A DNA stretch of 64,000 nt from Salinivenus lutea (GTDB lineage: Bacteria; Bacteroidota; Rhodothermia; Rhodothermales; Salinibacteraceae). Numbering within the stretch: the stretch's first letter is position 1; each line of letters begins with the position of its first letter. The notes beneath the pieces were generated by a model, which saw only the letters and a list, made by a program, of their open reading frames with translations, ran no database searches and was not told the origin of the DNA. This document shows positions 1 through 64,000 of the stretch, piece by piece. A program made the position numbers and the translations under genes. The stretch covers positions 1 through 64,000 of the forward strand of contig NCRC01000002.1 of the NCBI GenBank assembly GCA_002894685.1, in the 5' to 3' direction.

Positions 1-696
1 CTTCAAGTCGCTGTCGCTCAAGTCAAGCGTGATGTCGTCCTTGACCCGAACGCAACTGCCGCTGCGCACCTTTGCCCCGGACTGTTCGATGGTCACCTCG
101 CTGACCGTCGCGTCGGTGTCGCCTCCCTTGAGAAGAATGCCCTGACTCCCGACGTTCTCGATGCGTCCTCCCGTGACCTCTACCTGTGCGTTGGTCACCG
201 ATAAACCCGCGCTGCCGATCTCTTTAATCTTAACAAGCTGTAACTGCAGTGTCGCGCCACTGCTGACTCCGTTCGCTGAGATGCCGGTGCTTGCGTACTC
301 AATCTCAACGTGTTCGAGCACGGAGCTTTCCGGCACATTCTCAGTGAACGAGAGTCCGTTCCAGTCGCCCGGCGATGGATCCGACTGCCCCGATGTAAAC
401 GTAATGGGTGCGCTGTCTGTCCCATTCGCATCGATGACTCCATTGACTGTGACGGAGTAGTTCCCATTGACCTTGATGGTCGCCCCTTCCTCGATTGTGA
501 GGGTGTCACCCGCCTGGACCGTGAGGTCTCCGACCACCGTCGTGATCTCGCTGGCCGAAAAGGTGGTGTCCTGAGTGATGGTGCCACTCACATCTCCAGC
601 CCACGCTCTCGGCGTCCCAACGATCCCGAGCAAGCATATGCACAACCCAGTTACAATGAATCGGCACGACATAAGTCGAGAAAGATCGACACTCAT
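1..696 (-). CDS. Secreted beta-helix-type repeat protein, C-terminus off the left edge
   Basis: An open frame of 232 codons runs without a stop from an ATG at 696 to the window edge, so only the N-terminal part is visible. A second in-frame ATG at 672 is also possible. Residues about 9-32 form a hydrophobic signal peptide ending near PRAWA. The mature part is rich in short V/I/G/T/N periodic strands (for example TIEEGATIKVNG, VEVTGGRIENVGS), the style of right-handed parallel beta-helix (pectate-lyase-like) surface proteins. It is probably exported, perhaps with a T9SS tail beyond the window. No catalytic residues can be assigned from this fragment. The signal peptide and repeat style are seen; the fold is inferred. 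Confidence 0.75.
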   Translation of the reverse strand, partial: MSVDLSRLMSCRFIVTGLCICLLGIVGTPRAWAGDVSGTITQDTTFSASEITTVVGDLTVQAGDTLTIEEGATIKVNGNYSVTVNGVIDANGTDSAPITFTSGQSDPSPGDWNGLSFTENVPESSVLEHVEIEYASTGISANGVSSGATLQLQLVKIKEIGSAGLSVTNAQVEVTGGRIENVGSQGILLKGGDTDATVSEVTIEQSGAKVRSGSCVRVKDDITLDLSDSDLK

Positions 697-1299
697 GCTG
701 TAGCGTTAGCAATGACCGAGAAATGCACACTGGAATCAGTTCCGCGCCCCCGGTACCCGAGGTTGCTCAACGTTTTAGTCGGATGCTCCGTCTAGCTTTA
801 CAAGAATATTTCCTTCACACGACTCTGCCTTGCTGAATTCTGACCTGTTGCTAAGACGAAGCGAGCTTGAAGAAGAGGGAACTGGATTCCGCTAGCAGCT
901 GCTTCCGGTCTCATACCTCATACTAAATGCCCTCCCCTACACCACTGATGATCTTCTGACCCGGGCGCTGTCTCCGAAACGCCACGATGAGCCAGTGAGT
1001 CGAGCAGTTGATCATGGGTCCAATCCGTCTCATCCAACCGTAACTGCAAATCGTAGCCAAGGGACGAAATGACTCGCCGGCAACCTGAGTCCCATTGATG
1101 CCTGCGCCCATCCCTGGTAACGACTGCCACTGTTTTCGTAATCGGGTCCAGCGGATATACTATCCCATTGGATAGTCAGTTGGCCACTCCCTTTGTAGCG
1201 ACAGGGTCGGAAAGCATAGGGTCCATTCCCTTAGCGGCGTATTCGGGCTCAAAGTCGTGTTTGAAATGTGACGGTAAATTAACGCTGCATAGCCCACCT
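697..1299. other. Intergenic stretch with one gene remnant
   Basis: About 600 bases lie between the beta-helix gene and the next gene. Apart from a decayed minus-strand copy of the neighbouring gene's 3' end (listed separately), I see no convincing ORF. The stretch must hold the promoter of the beta-helix gene, since both neighbours point left, but I could not identify a clear Bacteroidetes-type promoter. Confidence 0.5.
918..1130 (-). pseudogene. Remnant of the C-terminal module of the adjacent FG-GAP membrane protein family
   Basis: The minus-strand translation contains RRVISSLGYDLQLRLDET and LAHRGVSETAPGSE. This aligns with the last 65 or so residues of the protein at 1300-3726 (PRILMHLGPDLRPITV, LVQEGRLDAPPGPEALQ) and with another remnant at 34491-34742. 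The closing KIQ.W motif of the other copies appears here as QKIISGVG in the next reading frame, so a frameshift near its end is likely. No start region or upstream domains remain. It is best read as a decayed 3' end of a second family member lying just downstream of the intact gene. Confidence 0.6.
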
Positions 1300-3726
1300 C
1301 TAGTCTTCAGCGGATCTCCCCTCCGCTATCCATTCCCCCCCAGTCCAGTACTGAATCTTCCCCCCGAGCCGCTGCAGGGCCTCCGGCCCGGGCGGCGCAT
1401 CCAGCCGCCCCTCCTGCACCAGCCGCTCCCCCAGCCGGTCGTATCGGCTGGAGGTCCCCACGGTAATGGGCCGAAGGTCCGGACCCAGGTGCATCAAAAT
1501 ACGGGGCCTGTAAGAAGTATTTTCTAGTCCACGGCCATCTTGGTACTCAATCCTGATCTGCGTCGGGTCGCGCTCGAACCATATATTCCGGACCATCGCA
1601 GTGGCTTTAGGTCGAACCTGTTGCACCCGTGACGCCGGAAATCGCAGATACGCATGATGGGGAGCCAGGCTCATCCCCTCCACCGTGTAGCTGCCGCGGG
1701 TCGGGGCGTGGCCCTGCATGTCGCCCGGATCAAGGACCGTGAGTACCGGGTCGCCGAACGCGTGATTGTGGCCGCCCGCCAGCAGTTCCTCGGTGCCGTC
1801 AGTATCGAGATCGAAGGAGTAAAGGCCAGTGACGAGATATCCGAAGTGCAGGTAGCGCTGTAACTCGGTCCCCGAACGGGGGCCAAGCTGCAGCAGCAGT
1901 TCCGGAAAGTAGGGACTGTGAGCCGTCGAAACGTAGAGTTTCGGGTGCCCGTCGCCCGTCAAATCAGCGGCCAGAAGGTCTTCGGCCAGGAAGGTGGTGC
2001 CTACAACCTCCGGCTTCTGCGGGAACGACAGGTCGAACTGGAGTGCTTTCTCCCATAGGAGGGTGTCGGCCCCGATCGCCTTGGCTCGAAGGACTTGCCG
2101 CTTGTCGTCAGGGTCGACATCCGCCACCCAGAAAACCTCGTTCTTGGAATCCCCGGTGACATCGGCAAACGCGACCGTTTTCTTACTGCGGCCGCCTTGA
2201 AATCGGTTTACGACCTTCTCGCCAACCTCGAATCGTTCAATGTCCTGTCCGGAATCATTTTCAACGATCATCATCTCCCCGGAGTAGCGAGCCCGGACCG
2301 GATTCTGGTCGAGCGGGCCGTAGATCTGCCACGCGAGGGCGACGGATAGAAACAGGACGAGTGCGGCCCCGGCGATGCCCCCTTTTCGCGACCATGCCTG
2401 CTGGACGGCGTACGTCGGCCAGGGCGTCTCCTTCTTTTCTGTCAGTCGCCGGTGGTCGAGCACGTCCCGCAGTCGCTGGGCGCCAACGATGTCGAGTCGG
2501 CCGTGGGGATAGCGTTCCTTGAGGGTCTCAAGGGCCTCCTCCGCCACGTCTTTCTGCTGTTCAGGGACCGCCAGGGTGCGTGTCGGCGAGAAAAATGCCA
2601 CCTGCACTTTCAGCGGAAGAGTTTCCTGTTCTACCGGCCGGATCGCCCCATCCGCCCCCATGCTGCCCGTCAAGCTGGTCTCCGGACGGAGCGCAAAGCG
2701 TCGCCGTTCCCGGGCCTCCTCCAGGGCCACGCAGAAAAAGAGGGAACCGACGGCAAGCCCGGCCGACGCCCCCTCCAGCCAGGCCCCGGCCTCGCCGTCG
2801 CCTCCCCAGGAAAGATGCCCGTGCAACGAGCGGCTGGACAGGTGCGGCCGGCGGCGGGAAAGCAGGCGACGCGCCCCTCGGACCGGCCCATCGAAAGACG
2901 TTTCGACCGCCTGCCTCGCCAATCTCAGCTCGTCTGCTTCCGTCGGAGAGGGCCCGAACACTTCAAGGCGCATACAACGAAGGGCGCCGACCCGTGGAGG
3001 ATCATCCGGGGGGACCGAACGCCCCTCCCGCCGGACCCAGTCCGGAAGGCGTTCGACCACGGGCACGAGCGCCTCCTTTTCGTCGACCTCGCGGGTCCAC
3101 TGAGACTGAACCCATCGGAGCTCTTCCTTTGTGGCGGCAGCCGGCGCCCGCCGAAGAACAACCTCAAGCCGCTCTTGGGGAGAGACGTCCGGAAGGTCCT
3201 CCAGGTAAAACTCCTCCTCCGGCACGACGGCCCGGGCGGCCTCCACAGGCGCGCCCCCGTATGCCAGGAGCAGAGCGGCCCGCCGGCGAAGATCCTGCTC
3301 TACACGGGCAAACGGTTCGTTTTCTTCCCCCTCCAGACGATGCCGCAGCGTGCCGACCAGCCGGGCCGGACGAAGGAGCTGTCCAGGCCGCAGGCCCACC
3401 GGATCGAGCTGACCGGCCAGTTCCACAAGCGGCCCCGAGAGCGGAAGCAGGTAGGCCTCGGCCGTCGGCCCCAGTTCCGCGAGCTCTTCCAAAAACGCGG
3501 TCACCTGCACCAGTGCCCAGCGCCGCGACACGGGCCCTTCCACCACGTCAAAAAGGCGCCGAAACCGCTCCTCCCGGCTCAAAAGTGGGGAGTCTTGCAT
3601 GTCGGTCGCGTTTGGCGATGCCTGGTCATGCAGTCCCGCGCAGGAGATCGCGAAATGGCTGACGTACGCGTCGTACCGGGTCTCTCTCAACAGCCTGCCT
3701 CTCTCCCCTGCAGAGATGTGGATCAC
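1300..3726 (-). CDS. Membrane protein with Lon-like protease fold and extracytoplasmic FG-GAP repeats
   Basis: 808 residues from a GTG at 3726. The ATG at 3600 (protein beginning MQDSPLLSREER) is a plausible true start giving 766 residues. Residues about 310-425 resemble the Lon (S16) proteolytic domain: EGASAGLAVGS places a serine at 321 where Lon has its nucleophile, and GADGAIRPV followed by PLK puts a lysine at 373 near the catalytic lysine position. One transmembrane helix spans about 450-467. The C-terminal half carries FG-GAP/VCBS-like repeats (FADVTGDSKNEV, AADLTGDGHPKL, FDLDTDGTEEL). It follows the anti-sigma-like gene by 28 bases and is probably co-transcribed with it. An inside protease and outside propeller would suit envelope sensing. 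Protease activity is not established. Confidence 0.75.
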   Translation of the reverse strand: MIHISAGERGRLLRETRYDAYVSHFAISCAGLHDQASPNATDMQDSPLLSREERFRRLFDVVEGPVSRRWALVQVTAFLEELAELGPTAEAYLLPLSGPLVELAGQLDPVGLRPGQLLRPARLVGTLRHRLEGEENEPFARVEQDLRRRAALLLAYGGAPVEAARAVVPEEEFYLEDLPDVSPQERLEVVLRRAPAAATKEELRWVQSQWTREVDEKEALVPVVERLPDWVRREGRSVPPDDPPRVGALRCMRLEVFGPSPTEADELRLARQAVETSFDGPVRGARRLLSRRRPHLSSRSLHGHLSWGGDGEAGAWLEGASAGLAVGSLFFCVALEEARERRRFALRPETSLTGSMGADGAIRPVEQETLPLKVQVAFFSPTRTLAVPEQQKDVAEEALETLKERYPHGRLDIVGAQRLRDVLDHRRLTEKKETPWPTYAVQQAWSRKGGIAGAALVLFLSVALAWQIYGPLDQNPVRARYSGEMMIVENDSGQDIERFEVGEKVVNRFQGGRSKKTVAFADVTGDSKNEVFWVADVDPDDKRQVLRAKAIGADTLLWEKALQFDLSFPQKPEVVGTTFLAEDLLAADLTGDGHPKLYVSTAHSPYFPELLLQLGPRSGTELQRYLHFGYLVTGLYSFDLDTDGTEELLAGGHNHAFGDPVLTVLDPGDMQGHAPTRGSYTVEGMSLAPHHAYLRFPASRVQQVRPKATAMVRNIWFERDPTQIRIEYQDGRGLENTSYRPRILMHLGPDLRPITVGTSSRYDRLGERLVQEGRLDAPPGPEALQRLGGKIQYWTGGEWIAEGRSAED

Positions 3727-3754
3727 AGGGGCGAAAGGGGGTGCACCTCAACTT

Positions 3755-4783
3755 CTACTCGTACGCCCGAAGGAGAACGGCCTCGCCTTGAGGCACCTTG
3801 GTAGCGACGTCCCCGTGCCTCAGGTGTAGGAGCGTCGGCGCAACGTCCCCCTCCGGCCAAGCAACGACCAGTGCCGGGCCGGCCCCTTGCGTTTTGGCCT
3901 CAAGCCGGTCCTCATTCAGACGACAGCGCACGGTTGGCGCGGAATCGGATGTGCCCTCCGGGCCGCCCGTGCTGGGCGTCCGGTCCCCGCTGCTGGTGCT
4001 CTGGCCCTCCCGGGGAGCTGTAGAATCGGATCGGAGTTGCGTTTCTTCGCCGGGGTGGAGTCGAGCCTCCACGATCGGGCGCCGCAGCAGAGCCGTCACG
4101 TCGGCCCACTCGCCCGGGGCCGTGTGTTCCGGAAGGTCAAACGTCGCGATCCCATGTTCGTCCGTCACGAGGTCCAGTCCGAGTTCCGGAAATGAGACGA
4201 CTGCCCAGGCCGTCCGCTCTGGATCGTCGGAGAGAATATACACACGGCCCCGGCCCGTCTCTCGGTTTCCGATCACGCGGATGAGGACGTTCCCTCCCTC
4301 CGTCGCCAGGGTCGAAAACGTCTGGAACGAGCCCGACGCCTCTTCTGCTGGACCGGTTTCCGAACGGGCCGCCTCGGGACGCTCGTCTTTCGTTGCCGCG
4401 GCCAGGACCGTTGGGCCCGCCTCCCGCCGGGGCCTGAACGGGCGTGCTTCGATGGTGGCTGGCGGGCGGTCGTCAGCGGGCTCTTGTCCGGAGGATCCTT
4501 CGTCTGGTCCCCACTCGTCAGGTTCGGAGGTGCCTGCCTCCGGCGCCTCCTCGTGCCCATACAGTTCGTTGACGAAGCGCTCCACCCGCGGAGAAATCTC
4601 TTGCGCAGATGGTTTTTGCGTGGACTCCTCCAGAAGCGCGTAGAACTCCCGCAGGTGCCCCACGTACCGGGCCGCCCCCGCATCGGTCTCGACCATACGC
4701 TCGGCCTCTCGTCGCTCTTCAACCGAAAGCGCTTCGGGCTGACGGGCGAACCGGTCCGAAAGAAACTCTTCGTCAGGGTCCAT
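3755..4783 (-). CDS. Acidic anti-sigma-like protein of unknown function
   Basis: 342 residues from an ATG at 4783. The N-terminal 70 residues (LSVEERREAERMVETDAG, then ARYVGHLREFYALLEES) resemble the helical start of anti-sigma/regulator proteins that count residues in LTPEE..A.. style, but the zinc-binding Hx3CxxC motif is absent. The middle (80-160) is a low-complexity acidic linker. Residues about 165-255 look like a small beta domain (VLIRVIGNRETGRGRVYILS). There is no membrane helix. It lies between a sigma-like gene and the membrane FG-GAP protein in one direction, which is the only hint to its role. I cannot assign a function from the sequence. Confidence 0.65.
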   Translation of the reverse strand: MDPDEEFLSDRFARQPEALSVEERREAERMVETDAGAARYVGHLREFYALLEESTQKPSAQEISPRVERFVNELYGHEEAPEAGTSEPDEWGPDEGSSGQEPADDRPPATIEARPFRPRREAGPTVLAAATKDERPEAARSETGPAEEASGSFQTFSTLATEGGNVLIRVIGNRETGRGRVYILSDDPERTAWAVVSFPELGLDLVTDEHGIATFDLPEHTAPGEWADVTALLRRPIVEARLHPGEETQLRSDSTAPREGQSTSSGDRTPSTGGPEGTSDSAPTVRCRLNEDRLEAKTQGAGPALVVAWPEGDVAPTLLHLRHGDVATKVPQGEAVLLRAYE

Positions 4784-4960
4784 CGGGCTGGGAGCAGCTT
4801 GCGTGCCCCTCGTCGGGTGAGTAGTCTTGTGGGAGTGCGGTAGACGCGCTAGCGGCGTAGTTTCCTGCAGATTCGTTTGCGTATGTGTTCCTTTCGATGG
4901 GGGATGGCTACTGAACGGCGAGAGGCGCTCAGGTAAAACAGGAGCAAAGAAAGCTCCCCC

Positions 4961-6307
4961 CTACTCCTCTTTCTGCTCTGCCCCCGGCACCACTTCGCGG
5001 AGGTGTTTCTTGAGCTCCCTCTCCGCCTCCTGATACAGGTACTCAAACCGGGCCCGGTGCTTCTCCCGATAGGTTGCCTTCGAAAGGTCGGTCAGGTAGT
5101 GAGCAAGGGCTTCGTAGTGGGTAAGGTCGTGGGGGGGCACGTCCCATTGGCGGGCCCCCTCGCGCGGGGGGTGGGTCTCTTTAGGACCGTGCCCCTCTTT
5201 CCCTTGCTCAACGCTTCCGTTTTCGGCAATGTCGTTTCCAGATACGGGAGCCGCCCTCCCCTCCCAGGCTCTTTCATTTTCCCGGCCCTCGTCCCCTGAG
5301 CGACCCGTATCGGGGGAGCGGCCCTCCTCGTCGTCTCGGCCGTCGGTCCTGGAGACATACTCCGCCCGGAGGCGGTCCCCGAGAGCCCGGAAGTAGGCGC
5401 GGTACATCTCCTCGCTCACCTTTCCGGCCTCCACGTAACTGGCGCGCTTTTGCTCTTGGAGCGCCTCCAGCGCCCTCTCAATCATGGCCTCGACTTCCCG
5501 GCATCGCATCGGGGGCGCTCCCGGGGTGGTGGTAGAACTGGCATGCTCTGTGGCAAACCCAGCAGCGGACTGCACCTGGGCACGGGCGCCCCGCATCGCC
5601 TGCGCAAGCCTCGTCACGGGGTAGGCGGTTTCATAAGCCCGGTAGGCCCGGAGCGCCCGAAGGGCTCGCTGGAGGAGATCCGCCGTCGAGCGCGCCTCCG
5701 CCACCGCCCCGGCCAGACAGGCCTCCATCGTCTCGATCGGCATTTGCCGCCCGCCGTCTCCCGCGTCCTCTGTCTCCCCAACGACCCACGGGGCCCCGTC
5801 TCGCTCCCCCAGGGTGGCCTCCGGACATTCTTTCACTGCTCGCTTCAGCGACCGGATCTGGTTGGAAAGGGAGCGGTCGGCCACCCGATAGGCCTCAAAC
5901 AGCCAATCCCCCGCCGCGCTCCAAACCAGACGGCGCAGCGCACTTTCGAGGCTGGCCTCCTCGGCCGCACAAATCATGTCGTGGAGCTTCTCCTCACGAA
6001 TGGGACCCTCTCCGTGAAAGTGGCTCCAGAAGTATTGCCGAAGTTCGGGAAACCGCCCCTCCTCATCCCGCTCGAAAAGATTAGCAATCGCGTCGAGGGC
6101 GAGATCTCCCACATCCTCGCCCAGGACCTCCCGCCGGACCGTTCCCGAACGGGTACGTTTCCGAAGATAGGCCTGGGCGCCCTGGTGACAGCGCTGCGCA
6201 AGTGCCTTGACTGCACGGCGGCGCGGGCACTCACTAAGCACGTCTCGCAGAAGGGCCGCCAGCGGAGGTCCGCTCCCCGAATCGTCACCGAAACGAACGT
6301 TATGCAT
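4961..6307 (-). CDS. Possible sigma-70-like regulator, first gene of the cluster
   Basis: 448 residues from an ATG at 6307 (MHNVRFGDDSGS). An upstream GTG at 6358 would add 17 residues. Residues about 30-100 (KALAQRCHQGAQAYLRKR, EDVGDLALDAIANLFERD, RFPELRQYFWSHF) resemble region 2 of ECF sigma factors, with the usual helix pattern. No clear region 4 helix-turn-helix is visible. The second half is charged and low in complexity, ending in a helical segment (HYEALAHYLTDLSKATYREK). It is unusually long for an ECF factor. Genes for an anti-sigma-like protein and an FG-GAP membrane protein follow in the same direction, so a sensor-regulator set is a reasonable guess. The sigma assignment is weak. 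Confidence 0.55.
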   Translation of the reverse strand: MHNVRFGDDSGSGPPLAALLRDVLSECPRRRAVKALAQRCHQGAQAYLRKRTRSGTVRREVLGEDVGDLALDAIANLFERDEEGRFPELRQYFWSHFHGEGPIREEKLHDMICAAEEASLESALRRLVWSAAGDWLFEAYRVADRSLSNQIRSLKRAVKECPEATLGERDGAPWVVGETEDAGDGGRQMPIETMEACLAGAVAEARSTADLLQRALRALRAYRAYETAYPVTRLAQAMRGARAQVQSAAGFATEHASSTTTPGAPPMRCREVEAMIERALEALQEQKRASYVEAGKVSEEMYRAYFRALGDRLRAEYVSRTDGRDDEEGRSPDTGRSGDEGRENERAWEGRAAPVSGNDIAENGSVEQGKEGHGPKETHPPREGARQWDVPPHDLTHYEALAHYLTDLSKATYREKHRARFEYLYQEAERELKKHLREVVPGAEQKEE

Positions 6308-6610
6308 CCGTACACCCTGACCTTGACGTTGACCTACCCTGTTGGACTGGTTCTGCACGACGGGCCGTGCAAAAACCTTCTAGGGCAGATGGAGGCATCT
6401 GTCTTTTCCTTTGGTCTTTGGGAAGTTAACGACTCGTCACAGTTTATATCAACCTTCAGTGAACGCCTTCCGTTGTCAAAAAGCGTAATATCCTGAATCC
6501 GCGAATGCAGTTGTCCCCCCGAGAAGACGATCATCTCTTTCCTCTGCTGCATCTCGTCGATGGAGAACGGACACGTCGGATCAACCGGTCGTGCAACGGG
6601 ACCCGGCCCC

Positions 6611-6652
6611 ACAAAAAGAAAACGCCCGGACCCCCACCAGGAATCCGGACGC
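6611..6652 (-). terminator. Rho-independent terminator (minus strand)
   Basis: Read on the minus strand, a 9-bp stem (GCGTCCGGA with TCCGGGCGT, two G-U pairs) closes a loop of about 12-14 bases. It is followed by a T-rich run (TTTCTTTTTGT, 6621 down to 6611). This is a good intrinsic terminator. The nearest upstream minus-strand gene is the helicase pseudogene, which stops 430 bases away, so its original client gene is unclear. Confidence 0.6.
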
Positions 6653-6849
6653 CGGCAGAAATGAAACGCCGAATTGATGTGAAAGGCGCCGGGCTGACTG
6701 CCGCAGCGCATTTGTAACTCATTCCAAACGGCGGCCGGTGCTGACCAGCAAGTATGAAGACTTCTTCCACAAATGCGGTGGTCAGCGAACGAGCCTCCCA
6801 GACGGGAGCGTCGTGTTGAGTCTGCCCCCTTGTTAGGGAATCGCGTTTC

Positions 6850-6990
6850 ATGAGCACACGTCGTAGCTTCCCCCGGATGCTCCCCGCGTTCGTTTCTCTT
6901 CTCGCCAATACCGGATGCATCGACGAGGAAATCCTCTACGAAGTGGCCTCCCGCTCAGACGTGAAGCCCTTGATACGGCGTCTCCACTGA
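6850..6990 (+). CDS. Possible 46-residue protein or gene fragment
   Basis: An ATG at 6850 opens 46 codons ending in TGA at 6990 (begins MSTRRSFPRMLPAFVSLLA, contains EEILYEVASRSDVKPL). The composition looks protein-like, but no family is recognised and no neighbour supports it. It could be a fragment of a larger lost gene such as a transposase. Confidence 0.2.
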   Translation: MSTRRSFPRMLPAFVSLLANTGCIDEEILYEVASRSDVKPLIRRLH

Positions 6991-7081
6991 ACCTTTGATC
7001 GCCGCCGCGTCTTCGCCCCCCAGGGCCACTGCCCCACTCACTGGGCCCCCGTCGCCGCGCATCAAGGCGCTGAGCCAACTG

Positions 7082-9209
7082 CTAATCTTGAGAGCCTAGC
7101 TCCAGAAACGGACTGGGGGCGTCGTGGCAGGTCACGATCACGTCTCGCCTCGCACGGGTGACGGACACGTACAGCAGAGACCGTTCACGCTTCCGGACCT
7201 CCGTGCGGGTCGCCTCATCCTCCGCCTTCGAGAGGGCGGGGTCGAGGGGCACGATTCCTTCACTCGCGCTCGAACTCCAGGCCCTTCGCCCGGTGCATCG
7301 TCGCCAGGCGAACGCCCGATGCCGAGCGGTCCTCGGCCTGATCATTCCGGATGGGGTACGTATCGAGATCGGCCGCCCGGAGGGCCCCGCTGTAGCTGTC
7401 GAGAAGCGATTTCGTGCGAGCAATGATGCAGGTGTCGCGCAGCGCCTCGCCCGCCGCCTTCTTCTGCCGGAGATAGTCCGTGATCGCCTCGGTCTCGGCC
7501 TGAAACGTCTCGAAGGCCTCCACCCGCGGCTCGTCCCCTCGCATCAGCGACTTGTACACCGCCTGGTCATCGGCCCCGCCGTCCAGATCGTCGTAGTCGA
7601 CGCCCTCCAGGAGCCCGACCGCCCACCGGCGGTTCTCTTCGGTCGTGCGGTAGTTGACGCGCAGCTTGTTGCCGCGCCCGACAATGTTGATGCCGCAGTG
7701 CCCGAGCACCACCTGACGGTCGTAGATGCGCTGATGGGCATCCCCGACGATGAAAAGGTCATTTTCCTGGTCGCCCCCCGGAATCATCTGCCGGACAAGC
7801 TTGAAGGCCTGCTTTCCCATGTCCTGCGCCTCGTCGACGAGAATGGACTGGTAGGGCAGGATGTCGCCCTGCTCTTCCAGCATGTGGCGGGCATCGCGCA
7901 GGGCGCCGGGCCGCTCCCGAAGCCTGTGCTCGTCGAGCAGCGACTGGTACTCGTCGAAGACGGGCCAGATCTTCGCTCGCTCCGAGCGCTTCAGCGGCGT
8001 GCCCCGTCCAATCCGGCGCACGCGCATGTAGTCCGCTTCGGACCGGATCCCGTTCGGCTGAATGACCTGTTCCCATTCGTTTCGGAGGAACGTTCGGTCG
8101 CGCCCCTCCGGCCCAACCATCAGGGCCTTGTCCCACAGGTCCTCGGCGCGGCCCCGGTAGTCAATCGTGTACTCATACTCCTGCCGCCGGAGAAACCGCG
8201 AGAGCCACGCGTCGAGGTTTGTCACTTCGATTCGCTCCAGGACCTCCGGGGAGCCGATCAGGCGGAGGTTCTCTTCGATGTCGGCCGCGAGGTTGCGGGT
8301 GAACGTCGTAAAGAGGAGCTGGTCCGCGGGGTCGGTGAAGACGTTCCCCGCGAGCCAGACCGCCCGGTGCATCGCCACGACGGTCTTTCCCGTTCCGGCG
8401 CCGCCGAGCACGCGGACCGGGCCGTTGGCGTGCATCGTGACGAGGCGTCGCTGCGTCGGATGCAGGAACACCCGCCATTTTTCCAGCGGCGCCTCCAGCA
8501 TCCGCTCCAGCTCCGCATCGTCCTCAAGGACCGCAAACCGGCGCTGCGAGTTTGGGCGCTGCAACGCCGTCGCGTAGTCGTCCGTGTCGACCTCGTCGTT
8601 CTGGCGGGAATAGGAAAGTTCGTTGTCTACCTCCCGCCGGGAATACCCGGCTGCAAGGAGAAAAAGCGCCTCGTACGCTTCCTGCGGAAGATACCGCTGA
8701 AGGTCGTCGAGCTGCTCCTCGGTCCGAATGCTGCGGACGAGCGGCATCAGCTCCTCCGGCACGCCGAGGCGGACCAGCTCCCGGTCGCGGTGCTCGGCAA
8801 AGAGATCGGAGGCGTCGTCCGCATCGTCCTCGGCCGCCGTGTCCCCATTCGACACCGGCACCGCCCCCTCCTCCATCGGAATGACCTGGAGGCTCCCCGT
8901 ATCCGGATGAATCTGGACGATCCGGTTCCGCGCCCACTGGTAGGCATCGTCGTGGTGGTCCACCCAGAGGAGCATGTACACATTGCCTGCGTCGGGCGTC
9001 ATCACGATGCCCCGGTACGCCTGGTCGATGCGGACCGACCGCAGCTTCGGGTCTTTGGCCCCCTCGATTTTCTCGTAGTTGATGCCCGGCAATTTGGGGT
9101 TCTGCCGGAACTTGGTCATGAACCGACGGACCTTCTTCTGTTTGGTTTTCGGGACCTCGGAGAACGCCTCCAGAAACTGATCGGAGATGGCGACTTTGAC
9201 GTCAGGCAT
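7082..9209 (-). pseudogene. UvrD/Rep-type helicase with N-terminal RelE-like domain, frameshifted near motif V
   Basis: From the ATG at 9209, residues 1-100 form a RelE/ParE-like domain (VAISDQFLEAFSEVPKTKQK, RSVRIDQAYRGIVM). A superfamily 1 helicase follows: Walker A GGAGTGKT at 269-276, Walker B ILVDEAQDMG, and motif V start MHRAKGLEFE. At 7260 the frame hits TGA. The missing end resumes in another frame as ASEGIVPLDPALSKAE and motif VI LLYVSVTRARRDVIVTCH, ending at 7082. UvrD-type proteins normally have a short hydrophobic strand between LEFER and the SEGIVP segment, so a small out-of-frame deletion there explains the break. Only 51 bases separate it from the DUF1998 helicase upstream, so the two were an operon. 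As written it would make a 649-residue protein lacking motif VI and is probably inactive. Confidence 0.85.
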
Positions 9210-9260
9210 GAGGGAGGAGACACCGATTCAGCAAAACAGAAAAGGGGAACGCAGAAGTGA

Positions 9261-12200
9261 CTACGCCTCCGCAAGCAGGGCCTCAATCAGGCGTTCCGGC
9301 TCGTCCCCCACCTCAGAGAGGAGATACACGGCCCATCCGGTGTCCTCAAACACGTCTCGGTCGGTCTCTTGATCGGAGGCCAGAACGGCCACCTTGGCCC
9401 CCGGCCAGGCCAGTTCGGCCGTCCCGATGATCTGACCATCGCGTCGGGGCTCATAGGCCAGGTCCGGAGCCGGAATCTCGGCCTCGTACAGCGCCTCCAG
9501 GAGGCCCGACACCGGATAGGGCGAGTAGTCAGCCTCCGCAAAGGCTTCGTCCCACGCCTCCTCGTCGAACGCCCCCAGGTCCTCTCCCTGAGGCACATGG
9601 TCCGCGAGCGAATCCCGCCCCGCGGATCCAAGGAGCTCGTCGTAGCTCCGGAACGCATCGTCGTCGGCCGTGACGGGGTAGGCGGCGGGGACAAACTGGA
9701 AGAGATTGTAGAGGCGCAGGAATCCGTTCCAGTGCGCTTCGAAGTCGTCGGCCTGTTCCTCCTTCCGGTCATCGAGGTAGAGGGCAAGGGTGAGCCCGTG
9801 GCGCGCCCGGTCGACGTCCGAGGGGAGGGCCTGGGCGGCGGCCGGGGAAACAGCGGCCCAGAGGGTCACGGGGTCCTGGCCCGACGCCCCCTCCCGCAGC
9901 CCCAACAGCGTGTCTTCGTCGGCGTGCCCCTCCAGGTGAGCCACCAGCGGGTCCGGGAGCCGGGCCTGCGCCGCGGAGCGCCATGCCTCCGGGTCGGACT
10001 GTTGTTGCGCGAAGAGAAGCCCCTGAACGAGAGCGACGTTCTCGAAGAGCGATTCGTCCTGGGTCTCCAGGAGGCACACCAGCCACTCAAAGCTACCCCG
10101 ATCCACAAATTCTTTGACCGTCCGCGACCGACTCTCCCCCGTTGCCGCCAGGAGCTCCGCGTAGTCATCCGACGCCGGCTTCAAAAAGTTGCGGGCGTGA
10201 ACCGTGCGTTCTTTCATCACGTCGCGCCAGCTGAGCGACCACACGGTGTACTGCCCGCTCGCGCGGAGGGCCCTGCGTTGGGCGAGGTCCGTTCCGATCC
10301 GGGGTCGGTGGTACTGCAGTCCATCCAGCAAGACCGCAATCGGGCGCATCTCCGCGCCGTGCGGCCGGATCACGAAGTCAATTGAGCAGCGGCGCGCCAC
10401 CCCGTCGGCGGGTCCCACGAGGACCTGCGGCTCGATGTCGTAGGTGTGCCCCGCAATCTCAAGCTCGTGCCCGTGCTTCTGCCCCACCGTCTTCTTGTCC
10501 AGGCGGGACGGCTCCACGTCGAGGGTCCGCAGCCGCTCCAGAAAGCGCGCCTCCAGCTCACTCTCCAGCACGCCGTGGACCGGAATCTCGTCCACGGTGT
10601 CGATTTCAACGAGGTCATCTCGGCGTGCTACCAGGTCCTCCAACAGCTCCTGGGCCGCCGACCGGGAGGTGTGCGGCATGTCGTAGTGATTGCGGTAGGC
10701 GTAGAGACAGCGGTAACAGCCGTCCCGGTCCGCATCCTCGATACAAGAACAGTTCTGAATCACGTCGAGGGCCTTTTCGAGAACCTTCAGGAGGATCTGC
10801 TCCTCTCGGAGAAGGGTGGCGAGGTACCCGGTGCCGCCCGGCACCGAATCGTAGACGAGAAGAAACCGCCGGCGGGCAATCTCCTGGTCCCCCGGCTCCT
10901 CCTGAATCGCCGTCTTGAGGTGATCGACCGAGCCGTCAAAGTATTCCTCAAGCCCCAGCTCAAAGGCCGCCTTGAAGGACTCCACCTTCTCCGGGGTCCC
11001 GGCGAACGACGTTTCGGGCAGCAGGATGCGGAGGGCTTCCGACTCGATCTCGCGGTACAGAAACAGAGATTCCGGATCGGGGGCCGCGCCGTTCTCCTGG
11101 CGGGTTGTGCAGGACCGCGTGTGCTCGATCGGGGCGTCGCCGACGGCCACTCGCCCGCAGGCCGGACATGTGAGGAAGGCCTCCCCCTTGATTTCCTGTC
11201 CGCCGACGTCCATCAGGGGCTGCTCGCGGGGCCGCCCGAAATTCACCTCGCGAAACGTCCCCTCCTGGATAAACTCGAACCCGAAGGGCAGGTCCTCATC
11301 GTCGATGCGGTAGGCCGTCTCGACCGCCTCCGACTCAAAACTGGCAAGGAGCTCCGTCTCGAAGAACTCCCGCTCCCGCCCGTCACTCGAGTCGTCAATC
11401 CGGCTCTTGCGGTCGGCGGTCGTCGCCCGCACCTCGTCGTGGCGGATGAGGGTCCGCTCCTGCCCCTGATCGCTCCATCCCGGGCTCCCACAGCGCGGGC
11501 AGGCGGTCTTCGGCGAATGGTCCGCCACAACCCGTTCCATGTAGGCACACTGGTCGCAGAACCGCCACCGTTCGAGCACCTCGTCGCCGGAGAGGTCAAT
11601 CTGATCGACCTGCACGCGGCGTCCGTTGGCGTAGAACGTGGCGCCCGGCGCCAGCTCTCCGAGCGCCTGCGAGGCCGGACGCACAAACTCCTCGTCCCAC
11701 ACCTCCTGATTCCCCTCCTTCGGGTTCCGGTACAGAATGGAGCGCAGGGTGACGCCCGACTCCGGAAACGCGTAGTTCGGCAGCAGCCCCGCGTCGGTAA
11801 AGAAGTTGTAGGTATTCTTCTCCCCGATGCGCTGGTAAATGTCCTGGAGCGCAGTTTTCTCCCGGCGCATCTCGTCGAGCTCCCGCTCTTTCTCGCCTTT
11901 CACCGGGCCGTCCTCCCTCTTGCGGATCTCGCGGTACAGGCGTCGGCTCCGGCGGTGCAGTTCCGTTCTCCGCTTCTGAATCTCGCCCAGCCGCTCCAAC
12001 ACGCGGGTGTCGATGCCCCCGTCCGACGCAACAGCCTTGCGCAGGGCCTCGGCGCGGGCTGGGCTGAGCACATCGCCGAAGAGGTCGACGAATCCGTCGA
12101 AGAGCTCCTCCTCGTGATCGTCGACAAACGTGAGCCAGGTGTGGGGAAACACGTTCTCGTCGTCGAGCCCGCGCAGGACGGTACTGAGCGTAGAGGGCAC

Positions 12201-15200
12201 GGCGTCCTCCGAGACGCCCCCCGCGATCCACCGGTCAAAGCAGTACGCGACGTACTGGCGCAGAAGCACCTCCACGGCCCCCAGAAAGACGCCCGGCGGC
12301 GCGATGTCCCCGTCGATCATCTCCGTCGGGTCCTCAAAGAAGTAGAGGTCGTGGGGCCGCCCGTTGGCCACGGTCACGTCGACCGCGTTGCCGGACCGGC
12401 GCCCCCCGCGCCCGATGCGCTGAACAAAGTTCGACGGACTCGGCGGCACCGAGCAGAGAAACACGCTGGAGAGCTGCCCCACGTCGACGCCCAGCTCCAG
12501 CGTCGGCGTACAGGAGAGGAGGTTGGGGTCCCAGGGCTGCCCGTCGTCCGCTTCGTCTCTCTGAAAGGAGGCCTCCAGCGCCTCCCGCGGGCCGCGACCG
12601 AGCAGGCCCGTGTGCTCCCGCGCAATGATTCGCTGCAGGTCGCCGCGGCTGTAGAGGCGTCGGTAGTAGTTTCGCTCCGACGCTTCGGGGGCGTACGTGC
12701 CCGTGCACGGGTAGCGCAGGCAGGGCGTCCCCGCCCAGTCGGGGGCCGCCGACCGGGCCACGGAGGCGTTGTGCCCGCACTGCCGACACCGGACCTGCGC
12801 GACGTCGTCCGTGACCAAAAGCGCATCCGGCCGGAGGCCCCACACGCCATGTCCCTTCCGGGTGGACCGGCGCTCCAGCAGGTTCGCCCCCACCAGGGCG
12901 CTCAGCGCCTGCGGGTACAGCGCGTCGAGGACGCCCTCCAGCAGGTCGTCGCGGTGGCGAAAGCACTTCAGGGCCCAGGCTTCCAGCCAGCTGTTTCCCT
13001 GCGCCCCGGAGGTCAGGATGGGATCGAAGCGGGAGGTGCTCTTCTCGGAGATAAAGGCGGGAAGGCGGGAGGCCTGTCTATAGTTTGGCATGTGCTTTTT
13101 GTGAGCCCCGCTGATGACGTAGCTGTCCCCTCCACGCTCGATGTAAGTTCCCAGCTCCGGGTGGAAGACGGCGCCCTGGTTCTTGAGGTGCTGCAGGAGC
13201 CCCGCGAGGAAGCCCCGCCCTTCGGTCTCCGTCACGTCCCGGAGGTTGCCCAGGTTCTGGAGGCGCGGCAGCAGCGTTTCGGTTGCGTCCCGGAGCCGAT
13301 CCCGGTCGGGCCCCGCGACGGACGAGCCGGTCTTTTCGAGCGTGCGGCCAATGCGGGCCCGAAAGCCGTACTCGCTCCACACCTCCCAGCTCAGCCGACG
13401 GCTCAGGTCCGCCACGAGGGTCGCCCCGTCGGGCAACCGGCCCCGCTCCCGGAGCGCCTCGTACTCCCGAAACCACTCCATGTCCGGCGCAATGAAGGTG
13501 GAAACGAACGCCGTCTCGCTCATCCGCTCTCGGTACTGCGCCGCCACCTGTTCCTGCAGGGCCTCCAGGGACGTCGGCTCGCTCCCGTCCACGACCTTCT
13601 GGATCGCGCCCCGAAGATTGAAGCGGTAGGTCCGCGCCTCGAAAAAGCCCGCCCGGTGGGCCGCGTCCTGCACCGAGTCGGAAAACGTAAGCAGCTTTTT
13701 GTCCTCGTTGTGGGACGAGGCGTAGAGCTGAGAGATGAGGACGCTCGTTAGGCTCGCCGCCCGCGACCCGACGATCGTGAGGCCACCCCGCGTGCCGCAG
13801 AAGGGACAGTCGTTGCTCCCAACTTGGGTGCCGTCCTTTGTGGTCTTGCGGTTCTTGGGGCGGAAGACCTCCAGGAGTTTGTCGGCCCGGCCGCACGACT
13901 CGCAGTCGTCTGCGCGGCGGCCGCTAAATTGCAGGTCGTGCCCGCAAAGCTGGTGACGCGTCCCTTCGGCCTCAACCTCTTCGCCCGGCGCCACCGGAAA
14001 GGCAAAAGAAAAGGTCGGCTCGTCGTTGAAGTAGCGGCGGTAGATGCCCTTCAGGTCCGAACGAAAGCGGCTCTCGTTCTGCCGATGGATGCCGACCCAG
14101 CCCATTGCCCCGCACTCCAGGCAGTGCGCCACAGGCAGGTGCGGTTCTCGGCCCCGCGCCTCCGGCAGATCGTCCCAGAAGGTGAGCGTCGGATTCGCCT
14201 CGATGCTCGCCACCATGCGCCGCAGCTCGCGGAGCCAGAGCTGACTGCGCATCTGCACGAACGGAACCAGCTCCGTGTCCCCGTTCGCCTCGGTCGTGGA
14301 GCGGGCCCACGAGAGCAGCGCCAGAAAGCTGTCCAGCGCCGCCCGGCGGTACGCCTCGGAGTTGCTCTCTGGGAGAACGGAACGCGCCTCCAACGCCTCG
14401 GCGACCGCGTCCGCCGGCCGGGGCGCCCCATCCAGCACCGCCAGGAGGTCGCGGAGAACGACGTGCCCCCGGAGCGCCTCCCCCAGCCGGACCGTGCCCG
14501 CGTCCGTCCCGAGATCGGGCGCTACGCACTCCCCAAACCAGAGCTTCGCCTGCGCCTCCACGTAGGATTTCGGCGACGTGTACGCGTCGGGGCGCAGATC
14601 GTCGAGACGGTCCGGGCCGGGGATCTCGGTGTGGGTTGGCGGGCGCAAGAACGCCTCGGCGGAGACCCGCTTCTCCCCGATGACCGCGCCCGCCTCAAAG
14701 GGCTGGCCGAACACGTCCTCCGCGTAGTCGCGAAGCGCCCCGACGTCCTCCGCGCCCCCGAGCGTGGCCGAGGTGCCGACGCAGCACAGCGTGTCCGTCT
14801 CCGTGCCGAGCCGGTCCGTGAGGCGGCGGAGGAGGCAGGCCAGGTCCGTGCCCTGCGCGCCGTCGAACGTATGCAGCTCGTCGACCACCAGGTAGCGGAG
14901 CGTCTCCGGGTCGTTGTAGCGCCAGAGCTTCGCGTCCGCCGGGCGGGTGAGCAGGTAGTCGAGCATCTTGTAGTTCGTCAGCAGCAGGTCCGGCGGGTGC
15001 TGCCGGAGGATCTGCCGGCTCGTGATGACGTGCTCCGGGCCCATCCGGATCGTGGGGTTCTCGTCTTCGTCGCCCACGTAGAGCCCCACGCGCGTGCCCT
15101 CCAAGGCGTCGATCTCGTCGACCGCCTCCGCGATGCGCCCGGCCTGGTCGTTCGCCAGGGCGTTCATCGGGTAGATGAGAATGCCCTTGATGCCCTCCTC

Positions 15201-15560
15201 CCCCTTGTGCCGGCGCACGCAATCGAGCACCGGCCACAGAAACGCCTCCGTCTTGCCCGACCCCGTGCCGGTGGCCACCAGGGTCGACTGCCGCTCGTCC
15301 CCGCTCAGGCGCTCGAAGGCCTCCGCCTGGTGGGCGTACGGCGGAAAGCCGAGGGGCACCTCCGGAAAGTAGTCCGACCCGTGCCCGCTGTGCCGAAAGG
15401 GCAGGTCGACGTTGACGTACGGCCCCTTGAACACGCTGCCGTCCCGGTCCAGAAGCCGGTCCAGCATCCCGTGGAAGTGGGGCGTCGTGGTCGGGAAGGT
15501 GGTGCGCAGGAAATCTTCGACGCCCGTCTGGAGCTGCGAGGTGAGGACGGAGGGGAGCAT
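9261..15560 (-). CDS. Giant DEAD/DEAH helicase with DUF1998 and C-terminal nuclease-like domain (DruE / DrmA-DrmB / MrfA-like)
   Basis: 2,099 residues from an ATG at 15560. Superfamily 2 helicase motifs are clear: Walker A ATGTGSGKT (96-104), VVDELHTFDGAQG (225-237), SAT (264-266), and later QRIGRGGRRSG as motif VI. Several Cys pairs (CLECGAMGW, CESCG, CRQCG, CDQCAYM, CPRCG) suggest zinc knuckles. A DUF1998 region closes with CSCIEDADRDGCYRCLYAYR, the four-Cys signature of MrfA/YprA and DruE proteins. After it comes a DUF559/Vsr-like nuclease fold (LESELEARFLERL, CSIDFVIRP, VLLDGLQYH). The size and order match Druantin DruE best, but a fused DISARM DrmA+DrmB is an alternative. It lies between the pPIWI-RE trio and the RelE-UvrD pseudogene, all in the same direction. 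Its first 20 codons are duplicated at 22471-22530. Confidence 0.85.
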   Translation of the reverse strand: MLPSVLTSQLQTGVEDFLRTTFPTTTPHFHGMLDRLLDRDGSVFKGPYVNVDLPFRHSGHGSDYFPEVPLGFPPYAHQAEAFERLSGDERQSTLVATGTGSGKTEAFLWPVLDCVRRHKGEEGIKGILIYPMNALANDQAGRIAEAVDEIDALEGTRVGLYVGDEDENPTIRMGPEHVITSRQILRQHPPDLLLTNYKMLDYLLTRPADAKLWRYNDPETLRYLVVDELHTFDGAQGTDLACLLRRLTDRLGTETDTLCCVGTSATLGGAEDVGALRDYAEDVFGQPFEAGAVIGEKRVSAEAFLRPPTHTEIPGPDRLDDLRPDAYTSPKSYVEAQAKLWFGECVAPDLGTDAGTVRLGEALRGHVVLRDLLAVLDGAPRPADAVAEALEARSVLPESNSEAYRRAALDSFLALLSWARSTTEANGDTELVPFVQMRSQLWLRELRRMVASIEANPTLTFWDDLPEARGREPHLPVAHCLECGAMGWVGIHRQNESRFRSDLKGIYRRYFNDEPTFSFAFPVAPGEEVEAEGTRHQLCGHDLQFSGRRADDCESCGRADKLLEVFRPKNRKTTKDGTQVGSNDCPFCGTRGGLTIVGSRAASLTSVLISQLYASSHNEDKKLLTFSDSVQDAAHRAGFFEARTYRFNLRGAIQKVVDGSEPTSLEALQEQVAAQYRERMSETAFVSTFIAPDMEWFREYEALRERGRLPDGATLVADLSRRLSWEVWSEYGFRARIGRTLEKTGSSVAGPDRDRLRDATETLLPRLQNLGNLRDVTETEGRGFLAGLLQHLKNQGAVFHPELGTYIERGGDSYVISGAHKKHMPNYRQASRLPAFISEKSTSRFDPILTSGAQGNSWLEAWALKCFRHRDDLLEGVLDALYPQALSALVGANLLERRSTRKGHGVWGLRPDALLVTDDVAQVRCRQCGHNASVARSAAPDWAGTPCLRYPCTGTYAPEASERNYYRRLYSRGDLQRIIAREHTGLLGRGPREALEASFQRDEADDGQPWDPNLLSCTPTLELGVDVGQLSSVFLCSVPPSPSNFVQRIGRGGRRSGNAVDVTVANGRPHDLYFFEDPTEMIDGDIAPPGVFLGAVEVLLRQYVAYCFDRWIAGGVSEDAVPSTLSTVLRGLDDENVFPHTWLTFVDDHEEELFDGFVDLFGDVLSPARAEALRKAVASDGGIDTRVLERLGEIQKRRTELHRRSRRLYREIRKREDGPVKGEKERELDEMRREKTALQDIYQRIGEKNTYNFFTDAGLLPNYAFPESGVTLRSILYRNPKEGNQEVWDEEFVRPASQALGELAPGATFYANGRRVQVDQIDLSGDEVLERWRFCDQCAYMERVVADHSPKTACPRCGSPGWSDQGQERTLIRHDEVRATTADRKSRIDDSSDGREREFFETELLASFESEAVETAYRIDDEDLPFGFEFIQEGTFREVNFGRPREQPLMDVGGQEIKGEAFLTCPACGRVAVGDAPIEHTRSCTTRQENGAAPDPESLFLYREIESEALRILLPETSFAGTPEKVESFKAAFELGLEEYFDGSVDHLKTAIQEEPGDQEIARRRFLLVYDSVPGGTGYLATLLREEQILLKVLEKALDVIQNCSCIEDADRDGCYRCLYAYRNHYDMPHTSRSAAQELLEDLVARRDDLVEIDTVDEIPVHGVLESELEARFLERLRTLDVEPSRLDKKTVGQKHGHELEIAGHTYDIEPQVLVGPADGVARRCSIDFVIRPHGAEMRPIAVLLDGLQYHRPRIGTDLAQRRALRASGQYTVWSLSWRDVMKERTVHARNFLKPASDDYAELLAATGESRSRTVKEFVDRGSFEWLVCLLETQDESLFENVALVQGLLFAQQQSDPEAWRSAAQARLPDPLVAHLEGHADEDTLLGLREGASGQDPVTLWAAVSPAAAQALPSDVDRARHGLTLALYLDDRKEEQADDFEAHWNGFLRLYNLFQFVPAAYPVTADDDAFRSYDELLGSAGRDSLADHVPQGEDLGAFDEEAWDEAFAEADYSPYPVSGLLEALYEAEIPAPDLAYEPRRDGQIIGTAELAWPGAKVAVLASDQETDRDVFEDTGWAVYLLSEVGDEPERLIEALLAEA
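15501..15560 (-). repeat. Helicase 5'-end direct repeat, copy 1 (within the intact gene)
   Basis: The first 20 codons of the DUF1998 helicase match 22471-22530 at 56 of 60 bases. The final 43 bases, up to and including the start ATG, are identical. The two copies flank the three-gene pPIWI-RE cassette in the same orientation. Confidence 0.9.
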
Positions 15561-15620
15561 ACTCAGCGGACACTAAAGGAATCAGACTTTGTCCAGGACG
15601 ATAGATCCCCTTCAGCGAAA

Positions 15621-18086
15621 TTAAATCGTACGGGGATGGTCATCGGAAATGGCCTTCGCGAGATGCAGTGGCACCGGGTGCCGGAGCGTCCCTTCCCAGT
15701 TCAAGGCAAACCGGCAGAGAAAAGCAGCGTACTTGCCGAGGTTCTGTGCGTCGAACGGTCCTTCCTTGGCGACCCAGAATTCCCGCGCGACAAGGCTGTG
15801 TTTGTCCTTTCGCCGGTTGGATTCAGTCATGTGAATCCGAGAATGTTTGCGATGGGCTCCTGGCCTACTAAAGGTCTTTGATTCCGCCACGTAGTAGAAT
15901 GCACTCGGCGCTGCCCCCTCTAGCACAAATCCAGTGTCTTTTCCTTGAGGGGGCTTCGGAAGCGTCCTTTCATCGAGCTCCTCCCATTTTCCGTTGCCAG
16001 CCGGTTTCGGGACAAGATCACTTCCAGAGCGCGACCGGACGACAGCGGCGTTCATACGCTTCAGCACCTCCGGAACGGAAGCATCGCTGTTCTTATCTCC
16101 GACGAAATTCCAGATGTGACTGAGAGTCTGATTTCCAAAGAGAATATAAGGCCCCGACATTTGTCGTTTTAGTTGCCGAAGGCCGCTCGCTAGTATGTTC
16201 CCTATCTTGTCGTGGTCACTAGAAAATCTGCTCTCACTGTGAAGACTCGTTGTCGCTCGACCTATGGGCTGCCAGCCATCTCCCTTGCGATGATCATAGG
16301 CAAGGAAGCGCTTCTCAGCCGGCTTCGTAGCAACAAGGACGAGGTCGTAGCCGGAGGAGTGCTGACGGTTAGCATTACGTTTCGAACAGTATGCTCCAAT
16401 CAAACAAGGCGGCTCATTTGATTTGACGTTCCGAACGGAGAGCGGGACGGGAAAGAGTCCGGCGCCTCTCATCAAATCCCAGACCGACCGCTTGCCGGCA
16501 TAGTTCGGCTCGTCGCTCAGTTCTTCCCGATCCACTGCATCCTTCGACTGGATAAACTGCGTGAGCACCCCCTTCTTCGCGAGTTGGGCTCGAAGCTGTT
16601 TTTTCGGATCAACAGCGTTGTTTCCGCCTCCTTCCCTCACCAGGTCACCGGAAAGCGTCTCCGCGATTACCAGTAAATTCCTGCCCGGCTGCTGATAGGA
16701 GTCTACGATCGGAGCAACGGCATCGATGGCCTTTGTGCCGTCGCTATACTGCGTCAGTACAGAGTCGGCGGGAAACGACTGAAAAACGCACTTCAGTCCG
16801 CAGACGAGCGTTGCGATTGTCCCGTCCTCTACGCTCAGTTCCTCCTCCGTTGCGTGGAAGACCGTTTTGAGCGCCTCCCGAACGCGGTGTTGTACGTCCC
16901 AGTTCTCGTACAACACAAGAATCAGCGGCGACTGCTCGGCTGCCTCGACCATATCAGCCAACCGCTCTTTTGAAGGCCCCTTCTTTTGTTGCTCCTCCTC
17001 ATCAGTCAACTTAGAAATGTAGTACTTCGGCCCGCCCTGAAAAACCAAAGGATCGGCTTCCGGAACGGCTCGACGGAGCCAGTGGGCCACCGCGTCGTGA
17101 AAGAGCTGGGTCGCCCCTTTTCCAATCGGATGATTTCGGGAGTGGTTTTCGGGAATCATCCGTAGTTGGTCTCTCACCTCCCCTGGCTCTGAATCTGGAT
17201 CGGGGAGCCCCTGATCAAAGTGCTCAAGAACCTCTACAGCCCGATCCCTCCAGGCTCGTGTCCCCGTTTTCCGATTTGCACGCTGGGACGGCTTTTCCCG
17301 GTCCCAGCCGATCTCGGCTTGCAACAAGAGCTTGTCTTTTCCCCGGTTCACCCAGCCCCGTTTTACCTTCTCCCCACGATGACGGGTGAGACGGGAAATA
17401 GACGGTGTTGCCTGTATGACAAGATCCTCAACCCCGGGCACTGTCATCGGATTGAGCTGCACACGATAATGGGCGTAGCCCCCTTTTGACGGCACGTGCA
17501 AGCGCTCTTCGCCCCAGCTCAGGAGCTCGCCCTCCGTATCGAGTCGCATTGGGACAGTAGACCCATCCTCAATGAGAAGCTTAGACGACCGAAGCCGCTG
17601 TGCCACCTCCCAGGTGGCAACGTTGTAAACCCAGGATGGGGGAAGGGGCGTCTGTTCACGCCTGTACTCGATTGCCTCATCCACAGAGACATGCCGTCGT
17701 CGAAGATTCCCAACCGCATTGGCGAGGCGAGTGGACGGAGTATCCGTGATGGTCATTTCCCAGGCGGCGAGAACCTCTGGAAGCCATTCATCCACCGGCT
17801 CCCGAGAGAGCAGAAACAAATCATCCCGCCAATAACTCCCCGACCCCTGAATAATTTGGACAAGATCAGTCACATGCAGGCGTAGCGCAATCTGCAAGCT
17901 GGCGGTCGGCATCCATTTTCTACTTCCCCGCGACCTTTGGCTTTGATGTCGATCTGTGCGGGCTTTGTGAACGGCCTTCCAGGCTCGCTGAAACTCCCTG
18001 CCTGCCTCGTACTGGTATATGCTTCCCAGTGATGAAGGCGTCGTTCGAATGGCACACGTACGCAAAAATCGATTTGACGGTGACAT
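15621..18086 (-). CDS. pPIWI-RE family protein (prokaryotic PIWI-fold, RNase H-like)
   Basis: 821 residues from an ATG at 18086. Its N-terminal segment (FLRTCAIRTTPSSLGSIYQ, SREPVDEWLPEVLAAWE) matches my memory of the pPIWI_RE X domain (DUF3962). The middle (SPLILVLYENWDVQHRVRE) fits the MID-like part, and the C-terminal 350 residues fit the RNase H-like PIWI module (LLVIAETLSGDLVREGGGNN, LRAQLAKKGVLTQFIQ, GAYCSKRNANRQHSSGYDL). Family knowledge: pPIWI-RE proteins are named for conserved Arg and Glu residues and are predicted to act with a DinG-type helicase and an REase on invading nucleic acids. Exactly those two genes lie upstream in the same direction, which makes the call strong even without a profile search. 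It probably forms an operon with them. Guide and target types are unknown. Confidence 0.85.
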   Translation of the reverse strand: MSPSNRFLRTCAIRTTPSSLGSIYQYEAGREFQRAWKAVHKARTDRHQSQRSRGSRKWMPTASLQIALRLHVTDLVQIIQGSGSYWRDDLFLLSREPVDEWLPEVLAAWEMTITDTPSTRLANAVGNLRRRHVSVDEAIEYRREQTPLPPSWVYNVATWEVAQRLRSSKLLIEDGSTVPMRLDTEGELLSWGEERLHVPSKGGYAHYRVQLNPMTVPGVEDLVIQATPSISRLTRHRGEKVKRGWVNRGKDKLLLQAEIGWDREKPSQRANRKTGTRAWRDRAVEVLEHFDQGLPDPDSEPGEVRDQLRMIPENHSRNHPIGKGATQLFHDAVAHWLRRAVPEADPLVFQGGPKYYISKLTDEEEQQKKGPSKERLADMVEAAEQSPLILVLYENWDVQHRVREALKTVFHATEEELSVEDGTIATLVCGLKCVFQSFPADSVLTQYSDGTKAIDAVAPIVDSYQQPGRNLLVIAETLSGDLVREGGGNNAVDPKKQLRAQLAKKGVLTQFIQSKDAVDREELSDEPNYAGKRSVWDLMRGAGLFPVPLSVRNVKSNEPPCLIGAYCSKRNANRQHSSGYDLVLVATKPAEKRFLAYDHRKGDGWQPIGRATTSLHSESRFSSDHDKIGNILASGLRQLKRQMSGPYILFGNQTLSHIWNFVGDKNSDASVPEVLKRMNAAVVRSRSGSDLVPKPAGNGKWEELDERTLPKPPQGKDTGFVLEGAAPSAFYYVAESKTFSRPGAHRKHSRIHMTESNRRKDKHSLVAREFWVAKEGPFDAQNLGKYAAFLCRFALNWEGTLRHPVPLHLAKAISDDHPRTI

Positions 18087-18137
18087 GAGCCAAAAAAGAG
18101 TTGGAGATAGGAAACTGTGAAGCGAAACAGGGCGACG

Positions 18138-21100
18138 TCATCCCTGCTGGCGGTCGGCAAGATCCTCCAAAGCATAGACGAGGGACCCGTGGAGGTCCTT
18201 CATTTGCTCGTATTCTCCCTCCCGCCTCCACCAGTCAAGAAGCTCAGAAACGATCTCCGGCCACGTCAACCGCCCGGTCCAAAATGCCCCATCCACGAGG
18301 TGCACGTCGGCGCGCGTGCCACCCCGTCGGGCCCGCCCGGCCAGTTGGAGCAGTTCAACGAGGAGATTGGCCATGAGATGGTGGCGAACCACCGGCTTCA
18401 TGCGAGAGAGATAGGTGGCGTTGGCCTGAAACTCGTGCCGTTGAGCCTCTGCGCGACGACGAATGTCGTCCAGTCGCTCCTTCACACCGATACTCGCCCC
18501 CGTCTGCGCAACGCCGTAGTTGGCATACGCAAGAAGGGACGTGACATCTCCAACCGGAGGCACCGGGCGCACCATCAGGTAGATTGCCCCCAACGCGGAA
18601 TTCCCCGACGCGTCCACGATGTTGTGACGGCGAGCCACCACCTTCAGTGGAGCAACCAATACGCTGGCCTCCGTTTCCGGAAACTGCTCGATGTCGTGGC
18701 GCCGAAAACGCCACGGCGCGTCGGTCGGGTCATCGTCAGGCAAGACCGTCCGAATGCCCAGGTCGCTCTCGGTCTCCAGTGCGCCGCTGTTGCGAAGGCC
18801 GCGTGTCACCCAACGAGCCTCGTCGTAGCTTCCCGTCACGGCGAGGAGTTGGTCTGCCGACGTGTCTTCATCACGCTTCAATTCCTCAACGTGTCGCCGA
18901 AGATCAGGAGCAAGCGTTTCGGCCGCGGATCTCGTCTCCTTCTCACGCTCGGAGCGCAGTGCAAGGCCGGAGATTCGATGAGACGGCCGGTCCGGTTCTC
19001 TTTTGTGCGCCTCCGTCCGATAAAATTGAATCTGACGTTTTCGATCCGGTTGCACAAGCCAGTTTGCTCCATCACAATCGAATAGAGGGCTGCCCGCAAA
19101 GTGCCCGGACGCGGACAGGCCGACGACGGCGCGTTTGTGCGCACAAACGCCCTGAGCCGTGATTCCGCCCAGTTCTCGCACTTCTCCGTGAGGATCGCCC
19201 GCAAAGCCCTGAATCTTCAGGTGTTGCACGTCACCGTCGTTCTTCTTAAAAGAGAACCCGTACGAATGTCGCTGTAAAAGCCCAGCCGGACTGGGGCTGA
19301 CGGCCCCGAATCGCTGGAGGGCGTTGTAGAGCGTACGCCCGGCCTCCCGGTCCGCTGAAAGGAGGCGTGCGACGCGAGCCTGGATCTGCTGGAAGGCGCC
19401 TTCGATCTCTCCCAGAGCAGCCCGAAGAAATAGGTTTTTCTCAATTTGCTTGCGCTCGCGGGCAGACGGCTTCTCCTCCGGCCAACGCCACGTTTCCAGG
19501 GCCTCCCGGAGCTGCAGCACATGGTCGCGCACCCTCTCGCTGGGTTGCTTCAACGACCACGTCGTGATCGGTTGCAGGGCCGCCCGGACATTTTGCTCAT
19601 GCGACTGCAACTCCGCTTGGCCGGCATCGCCAACCAGGCCTTCCAACCGCCGGTAGGCCGCCTCGCCGTCGTCCTCCGTCGGATCGACCCCGTACAGACG
19701 CTCGACCAACCAGGCATCTTCCTGCCCGCTCCACCGCATGGACTGCCACTCCGGCCAGTCGAGATCCCCCTCGTCAATGAGGGTGACGATCTCTCGGGCC
19801 ATCAACTGGACAAACGCAAGTGGGCGGGCAAGATCGATCATTCCGTCTTGCAGCGCCGCCTGCTGCGCCTCTACGATCGTGGTGGGAGCGGTGTCGGCCT
19901 CGTACAGCGAGACACTGGACACTTTCATGTCCACGGCCACCTCCTGAAACGAATCGACCTCGTCGACCAAAACCAGCCCGCACCGATGGAGAAGCGATTC
20001 CTTAATGCTCACTTCCTGCGGTCCGCGATCCGACGGGTCGGGAAATTCCACAGGGTAACGGCATTGCCCGCTCAACAGGCTGTGATGGTTCACAACCACC
20101 ACGTCTGCTTCCAATGCGTTGCGCTGCAGCGCCGGTCGGCCGCAGGAACCGCCCACGGGACAGGAGCGGAACGCTGTCGTCCCGTCTTCGCCTAACCTAA
20201 AACACGGCTCTTTTCCAGGATCTGGTGTACGGTCGGGATCTTGGGCGTACGCCTGTAGGAAGCAGGAATACCCCAAACGATTCAGGACAAACGATTCTCG
20301 GTCCCCTTCCCCATTCGACACGCTCCCGTCTCCATGCTGGAGCGCGTCCGCCGTTTTCTCAAAGAGGCTGCGGGGGGAAAAGAGCGGCGCGACCTCGAGA
20401 TCTTTCCATCCGAGATCACGAGCATGGCCTTCGATGGCCTGAACCGTATCGACTACCTCTTGAATGTCGGAGACGACAACCGCCGTCGGGGTGCCCCTAT
20501 GGGCCACGTCCATGGCGAACAGCTGGGACAGAATCGATTTCCCGGACGCGGTGGGGGCTACGACCAATTGCATCTCTCCATTTGGAACGGCCACCCCATC
20601 TGGATCAGCGGAGCCCTCTTGACGGAGTTCAATATTTTCGAGAAAACGATTGAGGACGTGAGGAATGTGCTCTTTCGCCTCCCCGTTTTGGTCGGCAATG
20701 CGCTGGGCAAGCGTCCGTAACCGATTCGGTTGAAGCACGACGTCTGCAGCGGGTGCCGGATCGAGAGCGACGGGGTCGAGATCATTCCTATGCGACGCGG
20801 GAATCTCATAAGTAGTATGACGATCCTGAACCCGAATGACCCGATCCTGTCCGCGACCTTGGAGACGGTCTCTCGACTGCTCGTCGGGCGGCTCGGCGGC
20901 TTCGCGGACCGACCGCTCTGCCTGAAACTCGTCCCAAAGGGCGTCAATCAGGGGGTCGAGCGGCTTTCCTCCGCCGTAGGTGTACCGTTTCTCCTCGGCC
21001 GACTCGATGAACCGGAGGTCGTACGTGCCGTCTTCGATCATCTCACCGGCCAGCCGCTCGAACCGGTTCCGAGAATCAATTGACGACGACTTCCGGAGCA

Positions 21101-21266
21101 CGAACGTGGCGAGTTGACGCTGCACAGCGGGCGACTGCTCGCCCCACTCAGGCCATGCAGATAGCAGTCCGGTGGCGAAGACCGCCGCGTCTCCAATACG
21201 GGGCGTGTCGAAATGCCGGACGCCAAACAGCAACGCGAGAAGACAAGAGAGTTTCGTAAAGCTCAT
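18138..21266 (-). CDS. DinG/XPD-like helicase of the pPIWI-RE system
   Basis: 1,042 residues from an ATG at 21266. Walker A is APTASGKS at 237-244. The Walker B variant is LVLVDEVDSFQ, and the DinG hallmark VVVNHHSLL sits just before it. A cysteine cluster (YSCFLQ, EPCFRLG, SCPVGGSCGRPAL) between motifs Ia and II is placed like the Fe-S cluster of DinG/XPD helicases. The first 200 residues are a family-specific N-terminal extension. Motif VI-like residues occur near the C-terminus (LLQLAGRARRGGTRAD). The family role is DNA unwinding for the PIWI and REase partners. It sits 51 bases upstream of the PIWI gene and 23 bases downstream of the REase gene, so the three are almost certainly co-transcribed. 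Confidence 0.85.
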   Translation of the reverse strand: MSFTKLSCLLALLFGVRHFDTPRIGDAAVFATGLLSAWPEWGEQSPAVQRQLATFVLRKSSSIDSRNRFERLAGEMIEDGTYDLRFIESAEEKRYTYGGGKPLDPLIDALWDEFQAERSVREAAEPPDEQSRDRLQGRGQDRVIRVQDRHTTYEIPASHRNDLDPVALDPAPAADVVLQPNRLRTLAQRIADQNGEAKEHIPHVLNRFLENIELRQEGSADPDGVAVPNGEMQLVVAPTASGKSILSQLFAMDVAHRGTPTAVVVSDIQEVVDTVQAIEGHARDLGWKDLEVAPLFSPRSLFEKTADALQHGDGSVSNGEGDRESFVLNRLGYSCFLQAYAQDPDRTPDPGKEPCFRLGEDGTTAFRSCPVGGSCGRPALQRNALEADVVVVNHHSLLSGQCRYPVEFPDPSDRGPQEVSIKESLLHRCGLVLVDEVDSFQEVAVDMKVSSVSLYEADTAPTTIVEAQQAALQDGMIDLARPLAFVQLMAREIVTLIDEGDLDWPEWQSMRWSGQEDAWLVERLYGVDPTEDDGEAAYRRLEGLVGDAGQAELQSHEQNVRAALQPITTWSLKQPSERVRDHVLQLREALETWRWPEEKPSARERKQIEKNLFLRAALGEIEGAFQQIQARVARLLSADREAGRTLYNALQRFGAVSPSPAGLLQRHSYGFSFKKNDGDVQHLKIQGFAGDPHGEVRELGGITAQGVCAHKRAVVGLSASGHFAGSPLFDCDGANWLVQPDRKRQIQFYRTEAHKREPDRPSHRISGLALRSEREKETRSAAETLAPDLRRHVEELKRDEDTSADQLLAVTGSYDEARWVTRGLRNSGALETESDLGIRTVLPDDDPTDAPWRFRRHDIEQFPETEASVLVAPLKVVARRHNIVDASGNSALGAIYLMVRPVPPVGDVTSLLAYANYGVAQTGASIGVKERLDDIRRRAEAQRHEFQANATYLSRMKPVVRHHLMANLLVELLQLAGRARRGGTRADVHLVDGAFWTGRLTWPEIVSELLDWWRREGEYEQMKDLHGSLVYALEDLADRQQG

Positions 21267-21289
21267 GCGGAGAGCGTGTGGGAAGTGGT

Positions 21290-22420
21290 TTACGAGGACG
21301 TGACTCGGTTCACGAATTGGGTCATAGTTTCGACATGATATCCAAGCGGCTGATTGGCCTCGTCCAGGGTTTTGAGATGATCCGCGCGCACATCCGGAAC
21401 CACGACGTGCATGATTGGCCGGTCCGGGGAACGGGGCGGCAGCCGACTGATGCTGTATCCAGGCAGCGTCCAGTCCTTTACGTCTACCTGATACGACGCA
21501 TCCGGCGTCTCTACCCGTAGATCGTAGGCATCAAGTTTCGGCCAAAGCGTTGTTTGAACGTTGTCGTGGCGCTCAAGCTGATCTTTAAGCTCAATCTCGA
21601 TGAGACCGGGCAAGACGGTGTACCGCCAGATGCCGCGCCGAAGACATACCAACGAGCCCGCCTCCCAAAGCGGCGGAGCATCGTAGGATGCTCTTGCCCC
21701 AATTCGACAGCGACCGTCCGTCCATACATCCACCGCAGCGCCCTCATCTGCACACCGAGGCGATTGACATGACAGCCGAACCGGCTCCTCATTTGTGCTG
21801 TCTTGCTCACGCCGAAGGGGATACCCGCACCGGGGACAGGGTACACAGACCTCTTCTCCGTTTACTGACACGCGACAGGAACCCGGTATTTGCGTTTCAA
21901 ACAGTTCGTAAAACGAAAGATCATGTTCTGTCGCAAACGCCATGGCATCGATCTTCGGACGGACTGGCTCCTCAATCAGATGCCGTCGAAACGTCCGGTA
22001 TTTCTCCTCTGCATCCATCCGGTCGGAATTTCCTAAAAGGGACTGCCGTACGGTTTCCACCACCTTCTGGGCAACCTCCAGTCGGGGCTCGGGGCCGTAT
22101 TCGTCCAGGAGAAACTCCGTGTAGCTGGTGACTTGCAGCCCGCTATAGGTTGATTCCAGAAGCGGAACCGCCTCCGCTTCATTGATCCATTCCCTGGTTG
22201 GCGCTCGAAAACGATCGAGCAGTGTCCCGGGCCGCCCGCTTAGTTGATCAACAGCGCCCTCCCGATATCGATAGTATTCGGCGCCCGCCCGCATAAGCTG
22301 CTGTAAGGCGGTCTCGCGTGAGATACTCGGGGCACACCACTGCTTAGCCGCCCGGGCGCACTCGCCGAGCAGAACATTGGTCTGCATGACCCTTGATGAG
22401 GCTTTTGATTCAAGAGGCAT
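21290..22420 (-). CDS. REase-domain protein of the pPIWI-RE system
   Basis: 376 residues from an ATG at 22420. A zinc-ribbon is seen at 195-223 (CPRC at 195-198, a further pair at 218 and 223). The C-terminal part has a PD-(D/E)XK-like core: LIEIEL (Glu 275/277), KLDAYDLRV (Asp 297/300) and YQVDVKDW (D313-x-K315). This matches the REase component described with pPIWI-RE proteins. It is the first gene of the trio. The AT-rich 50 bases before its start (22421-22470) probably hold the operon promoter; TTGG followed about 19 bases later by TAGACTTA is a weak match to the Bacteroidetes -33/-7 pattern. A nuclease role is inferred from the motif. Confidence 0.82.
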   Translation of the reverse strand: MPLESKASSRVMQTNVLLGECARAAKQWCAPSISRETALQQLMRAGAEYYRYREGAVDQLSGRPGTLLDRFRAPTREWINEAEAVPLLESTYSGLQVTSYTEFLLDEYGPEPRLEVAQKVVETVRQSLLGNSDRMDAEEKYRTFRRHLIEEPVRPKIDAMAFATEHDLSFYELFETQIPGSCRVSVNGEEVCVPCPRCGYPLRREQDSTNEEPVRLSCQSPRCADEGAAVDVWTDGRCRIGARASYDAPPLWEAGSLVCLRRGIWRYTVLPGLIEIELKDQLERHDNVQTTLWPKLDAYDLRVETPDASYQVDVKDWTLPGYSISRLPPRSPDRPIMHVVVPDVRADHLKTLDEANQPLGYHVETMTQFVNRVTSS

Positions 22421-22470
22421 ATCGAAAAGTAAGTCTACTCAAAAAAATTCCAGGGAACCAATATTTTTGT

Positions 22471-22530
22471 GGTGCGCAGAACGTCCTCGACGCCCGTCTG
22501 GAGCTGCGAGGTGAGGACGGAGGGGAGCAT
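22471..22530 (-). repeat. Helicase 5'-end direct repeat, copy 2 (orphan scrap)
   Basis: This minus-strand segment would encode the first 20 residues of a DUF1998 helicase (begins MLPSVLTSQLQTG), with Phe17 replaced by Val. It differs from copy 1 in 4 of 60 bases, so it looks like a diverged homologue's 5' end and not a fresh duplication. It has no continuation to the left, where the pPIWI-RE promoter begins. Confidence 0.85.
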
Positions 22531-22681
22531 CTACGGTAGACGGGTCCTATGTCAGTGCTGGAAAGGAAGCTCTTTTGAAGAAAATATAGGGGAGACGCCT
22601 CTCGGTTGGAACAGTCTCTTCTGTGCAGTTTTCGTAAACAACCCGATTTTCCTACGTAGGAAAACCGTTGCCTTCACGAAA

Positions 22682-23755
22682 ATGGCAAAAATCAGCCAGA
22701 ATAGATTTGGACGCGTGCTCAGGGATCGGATCACTCAACGGGAGATGTATGCCCCGTTGAAGACCAGAAAATGTCAGTTTGAACCACCGTGCGTCGACGG
22801 ACGCCAGCCTGATCTCGAACTCACGTTTGCGTGGGGAGATCGAGACGTCTCGTTCGTCGCTGAACTCCAAGCGCGCTCCTCTCCTCGCCAGGTAAAAGAG
22901 GCTCTTCGGAACTTACAAGAACGCTGGACTCGGGATCGGGGCAAGAATGCTCTGCTTGTACTGCCGCACATCTCCCCTTCTGTCGCGGACCTGCTTGAAG
23001 AAACAGGTCTGTCTGGAATCGACCTTAACGGCAATTATGTGCTTCAAACGGATGACTTCGTGGCGATCCGCCTTGACCAGGAGAACAGGTACAAGGAGGC
23101 TGGAGGCATAAAAAATGTATTCCGGGGCACGAGTTCGATTGTATGTCGGTACCTCCTTCACGAGCCCGGTCCACACGAGAGCGTGAGCCGAATCCACGAG
23201 AGGATACAGGGCCTCGGTGGGCGCGTATCCCTCTCGACTGTTTCGAAGGTTCTCAGCACCCTAAGCGACGAGTTGATTCTCGAAAAAGGGGATCAGATTC
23301 GGGTACTACAACCTGAGAAACTCCTGACGAACCTGCAAGACCAGTATCGTCGTCCTGAAGCTGTTGAGTCGATCCCCCTACACCTTCCCGACGAAAGGGA
23401 GGAGAAGGAAAACATCTTGACGGAATTGCTCGGCGGTGCACGTTGGATATGGGGAGGAGAAACCTCGGCTGCACGATACGCGACAACAACCCCTTCCCAG
23501 GAAGCCGTGGCATACACCCGAGACCTTCCTCGCAACGACAATCGGATCGAGAAGTATAGGGACAAGCGCTTCTACAACTGCCAGCTCCACGAGTCGCGGG
23601 CGGACTTTATCTACTTCGGACACGACGGGCACTGGGCCTCCGACGTGCAAACCTACCTGGACCTCATGCGCGGCGACAAGCGAGAGCGCGAGATCGCACA
23701 GGACCTGGAAGAACGAATTCTTAGCCGCTTCGACGCCGACACGACTGATGGATAA
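22682..23755 (+). CDS. AbiEi-like antitoxin / transcriptional regulator
   Basis: 357 residues from an ATG at 22682 (MAKISQNRFG); an upstream GTG would add 71 unconvincing residues. Residues 30-90 look like a PD-(D/E)XK-type fold without obvious catalytic purpose (VSFVAELQARSSPRQVKEAL), followed by GLSGIDLNGNYVL, typical of AbiEi-family and related regulators. A winged helix follows near 150-215 (VSRIHERIQGLGGRVSLSTV). The stop codon abuts the ATG of the nucleotidyltransferase gene, so translation is coupled. In type IV AbiE systems the antitoxin represses the operon and counters the toxin. The pair is plus-strand, unlike everything around it, consistent with a separate acquisition. Confidence 0.65.
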   Translation: MAKISQNRFGRVLRDRITQREMYAPLKTRKCQFEPPCVDGRQPDLELTFAWGDRDVSFVAELQARSSPRQVKEALRNLQERWTRDRGKNALLVLPHISPSVADLLEETGLSGIDLNGNYVLQTDDFVAIRLDQENRYKEAGGIKNVFRGTSSIVCRYLLHEPGPHESVSRIHERIQGLGGRVSLSTVSKVLSTLSDELILEKGDQIRVLQPEKLLTNLQDQYRRPEAVESIPLHLPDEREEKENILTELLGGARWIWGGETSAARYATTTPSQEAVAYTRDLPRNDNRIEKYRDKRFYNCQLHESRADFIYFGHDGHWASDVQTYLDLMRGDKREREIAQDLEERILSRFDADTTDG

Positions 23756-24625
23756 ATGGATACGTTTGACCGACTGACCCGAGAACTGCTACGGCTGAAG
23801 GCACAACTTCCGGATACGCCGTTCTTGATTGGGGGTGGGATGGGCCTCTATCTCCGCTCCGAATATCACGACAGCGGTCGGTCCCCCCGCTACTCGCGAC
23901 CGGTACCAACCCGCTCGACGAAGGACCTCGACGTGATTCTCTCCGCGGAGGTCATCACGGACGCGTCCCGTATGGATCGGATCCGCGACGCGCTCGACAA
24001 CCTCGGGTACGAAGCGACAACGGAATATTTTCAGTTTGCGCGGGAACTTGGAGAATCCGGGCGGGAGGTCGAGATCGATCTACTCACAGCACCTCCGGCC
24101 GAGGGACAGGGCGATGCGGTAAAGCAAAGGGGTATCCGGGCCCGTCCCCGCGAAAGCGAGGACATCCACGGCCGGGTGGCGGAGGAAGCCCAGTCTATCG
24201 ACCGCAACGCGATCCCCGTCGACCTCTCATCGGCGGCCGATCTGCACGGCGTCGACTTGGAGGATCCGACGATCTATATTCCCTCCAGCTTCAACTACCT
24301 CATTCTGAAGCTCCACGCCTTCTCCGACCGAAAGGACGACGCGAATGCCGACCACGGCCGCCACCACGCGATGGACATTTTCACGACCGTGACCGACATG
24401 TCGAAGTCCGACTGGCAGGATGCGGAGCAGCACTTCAACGAGGAATGTGATGAGACCTACCTCAAAGAGGCGATCGACATCCAACAACGGCACTTCGCAG
24501 AGGAGGACGACCTGGGAATCCTCCGGATTCAGGAAAATGAGGTCTATCAGCGGTACGAGGCGGAGTTCGATGAGTACCTTCCGGAGATCGTCGACGACCT
24601 AAACGATCTCTTTTCCGGACGTTGA
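23756..24625 (+). CDS. AbiEii-like nucleotidyltransferase toxin
   Basis: 289 residues from an ATG directly after the upstream stop. The nucleotidyltransferase signature is visible: LIGGGMGLYL (residues about 23-32), then RSTKDLDVIL with the paired acidic residues of the Pol-beta fold, and a third acid in EVEIDLLTAP. SSFNYLILKLHAFSDRK is the helical segment typical of AbiEii/DUF1814-like proteins. Family knowledge: such toxins transfer nucleotides to RNA, often tRNA. It pairs with the AbiEi-like gene just upstream. The substrate is unknown. Confidence 0.7.
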   Translation: MDTFDRLTRELLRLKAQLPDTPFLIGGGMGLYLRSEYHDSGRSPRYSRPVPTRSTKDLDVILSAEVITDASRMDRIRDALDNLGYEATTEYFQFARELGESGREVEIDLLTAPPAEGQGDAVKQRGIRARPRESEDIHGRVAEEAQSIDRNAIPVDLSSAADLHGVDLEDPTIYIPSSFNYLILKLHAFSDRKDDANADHGRHHAMDIFTTVTDMSKSDWQDAEQHFNEECDETYLKEAIDIQQRHFAEEDDLGILRIQENEVYQRYEAEFDEYLPEIVDDLNDLFSGR

Positions 24626-24712
24626 AGGGCCTTTCTGCCCCCACTACGGAGTCTCTCGCCGCGCGAGACCGTTGTCTTCTCTCCCTCGGGAACGGATGTC
24701 AGAACGCCAAAA

Positions 24713-24745
24713 GGCACCTCCGGAAAGTAGTCCGACCCGTGTCCA
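24713..24745 (-). repeat. Second scrap of the DUF1998 helicase gene
   Basis: Twenty-nine consecutive bases here are identical to part of 15356-15388, codons about 59-69 of the helicase (minus-strand GHGSDYFPEVP), followed by one mismatch and two further matches. Neighbouring sequence does not match. It is in the same orientation as the intact gene. Confidence 0.75.
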
Positions 24746-24746
24746 G

Positions 24747-25016
24747 TTCTTCAATCGTCGTTTCTGCCTCCAGGAGTGTCCACCGACTTCTGAGTTGATT
24801 GAGGTAGAAATGATATGCCGGATACACCGTGACAAACCGGGGCGCCTCCGTTCTTTCCTCTTCAATCATTCAGACCGTTTGACTCTGCACATCCTCCGTA
24901 TTCGGAGGGTAGATCGGGCCAACAACCACGTATTTTATGCCGTGACTCGTCTGCTCGATCTCCTCGATTTGGGCTCCCTGAACCACGCCTCGTAGCCCTT
25001 CACGAAGCCGATCTAC
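24747..25016 (-). pseudogene. Decayed DUF6883-family gene (3' part, TGG to TGA nonsense)
   Basis: The minus-strand translation reads VDRLREGLRGVVQGAQIEEI, then TSHGIKYVVVGPIYPP, then a TGA, then MIEEERTEAPRFVTVYPA. The intact DUF6883 protein at 36423-36734 has LRDDLRDHATG, RHGTTYVVEGPL, VWMIRTGESVPRLVTAYP at the same places. The stop replaces the conserved Trp of V-W-x-I, so one G to A change explains it. The 5' half is missing; the frame begins inside the stop of the neighbouring lipoprotein gene. Confidence 0.7.
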
Positions 25017-25831
25017 GGCCGGTCCGGCGGATCGGAGAAGGGCGTTTTCTCGACCTCGCTGGACGGGCCGCTTTCCACTCCATTCGGGTTGACCGACGTC
25101 ACCCGGTAGTAGTACTTTGTCCCGTTCTGGGCGGTGGTGTCTGCGTAGCTGGTCTCCGCGACGCCTGTCGCCAGTGGGTCTCCCTCCGCTCCCCCTGTTG
25201 AACTCGTGGACCGGTACACACGGTACGTCTCCGCGCCCGTCGCCGCGCTCCAGCTGAGATCGACTTGAGAGTCTTGGGAGGTCCCCTCCAATCCGCTTGG
25301 CACGGCAAACGGGGCCGCGCTCGCCTCTCCCGACGGGTCGCTCTCCGCGCTTTCTCCGCCCTCGGAGGCGACCGCAGTCACGACGTAGAAGTACTCAGTC
25401 CCATTCTCGGCGCTCCCGTCGGTATACCCGGCCGAGTTAATGCCAGTGCTCAAGGCGCTGCCGGAGACGCCCTCCCCAGAGGAGGTGTCCCGGTAGACGC
25501 GGTAGGTATCCGCCTCGCCTACGGCGTCCCAGCTCAGCTGGGCAGCCCCGTCCTCCGGAGCCGCGCTCAGGCCCGACGGCGCGGCCGGCGCCGAGAGGCC
25601 TGTGCCATCATCGCCGCCATCGTCACCGCCGCCGTCATCCCCATTTCCCCCATTGGCCCCTGCCCCCCCACAACCGGTCAACACCAATCCCGAAATCAAA
25701 AGAACTGTGATCAAGCGAAGAGCCGTCGCCAGTTGCGTGGAGAACGCCTCTCCCTGCGATGGTGTGGCCCCAAACAGAGACAACATATCCAGAGTCATTG
25801 AAGAGTAGTGTTGAAGAAAAGAGAGGAACAT
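25013..25831 (-). CDS. Lipoprotein with two fibronectin type III domains
   Basis: 272 residues from an ATG at 25831. In-frame ATGs at 25798 and 25786 would give a more usual signal length; the last puts the lipobox Cys near residue 39. The lipobox is VLTGCGG, after the hydrophobic stretch LITVLLISGLVL. A Gly/Asp linker follows, then two FN3 domains of about 95 residues (AQLSWDAVGEADTYRVYRDT and VDLSWSAATGAETYRVYRST), each ending in the YYYRVTSVN-type strand. It is probably anchored in the outer or inner membrane and surface-exposed. It stands next to two secreted cohesin/dockerin proteins in the same direction. No enzymatic domain is present. Confidence 0.85.
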   Translation of the reverse strand: MFLSFLQHYSSMTLDMLSLFGATPSQGEAFSTQLATALRLITVLLISGLVLTGCGGAGANGGNGDDGGGDDGGDDGTGLSAPAAPSGLSAAPEDGAAQLSWDAVGEADTYRVYRDTSSGEGVSGSALSTGINSAGYTDGSAENGTEYFYVVTAVASEGGESAESDPSGEASAAPFAVPSGLEGTSQDSQVDLSWSAATGAETYRVYRSTSSTGGAEGDPLATGVAETSYADTTAQNGTKYYYRVTSVNPNGVESGPSSEVEKTPFSDPPDRP

Positions 25832-25912
25832 CCCAAGCGACGCCAGAGTGCTCGTGGGCGAGGAGAAGCGCGGCGCACTGGCATGTAGCTAGCTACCGCA
25901 TGGGCAGCCCGG

Positions 25913-28900
25913 TTATCGCACGATAGTGATCTTCTGGGTCTGGGTCTTGCCGCCCACTCTCAGCCGCCCGAAGTAGACCCCACTGGAGAGTCCCCGTCCG
26001 CTGAACTTCACCGTGTGACGCCCAGCCTCCTTTCGGCCCCGGGCCAGCGTCTTGACCTTCCGGCCGAGGATGTCGTAGACCTGGAGGCTGACTTTCCCAG
26101 CCTCCGGCAAAGCATACTCGATGGTTCCTTGCTTTGTGACCGGGTTTGGGTAGGAGGCAAGTCGCACCTCCTCTGGGAGGACTGCCTCCCGCTGGCTGTC
26201 AACGTAATTGGAGGTTCCAATTGCAACCTTTAGCTTCTGTCGCTCCGTGCTCGACTGGAGCTCGATTGGGGCGTCCTCCCGTAGGTTATAGCTTCGCCCG
26301 GTTGAGGGGACGATCAGCGCCACCGAACGGCCCTCTACGGCCTCTAGGTCATTGGCCCTCAGCAGCGAGGCCCCTTCCACCCGGCGCCTGAGCTGGAGCG
26401 AGAAGACCGCTCCCTGCCCACTGGCCGCCCGCCGCTCTGCCATCAGGAGAGGCTCCTCGGACGTCTCCTCGTCAGGCGATCCCTCCTCAGACGATGCTCC
26501 CTCAGGCGGCTCCTCTCCAGACGGCTCCACCCTCCCGGTCTTCGCGCCCTCAATTCGCAGGCTGAGCGCCTCCAGCTGGCCGGGAGGGGCAAGGAGACGT
26601 TTTTCGCCGGCAGGCCTATCGGCAAGCCCTAGCCGTACTGTGGAGGCCAGATGATCAGCCTTCCCGTCGGTCCCCGGTTGGCGCACAGAAAGCCGAAGGA
26701 GCGGCTTCCCATCTATCAGGGCGGTCCTGTTCGAAGTGCTGCTCGTGTTGCTGCTTGAGGGCCTACTCTCAGTATCATCCGCGGGCGGATACGGGACCAC
26801 AATTGAGTCCCGGGCGCTCCGCTCATTGCGCACGTAGTAGGCTTGGCCGCTCGTAGCAGACCTGAATGTTGAACTCGTGTCGTTGAACGCTCCCTCAAAG
26901 GGCCAGAGAGGCGAGAGGCCTCCCCCATTGGCCTTGACAACCCGGTCCCAGGACACGTCCTCCTCAAACGGATTGGCGACGATCGTCCACCCGCCGGGAT
27001 TGACCGGAATGACCGCCGCCGTATCCGACCGAAGAGGTGCTGCCTCGATGCTATCCTCGATCGTCCACGCTTCCCGGCTGGTAAGCCAGAAGCCTCGCCC
27101 TTCTCGGAGCCGGAACGTCTCCGACCCGTCAAACTGGACGAAGCTCGACCCGTCGTCCCAATAGGCCTGCCACTCCGACCCGGCCTCCCCGCGTATCGCC
27201 CCCGATAAGGGCCGGCTTGGGGTTCCCGGGAGTGCCACCAGACGATAATCCCCCGGCCCCGCCGCCTCCCCGAAGGACCGGCTCACGGACGCCTCCACCT
27301 TATCCGGGTAGGCAAAGAGCGGCTCCGTCTCGCTTCCGAACGCGAATTCGCTAAAGCCGGACACGGTTGCCACCAGTTGGTCGGACCCTTCATCGTAGAT
27401 GGTCTCCAGCGCCGAAAACGAGCCGCTTCCCGGCACGTCACGGGTGTAGATCGTCACCTCGTTCGGGTCGGATGCACCGTCAAGCTCTCCAGCATCGAAT
27501 CGGATCTCAGTTTCCTCCCCCACCGAAAGATCTCCACTGATCGACACTTCGACCCGGTACTCGCTGGCGTTCCCCTCAATGCCGGTCGTCGTGGGCGGGG
27601 GATCCTCAAACCGGCTCACCGTAACGTCTCCGCTCCCGCTCGTGGCGGAGGAGAAAGCCACCGACGTTCCCGTCTCTCCAAACTCAACCGTCGAGCCTGC
27701 GTCGCTGGCGGCATCGACCGACTCGGTGGCCGTGACGGAGGGGTCCTGTACCTCAATCGTCACGGTCGCCCGGTCTGTCTCGTCTCCCCGAACCGCTTCG
27801 TAGTCAAACTCGTCGGTGCCGGAGAACCCCTCATCCGGGACGTACTCGAAGGACCCGTCCTCATCGAGCGTCAGGCTCCCCTCCGACGGGTCAGATACGG
27901 CTTGAGCCGTGAGCGACGAGCCGTCGTCGTTGCCCAAAACGCCGGGGGCTTCTACCGCCAGTGTCGTTCCGCCCCCCACCGCGTAGGTGTCCGGCTCGGC
28001 CGCAAGGGAGCGCTCCCGGATCGACACCTCCAGACTTTCGGCACGCAAACCGAGAGGGGTGCCTTCTGAGTCCTGGGCCGTGATCTCACGGACGTTGAAG
28101 GGAAGGTCGGTCTCGCCCGGAGCGCTGTTGGGAACCCGCATCTGAACCTGTGCCACCACCCCGTTGCCACTGACTCCTCCGTCTCCAGACTTCCGGCTTA
28201 CCCCAATCCCGATCTGCCCCGCCACGCTGTCCACGTTGGACTGGTAAACCACGTCCGTCCCTAGAAACGGCCCGGCCTCGTCTCCGACCACCGACACTCG
28301 GTCCGCATCGTACCCGAGCGTGAAACTCGCCCCAAAGAGGTCGTCCGCCTCCACCGATTCGGTCCCCACCTCCACCTCGACCGAGAAGACGCTGTCGCGG
28401 GGCACCTCCGAGGGTCCGGTCGGGCGGATCGGGGGCCCTTGCTTTTTAAGGGTTATGCCCCCCCTCTCCTCCCTGAGCGGGAGCGGGCTCTCCTCCGGGT
28501 CACTGGCGGTGGCCTCCCGCACCTCCAGGGGCAGCTCTGTTCCCGGCGGCACCGTCTCCGCGACGGCAAACTCTACCTGAGCCACTGTCCCGCTGCCGCT
28601 TACCCCTCCATCTCCGGACTTCCGGGTCACCCCGATGCTCACCTCCCCGGCCTCCTCGTCGGTGTCGGACTGGTAGACCACATCGGACCCCAGAAAAGGC
28701 CCGGCCTCGTCTCCGACCACCGACACGCGCTCCGGGTCGTACCCGAGCGCGAAGCCAGTCCCGAATACGTCTTCGGCCGGGACGGAGTCTGAGCCAATGG
28801 TCACATCTACCCGGAACGTGTCTCGCGGAGTCACCGGGCCGACCACTGCCGGCCGGATCGGCGGGGCCGGCTGCACCTCCACCTCAAGGTCTTGAGCCTG

Positions 28901-29428
28901 AACGCCGATGCTATCCCCGGAGGGACTGGTGAGCCTCACGTCTCGGAGGGAAAAAGAAAGCGGGGTCTCTCCCGCGGCGGTGTCCGGCACGGCCACTTCA
29001 ATCCGAGCCACGACCCCGCTGCCATCGATTCCTCCATCCCCAGACTTCCGGCTGACCCCGATGCCGACCTCGCCGCCCCCCTCGTCGATGTCGGACTGGT
29101 AGACCACATCGGGCCCCAGAAAAGGCCCGACTTCGTCCCCGACCACCGACACGCGCTCCGGGTCGTACCCGAGCGCGAAGCTGGCCCCGAAGAGGTCCTC
29201 CACCGATGCCGAGTCGGTCCCCACCGTCACTTCAACCTGAAACGTGGTCCCCGCCGCCTGCTCGGGACCGGCCGCCGGGCGAAGCGGTACCTGTGCCTCC
29301 GCCACCGGGCCGGCTAGGCCGACCAGACTGAGGAGGAAACTCGTGACTGCTGCAAGAAAAAGCCCCGGGACAGCGATTCTAGGGCCGAAGTCGCCGAGCG
29401 CACTTGTGATAAGAGAAGGTAAGTACAC
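25913..29428 (-). CDS. Secreted protein with three cohesin domains, a VCBS/cadherin-like domain and a T9SS sorting tail
   Basis: 1,171 residues from a GTG at 29428, which places a signal peptide (PGLFLAAVTSFLLSLVGLAG) at the start. A longer frame to 29608 lacks sense. Three cohesin-like repeats (about 61-186, 203-325, 346-471) share FALGYDPERVSVVGDEAGPF and SRKSGDGG motifs. A tandem-type beta domain follows (PGVLGNDDGS, DGSFEYVPDEGFSGTDEFDY). The C-terminal 80 residues are a Por/T9SS type A domain (LASYPNPVTKQGTIEYALPE, VYDILGRKVKTL, LSSGVYFGRL). The upstream neighbour encodes dockerin motifs, so the pair may assemble outside the cell. The linker at 990-1010 is rich in Glu/Ser/Pro. No catalytic domain is seen. 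Confidence 0.85.
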   Translation of the reverse strand: MYLPSLITSALGDFGPRIAVPGLFLAAVTSFLLSLVGLAGPVAEAQVPLRPAAGPEQAAGTTFQVEVTVGTDSASVEDLFGASFALGYDPERVSVVGDEVGPFLGPDVVYQSDIDEGGGEVGIGVSRKSGDGGIDGSGVVARIEVAVPDTAAGETPLSFSLRDVRLTSPSGDSIGVQAQDLEVEVQPAPPIRPAVVGPVTPRDTFRVDVTIGSDSVPAEDVFGTGFALGYDPERVSVVGDEAGPFLGSDVVYQSDTDEEAGEVSIGVTRKSGDGGVSGSGTVAQVEFAVAETVPPGTELPLEVREATASDPEESPLPLREERGGITLKKQGPPIRPTGPSEVPRDSVFSVEVEVGTESVEADDLFGASFTLGYDADRVSVVGDEAGPFLGTDVVYQSNVDSVAGQIGIGVSRKSGDGGVSGNGVVAQVQMRVPNSAPGETDLPFNVREITAQDSEGTPLGLRAESLEVSIRERSLAAEPDTYAVGGGTTLAVEAPGVLGNDDGSSLTAQAVSDPSEGSLTLDEDGSFEYVPDEGFSGTDEFDYEAVRGDETDRATVTIEVQDPSVTATESVDAASDAGSTVEFGETGTSVAFSSATSGSGDVTVSRFEDPPPTTTGIEGNASEYRVEVSISGDLSVGEETEIRFDAGELDGASDPNEVTIYTRDVPGSGSFSALETIYDEGSDQLVATVSGFSEFAFGSETEPLFAYPDKVEASVSRSFGEAAGPGDYRLVALPGTPSRPLSGAIRGEAGSEWQAYWDDGSSFVQFDGSETFRLREGRGFWLTSREAWTIEDSIEAAPLRSDTAAVIPVNPGGWTIVANPFEEDVSWDRVVKANGGGLSPLWPFEGAFNDTSSTFRSATSGQAYYVRNERSARDSIVVPYPPADDTESRPSSSNTSSTSNRTALIDGKPLLRLSVRQPGTDGKADHLASTVRLGLADRPAGEKRLLAPPGQLEALSLRIEGAKTGRVEPSGEEPPEGASSEEGSPDEETSEEPLLMAERRAASGQGAVFSLQLRRRVEGASLLRANDLEAVEGRSVALIVPSTGRSYNLREDAPIELQSSTERQKLKVAIGTSNYVDSQREAVLPEEVRLASYPNPVTKQGTIEYALPEAGKVSLQVYDILGRKVKTLARGRKEAGRHTVKFSGRGLSSGVYFGRLRVGGKTQTQKITIVR
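28016..29248 (-). repeat. Three tandem cohesin-coding repeats
   Basis: The minus-strand gene has three successive copies of a roughly 380-base unit (about 29248-28871, 28822-28450, 28393-28016). Long near-identical stretches encode the FGASFALGYD and VVGDEAGPFLG strands. High similarity at the DNA level suggests recent duplication or gene conversion within the gene. Confidence 0.7.
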
Positions 29429-29529
29429 GGCAGAAGTGAACGTTGGCGCGAGAAGACGAGGCGAGGTGGCACCGCCGGGCTTTTGAGCCGCCCGGCAGCG
29501 GTCGGAGGCAGGAGGGCACCGGAAGATAC

Positions 29530-32500
29530 TCAGCGCACAACCGTGAAACGCTTTGTCTTCGTCGTGCCGCCAGCGTCCAGCCGGTAGAAGTACGTTCCGG
29601 AGGACCACCCGGACGCGTTGATTTCCACCTGCTTCTGCCCGGCCTGCTGCTCCCGGTTGACGAGGACGGCGACCTCACGGCCAAGCACATCGTAGACCGA
29701 GAGCCGCACCTGACCGGACTCCGGCAGCGCGTAGCGGAGGGTCGCCGCCTGCCGCACCGGATTCGGCGCCGGGGCCTCCAGGCTCACCTCCTCCGGCAGC
29801 GACTCCAGGCCCCTGCCGGTCGCCAGCGAGAGCCGCTCCCCGTTCTCGGTGCTGGCCTGCGCGCTGCGGAGACTAATTTCTGGCCGGGGTTCTTCGGTGC
29901 GTACCTTGACACGCGCCACCGGTCCGTCGGCCTTCGGGGCAGCCCGTCCCTTGTGGCTCACGCCGAGGCCGAGCGTGCCGCTCTCCTCGTCGGTGTCAAA
30001 CTGAAGGAGCGGATCTTCTCCCATCCGCGCTCCGGCCTCAACCGTCTCGACCGACACGACCGCCGGATCGAACGCGAGCTCCATTGCCGCCCCCGTGAGC
30101 GCCTCAACCTTTCGGGCGTGGATCTCAACCCAGAACGTTGAACCAGACGCCTCGTCGCGGCGAAGCGCAATTTTCCCGCTGGATTCGCTCTGAGCGGTGG
30201 CCAGAACTGCGGGGGAGGCTGTTTTGCTCCGGGTCTCCCCCCAGTTAAGCCCAAGGCACAGCACGTCTTCCTGGTCCACTGTGCCGTCGCCGTTTGCGTC
30301 CGCGTAAGTAGCGGCCTCCTCCGGCCACGGGCTCCCGCTTTGCCCCGACCAGGCACAGCCAGTCTCTTCACGGGCCGGCCCGCTGCTCCCCCAGTAGGTG
30401 CCCAGGGGGAGCACGTCAGCCTGATCAACCGTGCCATCATTGTCGGTGTCTCCCGCCCACACGGTCACCGAGTCCGGCGCCGCCGCCAGGGCAAACTCTC
30501 CGGACGGTTCGGCGGTGGCGACCAGCTCCCCCGCCTCCTGGTCGTAGGTGGTCTCTAGGCCGGAAAACACACCCTCCCCCGGAGCCTCTCGGCGGTAAAT
30601 GACCACAGAACTTGTGTCTCCAACGTTGATCCCACTAACATCAACCTGAACCTCCGTCCCATCGCCAAAGCTAACACCGGGTCCGGCGTCCACAACGTAG
30701 CGGGCCAGCACGTCGTCTCCCCCGAGCGCGACAGAGTTGGACGGCGGGGTGAGATACTTCTGAATGGAAACGTTGTCTTCTCCACTGATGCTGGATATGT
30801 CGATGCCGAATCCTACGTCACGGAAGTCCTGCTCTCCGTTCGAGTCGACTGGCCGGATGGCAGTCGCAATTGGAACGTTCACCTCATACCTGTAAACACG
30901 ACTGGAGAGTTGGGCGTCGTTGTTGTCTCGAGTTTGCGGAGATACCACGTCGGGACGATCATTTCCCGTGAAGTCCCCCGCCGCAATCCCCCCGTAGATA
31001 GATGAGAAGCCGCCCAGCCCCGCGTCCTGGTTTGGCGCGCGGAAGACGGCTGTTGGATCACTTGCAGACGGACCTCCCGGCCGGTACAAGATTGCGTTCG
31101 TGCCAATCCCAGACCCTTGCATCAATGCGTCAGATTCCCCAAACAGCGATATGGACTCCAGGGGGCCTCTAACATTGTTGGCGAGAGCGTCTCCGTCCCC
31201 AAATATGTTGCTCCCAACACCCGTTTCGACCGGAATCCTTAGTCGCTGATCGATTTCGTTATCGACGTTTGGCCCCCCCTCAAAGATTGAGATGTAGGCA
31301 TTCCTCGGGTCGGTGTTCGAACTGACAAAGCGGGGCCGCACGGCGATGTCTCCGTGCCCGTCCCCATTAAAGTCTCCCCCTGCTAGGCCTTGGGAGAATC
31401 CATAAATGTTGCTCGAAAGAAATGCTGGCCGCAGCGTCAGGTCCGGACTTGAGAAGGACGGGTCTTCGCCCCCGAAGTACACGTCCGCCCGCCCCGTGGC
31501 ATTCTCGTTGTCGGAAAAGGAAGGCCGCCCCACGACAAAATCATCAATCCCGTCCCCGTTTATGTCTCCGGGCGCTGCCAGGGTCTCTCCCGCGGAGGAA
31601 GAGCCATCATATTGAATCGTTGCGCCCGGCGTGCTCGGGAGCGGCGACCCGCCGAAGAAGACAGCCAGGCTGTCCGGACCGCCAAAATTAGATGCTATCA
31701 AGTCGTCGGCCCCGTTGTCGTTGACGTCGCCGATCACATCCAAGTCGTAGAGCCCTGAAATTTCGAGGTCGGACGCACTGATCGTGTGGTCTACCTGCCC
31801 ATCGGCCCCCTCCCCGCCGAGAATGATATCAATCTTGGTGCCCGCGTTGTAGTCGGCGGCAATGTCGGCGGTGCCGTCTCCGTCGAAGTCTCCGCTGGTG
31901 ATGGAGAGGTAATTCTCACCGGTCGGGGCCTCAATCGTCAGGTCCGGGGTCTGGCTGATCGAAGCCCCCCCGTAGAAGACCTCGACCTGCCCAAGGTCAA
32001 ACCGCACCAGCGCAAAGTCCTCAGTGCCATCTCCGTTGAAGTCTCCAATCTCCTGGGCCGACAGAATTCGGTCAAAGAAGCGGCCCTCCGGGTACGACAC
32101 GTCTGCGGGCGACAGAGCTGTGCGGGTGCTGTCAACCGAAAAGAAGCGCCGCCCGACCGTCTCATCCGGGTCGTCACTTAGGCTCAGTCCCACGTCGGGC
32201 CGCCCGTTTCCGGTCACATCCCCGAGTCCGCCCTGCGGAAGGAAGTCTACTCCTCCGAAGACGTCTTCTCCGTATGGGATTTCGGTATCGAAAGTCAGGC
32301 CGTCGGCGAGATCGTCCGGGCCGTAGGAGATATAGCGGATGCCCGGGTCCACGCTCTCGTCGAAGGTGTAAAAGTCGTGGTTTCCGTCTCCGTCAAGGTC
32401 GCCGACCGGCACCGCATCGTCCTTCTCAAGAGAGTCGGGCGTCTCGATGTACGTACCGTTCGTCGTGTCTCGCCTGAACACGTACTTTTTCGAATCAAAC

Positions 32501-34209
32501 CGCCTGGCGGTGGCAAAAATTTCTCGTGTCCCGCTGCCCGTGATGTCAATCAGGGAGAGCAGATTTCGCTGGGCATCTCTCTGTAGCTCTTCGACCACGA
32601 AGCTTTGTACTTGAGTCAAGGATCGTCCGGTTTGACTTGTAATTTGAATGTCGTCCACCTGTTGCTCAGCAGAAGATCCTGCCCCGGTTCCACTGGACTG
32701 GTACCGAAAGGCAACGTAGACTTCGTTGGCCTGAAATTGGTCATCTGAAAGGTCAATCTCTCCGGATGAGACGTAATTCCCTTCTCCAGGCGAGAAGTTC
32801 TCAACACGATCAGTAATGTCGGTCCACGCGAAATTTTCCGGATTGCCCGACCCATCGTATTCGGTTGACACTTTCACTTGGAGCGACTGATCGACCCCAT
32901 TATCATCGAAGCGTTTCGCGTTGCGAAACGTGAGCGTTTCTGCCTCAGAGACGTTGAAGTTGAGGCCCGGGGTAATGAGCCAGCTATTCGAGGCCTCAGA
33001 CCCTCCGAAAGCATTCGCCACAGCAGAATTATTCCCTTCAACAGAATTCCTAATTCCCCATCCGCTTCCATCGGTGACGTTGTACACCGTCATCGGGACC
33101 ACCTGACCATCCTCGAAGTCTTTGAGGAAGATCTCGTATTGCCCCTCTTCGATGTCAAATATCCGAGCCCTGACAGAAGGACTCTCTCCCCCAAGACGCA
33201 CAATCGATCCCTGCCCGTCTCCATCCAGATCTGCTACGTTGTAGGTAAACCCAAACTTGCTGCTGGCAGGCTGATAGGTGTTGACCGTCACGGCGCCCAG
33301 TGAATCCGCTCCGTACAGAACGCTAAATTTTCCCTCTGAAGCAAAACTGTCGAAGAGAAGTGCGTCGCTAGTTCCGTCACCATCCAAGTCCGTAAATCCG
33401 ACCACCCCGTTTCCGCGGAACGAAGACGGCGAGAATTCTAGTGAAAGCGTCTCTCCCGAGTCCACATACCCGTCCTCGGATCCCGTCCAGATACGTGCAG
33501 TGTTGTCCTCAATCTCTACCGCGTCGTCGTACCCATCCCCGTTAAGGTCACCCACCGGGCGCAGCTGCGCGTACACGAATTGATCTTCCGTTTTAGAGGG
33601 CATTCCACCATAGAAGAGCGCCGTCTTGCCCGTCGCATCTTCGAGTTCTTCCGGGGTGCGCTCATCTCGGGCGCTGGCCGTGGCGTAGATATAATCGTTT
33701 ACCCCATCTCCATTCACATCTCCCGCAAACTGGGGCGTACCCGTCAGGTCAAAATTGAGTGAGGGTCTGGGATTTTCGTTAAGTACCCATGATTGATCCG
33801 ATTTAATCTCAGGAAAGCCTCCGATGCTTTTTGGCGCCGGGGCTTGCCAAGTCTCCACTCTGTCGCCTCCGGCCTGCAGGCGCTCTCGCTGCCGCTCAAT
33901 CTGCTTAAGCACCGGTCCAGGCACCCGCTCCTTCACTGAAGGTGGAATGGGCGCCTCAGGGTTCTCCAGGTAGTACGTAAGCCCTTTTGCTCCCTGTCCG
34001 GCAGGCACGTGCTGCTCTGATGCAGGCGCTTGCCCGCCGCCTGAGCCTGTCTGCTGGGCCCGGGCCGTCGTCATGCCGAACACCCACACCCCGAGGACCA
34101 GAAGGAGGGGCCCAATCGCGCACCAGGCGTTCCGGGCCGGACGCACATCAGGAAGATCTGCAGGAGATTGATTTGCTGGTTCGGAGAAGAAAGAACTCAC
34201 TGTGTACAT
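29530..34209 (-). CDS. Secreted FG-GAP propeller protein with dockerin pair, cohesin and T9SS sorting tail
   Basis: 1,559 residues from an ATG at 34209; the longer frame uses a TTG at 34227. The signal segment is AIGPLLLVLGVWVFGMTTAR. Many FG-GAP repeats (FAGDVNGDGVNDYI, PVGDLNGDGYDD, GDFDGDGTADIA, GDINGDGIDDFV) form one or two propellers. Between them, about 365-515, lies a jelly-roll-like insert (WLITPGLNFNVSEAETLTF). Near 1300-1375 two dockerin F-hand loops occur (DTDNDGTVDQADVL, DANGDGTVDQEDVL), then a cohesin-like domain (GAAMELAFDPAVVSVETVEA), then a T9SS type A tail (APNPVRQAATLRYALPESG, VYDVLGREV). Acidic DxDxDG loops suggest calcium binding. It is probably an integrin-like surface adhesin. 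It stands 101 bases before the three-cohesin gene and is likely co-expressed. Confidence 0.88.
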   Translation of the reverse strand: MYTVSSFFSEPANQSPADLPDVRPARNAWCAIGPLLLVLGVWVFGMTTARAQQTGSGGGQAPASEQHVPAGQGAKGLTYYLENPEAPIPPSVKERVPGPVLKQIERQRERLQAGGDRVETWQAPAPKSIGGFPEIKSDQSWVLNENPRPSLNFDLTGTPQFAGDVNGDGVNDYIYATASARDERTPEELEDATGKTALFYGGMPSKTEDQFVYAQLRPVGDLNGDGYDDAVEIEDNTARIWTGSEDGYVDSGETLSLEFSPSSFRGNGVVGFTDLDGDGTSDALLFDSFASEGKFSVLYGADSLGAVTVNTYQPASSKFGFTYNVADLDGDGQGSIVRLGGESPSVRARIFDIEEGQYEIFLKDFEDGQVVPMTVYNVTDGSGWGIRNSVEGNNSAVANAFGGSEASNSWLITPGLNFNVSEAETLTFRNAKRFDDNGVDQSLQVKVSTEYDGSGNPENFAWTDITDRVENFSPGEGNYVSSGEIDLSDDQFQANEVYVAFRYQSSGTGAGSSAEQQVDDIQITSQTGRSLTQVQSFVVEELQRDAQRNLLSLIDITGSGTREIFATARRFDSKKYVFRRDTTNGTYIETPDSLEKDDAVPVGDLDGDGNHDFYTFDESVDPGIRYISYGPDDLADGLTFDTEIPYGEDVFGGVDFLPQGGLGDVTGNGRPDVGLSLSDDPDETVGRRFFSVDSTRTALSPADVSYPEGRFFDRILSAQEIGDFNGDGTEDFALVRFDLGQVEVFYGGASISQTPDLTIEAPTGENYLSITSGDFDGDGTADIAADYNAGTKIDIILGGEGADGQVDHTISASDLEISGLYDLDVIGDVNDNGADDLIASNFGGPDSLAVFFGGSPLPSTPGATIQYDGSSSAGETLAAPGDINGDGIDDFVVGRPSFSDNENATGRADVYFGGEDPSFSSPDLTLRPAFLSSNIYGFSQGLAGGDFNGDGHGDIAVRPRFVSSNTDPRNAYISIFEGGPNVDNEIDQRLRIPVETGVGSNIFGDGDALANNVRGPLESISLFGESDALMQGSGIGTNAILYRPGGPSASDPTAVFRAPNQDAGLGGFSSIYGGIAAGDFTGNDRPDVVSPQTRDNNDAQLSSRVYRYEVNVPIATAIRPVDSNGEQDFRDVGFGIDISSISGEDNVSIQKYLTPPSNSVALGGDDVLARYVVDAGPGVSFGDGTEVQVDVSGINVGDTSSVVIYRREAPGEGVFSGLETTYDQEAGELVATAEPSGEFALAAAPDSVTVWAGDTDNDGTVDQADVLPLGTYWGSSGPAREETGCAWSGQSGSPWPEEAATYADANGDGTVDQEDVLCLGLNWGETRSKTASPAVLATAQSESSGKIALRRDEASGSTFWVEIHARKVEALTGAAMELAFDPAVVSVETVEAGARMGEDPLLQFDTDEESGTLGLGVSHKGRAAPKADGPVARVKVRTEEPRPEISLRSAQASTENGERLSLATGRGLESLPEEVSLEAPAPNPVRQAATLRYALPESGQVRLSVYDVLGREVAVLVNREQQAGQKQVEINASGWSSGTYFYRLDAGGTTKTKRFTVVR

Positions 34210-34490
34210 GAGAAGACTCGCCTTCAAAACGGTTGTGATGAAGACCTCCGGGCTTGTGTAGCCTCACGGGTTGCCCGCAGAGAGAAGCTTGGCCTCCCGT
34301 GCATTCTACGTGGGCGCTATCAGTTTTCAGCAACACGATATGAGAGGTGCTGAGTATCTGTTTTTGGTTCCTTCCACTAGTCCATCGCTGCTGAGCATTT
34401 TCTTTCTGACCGAATAAAGAAACATCAAAGAGATGAGTCGATCACCATCAGTTTCAGTACTCCCATGGAGTATCTCCTTCGATCCCCCCG

Positions 34491-34742
34491 TCAGTTTCCA
34501 GAAGTGAAGGTCCGCCCTCGCGACCGCCCATCGACAGTCCAGTTCTGGATCTTTTCTCCGTACCGTCGGAGGTCCTCGGGACCGGGCACTGCCTCCAGCA
34601 CGCCGCGCTGGGCCAGCGAGTCGGCCACCCGATCATAGCCCCCGTCGGTTTCGACCGACCGCGGCCGCAGATCATAGCCAAGCATGGAAATCACCCTGGG
34701 CCGCCAATCATTTTCGCCGGGCCTCCGTCCATCCTGCCCCAC
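34491..34742 (-). pseudogene. C-terminal fragment of the FG-GAP/Lon-like family, joined to a VapC remnant
   Basis: The minus-strand frame encodes RPRVISMLGYDLRPRSVETD and VPGPEDLRRYGEKIQNW. This is a clear copy of the last 65 residues of the protein at 1300-3726 (PRILMHLGPDLRPI, PGPEALQRLGGKIQYW). It is in the same reading frame as the VapC remnant immediately upstream (34720-35078), so two unrelated gene ends have been fused by deletion. No start codon context or upstream domains remain. Confidence 0.65.
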
Positions 34743-35078
34743 AACCTGCAGGTCTTCTGTCTGCGCCTACGCAATGATCATGTGGTCGAGCGGATCACGG
34801 TGGTGCCGCGGAAGATCGACGTACGTCCTGTACTGCAGAATTTCCGGACGTGGAATGTCGAATGCGTTTTCCTGAACCTGTTCGGTGACGATCTCGCCCA
34901 GCGGCGCTGGAAGTCGCCGTTTCCCGATGTTGATCTTGATGGCCACCTTCCAAGGGCTCGCCGTGCTCAGATATGCGTCATTGTCCAGGTCAGCGATCGC
35001 GGCTTTCGCATCCACGCTCAAGCGGTTGTCGCCGCCCGCGAATCAAAGGAAACTGTGCGGACCCAGGAGAAGCCGCAT
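34720..35078 (-). pseudogene. Decayed VapC-type PIN toxin with two in-frame nonsense codons
   Basis: From an ATG at 35078 the frame reads MRLLLGPHSFL, TGA, FAGGDNRLSVDAKAAIADLD, then SPWKVAIKINIGKRRLP, then LPRHHRDPLDHMIIA, TAG, AQTEDLQVVGQD. Family VapC proteins have LLLDTHTFLW at the start (catalytic Asp, here Gly) and HHRDPFDRLLIAQAQ near the end. The Trp codon has become TGA and a Gln codon TAG. The catalytic first Asp is lost as well. Its antitoxin partner just upstream (35101-35334) is intact. Confidence 0.8.
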
Positions 35079-35100
35079 AGAACGTTGAATTTAGGGACGG

Positions 35101-35334
35101 TTACTCCATGTATTCCTCAAAATCGTCGAGAGGCTCATCAAAGTCCTCGCTCATCCAGATCTCTCCCTCAACACTGCCGAACTGACGCTCTTTCCGTTCC
35201 GGGGACGAGCGTGGGGCGGTGAGACGCGCCAGGGGACGCCCCTCTTTCGTAATGACAACCTCTTCGCCCTTCGTCACGCGTTCCAGAAGGCGATCGAGGT
35301 CGCGTTTGACCTCGGCAACGTCAATCTGGGACAC
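35101..35334 (-). CDS. Phd/YefM-family antitoxin (now without a working toxin)
   Basis: 77 residues from a GTG at 35334; an in-frame stop a short way upstream excludes a longer start. The N-terminus VAEVKRDLDRLLERVTKGEE, then VVITKEGRPLARLTA, is the classic Phd/YefM fold, which binds its own promoter as a dimer. The acidic C-terminal tail (EDFDEPLDDFEEYME) is the toxin-binding part. It stands 22 bases before the VapC remnant, the normal order for phd-vapC. With the toxin dead it may persist as an orphan antitoxin. Confidence 0.8.
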   Translation of the reverse strand: MSQIDVAEVKRDLDRLLERVTKGEEVVITKEGRPLARLTAPRSSPERKERQFGSVEGEIWMSEDFDEPLDDFEEYME

Positions 35335-35579
35335 GGCGGCTTTGGCCGTTTCGGCGTGTGTCTATCGGGGAACGCGAGATGGGGGCACGTGCTCCACAAA
35401 ACATCCTGGATGATGGCCTTTCGAGGGGAGCTCGTCACATTCTGTTCTATCGCCTCCGTGCTCCGGGCGGCGGAACGGCTGTTGGAACCGCAGTGTTTGA
35501 ACGTTTCCTCCTCCGCCCCGATCTCGACGGCGCGGGCGCGGGGCCCTCGGCGTGTTGCCTCGTTTCTCCTGCCGGAACC

Positions 35580-35798
35580 ATGATCAACGACTACATCGAA
35601 GTCAACCCTCGAAAACTGGGCGGGACGCCGGTCTTTCGGGACACGCGAATTCCCGTCTACGTCCTGTTCGACTATCTGGAGGAAGGCTACACGGTCGAGC
35701 AGTTTCTTGACGAGTACGACATTGATCCCGAGGTCATCCACGGGTTCATGCGCGCCGTTCGGGGCACGTTCGTTACGGAAGAGGAGGCGGAGGCATGA
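35580..35798 (+). CDS. DUF433 antitoxin
   Basis: 72 residues from an ATG at 35580 (MINDYIEVNPRKLGG); the frame is open further upstream but without family similarity. DUF433 hallmarks are clear: GGTPVFRDTRIPVYVLFDYL, then EGYTVEQFLDEYDIDPEVI, the helix-turn-helix part. These proteins are antitoxins or regulators that pair with DUF5615 PIN-like proteins. Its last four bases (ATGA) overlap the start of such a gene. Confidence 0.85.
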   Translation: MINDYIEVNPRKLGGTPVFRDTRIPVYVLFDYLEEGYTVEQFLDEYDIDPEVIHGFMRAVRGTFVTEEEAEA

Positions 35799-36121
35799 AG
35801 GTCCTTCTCGACCACAACATTCCGCACGCCCTCCGCCCCCTACTTTCGGACGCGCACGAGGTCTATACCACGGAGTACCTGGGCTGGTCGGATTACGAAG
35901 ACGACCGGCTGCTGGCGTCGGCCGTCGAGGCGTCCGTTGCTGCAATCGTGACCCTCGATCGAAGCCTTCCCCATCAGCAGGAGACCCGGGCCTACGCCCT
36001 CGGCATCGTCGTGCTGGCCGTTCATCCGACCACGCCCGCGCACCTCACGACGCACATGGATCGCCTCCGCACGGCCCTGCCCCGCGCGGCCTCCGAGCAA
36101 ACAGTGATCGTGTTGGAGTAA
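35795..36121 (+). CDS. DUF5615 PIN-like toxin
   Basis: 108 residues from an ATG at 35795 overlapping the DUF433 stop. The Mut7-C/PIN-like start KVLLDHNIPHALRPLL has the first acidic residue. WSDYEDDRLLASAVE and AAIVTLDRSLPHQ give the further acidic residues of the metal site. This is the usual toxin partner of DUF433, predicted to be an RNase. The pair is intact and in divergent orientation to the neighbouring Phd gene. Confidence 0.82.
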   Translation: MKVLLDHNIPHALRPLLSDAHEVYTTEYLGWSDYEDDRLLASAVEASVAAIVTLDRSLPHQQETRAYALGIVVLAVHPTTPAHLTTHMDRLRTALPRAASEQTVIVLE

Positions 36122-36164
36122 TGCGACTGAGAAGGCACCGTCGTGCAGACCGGGCGACCGAAGA

Positions 36165-36416
36165 TCATCCCGCCTTCGTCGCGCAAGCCACTTCTCCTTC
36201 TTCGGCCGGGCGGACCTGATCGGGACGCAAATCCACGACGGCGCGGGTCTCCCCGGTCAGGTATGTGAATTCGGCCGTGTACCCGTCCGGCCCCGAGTAG
36301 CCTCCCCGACGGCTGTCGGGATCGTGTACCATCACGATGGTCCCGAGCTCACCGGCGTGGAGCCCGTTCTCGGGAAGGTCTTCGGTCAACACAAAGCGGT
36401 CCAGTTCCTCCATCAT
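36165..36416 (-). CDS. DUF4926 protein
   Basis: 83 residues from an ATG at 36416. The SH3-like DUF4926 pattern is visible: DRFVLTEDLPENGLHAGELG, TIVMVHDP, then YTAEFTYLTGETRAVVDLRP. Genes of this family often sit next to DUF6883 genes, as here, six bases downstream of one. A toxin-antitoxin-like pairing is suspected for such tandems but not shown. Confidence 0.75.
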   Translation of the reverse strand: MMEELDRFVLTEDLPENGLHAGELGTIVMVHDPDSRRGGYSGPDGYTAEFTYLTGETRAVVDLRPDQVRPAEEGEVACATKAG

Positions 36417-36422
36417 GGCTAC

Positions 36423-36734
36423 TCAGTCAATTGGGTATGCTGTCACGAGCCGTGGCACCGACTCGCCGGTGCGGATCATCCAAACGCTCCGAACGAGCGT
36501 CCCCGACAGGGGTCCCTCTACAACGTACGTCGTGCCGTGACGGGTTTCTTCTACGGATGCGACGGAGCCGGTGGCGTGGTCCCGAAGATCGTCTCGCAAC
36601 GCCGTCCAGTCCTCGCCGTACTCCCCCCTGAAGAACGCACTCTTGCCCTTCGCGTCCGGATGGTCTCGGTTCAGGAGATACTCTGTCAACTTGCGCCGAT
36701 CAACATGTGCCTGCTCGCAATTCGGGAGGGGCAT
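36423..36734 (-). CDS. DUF6883 protein
   Basis: 103 residues, ending six bases before the DUF4926 gene. Family features are DRRKLTEYLLNRDHPDAKGK at the start, HGTTYVVEGPLSG in the middle and SVWMIRTGESVPRLVTAYP at the end. The function is unknown. Two members occur in this window: this intact one, and a decayed one at 24747-25016 that carries a stop at the conserved Trp. Confidence 0.78.
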   Translation of the reverse strand: MPLPNCEQAHVDRRKLTEYLLNRDHPDAKGKSAFFRGEYGEDWTALRDDLRDHATGSVASVEETRHGTTYVVEGPLSGTLVRSVWMIRTGESVPRLVTAYPID

Positions 36735-36795
36735 TGGTTGTCACGGAAATGGCGTGTGCGCGACGCTCAAAAGCGGGGGTCGACAGGGTAATGCC

Positions 36796-37079
36796 TCACC
36801 CTGCGTTGGCCGCAATCACCTTCCCCCACGCTTCCTCCGCCCCCCACGTCCGAACGGCATCACGGATGCGCTCGTCGAGCTCTTTTGCGAGACGGTCACT
36901 GTGCGAGAGGGGATACCCGAGCCATTCCCCTGCTCCCGTTGCTTCTCGCGGATGGCGTCGACGAAGGCAGCCTGGACCGGGGGGACGAGTCGGAGCAGAA
37001 CGAAAAATGCACGGGTCAACCGGTCCTCGGCATCTGCGGACTTGTTTTCAAAGCGGCCGAAGTAGTTGGTTCGTTTCAT
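36796..37079 (-). pseudogene. Frameshifted or internally deleted gene of unknown function
   Basis: From an ATG at 37079 the frame encodes MKRTNYFGRFENKSADAEDR then LTRAFFVLLRLVPPVQAAFV, ending in REKQREQGNGS. Around 36915 the protein-like character shifts to another minus-strand frame: GYPLSHSDRLAKELDERIRD, AVRTWGAEEAWGKVIAANAG, stop at 36796. Both halves have strong helical, Salinibacter-like composition, so this is a broken gene. It may be the two ends of a larger protein joined by deletion. I do not recognise the family. Confidence 0.5.
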
Positions 37080-37303
37080 AACCAAAGAGTGGCCCTACTG
37101 CAAGAAGGGAAGCAAAAGGTCTTCGTGACAGTGTCTTGAAAGGTTCTTGGCCAGTGGTATGGAGAGCGTCTATCACTCTCTAGCCTTGGTCAATATCCGC
37201 AGTTACGAGACAATTGAACTGACGGCAAAATCGGCCACAATATCACCACATTCAACCAACTAATAGATCAGTCTTATTTTTTTTCAATATACCAAGCATT
37301 TAT

Positions 37304-37945
37304 TTATCGAATTTGACGAAGGTAAGCAACTAGCTTATGCATGCGTGTTCTGGGATGCGGATCGTCAAATCTTCGTCCCCCATTTTGGCCCCACATTGTA
37401 CGAGCATTACTAATTGCTCGATCCATGTTCGTCTTGGTTTCTTTGTATATATTCGGTTTTACTCTCTGATAATCGTCAATGTGAGATTCAGACTCAATAT
37501 CCTGGACAACTCCAGAGCAAGGTGACCTGGATCCAGTGTAGTACTTAAGCGGACCCATTTGTCGAAAATGCAGAAGTATCCAGTACTCAAAACAAGGTAT
37601 CGAATATATCCAGTAAACAGATCTCCCATTATTGGAAATTCGTTTTAAGCGTTCAATTGCGTCTCCAAATCTGTCGTGTTCATCTCGATCGAATACACAA
37701 TACAGCCTTTCGTATTCGCTCTCTTCGCCATCACTAGGTAGGAATTTCCTTAAACCATAGCCTACCACGGACCACGGTTCAGATCTGGGAGCAGGTTCGA
37801 CCACCACCGAAGGAAGGTTTTCATCTTGCCGTAAATCGTCAAGGTAATTCGGTTCAGTCACATCGTCCTCTGTGACGATCAGAATGCGAGGGAGCTTCCG
37901 GCGATCACCCGGCCTCCGCTCAGAAGTACGAGACGGTCTACTCAT
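37304..37945 (-). CDS. rloB: RloB-like protein (TOPRIM-type nuclease candidate)
   Basis: 213 residues from an ATG at 37945, which overlaps the end of the ATPase gene by 8 bases; a longer frame to 37999 is less likely. The start RKLPRILIVTEDDVTEPNYL has the acidic patch of the TOPRIM-like RloB fold, and LYCVFDRDEHDRFGDAI supplies the D-x-D pair. SIPCFEYWILLHF is the typical RloB mid-motif. RloB is found with RloA ATPases in phage-defence loci. By analogy with PARIS (ATPase plus TOPRIM effector), it could be the effector. The DNA is visibly AT-richer than its neighbours, suggesting transfer. Confidence 0.82.
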   Translation of the reverse strand: MSRPSRTSERRPGDRRKLPRILIVTEDDVTEPNYLDDLRQDENLPSVVVEPAPRSEPWSVVGYGLRKFLPSDGEESEYERLYCVFDRDEHDRFGDAIERLKRISNNGRSVYWIYSIPCFEYWILLHFRQMGPLKYYTGSRSPCSGVVQDIESESHIDDYQRVKPNIYKETKTNMDRAISNARTMWGQNGGRRFDDPHPRTRMHKLVAYLRQIR

Positions 37946-39236
37946 TAATGCTGAGAAATTTTGCTTTTTGGACGATTCTCGGGATCGGACACCCCCCATA
38001 TCGACCCTGTCGATAGTTCTTTTCCAAAGCCTCAGACTTACGAGGAGCGTATTCCAAAAGAGCGGTAAGTTCGCTTGCTCCGTCCGAGAACTTCTCGGTT
38101 AACCAAATCTGATCTCGACGAAGGACATCTCTGTCGAATGGAGTCGTGTCGTGAAGGTTAAAGATGAGCTGTGCCCCATTCGGATTTGCTTCTGGATCGT
38201 TGAACAGATCAATGACCTCCCGAATGATGTCCGGATGGAGACTGGAATCAAGTTCGTCTACCACTAAGACATAGCCATTTTCCAGTACGTCTAAGAGGGG
38301 ACCAGCTAAGGCAAAATACTGCTGAGTTCCGTGTGACTCTTCCTCCAGGCCGAGCAATCCTTGCTGGTCTTCTCTCTCCGTGTGCTGGAACCGAACTGAT
38401 CGCGAAAGAAACTCTTCAATATCCTCGCGTTGACCAGATTCATCCAACCAACTCACTAGCTGTTCTGGGAGCTCTCCACTTATATCAACAGACTCTTCCT
38501 CGATATAGAGATCTTGTATCCCAACATCGGCAGCCTCTACTAGTCCCAATACTCTCTTTCTGTTTTCCTCCTCTTCGCAGAACTTTTTTGTGTAAGCACT
38601 TTCCAGGTTACTTCCGGCAATGTACCTCACGGAGTCCCTGAACCATTCAAATATTGGCTTCAGAAATTCATTATTCAACTGAACAGCCGTGGACAAATAT
38701 AGTGCGTTCGGTCTAGTCGCCTCCCATATCTGCATCTTTTGTCCTCTGAGATGCTCGCCGGGATTCCACTTGCCTTCTGGATGATTAGCGTGGTGCTCTC
38801 GTTCATACAACCTTCTCTGTCGACCTTTGGGGAAACTGTAGAGCCATTCTTCGAGAACCTCCTCTCTAGTTGCCTCGAAACCATACTGATACTCGACATC
38901 ATCGACCACGAAAGAGGCCTCGAACATGGTCGGTGAGTTTCGGCTCTGTTCTTCTAACCGGAAAGGATCGACAGGCTCAATGTCGTCTCCTTGCTGCAGA
39001 CGAGAAGCGGAATGCGCAACAATCCACCTCATCGCTCGCAGACCCATGAGTAGATTTGTTTTTCCGGATGCATTAGGGCCATAAATTGCCGCTGATCGTA
39101 GCGCTCGGTCTTCTTCCGACCGTGGTACGGACATCGTGTGGGTCTCCTCATGCTCACTATTCTTCTCAGCGAGAAGAGTGAGAGTCTGCTCATCTCTGAA
39201 GGACCGAAAGTTGCGCAAGCTAAATTCCAAAAGCAT
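37938..39236 (-). CDS. rloA: RloA-like AAA/ABC-type ATPase
   Basis: 432 residues from an ATG at 39236. The start LLEFSLRNFRSFRDEQTLTL is the standard opening of AAA_15/AAA_21 (OLD/RloA-type) ATPases. Walker A is GPNASGKT at 53-60. The signature-like stretch is LGLEEESHGTQQYF, and Walker B is YVLVVDELDSSLHPDI. LIFNLHDTTPFDRDVLRRDQ follows as the switch His region. Two-gene RloAB units are known from restriction loci and predicted as phage defence. The gene is translationally coupled to rloB. Like rloB, it is AT-richer than the flanks. Confidence 0.85.
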   Translation of the reverse strand: MLLEFSLRNFRSFRDEQTLTLLAEKNSEHEETHTMSVPRSEEDRALRSAAIYGPNASGKTNLLMGLRAMRWIVAHSASRLQQGDDIEPVDPFRLEEQSRNSPTMFEASFVVDDVEYQYGFEATREEVLEEWLYSFPKGRQRRLYEREHHANHPEGKWNPGEHLRGQKMQIWEATRPNALYLSTAVQLNNEFLKPIFEWFRDSVRYIAGSNLESAYTKKFCEEEENRKRVLGLVEAADVGIQDLYIEEESVDISGELPEQLVSWLDESGQREDIEEFLSRSVRFQHTEREDQQGLLGLEEESHGTQQYFALAGPLLDVLENGYVLVVDELDSSLHPDIIREVIDLFNDPEANPNGAQLIFNLHDTTPFDRDVLRRDQIWLTEKFSDGASELTALLEYAPRKSEALEKNYRQGRYGGCPIPRIVQKAKFLSINE

Positions 39237-39481
39237 AGACCTACCCTGTTAGCCGGTATTTTTTGCGAAAGGACTGCATTTTACGGCCTAAAAGGGTGTG
39301 GTTCAATCTATTTCAACCCGAGAGGACGTATTCCCCCGAACTTCGCACGCGGTAATAGCTAGTGCTGCGGCAAGGTGAACCTTCGGGTTGATCCTTTCCA
39401 ATCGGCGCGAATTCTCGCCGTTGGCGACCACCTTTGAGCACCAGAGAGAACGCGAACACGAAAAATTCCCTTGACTGACCA

Positions 39482-42400
39482 CTAGTAGATGGACGTATTT
39501 CGCTCTTCAAAAACCCCCCACGCCCGCTCATAATCGGCCTCCCGGTCGCACTTGTCAAACGGGGCCTCGTAGACGATCGTGCGCTCGACAGGGCCGCCCG
39601 GCTGGGTGTCGTCCTCGACCGTCTGCTCGACGGTGCCGGAGGTCATGTCCTTGACTTCGTTCCACTTTTTGCTCTTGAAGCCGACGCCCGGCAGGCCGCG
39701 GTTCTTGGTGTAGATGATGCGGCCGTTCCGGTCGTACCACGTGTTTTGCTCGTACTTGCGGAGGACGGGAAACTGCACGCGGTAGATCGTCTGCAGCTCC
39801 TCCAAGGTGAGGCCGAGGGCCTGGGCGGCCAGGACGTCCAGCTCCACCCGGGCCTGCCGCCGCGCGTAGCGGGTGCGCAGCGGGGTGTCCCAGTCCCACG
39901 TGCCCGTCAGATCCGAAAAGTCGGTGTCCGCGGGCAGGCGCGGGTCGTCTTTCGTCCAGGCGTCGTCGGTGAAGCCCTCCTGCCAGCTGTCTTCCCACAG
40001 GTCGGCGTAGTGGGTGGTGAGGCTGTTGAGGAGGAGGGTGCGAAGCGTGATGCGTGAATCGGGATCCGTGAGGGGAAATTGTCGGAGGGTGGATTCGTAA
40101 AGGTCGCTCTTTCCGGTGGTTTTGAGGAAAAAGTCGTAAGGGATCGACGAGCAGAGTCCATTGAATAGTACCATCTTCTCCTCATCACGGAAGACGGTGG
40201 AGAGGACAGTGTTAGGGTGTGCAGATCCTTTCGGAATGATAGTCGTAATTAAAGATCGCATCGAAGATGTCCCAAACATCCGCCGGTTTGCAAAGCGGTA
40301 AAAGTTCGTCACCGGCTTCTCCTCTTCGTCCTCGTTCGTCCACGGCACCATCGGCGTACGGCGGCGGTACTCATCGCGGGAGCAAGCGGGGACGTAGTTC
40401 GTGCGCGGGAGATAGTCCTTCGGAATCTTCGTAAGGTCGATCTCATCGTACGCCTTGTTGGACGTACAGGGGTCGCGGGGATTCTTGTAGAGGGGCGTGG
40501 CGACGAAGAAATGCGGACCGGACAGCACCCAGTCCTCCACGTCGTCGATGAACTGCGTGTCGCGCTCGATGGTGCCGTCTCGTCGAGCATATGTTTCATC
40601 AAACATCACGGTCGATTTGCATTCATCCTCAATGTCGCCCAGCCGTCGGGGCTGCTCTGCGAAGCAACGGAGCACTTCCAGAGTCTGCTGGGAGTGGACG
40701 GCGGAGAGCCGAGCCTCTCGGGGCGGCGTCCCCTCCTCATCGTAGAGCGTCGCGAAGAGTCGAAGTGCCTCGTCGTCCACTGTCACGACTCGCTGCGCGT
40801 GCCCCTCTGCATTCCAGTCATGATTCTCGTCTTTGATGCCCGGCACGGGACCACTCCCGTCGTGCTTAAAGCACGCGTCGATGGTCTTCGGCGTGAACAG
40901 GTTGACGATATTGGTAAACTGAACGTTATCCCGTGGAGCGTTTTGATAGACGTTTACACTGTAGTAATTCTGATTATCGATGTCAGCAAATAACTTAAAC
41001 TGGTTTTGGAAGTGATAATGGCCGCGCAGACGAGGATAAACTGCCCTCCGAAAGTCACCTCCATTCGGGTCGTCGTAAATTCCATCTGGATGTAGAAACG
41101 CCGTATTTCCCTCGTCACGCCCAATGCGCCAAGCCTGCGGGAGAAAGCACTTGTAGGAGTTGGTCTGAATTCCTTTTAGTCGCGGGTAATTCTGGACCGC
41201 GTTCAGAAAGTTCTGTGTTGACTCGTCTCCTTCATATTCTGCGAGATAGGTGTCTCTCAAGTGGTTTTCCTCAATGACAGACATCCGGTTCTGAGAGACC
41301 TCTCGCTTCGACCAGTCTCTCACAGCTATTTTGGGTTCTGCATCACTGAGTACGCCGGTATCGTCCCAATCAACTCTCACCCACGGCGGATTGCCAATCG
41401 TCAGATCAAAGCCCCCGCGTCGCTCGAAAAGATCGGCGTACTCCAGCTCCCAATGATGAAACTTGTACCGGTCCGCTAACGCCCGCACGAGGCCGAGGCG
41501 ATCGTTCTTCTCGCACAGCTTGTCCACGTTCACGAAGCCGTGCTCGTCCTTCAGGTCCATCGCCAGCTGGCGGGCGTCGGCCTCCATCGACTCGAAAAGC
41601 ACCTGCTGCTCCCCCACCGCAGTGGTCTCGTAGAGGTCCCCCTCCAGGATCATCTGCAGGTCCATGAGCCACTCCTGGCGGGTGGGCACCGTGTCGTGCG
41701 CGTCGATGGGCCAGAACCAGAGGGCACACCAGTAGTCCATCACCAGCTTGAGGCGGCGGTACGGGCTCGACATCCGCACGCCCTCCGAGTGCATCTCGTG
41801 GTGCCATTTCTCATCCTTCCACCGCGTGGTGGTGGGCCGTCGCATCGAGTCGGGCGCCGGCTGGCCCCAGATCTGGATGGGGTCGGTCGTCTGCTCGCGG
41901 ATGCGGCGCTGCTGGCGGATGTGCTTCTCCCAGAGGCCGTCGATGGCGTCCGACAGGCGCTGGAGCGTCTCCAGGTCCTCCGCGTCGTAGCCGCTCTTTT
42001 GGTCGCGCCGCCACGAGCGCAGGCTCTTGATTTCCTCTTCCGCGAGGTCGCCCGGGCCGCCGCTGGTGGAGTAGTTTGCCATCTCGTAGTCCGGCAGCAG
42101 GAAGTGGTAGACGTGCCCCTTCGGCCGCTCGTCGCCCGGCTCCACGCGCTCGGGCGGCGTCTCCATCCAGGCCGGCTTGCCGCGCCCGCCGCTGTCCGTC
42201 AGCAGCTCGGGGGCGTAGACCTGCCGCCGCGCCCCGATGAGCGAGTTGCCGGTGGTGAGCTGCATCCCAAACCACGGCACGAAGGCGAGGCCGCCCCGCT
42301 CGTGCTCGGGGTCCTCGGCCTTTTGCTCGTAGATCGTGTTCAGCCAGAGGGACACCTCCGCCAGCTCGGTGGCCACCGGGTTCAGGTCCACGCCGAAGAC

Positions 42401-44350
42401 GTTGTTGTCCGCGAGGTACATCTTCACCTTCTGCTTCTCGCGGCCGTACGCCTCGTGGGAGATGTACTCGCCGGTTTCTTCCTGCTTGCGCTGCAGGTAG
42501 GCCTCCGCGAGCTGGTCGACCGCCTCGTTGAGGAAGGCCCCGCTCCCCATCGCGGGCTCGCAGACGGTGAGGTCCAGAATGTCGTCGGCGGGCAGGTCGT
42601 CGGAATCCTCCCCGATCAGCTCCTTGAGGGCGTACTTGACGAGGCAGTCGGTGAGCACCTCGGGCGTGTAGTAGGACGCCGATTCCTCGCGCTCCCGGCC
42701 CGCCAGGCGGTAGATGAAGGTGCCCTTCTCGTAGGTGAGCGGCGTGCCGTCGTCGTCAAAGACAATCTCGTCGTCGGCGTAGTCGTCCAGCTCGTCCGCG
42801 CCCACAAAGTAGGCCACGTCCAGCGGGTCGCGGCTTTCACCCGCCTCCTTCACCTCGTACAGGGGTTCCTCCGCAAAGAAGCCCGAGTAGGAGAGCAGCG
42901 CCTCGTAGACGGCCCCGAGCTGGTTGATGCCGAGCGCCGCGTAGCTCACCCGCTCCCGGCCGTCGCGCCGATCGGGGTCGGAGAGCGACATGAGGCGGAT
43001 GACCGTCTGCAGCGTCTCGTTGCGAAACTTGACCTTGCGCAGGAGCGGCGTCCGCTCCGGGTCGAAGAGGTGCGAGCGCAGCGGCTCGATGCGGAAGGTG
43101 TGGTGCTGCGGGTCGTCGTCCTCTTCCCCAAAGTCCGCGGTGGTCTGTCCGTTGTCGCGGTGGGCCTGCCCGTTGGTGTCCACCTCGGGGTAGCCGTTGA
43201 AGATGAGCGAGAAGAGCTTTTCGACGGAGTGGTGGATGTAGAAGCCGTTCTTGGCCTCCTCGGTGGTCAGGTTCACCAGCTCCAGGTCGCGCAGGCGCTC
43301 CAGGCTGTAGCCCTTCAGGTACTCGTCGCTGTCCATCGGCGCGTAGCCCAGCTCGGGCCGCGCCTCGATGTAGAACAGAAAGAGCAGCCGGTACATGTAG
43401 CGCAGGCACTCGGTGGTGAGCTGGTCGGCGTCCAGCTCGTCGTAGGTCTTTTCTTTGCGCACCTCCTGCAGGTACCAGATCGCCTCGTTGCCGATCAGCT
43501 CAATGGATTCGCGGAGGGCGTACTTCAGGTCCTCCGAGACGGCGAAGGCGTGCTTGTGGGCGTTCTCGTCGAACGTGTCGAGCAGGCTGAAGCCCTCCTC
43601 CGGGCAGGTGCTCTGGCGGTGGAGGAGCGCGACGGTGGCCTTGAGGGTCTCGGCGTCCTTCCGGCCCAGGATTTCGTCGAGCTCAAACCGCAGGAGCCGC
43701 TTCTGCGACCACTTGTTGCGGTCGAGGAGCACGATCTGCGACGCGTGGACCACGAGCACGTAGCGCGGCGGCTCGTCGAGGGCAAAGAGCCCCTTTGTGA
43801 TGACCTCCGCAAGGACCGTATCGAGCGGGCGGTTCTCCGTCACCTCGACGTCGGACAGGGCGGCGTTGGGGTCGGCGTGCTCCGGGCGCAGGCCCGCAAA
43901 TTGCTCGGCGGTGAGGGTTTGCTCCAGCGGGTCGGGAGCCTCCTCCCCATCCGCCGGCGGGGCCTCCACCACACAGAGCTTGGGCGTGCCGTCGGGGCGG
44001 GTCACCTGTGCCAGGACCGGCAGCCAGCGGTCGTCGCGCAGGCGCTTGCACATCGGCTGGACGTCGTAGCCCAGCGCCTCCAGGAGCGGGGCCAGGAGCT
44101 CGCGCTGCAGCTGGAGGCGGCGGGTCGCCTCCGCGGCGTCGAGCAGCTGGTTGCTTTTCTGGAAGTAGTCGCCGCTCCGCCCGCCGAGGGCTTCGTGGGG
44201 CGCCCGGCGGTCCTCCTCCGCGCCCGTCGCCGTGGACTGCTCGGCCCAGTCGGCAAACTCGTCCTTCAGGTCTTTTTCGAGGACTTCGCGGAGGTAGTAG
44301 GAGGTGTAGAATTCGTTCTCGTTCTGGATGCCCGTGAGGTCGAGGGCCAT
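39482..44350 (-). CDS. drmMI: DISARM-type adenine-specific DNA methyltransferase DrmMI
   Basis: 1,622 residues from an ATG at 44350. SAM-binding motif I is CEPAMGSGAF (597-606), and the catalytic motif IV is GNPPW (986-990), of the N6-adenine type. The N-terminal 300 residues resemble the nuclease-like head of type IIG/ISP enzymes, but at LCVVEAPPAD (125-134) the expected E-x-K is E-A-P, so cleavage activity is unlikely. Length and layout fit DrmMI of class 1 DISARM, which marks host DNA. It lies in the same direction as drmD, with two toxin-antitoxin pairs between. A PglX/BREX-type methylase is an alternative, but the DrmD-like neighbour favours DISARM. Confidence 0.78.
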   Translation of the reverse strand: MALDLTGIQNENEFYTSYYLREVLEKDLKDEFADWAEQSTATGAEEDRRAPHEALGGRSGDYFQKSNQLLDAAEATRRLQLQRELLAPLLEALGYDVQPMCKRLRDDRWLPVLAQVTRPDGTPKLCVVEAPPADGEEAPDPLEQTLTAEQFAGLRPEHADPNAALSDVEVTENRPLDTVLAEVITKGLFALDEPPRYVLVVHASQIVLLDRNKWSQKRLLRFELDEILGRKDAETLKATVALLHRQSTCPEEGFSLLDTFDENAHKHAFAVSEDLKYALRESIELIGNEAIWYLQEVRKEKTYDELDADQLTTECLRYMYRLLFLFYIEARPELGYAPMDSDEYLKGYSLERLRDLELVNLTTEEAKNGFYIHHSVEKLFSLIFNGYPEVDTNGQAHRDNGQTTADFGEEDDDPQHHTFRIEPLRSHLFDPERTPLLRKVKFRNETLQTVIRLMSLSDPDRRDGRERVSYAALGINQLGAVYEALLSYSGFFAEEPLYEVKEAGESRDPLDVAYFVGADELDDYADDEIVFDDDGTPLTYEKGTFIYRLAGREREESASYYTPEVLTDCLVKYALKELIGEDSDDLPADDILDLTVCEPAMGSGAFLNEAVDQLAEAYLQRKQEETGEYISHEAYGREKQKVKMYLADNNVFGVDLNPVATELAEVSLWLNTIYEQKAEDPEHERGGLAFVPWFGMQLTTGNSLIGARRQVYAPELLTDSGGRGKPAWMETPPERVEPGDERPKGHVYHFLLPDYEMANYSTSGGPGDLAEEEIKSLRSWRRDQKSGYDAEDLETLQRLSDAIDGLWEKHIRQQRRIREQTTDPIQIWGQPAPDSMRRPTTTRWKDEKWHHEMHSEGVRMSSPYRRLKLVMDYWCALWFWPIDAHDTVPTRQEWLMDLQMILEGDLYETTAVGEQQVLFESMEADARQLAMDLKDEHGFVNVDKLCEKNDRLGLVRALADRYKFHHWELEYADLFERRGGFDLTIGNPPWVRVDWDDTGVLSDAEPKIAVRDWSKREVSQNRMSVIEENHLRDTYLAEYEGDESTQNFLNAVQNYPRLKGIQTNSYKCFLPQAWRIGRDEGNTAFLHPDGIYDDPNGGDFRRAVYPRLRGHYHFQNQFKLFADIDNQNYYSVNVYQNAPRDNVQFTNIVNLFTPKTIDACFKHDGSGPVPGIKDENHDWNAEGHAQRVVTVDDEALRLFATLYDEEGTPPREARLSAVHSQQTLEVLRCFAEQPRRLGDIEDECKSTVMFDETYARRDGTIERDTQFIDDVEDWVLSGPHFFVATPLYKNPRDPCTSNKAYDEIDLTKIPKDYLPRTNYVPACSRDEYRRRTPMVPWTNEDEEEKPVTNFYRFANRRMFGTSSMRSLITTIIPKGSAHPNTVLSTVFRDEEKMVLFNGLCSSIPYDFFLKTTGKSDLYESTLRQFPLTDPDSRITLRTLLLNSLTTHYADLWEDSWQEGFTDDAWTKDDPRLPADTDFSDLTGTWDWDTPLRTRYARRQARVELDVLAAQALGLTLEELQTIYRVQFPVLRKYEQNTWYDRNGRIIYTKNRGLPGVGFKSKKWNEVKDMTSGTVEQTVEDDTQPGGPVERTIVYEAPFDKCDREADYERAWGVFEERNTSIY

Positions 44351-44404
44351 GGAGCGGGAGCTGTGAAGCGGGAGACGTGATGCAGTGGGAAAAGGAAGGA
44401 GAGA

Positions 44405-44737
44405 TCACTCGTCGAGGATCTCTCGGATGTGTTCTCGAAGGTCCGGAAGATCGTACTGGACGACCTCCCAGACAATGTCAAGATCGACGTTGAGGTAATC
44501 GTGGGCGATGCGATTGTGCACCCCGATGATGGCGTGCCACGGAACGGTGTCGTATTGATTCCGGAACTCGTCTGGAAGCTGACGGCTGGCCTCTCCGATA
44601 ATTTCAGGCTGCCGAATGACCGCGTCCTGGACCATCGGCTCCGCATTGAAGGTCGCACGATCGGTATCGCCGACGTAGTCGTCGATCCGATCAACGGCAT
44701 CCAATGTGTGACGGAGATACACCTCATTCGTCTTCAT
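44405..44737 (-). CDS. hepT: HepT-like toxin (HEPN, DUF86)
   Basis: 110 residues from an ATG at 44737. The HEPN signature region is IIGVHNRIAHDYLNVD, with the R-x-x-H arrangement of HepT RNases, and VDLDIVWEVVQYDLPDL follows. The start overlaps the end of the mntA gene by 14 bases, the normal mntA-hepT order. Family knowledge: the antitoxin MntA AMPylates a Tyr next to the RxxxxH motif (RIAHDY here) to silence the toxin. Confidence 0.85.
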   Translation of the reverse strand: MKTNEVYLRHTLDAVDRIDDYVGDTDRATFNAEPMVQDAVIRQPEIIGEASRQLPDEFRNQYDTVPWHAIIGVHNRIAHDYLNVDLDIVWEVVQYDLPDLREHIREILDE

Positions 44738-45032
44738 AGATCACCCTCCGGTCCGATTCAATGAAGGGGCGGACGTGCGGGCTGAGCACCCGCTCCGTTA
44801 CGATCTCGACTGGGCGGCCGAGCCGTTGCCCTACTTCTTCTTCAAGCTCAAACCAGCGCAGTCCAAGACGGGGGTGTTCCCCTTCCGGTCGGAGAGTGAC
44901 GAGGATGTCCACGTCGCTGTCAGGGGTATCGTCCCCTCGCGCCACCGACCCATACAGCTCAATCCGGGAGGCGTACGGGCGCAGAAGCATCACGATGTCG
45001 TCTCGCATCGTGTCGTCAACAGTAGAGGGCAT
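44724..45032 (-). CDS. mntA: MntA-like nucleotidyltransferase antitoxin
   Basis: 102 residues from an ATG at 45032 (MPSTVDDTMRDD). The minimal nucleotidyltransferase signature IELYGSVARGDDTPDSDVDI has the Gly-Ser and paired Asp residues that bind metal. GLRWFELEEEVGQRLGRPVE follows as the usual helix. It overlaps hepT by 14 bases. It acts as the antidote by adding AMP to HepT. The pair sits inside the drmMI-drmD interval, transcribed in the same direction. Confidence 0.85.
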   Translation of the reverse strand: MPSTVDDTMRDDIVMLLRPYASRIELYGSVARGDDTPDSDVDILVTLRPEGEHPRLGLRWFELEEEVGQRLGRPVEIVTERVLSPHVRPFIESDRRVIYEDE

Positions 45033-45075
45033 TGGTCCGGAGGATTGATTGGAGTATTGCCGCTCACGTCGCCGT

Positions 45076-45480
45076 TTATTCGTCCGCAACGTCTTCCATG
45101 AGCACCGCCGTATCTGGGAAGGCGTCGGCCAGGTCTTGATCTCCGGTGACCAGGCGACAGCCGATTTCCTGGGCCGGGGCCCCGTACTCACAGTCATACG
45201 TGGGGTGGTCGGCCTCGTCGGCAAGCCGCAGAACATCGGCGCTCGACACGTCGTGAGTGGCGTCGCCCATGTCGGCCTCGACCGTCTCCGCGATCTGCTG
45301 CGCATCGGTCAGTAAAAGTCCCCGATGCGCGACGTGCAATGAAAGTACGTTACGGAATTCCGAGCGCCCCAGACGCGGAGCGTGCGAGGCGGGGTCCCGC
45401 TCCCGAACCGATCGGGCCGTCACCGGCCGATCGGCCTGCAGCCAAAAGTAGCTGATCACATCGGTATCGACGACAATCAC
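45076..45480 (-). CDS. vapC: VapC-type PIN-domain toxin
   Basis: 134 residues from an ATG at 45480. The PIN start MIVVDTDVISYFWL carries the first Asp residues. The conserved Glu is in LGRSEFRNVL. The later acidic site is YDCEYGAPAQEIGCRLVTGD, ending VTGDQDL. It is predicted to cleave RNA, usually tRNA or rRNA. Its ATG overlaps the antitoxin stop by four bases. It is intact, unlike the VapC at 34720-35078. Confidence 0.85.
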   Translation of the reverse strand: MIVVDTDVISYFWLQADRPVTARSVRERDPASHAPRLGRSEFRNVLSLHVAHRGLLLTDAQQIAETVEADMGDATHDVSSADVLRLADEADHPTYDCEYGAPAQEIGCRLVTGDQDLADAFPDTAVLMEDVADE

Positions 45481-45716
45481 GTAAGGCCCTCCCGCTTTTT
45501 CTCCTCGAGGAGGGTCGAGTCGAAGGTCTTCCCGATGCGATCATTGAGCGCTTCCGCTTTGGCAATGGCGTCCTCGGCGCTCATGCGCGACGGCATCAAG
45601 GCCCGTTCCAAGATGCGGATGGCCTCACTGTTCATGCTGCGACGGTGGCGCTCGGCGCGCTCCTTCAGGCGCTCGTGGAGCGCATCCGGTACGCGCTTGA
45701 GGGGCAGGTTGGGCAT
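45477..45716 (-). CDS. FitA/VapB-type ribbon-helix-helix antitoxin
   Basis: 79 residues from an ATG at 45716. The Arc/FitA-like start NLPLKRVPDALHERLKERAE, then HRRSMNSEAIRILERAL, forms the ribbon-helix-helix that binds the operator. The C-terminal third is charged and would wrap the toxin. It precedes vapC with a four-base overlap. The pair lies between drmD and mntA-hepT, all in one direction. Confidence 0.85.
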   Translation of the reverse strand: MPNLPLKRVPDALHERLKERAERHRRSMNSEAIRILERALMPSRMSAEDAIAKAEALNDRIGKTFDSTLLEEKKREGLT

Positions 45717-45801
45717 TGGATCCGCAGGTTTCGATCTGGTCTTAGACGTACAAGGGCCGTCTCCCTTCGTTTCTGCTTCACATTTTAGGCCATCTGAATG
45801 G

Positions 45802-48651
45802 CTACTGGGGACGGCCCGTGAGGACAGCGATCACCTGGAGGTAGGCCTCCTCTTCAATCGTCATCGTGTCCTCGGCCCACTCGAAGAAGTCGTCGAAGAT
45901 GCGCTCGATCTCCCGGCGCTCTTTCTGCTTCTCGGGCTCGACGATGGAGGCCGGGCGGTCGCTGTCCGCGTACTTGCGTTCGAGGTGCCGTTCGTGCTCT
46001 TCTTGCAGTGCCTCCAGTTCCTGGAGGCGGGCGTTGAGCTTCGCGTTGAGTTCGTCGTTTTTCTCGTCGCGCCGCGCCTCCATCCACTCCCGGGCCGTGT
46101 CCACCGCCGGCGGAATGAGGGCTTCGAGCGCCTCCACGTCGAGGTCGGGCGCCGGGTTTGAGAGCCGCTCGTCGGCCAGGCCGGTCTCGTCTAGAACGGT
46201 CTCGAACGGCACCACCTTCGGCTCCAGGTCCTTCCAGAAGCGAACGCCGACCCACTCGTTGACGACCGACTGGCCCCGCCGGTTGGGCACGTTGCCCGAG
46301 CAGAGCACAATTGTCTCCGCCTCCCCGAGCGTCGGGAGCGTGAGCACGGGCGCCTCGTTCCGGTGGAAGTTGGCCACCACCTTGTCGTCGGCCCACTGGG
46401 AAAGCGGGTGCAGGCGCCAGAGGTACTGGACCTGCGGCCACGCGTGCTCCTTCGTCCGGGCGTCGACGATCGATTCCTGCACCTCGTCCGGGTCGGCGGA
46501 AAGGAAGAAGACATCGTCTTCGGGCCAGGCCTCGTCGGGCAGGCGCCGGAAGCGCTCCTTGACCTCCTCGTTGCCGGTCAGGCGCACCGTCTCGTCCTCC
46601 GGGTAGAGATCGAAGTCCAGCCCGGCGTCCTTGTGCTCGTTGAGGTGGCGGAGCGCGGCGCCCACGTAGTCGTACTCGCTGTCGTAGAGCGAGAGCGGGT
46701 CGGCCACATCCGCCCCCGGCTCCGGCGCCCCGTCCTCGTCGCCCCCGAGGAGGATGCCCATCACGTCGGTATCGTCCTCGTCCAGGTCCTCGTCGAAGGC
46801 CTCCGGCGACTGCCCGCGCTCGATCGCGTCGGCGGTGATCTGCTCTTCCGCCTCCACGTCGTAGACGCCCATGAGCGAGGCGGGGTCGTCGATGTTGGCC
46901 TCCGCCTGCTGCTCCTTGTTGATCAGCACCTGGAGGATCCGCAGGTCGCCGTGGATCGCCTCGTTTTTCGGGGTGGTCACCATGTAGCGGATCTGCGGCG
47001 CTTCGGTCTGGCCGTACCGGTCGATGCGCCCGTTCCGCTGTTGAAAGAGCATCAGCGACCACGGGATGTCGAAGTGGATGAGCCGGTGGCAGAGGTAGTG
47101 CAGGTTGATGCCCTCCGCGGCGATGTCGGACGCCAGAAGCAGGCGCACGTCCGCGTCGTCCTTCCCAAAGGCCTCCACCACCGCCTGCTGTTCGACGTCC
47201 GAAAGGCCGCCGTGGAGCTTCTGAATCGCTCCCTCCGGCAGATCCAGTGCCCCCCGAAGGTTCTGTTCGAGGAAGCGGAGCGTTTCGAGGCGCTCGCTGA
47301 AGAGGACGAGCCGGTCCTGCGGGTCGGTCCCGTCCCAATCGAGTCCCTCGGGCCCCTGGAGGAGCGAAAGAAGACGCTGATACTTGCTGAACTGATCCGG
47401 CCCGATGGCCCGCAGCTTCTCGGCCAGCGTCCGGAGCTGCCGCAGGTCGTGCCGGTACGCCGGGTCGCCGGTCGCCTCCAGCCGCTCGATGCGGTTCTCG
47501 ACGGTCTCCCGGCAGGCGGCCGGGCTCGAAAACATCGCCTTCTCCAGCGTCGTGCGGAAGAGCATGTCGCCGCTCCCCTCCTCGTCGATGGCCGTAAAGT
47601 CGAGGCTCGTGAGCGCGTCGTACACGTCCTCCTCTTGTTCAGTGGAGTCGGCCGCACAGATGCCGAGGTCCCGGTCCCGAAACGCGCTGTCGACCTGGTG
47701 CCGGATGTCGTTCTTGAAGCGGCGCACAAAGAGGCCGTCGATGTCCGCCCGCGAGTAGTCCAACGGGTTGGCGATCGCCGTCGGGTCGAGCATGTTCATG
47801 AGGCTCGCGAAGCTCTCCGGACTCCCGTCGTGCGGGGTGGCCGAGAGCATAATCATCGTGTCGCACCGGCTGGAGAGCTGATCGACGAGGCGGTGCCGCT
47901 GGGATTCGTTGGCGCCGCGCTTGGCGGCGTTCTGGGCCTCATCCACCACGACCATGTCCCAGTACGCATCCTCGATGTAGGTGCGGTACTCGGCCCCGCG
48001 CTTCAGGGTGTCGATCGAGATGATGGTCTTGTCGTAGTAGTAGAACGGGTTCTGATTGGCCGGAATGCGCTGCCGGATGCGCTGGATGCCGCGGGAGTCG
48101 AGCCGCACGAGCGGGATCGTAAAGCGGCTCCACCACTCCTTCTGGAGCTGGGTCATCATGCTCTTGAGGGCCACGACGAGGACGCGCTTCCCCCGCCCCC
48201 GCTCCATCAGCTCGCTCATCAGAATGCCCGCCTCCATCGTTTTGCCGAGGCCGGTGGCGTCGGCGATCAGGATGCGTTGGCGGGGCTGCTCCAGCGCCTG
48301 CAGGGCCGGCGTCCACTGGTACGACATCTGGTCAATCGCGGCCCGGTGGCCAACGTGCAGCTTTTCGTCGGTCGGGGCTCGCTTCCGGAGCATGCTTTCC
48401 ATGTAGAGCCGCGACTGGCGAAAGCCGGGGGAGGCGTCCTTCTGCAGTTCCGTCTCGGCCGGGTCGATCACTTCGAGGGTGTCCTCCTCCAGTTCGCGGA
48501 GAAACCGCGCCTCCTGGTCCTCTACGAGTTCGGAGAGACCGACGACGTCGAGCACTTGGCCGCCGTCGGACGTGCGATCGGTGCGCTTCACGAGCCACTC
48601 GGCGTCGCGGATGCGGACGCGGGCGCCGGGGGCGATGGTGTCTGGGGCCAT
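45802..48651 (-). CDS. drmD: DISARM SNF2-like helicase DrmD
   Basis: 949 residues from an ATG at 48651. SNF2-family motifs: ILIADATGLGKTMEAGIL (Walker A, about 131-138), VVVDEAQNAAKRG (DEAQ at 237-240), MLSATPHDGSPESF (motif III), and in the second lobe LLLASDIAAEGINLHYLCHR and QQRNGRIDRYGQ. The N-terminal GARVRIRDAEWLVKRTDRT is typical of DrmD/HepA-like proteins. The C-terminal third is coiled and acidic (LNARLQELEALQEEHERHLE). Class 1 DISARM pairs DrmD with DrmMI, and here both are present in the right direction. DrmA, DrmB and DrmC are not adjacent; the DUF1998 helicase 30 kb away may correspond to DrmA/B. Confidence 0.8.
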   Translation of the reverse strand: MAPDTIAPGARVRIRDAEWLVKRTDRTSDGGQVLDVVGLSELVEDQEARFLRELEEDTLEVIDPAETELQKDASPGFRQSRLYMESMLRKRAPTDEKLHVGHRAAIDQMSYQWTPALQALEQPRQRILIADATGLGKTMEAGILMSELMERGRGKRVLVVALKSMMTQLQKEWWSRFTIPLVRLDSRGIQRIRQRIPANQNPFYYYDKTIISIDTLKRGAEYRTYIEDAYWDMVVVDEAQNAAKRGANESQRHRLVDQLSSRCDTMIMLSATPHDGSPESFASLMNMLDPTAIANPLDYSRADIDGLFVRRFKNDIRHQVDSAFRDRDLGICAADSTEQEEDVYDALTSLDFTAIDEEGSGDMLFRTTLEKAMFSSPAACRETVENRIERLEATGDPAYRHDLRQLRTLAEKLRAIGPDQFSKYQRLLSLLQGPEGLDWDGTDPQDRLVLFSERLETLRFLEQNLRGALDLPEGAIQKLHGGLSDVEQQAVVEAFGKDDADVRLLLASDIAAEGINLHYLCHRLIHFDIPWSLMLFQQRNGRIDRYGQTEAPQIRYMVTTPKNEAIHGDLRILQVLINKEQQAEANIDDPASLMGVYDVEAEEQITADAIERGQSPEAFDEDLDEDDTDVMGILLGGDEDGAPEPGADVADPLSLYDSEYDYVGAALRHLNEHKDAGLDFDLYPEDETVRLTGNEEVKERFRRLPDEAWPEDDVFFLSADPDEVQESIVDARTKEHAWPQVQYLWRLHPLSQWADDKVVANFHRNEAPVLTLPTLGEAETIVLCSGNVPNRRGQSVVNEWVGVRFWKDLEPKVVPFETVLDETGLADERLSNPAPDLDVEALEALIPPAVDTAREWMEARRDEKNDELNAKLNARLQELEALQEEHERHLERKYADSDRPASIVEPEKQKERREIERIFDDFFEWAEDTMTIEEEAYLQVIAVLTGRPQ

Positions 48652-48833
48652 GGAGGCGAAGAGGCGGATGGGAAGAACTGCAGCAGAGAGGCACCCCCAA
48701 GAAAGGACCCTCCGCCCCCTATTACAAAATTCCGACTGCGCAGGATGCCAGACGAGCGCGCCTCGTTCCTCCGCCTACGTCCGCGAGGCCTCTGGGGGGG
48801 GCGGCCCTGAATACGATGACGGCTCATCGGGAG

Positions 48834-51800
48834 CTACGCAGTGGACGGCAGGCGGGCATAGAGCCGTTCCAGATCGTCCTCCGAGAGGAGCCCCTTCGCC
48901 CGCTCGTCGGTCAGGTCGGCAAGAACCCGCTGCCACATCTCTTCCGCGGAGAGGGGCTCTTTTTCGGTGAGGTAGCCCTGATCCAGGAGGTACGCCTCCA
49001 GATCGTCGGCCTTGTTGGACCGGAAGCCGCTCACTCGCTCATCATCCCGCTCTCGGACAATCCGAAGCAGGGCCTCGGCGTCTCCCTCGAGCTCGCTCGC
49101 AATCTCGGCCACGCCCTCGATATAGGTGTCGGTCACCGCGTCGGTCTGCTCAAGGGCCGGGCGGTCCACCGGACGCCCGCGCCCGACCTGCCAGGCCTCT
49201 TTCCAGGCCGCCACGGCGCGGGCCCGGGCCTGGATGCGCCGAAATCCCTGCGCGTCGAAGGACGTCGCGGCGACCCCGGCGATCTGGTGGCGAGTCTCGA
49301 GCTGTCCCCACGTCCGGGTCCCGCTGTCGATAAGATCGAGAAGGGGGCCGGGCGACTCGGTCAGGTACCAGAGATGCAGCCGCCCCACCGGCTGACGGGG
49401 CGACCAGCGCGGGACGTCCAGCGTCGCCCGAAGCTCCTCGTGCGTCGTTGCGTCCGGATCCGGGAGCGTCTCCGGCCCCCGGCGAGCCGGCACCACGGCC
49501 TGCTCCCCGCCCCTCTCCACAAGGTCGCGGGCGTTGAGCTCCTCAAGTGAGAGGATGGTGTGGCTCGGACCGTCCGTGCCCTCAAGCCGCGCGTTCCACT
49601 TCTGGACCTCGTCGGCCTGAGCGGTCAGGTAAAACACCTGCCGCCCCTCCTCACAGATGGTCTTCACGGCGTCGATGATGGCGCGGGCCCGGTCCGCGTC
49701 GCTGTTGGCGAGGGTTTCGTCGAGCACCAGGGGGGCCCGGCAGGCCTGCTCCTGCGTTTCAAGAAATGCAATACGGACCGACAGCACGAGCTGAACCTTT
49801 GTCCCGCTGGAGAGCTCATCAAGCGCGAACGACTGCTCATAGTCGCGGTCGACGGCCCGGAACGACGCGGTCTCCTGGTCGAGCGTCAGTTTATAGCGGT
49901 AGTCCGTAATCTCGCCAAACAGCTCCCGGGCCCGGTGGAAGACCGGGGGAAGGCCCTGGTCCCTAGTCTCTGTTCGGAGGAAATCAGAGAGCACCTTGCC
50001 GACGGCTTTTTCGTAGTCCCGGGCTCGCTCGTCTGCCAGCTCGTCCCGACGCTCGCGGTACTTCGCCTGGCGCTCCTCCAGTGTCCCTCCCTCCCGGGCA
50101 CGCTCAATCTCGTGCTCGATGCTGGTGATCCGTTCCGTATACTCGTCTATCGTTTCGGCAACCTCCTCGGCTGCATCGAGCCGTCGTTGGAGCTCCTCCG
50201 TCGTCGCCGTCTCCATGGTGTCCTCGTACGCGTCCCTGCGGCGGAGCTGCCGACGCTCGGCCTTCAACGTGGCCTCCGCGTCCCTCACCCGTTCGACGGC
50301 CTCCTGGTAGTCCTCGTATTGGCCGACCCGGTCGCGGAGGGCCGCCTCCTCGCCCTCCTCCAGGTTCAGGCGATTGTAGAGGGCCTGAATCTCATCTTGG
50401 GTCTCCTCCCGGTCCGTAGCGGCCCTCTCTTTCTGGTCCCGGGCGCGGTCAAGATCCCGGGTCGCCTCCCGGAACTCATTCCTGGCCGTCTCGAGCGTGC
50501 TCACGGCGGCCTCTGCCTCGCTGGCGTCGTCGATCGGGCCGAGATCGTATTCCTCCAGCGCGTCGTTGAGGCGTTCGCGACAGGCCTCCGCCTCGTCCTT
50601 CGCCGTGCTCAGCGCCGCCGTTTTGGCCTCCACCTCGTCGTATGCGGCTTGCCAGCGCGAGAGTCGCTCGAAGAGCACCGGGAGCGAAAGAGACCCGGTG
50701 TCCGGGTCCACCCCCAACGCCTCGGCCAGTCGCCGGCGCTCCTCTTCCAGTTTCTTCTCTCTTGACTCAAGGCCCTGGTACTCCGACTGCAGTCGGGCCC
50801 AGGCGTCCTGTTTCTCGGCGACCACGTGCGTCTTCCGGAGCCGGTCGAGCAGAGCGTCTGCGTGCGCCTCGACGGCGGGCCGCGACCAGTGGGCCGGTTC
50901 ATCGAGTCCCAGCCGCTCGTACTCTCTTTCGTGGAGGGCCCGCGGGTCGTCGCCGTCCCCGTCGGCCCGCGTGCGTCGCCACCCTTCCGCCGCGGCAATC
51001 AGCACGCCCAGGGCCGCGAGGGCCACGCCCACGCCCGTGGCGCCCCCGGGGCCCAGCAGTCCCAGGAGCGCGCCCCCGCCGGCCACGAGAAGGCCGCCGA
51101 CGAGGATGATCCAGTGCGGCCAGGTCGGGCCGGACGGGGACGTTGCGTCCGGAACCTGGAGCCAGCGATGGAGATGCTTCAGGCCGTCGCGCATCGTGTC
51201 GATGGCGGTGTCGGGCCCCTCCTCCCGAAAGAGCTCTTTGGCCGTCTCGAACGCCTCCCGCCGCCCCTGAATCTCCTCGACGGCTTTGACGTGGGCCTCG
51301 ATTGTCTCCAGCTCGGGACGGTCGATGTCGGCCGCGGCCCGCTTGTCTACGCCTGCGGGCAGCCGCTCCCAGGCGTTCTGCTCATTCGTTTCCGCCTCCG
51401 CCACCTCCGATCGGTGCTCGCGGACCGTTCGCTCCTGCTCCCGGATGGTTGAACGGACCCCTCGAAGTTCTTCGACGCGTCCCTCCGGCAGGCCGTCCTC
51501 CGGAATTCGGCTCTGCCCAATCGTCTCCCGGGCCGCCTCCATCTGCGCCTCCGCCTCCTGGAGTTTGGTCTCGGCCTCGCTCACCGCCTCCCGCAGCGAC
51601 TCGAGCTGCTCCTCTTCGGTGCCCTGGACCGCGTCGATCTCGTCGGGGAACTGGTCGAGCGCCGCCTCCGCCTCGTCGCGCGCCTGGCGGGCGGTGGCCA
51701 CGGCCATGGCCTGCTCGAGCGCCGACGCTCGCTGCGCGGCACGTTCGGCCTCCGCCTTCTTTTTGCGGAGCTCATCGAGTGTTTGCTCGCGGCGGCGGAG

Positions 51801-52379
51801 GGCTTCTTGATTTCCCTTCGTCTCCTCCCTCTTCGCACGCAGCTCCTCCACCGCGGTGGTGATCTGCGCCCTCCGGCGGTTCGGCACCTCAAACCCCAGC
51901 GCGTCGGCGGCGCCCTCCACGTCAATGCCGCCCTGCGCCTCCCGCAAAATGTGCTGCGCAAACGTCGCCTCCCCCTCCTCGCGTCCCAGCAGATCGTGCA
52001 GGTAAAGGTGGTAGCGCGGCCCATGAGAGGCGGGCGGCAGGGTCGGGCGGCTCGCCGGACGCTGGTCTCTGGTGTAGACGCACCCTGTCCCCTCCAGCCC
52101 CACCCGCCAGGTCGACCCGTCGAGAAGAAATCGGCCCTCCACGATGGGGAGCTGTCCATCGACGTGCTCCGGCCACAGCAGCCCGCGAATCGCGTGGGCG
52201 AGGGTCGTTTTCCCGGCCGCATTGGACCCGTGGATGACATTCACTCCCTCACAGAGCTCCACCTCCAGTCCGTGCTCGATTCCGTTGAACCGGCGGACGC
52301 GAAGCTGCTCAAACCGGAGGACCTCCGAGGACGGTGTGGCGTCGGACGGCTCGTCTGAAGAGGACATGGGTGCAGACAA
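48834..52379 (-). CDS. YhaN/SbcC-like SMC-type ATPase with membrane hairpin
   Basis: 1,181 residues. Walker A is GSNAAGKT at 51-58 after RVRRFNGIEHGLEVEL. Long coiled coils flank a hydrophobic segment (HWIILVGGLLVAGGGALLGL, then VGVALAALGVLIAA), a two-helix membrane hairpin in the place of a zinc hook, as in YhaN-type proteins. The head closes with FALDELSSGTKVQLVLSVRI (signature) and PLVLDETLANSDADRA (Walker B). Unusually, about 260 residues follow the ATPase head (from EELNARDLVER to the end), with no family I recognise. It ends 182 bases before drmD and follows the nuclease gene by 42 bases. Its likely role is DNA-end or structure sensing with the YhaO-like partner. Confidence 0.8.
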   Translation of the reverse strand: MSAPMSSSDEPSDATPSSEVLRFEQLRVRRFNGIEHGLEVELCEGVNVIHGSNAAGKTTLAHAIRGLLWPEHVDGQLPIVEGRFLLDGSTWRVGLEGTGCVYTRDQRPASRPTLPPASHGPRYHLYLHDLLGREEGEATFAQHILREAQGGIDVEGAADALGFEVPNRRRAQITTAVEELRAKREETKGNQEALRRREQTLDELRKKKAEAERAAQRASALEQAMAVATARQARDEAEAALDQFPDEIDAVQGTEEEQLESLREAVSEAETKLQEAEAQMEAARETIGQSRIPEDGLPEGRVEELRGVRSTIREQERTVREHRSEVAEAETNEQNAWERLPAGVDKRAAADIDRPELETIEAHVKAVEEIQGRREAFETAKELFREEGPDTAIDTMRDGLKHLHRWLQVPDATSPSGPTWPHWIILVGGLLVAGGGALLGLLGPGGATGVGVALAALGVLIAAAEGWRRTRADGDGDDPRALHEREYERLGLDEPAHWSRPAVEAHADALLDRLRKTHVVAEKQDAWARLQSEYQGLESREKKLEEERRRLAEALGVDPDTGSLSLPVLFERLSRWQAAYDEVEAKTAALSTAKDEAEACRERLNDALEEYDLGPIDDASEAEAAVSTLETARNEFREATRDLDRARDQKERAATDREETQDEIQALYNRLNLEEGEEAALRDRVGQYEDYQEAVERVRDAEATLKAERRQLRRRDAYEDTMETATTEELQRRLDAAEEVAETIDEYTERITSIEHEIERAREGGTLEERQAKYRERRDELADERARDYEKAVGKVLSDFLRTETRDQGLPPVFHRARELFGEITDYRYKLTLDQETASFRAVDRDYEQSFALDELSSGTKVQLVLSVRIAFLETQEQACRAPLVLDETLANSDADRARAIIDAVKTICEEGRQVFYLTAQADEVQKWNARLEGTDGPSHTILSLEELNARDLVERGGEQAVVPARRGPETLPDPDATTHEELRATLDVPRWSPRQPVGRLHLWYLTESPGPLLDLIDSGTRTWGQLETRHQIAGVAATSFDAQGFRRIQARARAVAAWKEAWQVGRGRPVDRPALEQTDAVTDTYIEGVAEIASELEGDAEALLRIVRERDDERVSGFRSNKADDLEAYLLDQGYLTEKEPLSAEEMWQRVLADLTDERAKGLLSEDDLERLYARLPSTA

Positions 52380-52421
52380 TGGCTCGACGAATCAGGATGC
52401 AGATGTGTCGGACCTCCAGCC

Positions 52422-53717
52422 TCAGTCGCGCCCCGCAAGGAGCTCGTCCAGCAAGAGCAGGCCCTGTTGGTAGAGCATGGACCGAAGGTCTTCCCGGCCG
52501 GGGGGGTCCCGCGTCTCCGAGTCGCGCCGCAGGGGCTCGTATCGGCTCGATTCATGGACCTGCCGTGTGGCCTTGGAGGCTTCGCGGAGAACGCGCCGGG
52601 CCCGCTCGTCTGCTGCGTCCCCGCGCTCCAACGTCAGAAGCAGCTCTGCGAGCACGCCGGGCGGGTCGTCGGTGCGGGCCAACTCGTCAAGGTCGTGGTC
52701 CGGGCGGGTCTCGAGCCTGAACCTCTCGATGGTTGCGGCGACCTCATCCACCTCCCGGCGGACCGTCCCCACCATTTCACGGAGCGTCTCTTCGATTTCC
52801 CGGTGCAGGTGCGTGCGCCCTTCAAACCGGAGCCGATGTGCAACGTGACGCAGGTCGGGATACTGCTCGCCCATCTCCGCCGCCCCGTCCCGCAGCGTGT
52901 TGAGGACCGTTTCCTCCACGTCGTCCCTCGTCTCGCAGTCGGAGACGTCCACCGCCGTCTCCTGGTACCGAAGCGTGGCGAGTGGAATCTGCTCGGCCGT
53001 CACGTCCTGGTCGGCGACCTCCACCAGCCATGCGCCATGCGGGCCCGGTTCGCCCGGGTCGAGGGGCTGAAGCGAGCCCGGGTACAGCTGCAGCTGTCCC
53101 GCTTCTCGGTGATCAGTGGGCGCATGGATGTGGCCCAGGAGCCAGGCATCGATCGGCGCCCGGGCGAGCGCCTCTCGTCGAATCGGTGCGTATTGCCCCT
53201 CGCCCGCCCCCACCTCTCCGTGAAGGAGGCCGAGCGTCGGCGGGTCCGCCGCGCCTACGTCCAGGTCGTCGAGCGGGGACGAGAGCACGGTGGCCTGCGG
53301 AAAGGACCACCCGACGAATCGGACGGGGCGGCCTCCCCCTCGGGGGTCGACCTGGACGTGCTCCCAGTGGCCGCCCGGCCCGAGCAGGTGAAACCCCTCG
53401 GCGTCGAGGGCTCGGGCGAGGCGGGGAAACGCGCTGTGATCGTGGTTGCCGGCCACCGCCACGATCTCGATCCCATCGTCGAGGAGACGCTGGACGCCAC
53501 GCTCGAGGGGACCGAATGCTTCGTACATCTGGTTCTCGGAGTCGACGATGTCCCCGGTCAGCGCGACCACGTCCACCGCCCGGTTGATCGCCGTCTCCAC
53601 AAAGCGCTCCCAGACGTGGGACACGGAGAGCTCGTCGTCCTCAACCGGCACGCGGGAGGGCCGGCGGCCGAGATGCACATCCCCCGTGCATAGGATCTGA
53701 CAGAAGTCAGCTGACAT
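52422..53717 (-). CDS. YhaO/SbcD/Mre11-like metallophosphoesterase nuclease
   Basis: 431 residues from an ATG at 53717. Calcineurin-type metal motifs are all present: GDVHLG (12-17), TGDIVDSEN (54-62), AGNHDHS (89-95), LLHGEVGAG, and LLGHIHAPTDH. The C-terminal 200 residues are helical and acidic, presumably for binding the ATPase partner. SbcD/Mre11-type proteins are Mn-dependent exo/endonucleases that work with SbcC/Rad50-type ATPases. The ATPase gene follows by 42 bases. It is the first gene of the drmD-containing block. A dedicated defence role is inferred from location only. Confidence 0.82.
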   Translation of the reverse strand: MSADFCQILCTGDVHLGRRPSRVPVEDDELSVSHVWERFVETAINRAVDVVALTGDIVDSENQMYEAFGPLERGVQRLLDDGIEIVAVAGNHDHSAFPRLARALDAEGFHLLGPGGHWEHVQVDPRGGGRPVRFVGWSFPQATVLSSPLDDLDVGAADPPTLGLLHGEVGAGEGQYAPIRREALARAPIDAWLLGHIHAPTDHREAGQLQLYPGSLQPLDPGEPGPHGAWLVEVADQDVTAEQIPLATLRYQETAVDVSDCETRDDVEETVLNTLRDGAAEMGEQYPDLRHVAHRLRFEGRTHLHREIEETLREMVGTVRREVDEVAATIERFRLETRPDHDLDELARTDDPPGVLAELLLTLERGDAADERARRVLREASKATRQVHESSRYEPLRRDSETRDPPGREDLRSMLYQQGLLLLDELLAGRD

Positions 53718-54020
53718 GGTGAGGACCTCACGAGAGACTGTGCACGCGATTCAGGCCGGATCGACCTGCACTTCCCCACAGCATACCACACGATCTACTC
53801 CGGATTCAAGCAAGGGGAGATCCCCGGGTCGGCTTCAGAGGGGCTCGTGCCGCGGACGCGGGGCGGTCAATGATCAAAAGAGAATGGGTACTACAAGGGC
53901 CCGACTGGGAGATGCGAACGACCGATCGTCGATCCTCCGGAGCACCAGCCCGCAAGGGTATCGGAGAGAGGACGTCGAAACGTTTCCGTAAAAAATTGCG
54001 CCCGGCACGACACCCGCCAC
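53718..54020. other. Gene-free stretch between the nuclease gene and the tRNA terminator
   Basis: About 300 bases with only low-quality open frames. It should contain the promoter of the minus-strand yhaO-like operon, but I could not pick out a convincing -33/-7 pair. Confidence 0.4.
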
Positions 54021-54063
54021 AAATAAAAATCCCGCACCCCTGTGTACGACAAGAGGTTGCGGG
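54021..54063 (-). terminator. Intrinsic terminator downstream of the tRNA-Lys fragment
   Basis: On the minus strand CCCGCA (54063-54058) pairs with TGCGGG (54036-54031) around a loop of about 20 bases, part of which can pair further. It is followed by ATTTTTATTT (54030-54021). It lies 12 bases beyond the 3' end of the tRNA fragment and is probably the original terminator of the tRNA gene. Confidence 0.65.
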
Positions 54064-54075
54064 AAAGAAGAGAAG

Positions 54076-54121
54076 TAGGCCCGGGGGGATTCGAACCCCC
54101 AACTCACGGATTAAGAGTCCG
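54076..54121 (-). tRNA. 3' half of a tRNA-Lys(CTT) gene (attachment-site remnant)
   Basis: Read on the minus strand: anticodon stem-loop CGGACTCTTAATCCG (loop CTCTTAA, anticodon CTT), variable region, T arm GGGGGTTCGAATCCCCC, acceptor 3' strand CGGGCCT plus discriminator A. No CCA is encoded. The D arm and 5' acceptor strand (expected to be AGGCCCG-like) are absent; the bases upstream are unrelated. Such 3' halves arise when an element integrates into a tRNA gene. It sits exactly between host-type genes and a phage tail module. A 12-bp perfect palindrome (54135-54146) lies just on the phage side. Confidence 0.8.
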
Positions 54122-54295
54122 TTCGCGCTTCACACCCGCATGCGGGGTGGGTTTTGAGGGCTTATCTTACCAACGTTTTACCAAGATCGGGGCCGAAATT
54201 GTCTTCTAACACACGCTCGTCTCTTCGGGCAAGATTTTCCCAATCGTAGTGTGGGAGAGTGTATTTGCCACTCCATCCTACCTTCACCCCTCAGA

Positions 54296-55195
54296 CTACG
54301 AAAGACTCAACGCCACGTCCGACTCAGTAGCATACGGCTCCGGCAAGTGCCAATCCAGTGGACTCTCCGGGTGCTTCCAGGGAGGCACGGTAAACATGAG
54401 CTGGGCGCCCGGCTGAATCGCTGCGCCGGCCTGGTCTTCTTCCACCCGCAAACCGGTGAGCGTGACCTCCACCTCACTGTTGGCGTCTTCTCCATCGGAA
54501 TCTTCCCACTGTAGCTCCGAGAGGTCTGTCGCCGTGACGCCGGGAAACCACCATACGCCATCCTGGTCGACGGCGTGATCGCGCTTTTGAGAAGGGATGA
54601 CCACGAGCGTCGGAACGTGCGATGAACTGACATCCGACCGGAAGAGTGTGCCTTCCTGAAACCCGATCACCCGGCCATCGGCAGTGGAGTCGTCAATCGA
54701 CCCCTGCACGGTAATCGTCGTCTCGTCCGGGCCGGAGTCGTAATTAAGAGACAAGATCGCATAATCGCCATCGTTGCCGACGCTCTCTTCTATCGTGACG
54801 ACGTCGCCGGCATAGACCAAGTCGGTTACGTCTCCTTCGACGCTTACTGTGTCCGCTGTCGTGTCCACGGCGGTAATTTTGGCGCTGAAGTCCGGGAGTA
54901 CCGCACTAGACAGCACGGCGGCGAGGGCCCGCTGCTGCGCATCGAAGAGCGAGAGGGTCACCTGCGGCCGGGGCCCCCGATCGTAGACGTGGTCCGCCTG
55001 TTGCTGCGGTCCGATCGTGGAGCCTAGTGCTTTCGAGGTACCCGGGGCGATGGTCGCAGAGGGGATCTGTCCAAGGTCGAGCATTCCCTCCCCTCCTTCC
55101 TGGGTCGGATCTCCAATCAAGAGGTATGGGGCTGTCAGTAGAAGCTCCTCCTGGCTTCCAGTGAGCGTGGCGGGTTGCGATACGTCAGCTGGCAT
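54296..55195 (-). CDS. Phage structural protein, last gene of the tail module
   Basis: 299 residues from an ATG at 55195 (MPADVSQPATLTG); the frame extends 12 codons upstream without sense. The sequence is acidic and beta-rich (ITAVDTTADTVSVEGDVTDL, DETTITVQGSIDDSTADG) with an aromatic C-terminal patch (FTVPPWKHPESPLDW). No catalytic motif is present. Its position after two tail-fibre-like genes suggests an accessory tail or baseplate protein. The family is not recognised. Confidence 0.65.
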   Translation of the reverse strand: MPADVSQPATLTGSQEELLLTAPYLLIGDPTQEGGEGMLDLGQIPSATIAPGTSKALGSTIGPQQQADHVYDRGPRPQVTLSLFDAQQRALAAVLSSAVLPDFSAKITAVDTTADTVSVEGDVTDLVYAGDVVTIEESVGNDGDYAILSLNYDSGPDETTITVQGSIDDSTADGRVIGFQEGTLFRSDVSSSHVPTLVVIPSQKRDHAVDQDGVWWFPGVTATDLSELQWEDSDGEDANSEVEVTLTGLRVEEDQAGAAIQPGAQLMFTVPPWKHPESPLDWHLPEPYATESDVALSLS

Positions 55196-55233
55196 AAGCC
55201 TATACGTGATTTCACAGAAGAAAAAAGTCAAGG

Positions 55234-55647
55234 CTACTTGGTAGCAAAGCGTCTCACCGGCGTCTGCGGGGCCTCCACCCGGTGCGAGCCGCCGCCCACC
55301 TTTTCTGTGTCTGGTACTTCGGAGGGGGACAGTGCAGGGTCCTGGGCGTCGAAAGATTCGCAGAAACCTTGTATGTCCTCCTCTGCGGTCCGCACGTTGA
55401 TGAGCGCGTAGTCACCCGTCGTGCCCTCCGTCGTGAGCTTGCCGTCGTCGGCGTACGTAGGCGCAGTCTCATACCACTGTCCTGCGGGGATAAGGTCGAT
55501 GCCCTGCCCAAGCTGGTCGCCGTCCTGAGTTTCGACTACGGCTTTTTCCGCATACGGGTCGATGCCCGCGTCCTGCATCTCGCTTTTGAGGTCAGACAGG
55601 AAAGTGGAGCGGTTGGGGGAGCGAAAATAGTACGTCTTGTGTGCCAT
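55234..55647 (-). CDS. Small phage protein, possible tail assembly or chaperone
   Basis: 137 residues. Its ATG shares a base with the stop of the upstream fibre gene (TAATG), so translation is coupled. The start KTYYFRSPNRSTFLSDLKSE, then GIDLIPAGQWYETAPTYADD, recalls small proteins that follow tail-fibre genes in phages, but no family is certain. The C-terminal 40 residues are polar. There is no signal or membrane segment. Confidence 0.65.
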   Translation of the reverse strand: MAHKTYYFRSPNRSTFLSDLKSEMQDAGIDPYAEKAVVETQDGDQLGQGIDLIPAGQWYETAPTYADDGKLTTEGTTGDYALINVRTAEEDIQGFCESFDAQDPALSPSEVPDTEKVGGGSHRVEAPQTPVRRFATK

Positions 55648-57614
55648 TAGCTCGTAAAGCTGTGGAGAGCAGAGTCGGAAAGCCTTGTGGGGAAATATGC
55701 AACCCTAATGATGGATACTGGAAGCCCCCCTTTCAGTATTCCTGGGCTAGTCTCATCACGTAATCGGTGAGGGGTGGATTGGCTTTTAATTTGACCATTT
55801 GCGGCTAAGGTATGCCCGGAGTCGTCGTGCGCGAGTGCCGTTACAGACCGCTCATGCGCAGGCAAAACATTGTCTATTGAAGTTACGATAGAGCCACTAA
55901 AGGTTCTAAGGTCAAAAGGTGTAGTATCACCTATTACCATTTCAATCCCAGAATTGGGCCAAATAGGTCGACCCGACTTTGGAGTAGAAAAACCACGTGG
56001 AATTATTTCATAGATCCACGTTTCATTCTCAGGGCTTCTCCATTCACTATCCTGTAGTAAATACGAATCAGATGAACGCGTCACCGTGCTTGAACCAGTG
56101 ATGATAGGAGAGGAGGTGGGGGGCTCCTCTAACTGGACGTGATGTACGATCACAGTATCGTTCCCGTCGTCCGTATCTGGTCGTATCTGTACACGACGAG
56201 GACTGCCTGAATAGTCGTTTGGTGAGGTGGGATCGTACCGCGCTTGGATAAGCACGACTGTTCCACCATTCGGCCCTTGCTCAGAAAGCACTCGCCTGTG
56301 TCCCTCGATTACATTGTCTTCCCCCACGCTCACGGTATCAGTAGAAAAACTGTATTCTAACGAAGCGACGCCGAAAAAGCCGTCTTGTTCCCGTATACGT
56401 AGAATAAAAGAATCGCTGCCGTTGGTCGTGGTGTCTTGTTCAAAAATGCCCCAGAAGACTTTATTACTGCTGCTTAGCGTCCCCGCGCTTTGATAGGCGT
56501 TACTTTTCACTCCCCCACCAGTACCCGTCAATGGGTAGGCTGACTCTCCATTCAGAATGGACTCTACACCCGCTCCCACAGATACGTTATCTTTGTCCCA
56601 CATATTTACGTCACTACTATGTGGAACGTGGTTTGTCCGTGCGTCCCCCTCCACGAGTAGACCCTCTGGATCGCCATTTTCTCCGTACTGCAAGCGTGGC
56701 GTTGCACCCCCCACTTGTTCGTAAAGCCCGTTCTCGTTTCGAACCCAGGCAGCGGAGGGCCGGGACCAGTTGTTTTGGATCTTATCCGGGATAATTTTGA
56801 CCACCGGAAAGTCCAGCAAGTACGCTGGCTTATTTAACTGGTCTGGTCCTCCAAACTCTGACGGCTGGTGCACATCGCCCCGTCGAACGTTTCGCAAATC
56901 TGCTTCCTGCCAGGGCTCCGGAAGCGGGCCATAACGCCGCAGGCGACGTTTGAATGTATCCGACCGCTCGGCGGGCGTAAAGAATCGCCCCCACGCAAAA
57001 GCGTCTGAGAGATGGCCCTGAAGCGGATTTGCGCCGCCCACTTCCTTTCCGACTCCCACCTTCCCGCTTTGCGTGCGATCCACAGAATGGCTCGTAGACG
57101 CGGTCTCTCCGCCGACATGTAGAACGAGTGTCGATTCATCAACCGCCGCCACCACGTTCATGACCCCGAGGTGTCGATCGAGGGTCACGATGGGCGTCGA
57201 GGTCCCATCTGTGATGCGGGCTTTCACCGTGCCGTTGCCGTCCGTGTAGACGAGCAAACCATCCGCGTCGATCAGGGTTTGGCGTCCGCTCCCCTGCGGA
57301 TCGGCACGACAGGCCACCGTAATGGCCGCCCGCGACTGGATGTCGTATACGTAGCCATCGTCCGTCCCGTCGAAGTCCAAGATGGCTCGCGAGAAATCCT
57401 CTACGAGTGCCCCATTGGATACGATGACAGGCTTTTCGTCGCTCGGGACGGAGGGAGTCTCTGCCTCCCCTCCTTGATCGATCAGAAGAGCACGCGCGTC
57501 GGCGTCCGCCACGTTTTCGGTGGCCCATGCCACCAGCGTGCCGTTCTGAATTTCGGAGAAGCTGAATGACTTGGTGGCTCCATCGTCGGAGCGCTCGGCA
57601 ATAATCGTAGCCAT
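55647..57614 (-). CDS. Phage tail fibre/spike with carbohydrate-binding-like domains
   Basis: 655 residues from an ATG at 57614. Residues about 70-215 resemble a LamG/concanavalin-like domain (VIVSNGALVEDFSRAILDFD, LVLHVGGETASTS). Around 300-330 comes PRLQYGENGDPEGLLVEGDA then RTNHVPHSSDV, a motif common in phage head/tail spike proteins just before a galactose-binding-like domain. That domain fills about 330-500. The C-terminal part has further beta strands. Its likely role is recognising host surface glycans. It lies 2 bases after the stop of the small gene at 57617-57838. Confidence 0.75.
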   Translation of the reverse strand: MATIIAERSDDGATKSFSFSEIQNGTLVAWATENVADADARALLIDQGGEAETPSVPSDEKPVIVSNGALVEDFSRAILDFDGTDDGYVYDIQSRAAITVACRADPQGSGRQTLIDADGLLVYTDGNGTVKARITDGTSTPIVTLDRHLGVMNVVAAVDESTLVLHVGGETASTSHSVDRTQSGKVGVGKEVGGANPLQGHLSDAFAWGRFFTPAERSDTFKRRLRRYGPLPEPWQEADLRNVRRGDVHQPSEFGGPDQLNKPAYLLDFPVVKIIPDKIQNNWSRPSAAWVRNENGLYEQVGGATPRLQYGENGDPEGLLVEGDARTNHVPHSSDVNMWDKDNVSVGAGVESILNGESAYPLTGTGGGVKSNAYQSAGTLSSSNKVFWGIFEQDTTTNGSDSFILRIREQDGFFGVASLEYSFSTDTVSVGEDNVIEGHRRVLSEQGPNGGTVVLIQARYDPTSPNDYSGSPRRVQIRPDTDDGNDTVIVHHVQLEEPPTSSPIITGSSTVTRSSDSYLLQDSEWRSPENETWIYEIIPRGFSTPKSGRPIWPNSGIEMVIGDTTPFDLRTFSGSIVTSIDNVLPAHERSVTALAHDDSGHTLAANGQIKSQSTPHRLRDETSPGILKGGLPVSIIRVAYFPTRLSDSALHSFTS

Positions 57615-57616
57615 AA

Positions 57617-57838
57617 CTACGTAGTGCGGAGGTTACTGTGTAGGCTGAGAGCCACGAGGGGGCGGCCGTAGAGAGAGAATTCGAGCGGCTCGCCTCCTCG
57701 ATCTTGTAGAGAGAGGGCGACGAGAGGGGCCTTGTGCACCCCGAGTAAATCGGCCGCGTGCGAGGAAACCCGCTTCTCGGTTACGGGCCGGCTTGAGGGC
57801 CGCGCAGCGGATTGAGATGGAGAGGTGGCGGCGCCCAT
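57617..57838 (-). CDS. Small phage protein of unknown function
   Basis: 73 residues from an ATG at 57838. The spacing is tight on both sides (38 bases after the upstream stop, 2 before the fibre start), which supports a real gene in the tail operon. The sequence (RVSSHAADLLGVHKAPLVAL, LSLYGRP-like repeats of LVALSL) is beta-prone. It matches no family that I recognise. Confidence 0.5.
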   Translation of the reverse strand: MGAATSPSQSAARPSSRPVTEKRVSSHAADLLGVHKAPLVALSLQDRGGEPLEFSLYGRPLVALSLHSNLRTT

Positions 57839-57876
57839 AAGTCTGGAGGAGCTGGATGCTAGTTGTAGTTCGATCC

Positions 57877-58161
57877 TTAGAGAAAGCAGTCTGCCCCACC
57901 GCCCCGGACGTGCGCTCGGATCTCTGCGCCGTTCGGGAGCTGCACGGAGGCAACACCACTCGCCGTCTCCGCCAGGTCAACCAGCGATCCGGTTACCTCG
58001 TACCACTCGCTGGCACCGACGGGCTTCCACTCAAGCCAGGCGCTATGGGCCGCTTCGTTCGCCTTCGGAGTGCGGGCTGCAAACGTGAGGTCGGTCGTGT
58101 CGGAGGGCGCGACCGAACTCGTCGTCCCCTCCCCGTCCGAAACGCTTGAAAGCTGAGCCAT
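57877..58161 (-). CDS. Small acidic phage protein
   Basis: 94 residues from an ATG at 58161. It is acidic and beta-rich (DLTFAARTPKANEAAHSAWL, WKPVGASEWYEVTG, SVQLPNGAEIRAHVRGG). WLEWKPVGASEWYEVTGS resembles an immunoglobulin-like or FN3-type strand pair, as in phage virion decoration proteins. It sits between a membrane protein gene and the small gene at 57617. The function is not known. Confidence 0.6.
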   Translation of the reverse strand: MAQLSSVSDGEGTTSSVAPSDTTDLTFAARTPKANEAAHSAWLEWKPVGASEWYEVTGSLVDLAETASGVASVQLPNGAEIRAHVRGGGADCFL

Positions 58162-58225
58162 GGGATTGGAAGGTTGATGTCGTGGTCATGAAGCAAACCG
58201 CCCATCTGCCCGGTGGTTGTGAAGA

Positions 58226-58783
58226 TCAAAGCGCCGCTAGAGAGCCAAGGGAAAGAAGCAGTCCGGTGGCCGCGAAGACGTAGGAGGCTGGCTCTAGGAA
58301 GGAACGCCACCCGTCCCCTCGCCCCTTCACCTGGCCGGCCCAGAAGCCGACGAGGCAAAGCAGCAGGCCGGCGGACTGCATGGAAGGGGCAGCTGCAAAA
58401 AGTCCGATGCCTCCGAGTGGGAGCGCGGCGCTCCCCCAACGTCGAACGCTCCGCTCTGTGGAGCCCTCCGGCCGGAGCACCTCGTCGGCCGCCCCGAGCC
58501 ACTTGGGCACCTGGTTACCCTTCTGGCGGAGCGTCTCCGCGTACTCCTCCAGGAACGACCGGAGCAACTCACGCTCCCCGGTCGTTAGATCTGCCTCGAT
58601 CGGTCCCGCCTCGAAGGTCACGCCATCCGCCCGGTTGTGCCGGATGTCCTCAGCGGTGAGGTTCATCCGCGAGCGCACGCTGCGGGCCAGGCGCATCTCC
58701 CGGACGGTGTCGGTGCCCCCTTCCGTGAGGTGCGTGGCGAGGATGTATAGGCCGACGCGCTGGTCTGGGCTAAGCTGCATCAT
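58226..58783 (-). CDS. Phage membrane protein, possible holin or lysis accessory
   Basis: 185 residues from an ATG at 58783 that overlaps the tail-tip gene by four bases (ATGA). The N-terminal 110 residues are soluble and charged. Two or three hydrophobic helices follow (LPLGGIGLFAAAPSMQSAGL, LLCLVGFWAG, ASYVFAATGLLLSLGSLAAL). The coupling to a tail gene and the terminal membrane hairpin would suit a tail- or lysis-related membrane protein. The holin call is a guess. Confidence 0.6.
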   Translation of the reverse strand: MMQLSPDQRVGLYILATHLTEGGTDTVREMRLARSVRSRMNLTAEDIRHNRADGVTFEAGPIEADLTTGERELLRSFLEEYAETLRQKGNQVPKWLGAADEVLRPEGSTERSVRRWGSAALPLGGIGLFAAAPSMQSAGLLLCLVGFWAGQVKGRGDGWRSFLEPASYVFAATGLLLSLGSLAAL

Positions 58784-61700
58784 TGGAGCGTTCCGTCATC
58801 ACTTTCTGTGGGCGTGGCGACCGACTCGTTCGAGTATCCGCTTTCGTTTCCGCTTTCGTCGAAGGCCGTGACGACATAGTAGTAGGTGGTGCCGGCCGTG
58901 ACGTCTCCATCCGTGGTCGATGTAACCTCCAGCTCGCGAATCTGGGAATAGGGGCCGCCGGACTGCTGAGACCGATAGACCCTGTACCCGTCCAAATCGC
59001 CGGCCGAGACTGCATCCCAGTTGAGATCGACAGCGGGGAAGTCCGGGTTGTCGGAAGCTGAAAGGTTTGTGGGCGCTGAGGGAGGTGTCGTATCAGGCGG
59101 ATCAAACACCGGCACGCGTCCCGCCCCATTTTCCGTTTCCACTTGCATGTATTCCTTCACGCCAGAGGGGACCGACTCGCCGCCCCCATCCGCCGCACTG
59201 CTGGCTGTTTCCCGGTACCCGGAAATCTTGTTGATCGAGAGGTTGCCCGACTTCGAGAGAAGAGCGGTCGTGTTGCCGGCATCGTCGGCGATGTATACAC
59301 GCCGGTTCTCGCCGGCGGTGATGGCGAAGAGCGTATTCCCACTTTGCTGCTGGTGGAGCGATCCGGTGAACTGGATCGTGTTCGCAAACACCTCATCGAC
59401 GTCAATCGCTTGGGACCTGACCGTGCCCTCCACGAGCAGGTCCCCATGTACGGTGCCGGTCGGCTGCCCGCCCATCGGGTTCGAGAAGGCGGGGATCGCC
59501 TCCTCATTGTCCCACTGCCACCCTTTGCCGACGAGAAGGTCCTGGCAGTAAAGCTCCAGAAAGTCGGCCGGCCCAGTCGTTCCGTCATAGCTCCCGGCTT
59601 CCGATCCGACGCCGATCATGAGATAGCGGGTGGTCCCACTCCAGCTGACGTTCGCGTTGTCAATGTCCTGGTTCAGAACCAGCTGCCCGTCGATGTAGAT
59701 CAGCAGACGGGTCGTCGTCTCCTGGGCCCACCACGCCACCTGCAGGTGGTGCCAGGTCGAGTCGACGATCGCAGACTCACTTGAGTAGGTGGTCCCAAAC
59801 GCTCGGATCTTCAGAACGCCATTGCCATCGACATACACGCGGTCATACTCGCTGGCATCATAGCTCCACAGGACGTTGGTGGACCCGAGCCCCTGGCCCT
59901 TCGGCACCCTGAACCACCCGGCCACGAAATGATTGGGCGAGGTGCTGCTCAGGCTGTGCTCCACAGGCAGGTAGGCGCCATTCCCGTCCAGGTAGAGCGC
60001 GACAGAGTGCGGGCCCACGTCGTCAACAAGATTGGCGCCTCCACGTAGCTTGTATCGCCGTCCCTCAATCGGGTCCGTGAGTTCGGAGCCGCTGGCCCGG
60101 TTGGGATGGTCAAACGTAACTCGGGCCTTGAGGCCGCCCTGAGCGACCGCTCGTTGGAGCGATGGGTGGCCGGCCGACAGGGCCGGGAATACGTCGAGCG
60201 ATCCCTTCACGCTTGTGGCTCCGTCCAGCAGAATATGCTTCCCTTCGATAACAACGCCGTCCGCGTCCGCGATGGCGTCCACGTCGGCCATCGTCACGTA
60301 GGTGCCGTTCACAACCTGCGTGCTCTCTCCCTGGCCATCCTGCTGGGCGTAAGCGGTTGCCCCAATCGTGACTTCAGTCCCCGGATCGAGGCCAAAACTC
60401 GTGTTCAACTGCTGGGTCGGGGATTGGGCATTGACCGTATGGATTTCAGAGTCGTTATCGCCATCTGAAATGAAGAGCTCCCAGGACTGGACGTCATCGT
60501 CGCCCGTGGCGATAACCTCGGCCGCGATCCCGGGAAGAGTCGAATCATAGAACCACCGGACCTGAATCGACCCTTCCGGCGTCACGTCCGCATCGAAGAC
60601 GAAGACCTGTCGGACGTTTTCTACGGCGGACGGAGTGACCACTCGCACCTCGATGAACGAGTTGTGCTTCGGGTCGATGGCGACCGTTTCGCTGTAGGGG
60701 GACGTGTCGTCCGTGGGGGGCGCGAAGTCGTCGGTGGCCTGCAGGTTGCGGCCGGAGGCCGTCCGAACCTCCACGTCCTCCATGAGCGCGTCCGGGTCCT
60801 CTACCGTCCACTCCACTTCGCCGGTGGACCCGCTCGTCGACGTCGTGGCATTGATCGTGGGCCGTTCCTCCGCAGGCAGGGTCTCTTGCACAGGGGGCAC
60901 CTCGACCACAACATCCAGTGGATCAGCCTCTACGGTCCCGCCCTGCCCCGTCTGGCCGTACGCCTCACCCTGCACGCGAATGCTCTGTCCAGGCATGAGC
61001 GAGACGGACGGGTTGGCAATGAGGTCGGCCGAGCGGCCATCGGCCCCGGCGGAGTCTTCCAGCGTATTGTCTTGGTCAGGGTCTACACCGACCAGGTAGG
61101 AGGCCGTGTCTTCATCTCCACGCCCAATCACCACACACTCGATCGTATCCCGCGATTCGTTCCACTGCCACTCGACCTGGTAGGAGGCGTCCGGGATCCG
61201 GTCGGCATCGAAGGAGAAGACGCGCCGAACGTCGTCGAGGTCACCTCCAACGCGAAGGGCCACCTCGACGAACGAATCGTGCTGCTCGGCCAACCCGACC
61301 TCGACCTCATATGTCCCATCGGTCGGGCTGACCTGCGAGAAGCCGTCCCCAGAGTCGAGGTTGCGACCGTCTGCCGTCCGGGCGTCGACCTGGGTCAGGA
61401 GGCCGTCTGGGTCGTCCACCGTGAAGTGGAGAACGCCTTTCTCCTGCCCGTTGACGAGCTGCTGGTCGTACGTCTCGATTGTGATTGATGGCCGCCGGTC
61501 CGGACTCGTGGCCTCGAAGGTCGGGACCTCAATCACTTCATCGAATGAGTTCTCCTCTTCCTCGCCCTGCTGCCCTGCAGTCGCATAGGCTCTCGCTTGC
61601 ACCCGAACCGACTCTCCTGGAGAGAGAGTTGTGGTCGAGTTTATGAGCTGCGTTGTCGCCGTTGCGTCGGGGGCGTGCGTTTCTTCGTTCGTTCCGTCTT

Positions 61701-64000
61701 GGTCGGCATCAAGGCCAAAAAAGAACGACTCTACGTCGTCGTCTCCGGTGGCGACTACCCGAAGTTCTGCCGACCCGCGCTGCTGATTCCAGCGCCACTG
61801 AAGCGAATAGTCTGCCTCTGGGCTCGTGTCCGGGTCAAAGGTGAAAACGCGCCGCACATTTTCCCCACTTGATGTGGTGAGACGGACTTCGACGAATGAA
61901 TTATGCCCATCTTCGAGAGAGACCGTCTCCTCGTACGGCGAGGAGTCCGAGACTGTGGGCGCATCGAAGTCGTCAGACGAACTGAGGTTATCCCCCGCGG
62001 AGGTTCGGGTTTCTACGTCTTCGACCAGTCCATCTGGGTCCTCAACCGTGAAAGTGACGCGGCCGGTCCCTTTTGGGTCCTCCTGGGCTTTTGCGGAGAC
62101 TGAGGGCCGCACGTCGGGAAGCGTAGCTTCGAAAGTGGGCACCTCAAACGTCTCGTCGAACGGTGTCTGCTCCGCCGTGCCGCCCTGACCCGGCTCGCTG
62201 TAGGCTTCGGCAAGGACCCCGATGGTGTCGCCCGGACTGAGGACGACGGACGGGTTCAGAAGCTCCGTCGTCGACTGCGCGTCGACCTGAATGGTGTTGT
62301 CGACCGTGTCGTCGTTCCCCTTATCGAGCTCGAAGAGAAAACTCTTGGTGTCCTCGTCTCCTACGGCCAAAATTTCAGCCTCGACGGTTCCGCGGCTTTC
62401 GTTCCACGACCATTTGACCTGGTACTGGCCGTTCGGCACCGTGTCGATGTCGAAGGTCCACTTCCTGAAGACCTCGTCCACCTGCGGCCCTGTACGCAGG
62501 GCCAACTCGACAAACGAGTTGTGCTTCGCGACAAGGCCGACGTCGAGGCTGTAGGAGCCCGCGCCGGACCCGATCTGCGTCCAGGAATCCGACGGATCAA
62601 AGTTGGCGCCCTCTTTCGTCCGCGCTTCGACAGCCGTGACGATGTTGAGCGGATCGGACACCCGAAACTCGACGGTTCCTGTGCCGCCGTCCTGGTAACG
62701 GTCCACGTCGGTGATGACGGGCTCGACACGGGGCGTGCCGCCCCCGCCGTCGCCGGGCGGTGGAGGCGGGTCCGGGTCAATGAACCGGTCCAACACGCCC
62801 TCCATCGGCTCGCCGAGTGTAACCCGGACGACGGTCGAGGGCGAGCCGGCAGACAACTCCTTTTCCGTGGACGTGATGCGCGCCTCCACGTCCGTCCCGT
62901 CGTGCAGCTTCACGGTCGCCGCGTCGCCGAGCATGAGCTCCTCCCCTGTGTTCTCGAGGACCGAGAGGTCAACGACCTCGCCGTCAAAGGTTCGGGACGG
63001 GAGCCCGCCCTCCTCGGCCATGTGGTCGGCGCCGCGCTGCCAGAGCCCACGGGGTCCCATGTACGGGGCGTATTGGACAGCGGTCGATGTGGGGGCCACC
63101 ACGGCCGCGTCGAGGTAGAATGTCGTGTCGGGCTCGAGCTTGGTCACCTTCAAAAAGATCGTGCCGGCGGCCGGCTGCGCGCCCTGGATCGTGTACCCCC
63201 GAAGCGTATCCTCCCCGCCCTCAATCGTCTGGTCAGGGGGGTATTCCGTCCCCTCACTGTCAACCAGCTGCACCTGGAGGCGCCCCGTTTGCACGCGAAG
63301 AGCGACGTGGACGGAGAGCGTCGGGCCCTCCTCCTCCGGGTCGAAGACGAATGAAGAGGACCGAACCCCCTCTTCCTCGTCCGCCGCCGTAGTTTCAACC
63401 TTGATTGCTCCGTCCCCGTGCCGGGAATAATCGCGGCCGCTTGCAATCGAGAGCGCTGTATTTGAGCCGAGGGCGGCCCACCCGGTCAGCGTGTCCGCCG
63501 CCGCGTTCACCCCGCCTCGCTCCAGGAGGTTTTCGTAGGGGGCCACGTTGGAAAACCGCTTCGCCTTTGTGCGCTCCCCGATCGTATTGGCGGCGTCCGT
63601 GTCCGTGAGTTCGATCAGATCATCCCCGCCCGCATCCAGAAAGAGGAGCACCGACCAGTCGCTCACGTCGCCGGCAACCGTTAAAACATCCGGCCGGGTG
63701 GTGCTCTGGACCTCGCGGACGTCTCCGCTCCCGTCCGTGACTTTTGCGCGCAAAAGGACCCCGTCCTTCCAGAACGCCCGGTTCTCTAGCGTAATGGTCG
63801 TCCTGTTTGCGCCGGAGTCGTAGGTGGCCGTGTCGATGGGGAAGCGGGCCCCGGCCATCGTGCGGGTCTGGTCGTCTTGCCCCGACAGGGGCAGGAGCGC
63901 CGAAAAGAACTGGTCAGTCCGCTGCCGGTCGCGAAGCGAGAGGCGGTTGACGGTGTCGCCCTGCTGGTCCTCCCGTTCCCTAATGGTGCGATTCGTGGGG
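58780..64000 (-). CDS. Phage tail-tip / host-specificity protein with four long repeats, 5' end off the right edge
   Basis: The reading frame is open from the stop at 58780 to the window edge, beyond the internal ATG at 63858 (1,692 residues from there), so the gene is 5'-truncated by the window. Around 62725-60290 it encodes four tandem repeats of about 205 residues (markers VEDPDGLVEDVETRTSAG, HNSFVEVRL and DDVESFFFGLDADQDG variants), probably Ig-like fibre segments. A LamG-like domain follows (YLDGNGAYLPVEHSL, WHHLQVAWWAQETTTRLLIY), then a trimer-type stalk, then a C-terminal FN3 domain (VDLNWDAVSAGDLDGYRVYR). This layout fits a central tail fibre that recognises the host. It leads the visible tail operon. 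Confidence 0.75.
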   Translation of the reverse strand, partial: PTNRTIREREDQQGDTVNRLSLRDRQRTDQFFSALLPLSGQDDQTRTMAGARFPIDTATYDSGANRTTITLENRAFWKDGVLLRAKVTDGSGDVREVQSTTRPDVLTVAGDVSDWSVLLFLDAGGDDLIELTDTDAANTIGERTKAKRFSNVAPYENLLERGGVNAAADTLTGWAALGSNTALSIASGRDYSRHGDGAIKVETTAADEEEGVRSSSFVFDPEEEGPTLSVHVALRVQTGRLQVQLVDSEGTEYPPDQTIEGGEDTLRGYTIQGAQPAAGTIFLKVTKLEPDTTFYLDAAVVAPTSTAVQYAPYMGPRGLWQRGADHMAEEGGLPSRTFDGEVVDLSVLENTGEELMLGDAATVKLHDGTDVEARITSTEKELSAGSPSTVVRVTLGEPMEGVLDRFIDPDPPPPPGDGGGGTPRVEPVITDVDRYQDGGTGTVEFRVSDPLNIVTAVEARTKEGANFDPSDSWTQIGSGAGSYSLDVGLVAKHNSFVELALRTGPQVDEVFRKWTFDIDTVPNGQYQVKWSWNESRGTVEAEILAVGDEDTKSFLFELDKGNDDTVDNTIQVDAQSTTELLNPSVVLSPGDTIGVLAEAYSEPGQGGTAEQTPFDETFEVPTFEATLPDVRPSVSAKAQEDPKGTGRVTFTVEDPDGLVEDVETRTSAGDNLSSSDDFDAPTVSDSSPYEETVSLEDGHNSFVEVRLTTSSGENVRRVFTFDPDTSPEADYSLQWRWNQQRGSAELRVVATGDDDVESFFFGLDADQDGTNEETHAPDATATTQLINSTTTLSPGESVRVQARAYATAGQQGEEEENSFDEVIEVPTFEATSPDRRPSITIETYDQQLVNGQEKGVLHFTVDDPDGLLTQVDARTADGRNLDSGDGFSQVSPTDGTYEVEVGLAEQHDSFVEVALRVGGDLDDVRRVFSFDADRIPDASYQVEWQWNESRDTIECVVIGRGDEDTASYLVGVDPDQDNTLEDSAGADGRSADLIANPSVSLMPGQSIRVQGEAYGQTGQGGTVEADPLDVVVEVPPVQETLPAEERPTINATTSTSGSTGEVEWTVEDPDALMEDVEVRTASGRNLQATDDFAPPTDDTSPYSETVAIDPKHNSFIEVRVVTPSAVENVRQVFVFDADVTPEGSIQVRWFYDSTLPGIAAEVIATGDDDVQSWELFISDGDNDSEIHTVNAQSPTQQLNTSFGLDPGTEVTIGATAYAQQDGQGESTQVVNGTYVTMADVDAIADADGVVIEGKHILLDGATSVKGSLDVFPALSAGHPSLQRAVAQGGLKARVTFDHPNRASGSELTDPIEGRRYKLRGGANLVDDVGPHSVALYLDGNGAYLPVEHSLSSTSPNHFVAGWFRVPKGQGLGSTNVLWSYDASEYDRVYVDGNGVLKIRAFGTTYSSESAIVDSTWHHLQVAWWAQETTTRLLIYIDGQLVLNQDIDNANVSWSGTTRYLMIGVGSEAGSYDGTTGPADFLELYCQDLLVGKGWQWDNEEAIPAFSNPMGGQPTGTVHGDLLVEGTVRSQAIDVDEVFANTIQFTGSLHQQQSGNTLFAITAGENRRVYIADDAGNTTALLSKSGNLSINKISGYRETASSAADGGGESVPSGVKEYMQVETENGAGRVPVFDPPDTTPPSAPTNLSASDNPDFPAVDLNWDAVSAGDLDGYRVYRSQQSGGPYSQIRELEVTSTTDGDVTAGTTYYYVVTAFDESGNESGYSNESVATPTESDDGTLQ
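60290..62725 (-). repeat. Four tandem ~610-base repeats in the tail-tip gene
   Basis: Units begin near 62725, 62118, 61503 and 60873 and end near 60290. Each encodes the same order of motifs: RPS-type strand, DPDGL or DPDAL, HNSFVEVR, FDADxxP, a W..N..RG strand, GDDDV..F/Y, Q..NPS..LSPG. Similarity is clearer at protein than DNA level. Confidence 0.7.

Follow-up and report, generated by a model that had tools for sequence, protein, structure and literature searches.

We identified three adjacent genes on the minus strand of the window (the whole 64,000-nt stretch of Salinivenus lutea DNA analysed here) whose order and close spacing, REase-DinG-PIWI, are those published for the pPIWI-RE system:

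21290-22420, minus strand: REase gene (gene 1, 376 aa), matched by Pfam pPIWI_RE_REase and PADLOC PprRE.
18138-21266, minus strand: DinG/XPD-type SF2 helicase (gene 2, 1042 aa), matched by PADLOC PprDinG.
15621-18086, minus strand: pPIWI-RE protein (gene 3, 821 aa), matched by three Pfam models and PADLOC PprPIWI.

The initial annotation had read these as a complete pPIWI-RE trio, and the lengths of the three reading frames and the gaps between them (23 nt from REase to DinG and 51 nt from DinG to PIWI) are exactly those it gave. Profiles, motifs, gene order, and fold together make it near certain that the trio is a complete pPIWI-RE system, with Pfam and PADLOC profiles matching all three proteins far above chance. 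Transcription as a single unit, as also proposed, is plausible from the spacing of the genes. No promoter was recognised upstream of the trio in a scan for sigma-70-type sites only, and the minus strand runs on, 60 nt past the PIWI gene, into the gene of a large helicase.

The PIWI protein carries X, MID, and RNase H modules within a single 821-aa chain (Pfam pPIWI_RE_X, 1.3e-22; MID_pPIWI_RE, 6.7e-7; RNaseH_pPIWI_RE, 3.7e-18; all above curated cut-offs), and the PADLOC model PprPIWI matches it over residues 8-818 (7.4e-69). The PIWI/RNase H fold predicted for it was also recovered, in an AlphaFold2 model (pLDDT 72.8, pTM 0.73, input alignment of 18 homologues) for which Argonautes top the list of PDB matches. 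Specifically, the nearest PDB structure found by Foldseek is guide-RNA-bound MpAgo (E 3.8e-14), a complex of RsAgo, guide RNA, and target DNA is also near, and the 50 matches listed are Argonaute or PIWI proteins throughout. Neither of the findings that the initial annotation had named as grounds for refutation, a lack of pPIWI-RE profile matches or of a PIWI fold, was obtained. This likeness to Argonautes is in fold only: the classical Piwi Pfam family does not match the protein, and no sequence homology to solved Argonautes or other PDB chains was detected with its profile.

Residues E476, T477, D493, K495, Q510, and F511 of the MID module are invariant across the 18 homologues. The Arg/Glu pair that defines pPIWI-RE proteins, which the initial annotation had singled out as a feature to look for, is present as R684/E769. 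These residues were mapped through the 784-aa protein of locus L048, in which D526, D611, R640, and E719 correspond to published residues of PsPIWI-RE, the Pseudomonas stutzeri protein, at +1; since all four are offset by one, the L048 protein is very probably PsPIWI-RE itself or a close orthologue. Through the same anchor, S568 and G651 (the latter at a position adjoining an alignment gap) occupy the positions of the PsPIWI-RE catalytic aspartates D525 and D610, and among the 18 aligned proteins only that of L048 has Asp at both. In PsPIWI-RE, cleavage is lost on substitution D525A or D610A but persists with R639A or E718A (PMC10991935). The RNase H site of the window protein is predicted to be dead, having lost both catalytic aspartates. 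Such residues are kept in only a subset of pPIWI-RE proteins and hence do not define the family.

The two partner proteins retain the motifs expected of a helicase and a nuclease. PprDinG matches the DinG protein over residues 11-1025 (PADLOC, 3.1e-110), and its Walker A (237-244), DEVD (435-438), and motif VI (974-983, including GRARRGG at 977-983) are intact, as is a four-Cys cluster of Fe-S type (335, 355, 369, and 375); Walker A, DEVD, the four Cys, and GRARRGG are conserved in all or nearly all of the homologues aligned. No relative found shares more than 27% identity with this protein. In a tree it forms a long isolated branch grouped with Pseudomonas and IMG/VR proteins, a placement that is unsure owing to long-branch effects.

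The REase (Pfam pPIWI_RE_REase, 5.7e-19, above the curated cut-off; PADLOC PprRE, 1e-18) combines a helical N-terminal region, a zinc ribbon (C195/C198/C218), and a PD-(D/E)xK-type core (E275, D297/D300, and D313-V-K315), and all eight of these named Cys, Glu, Asp, and Lys residues are invariant in 15 homologues. The Pfam Y domain is sub-threshold in this protein (17.1 bits against a cut-off of 26.7); this domain is expected with a conserved Arg before the zinc ribbon, and R145 is invariant in the same 15-homologue alignment. The AlphaFold2 model of the REase (pLDDT 71) gave no significant Foldseek match in the PDB (best E 0.028); the weak top matches include DdmD and HJC-type nucleases. The initial annotation had already noted DUF3962/RNase H-like PIWI features, the DinG Walker motifs and Fe-S-type Cys cluster, and the D-x-K core with its zinc ribbon from the letters and translations.

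The pPIWI-RE trio is very rare in this phylum. The profile of the PIWI RNase H module matched one of 394 sampled genomes, the source genome only, and a search of 60 related genomes with the PIWI protein likewise returned the source genome only, with none of 12 congeners matching. A weak match to the REase profile in one further genome, G019 (3.1e-4), lies below the cut-off, with no other trio gene within the 1.9 kb examined. Using the DinG alignment, the PIWI alignment being too diverged for scanning, we recovered another 20 loci that carry the complete trio in the REase-DinG-PIWI order, mostly from Actinomycetota along with one Pseudomonas and one IMG/VR contig; trios were also recovered in Streptomyces plasmids. 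Neighbouring genes share 4 nt in most of these loci. No close relatives emerged when genome contigs were scanned with a single protein. The recovery through DinG hung on one short peptide pattern, and closer relatives may have been missed. Neither DinG nor the PIWI protein found a match in 50,697 phage records, and a phage origin was rejected on this result together with the lack of a PHROG match.

Immediately downstream of the trio lies a helicase module, the start of which is repeated on the other side of the three genes:

9261-15560, minus strand: DEAD/MZB (DruE/MrfA-like) helicase of 2099 aa (Pfam DEAD 1e-19, MZB 1.4e-13; PADLOC DruE 2.6e-95).
7260-9209, minus strand: UvrD-family helicase of the same module (Pfam UvrD-helicase 5.6e-20).
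15499-15560, minus strand: original of the repeat, the 5' end of the large-helicase gene, 60 nt downstream of the PIWI gene.
22469-22530, minus strand: copy of the repeat, the first 62 nt of the large-helicase gene (ATG and about 20 codons), directly upstream of the REase gene.

The two copies are identical at 58 of 62 positions and have the same orientation, whereas no other match in the window exceeds 34/62 and shuffled sequence gives at best 31-33. The match ends exactly at the start codon of the large-helicase gene, and the upstream copy reads into a stub of 31 codons. In the sister genomes G007 and G005, the large helicase (82% and 76% identical, respectively) is followed by an intact UvrD gene (716 and 713 aa) and then by SbcD/SbcC-like genes, and neither genome carries pPIWI-RE. 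In the window, the 3' end of the UvrD gene is frameshifted and adjoining SbcCD-like genes are absent. Given the 62-nt repeat and sister genomes that carry the module without the trio, we think it probable, as the most economical explanation, that insertion of the trio took place at the 5' end of the large-helicase gene and duplicated that end. The direct repeat, a feature new here, would then probably be the scar of this insertion. Moreover, G+C at third codon positions is 0.60-0.69 in the trio against 0.77-0.91 in the neighbouring genes measured, a foreign codon usage in line with a probable horizontal acquisition of the trio. Separately, a 43-nt piece of the large-helicase gene occurs at 24702-24744 and points to a history of at least two events; the two pieces, of 62 and 43 nt, are not collinear in order, and we rejected the idea that they are remnants of one helicase copy.

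The proximity of the module raises the question of whether the trio, the 2099-aa helicase, and UvrD together form one five-gene functional system. They share a strand, with a gap of only 60 nt, and at L039, from Streptomyces iranensis, members of the same helicase and UvrD families lie ~3 kb upstream of a trio on the same strand. However, the sister genomes carry helicase, UvrD, and SbcD/SbcC-like genes with no pPIWI-RE, the remaining trio loci have no match to the large helicase in the flanks examined, the UvrD of the window is frameshifted, and the scar suggests a later joining. We regard such a composite as highly improbable and do not adopt it as the default; the 2099-aa helicase is probably not part of the trio.

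On a larger scale, the trio sits among defence genes in what corresponds to a Salinibacter defence island. In a sister genome (G012), window positions 45344-54123 are joined directly to the 3' part of UvrD (6993-8215), so that this genome lacks about 37 kb, the trio included, and the truncated UvrD remnant left there points to a deletion. Base 1 of the window is the end of the contig. The second contig of a sister genome and the Salinibacter ruber DSM 13855 plasmid NC_007678 match the same query stretch at the same positions, a resemblance by which the extreme halophile host assumed in the initial annotation holds at genus level. Next to the island, an element of about 47 kb is delimited by tRNA-Lys copies and an integrase:

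54084-54119: 3' copy of tRNA-Lys, bounding the adjoining element.
C2:99917-101050: tyrosine integrase.
C2:101216-101290: complete tRNA-Lys.

This element adjoins the island, with the trio outside it; carriage of the trio within the element was rejected, as the interval between 54084-54119 and C2:101216-101290 excludes the three genes. The instability of the island, with about 37 kb missing in G012, and the already broken UvrD next door would suit a trio that is a recently acquired, non-functional passenger. The three full-length reading frames with their conserved motifs intact argue against decay, and we think this very unlikely.

A role in replication or division, in which the trio would resolve RNA-DNA hybrids rather than serve in defence, has some precedent. 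In vivo, the sole finding for a trio PIWI-RE protein is that deletion of piwi-re in Pseudomonas stutzeri makes cells more sensitive to ciprofloxacin and affects division, and it does not concern phage or plasmid defence (PMC10991935). Conversely, a housekeeping function accords poorly with so patchy a distribution (1/394 genomes of the phylum, 0/12 congeners), with foreign codon usage, and with a position among defence genes, and it seems to us a distinctly unlikely account. The trio probably guards against foreign DNA.

Taken together, we consider it reasonably probable that the locus is a horizontally acquired, complete trio, inserted at the start of the large-helicase gene and working through a PIWI sensor that does not cut. 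The mechanism, pieced together from the parts, is moderately supported; the guide type, the target, complex formation, and the anti-invader function are inferred. We propose that the PIWI protein would use its MID pocket to bind a short guide and, once loaded, would pair it with invading DNA or sense an R-loop; recognition without cutting is proposed because the RNase H site lacks both catalytic aspartates. Recognition might then recruit or license the DinG helicase, which would open and track along the hybrid structure, and the REase would cut the DNA so exposed. This scheme follows the 2013 proposal (PMC3702460), adjusted here for the dead PIWI site, and it may not be uniform across the family, as PsPIWI-RE itself cuts.

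An alternative ending to this scheme is abortive, whereby the guide-directed inactive PIWI protein activates the REase, leading to indiscriminate DNA degradation and cell death, with the helicase exposing the target. The precedent is the long-B pAgo-nuclease system (BPAN), described as an inactive Argonaute and a separate PD-(D/E)XK nuclease acting in RNA-guided abortive infection (PMC10620215), which has the same outline parts as the trio, an inactive Argonaute fold and a PD-(D/E)xK nuclease. That description includes no helicase (PMC10620215), while a dedicated helicase suggests local, processive cleavage, and the PIWI protein has no homology detectable by sequence to solved Argonautes. We therefore judge the abortive version unlikely and retain recognition without cutting, followed by local cleavage, as the preferred reading.

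pPIWI-RE trios have been predicted to act as RNA-dependent restriction systems since 2013 (PMC3702460), and in the literature searched we found no trio that had been assayed for function in defence. The family had been described as having few experimentally studied members, which for the trio comes down, in the same literature, to one biochemically studied protein, PsPIWI-RE, from a single experimental study of a member with an active PIWI site in which defence was not the subject (PMC10991935). With its predicted dead PIWI site and its intact helicase and nuclease, the trio described here makes it possible to ask separately if cutting by the PIWI protein is required and if the REase acts as the effector. 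It further adds a phylum where pPIWI-RE systems are very rare, and offers a scar in which the entry of such a cassette into a defence island can be read.

Among known systems, the trio shares its gene order, domain content, Arg/Glu pair, and lack of a methylase with the pPIWI-RE three-gene system of Burroughs, Iyer and Aravind (2013, PMC3702460). It differs from most of the loci recovered here in that its genes are separated by 23 and 51 nt rather than overlapping by 4 nt, and from the system at large in the divergence of its DinG and in lying at the beginning of an unrelated helicase gene. PsPIWI-RE, the gene of which shares 4 nt with dinG and lies in a cluster with a nuclease gene (PMC10991935), is likewise a trio member with the same domains and with the Arg and Glu kept; with D525 and D610 it cuts DNA using RNA guides, whereas S568 and G651 take their place in the window protein. 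CasDinG of type IV-A CRISPR systems is also a DinG-family helicase (profile match of 2.3e-8 over part of the window DinG), but the trio lacks Cas genes and its DinG is instead partnered with PIWI and REase proteins.

Two further systems resemble the trio in how they work. BPAN is an analogy of this kind, joining an inactive Argonaute-fold sensor to a PD-(D/E)XK nuclease, though it has no detectable sequence homology to the trio, in which the DinG helicase is an additional component. DdmDE, a plasmid-elimination system that pairs an inactive short pAgo with a helicase-nuclease (summary in PMC12904381), is a second such model; helicase and nuclease are fused in DdmD and encoded by separate genes here. 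Several of the weak Foldseek matches of the REase model are to DdmD, none of them significant, and no Ddm protein was among the PADLOC matches. The trio belongs to neither the BPAN nor the DdmDE family. More speculatively, we hypothesize that the trio with an inactive PIWI protein may be a split, guide-directed counterpart of DdmDE, in which a dead Argonaute-fold sensor would load a separate DinG/XPD-like helicase and a separate PD-(D/E)xK nuclease to degrade plasmid or phage DNA processively, and that the trio may be a mobile cassette that enters the lead gene of another system at its 5' end, leaving a scar of coding sequence behind.

Features of the window around the pPIWI-RE trio, and one further along the contig, are as follows.

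7260-15560: module of large helicase and UvrD genes, also present at comparison loci L020 and L021
15499-15560 and 22469-22530: 62-nt direct repeat of the first codons of the large helicase gene, flanking the trio
22469-24625, plus strand: two genes (a 428-aa ORF and one of 289 aa), oriented divergently to the trio
25913-34227: genes for large secreted proteins, which carry cohesin, dockerin and FG-GAP repeats as well as a Por-type sorting tail
37304-39236: AbiL-type pair
39482-53717: genes for an Eco57I-type methylase (1622 aa), a nucleotidyltransferase, a SNF2 helicase, an AAA/SbcC-like protein and a metallophosphatase
54076-54137: copy of a tRNA-Lys 3' end
G000:C2:99917-101290 (same genome, contig coordinates): complete tRNA-Lys and tyrosine integrase, 47 kb beyond that copy

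In sister genomes, the module comprises the large DEAD/MZB helicase, a UvrD protein with an extra N-terminal domain, and SbcD-like and SbcC-like genes. PADLOC matched its members in part only (DruE, GajB, and LmuB), and the module may represent an unnamed defence system. A small deletion in the window at 7250-7275, relative to sister genomes G007 and G005, frameshifts the UvrD gene, the C-terminal codons of which are still present in another frame.

Beyond the repeats that flank the trio, a 43-nt piece downstream of the 289-aa gene (24702-24744) corresponds to nucleotides 175-217 of the large helicase gene with 38/43 identical positions; the 5' end of this gene is a possible recombination hotspot. 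The listed start of the 428-aa ORF falls inside the repeat copy at 22469-22530, which makes the ATG at 22683 the probable real start. By eye, the 428-aa and 289-aa genes have the look of an AbiE-type pair; no match supporting this identity was found in Pfam, PADLOC, or plasmids.

The AbiL-type pair consists of an AAA ATPase (AbiLi, 3.5e-93) and a RloB-like protein (AbiLii, 8e-27), and the genes at 39482-53717 are likely a restriction or defence operon. Immediately ahead of the large secreted proteins, a stretch from about 25017 matches a gene carried by Salinibacter ruber plasmids. In sister genome G012, locus L076 joins window 45344-54123 to the UvrD 3' region (6993-8215) at 8953-8998; this is the same island minus the 37-kb interior. 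The stretch bounded by tRNA-Lys, which adjoins gyrase-like genes, is an integrated element beside the defence island.

Elsewhere, on IMG/VR contig L048 (512-6065 and 6762-13205), filamentous-phage genes encoding a replication protein, an ssDNA-binding protein, and a Zot-like morphogenesis protein are followed directly by a trio, which may be inovirus prophage cargo or the neighbour of such a prophage. Its PIWI protein agrees with PsPIWI-RE of Pseudomonas stutzeri at the mapped residues. The PIWI-domain Arg/Glu pair was described as absolutely conserved in 2013 (PMC3702460). Among the PIWI proteins of trios, one Streptomyces group (genome loci L032 and L039; Streptomyces plasmids L013 and L014) lacks both members, with Arg replaced by Ala or Thr and Glu by Gln, a joint loss that is consistent with a real contact between these residues.
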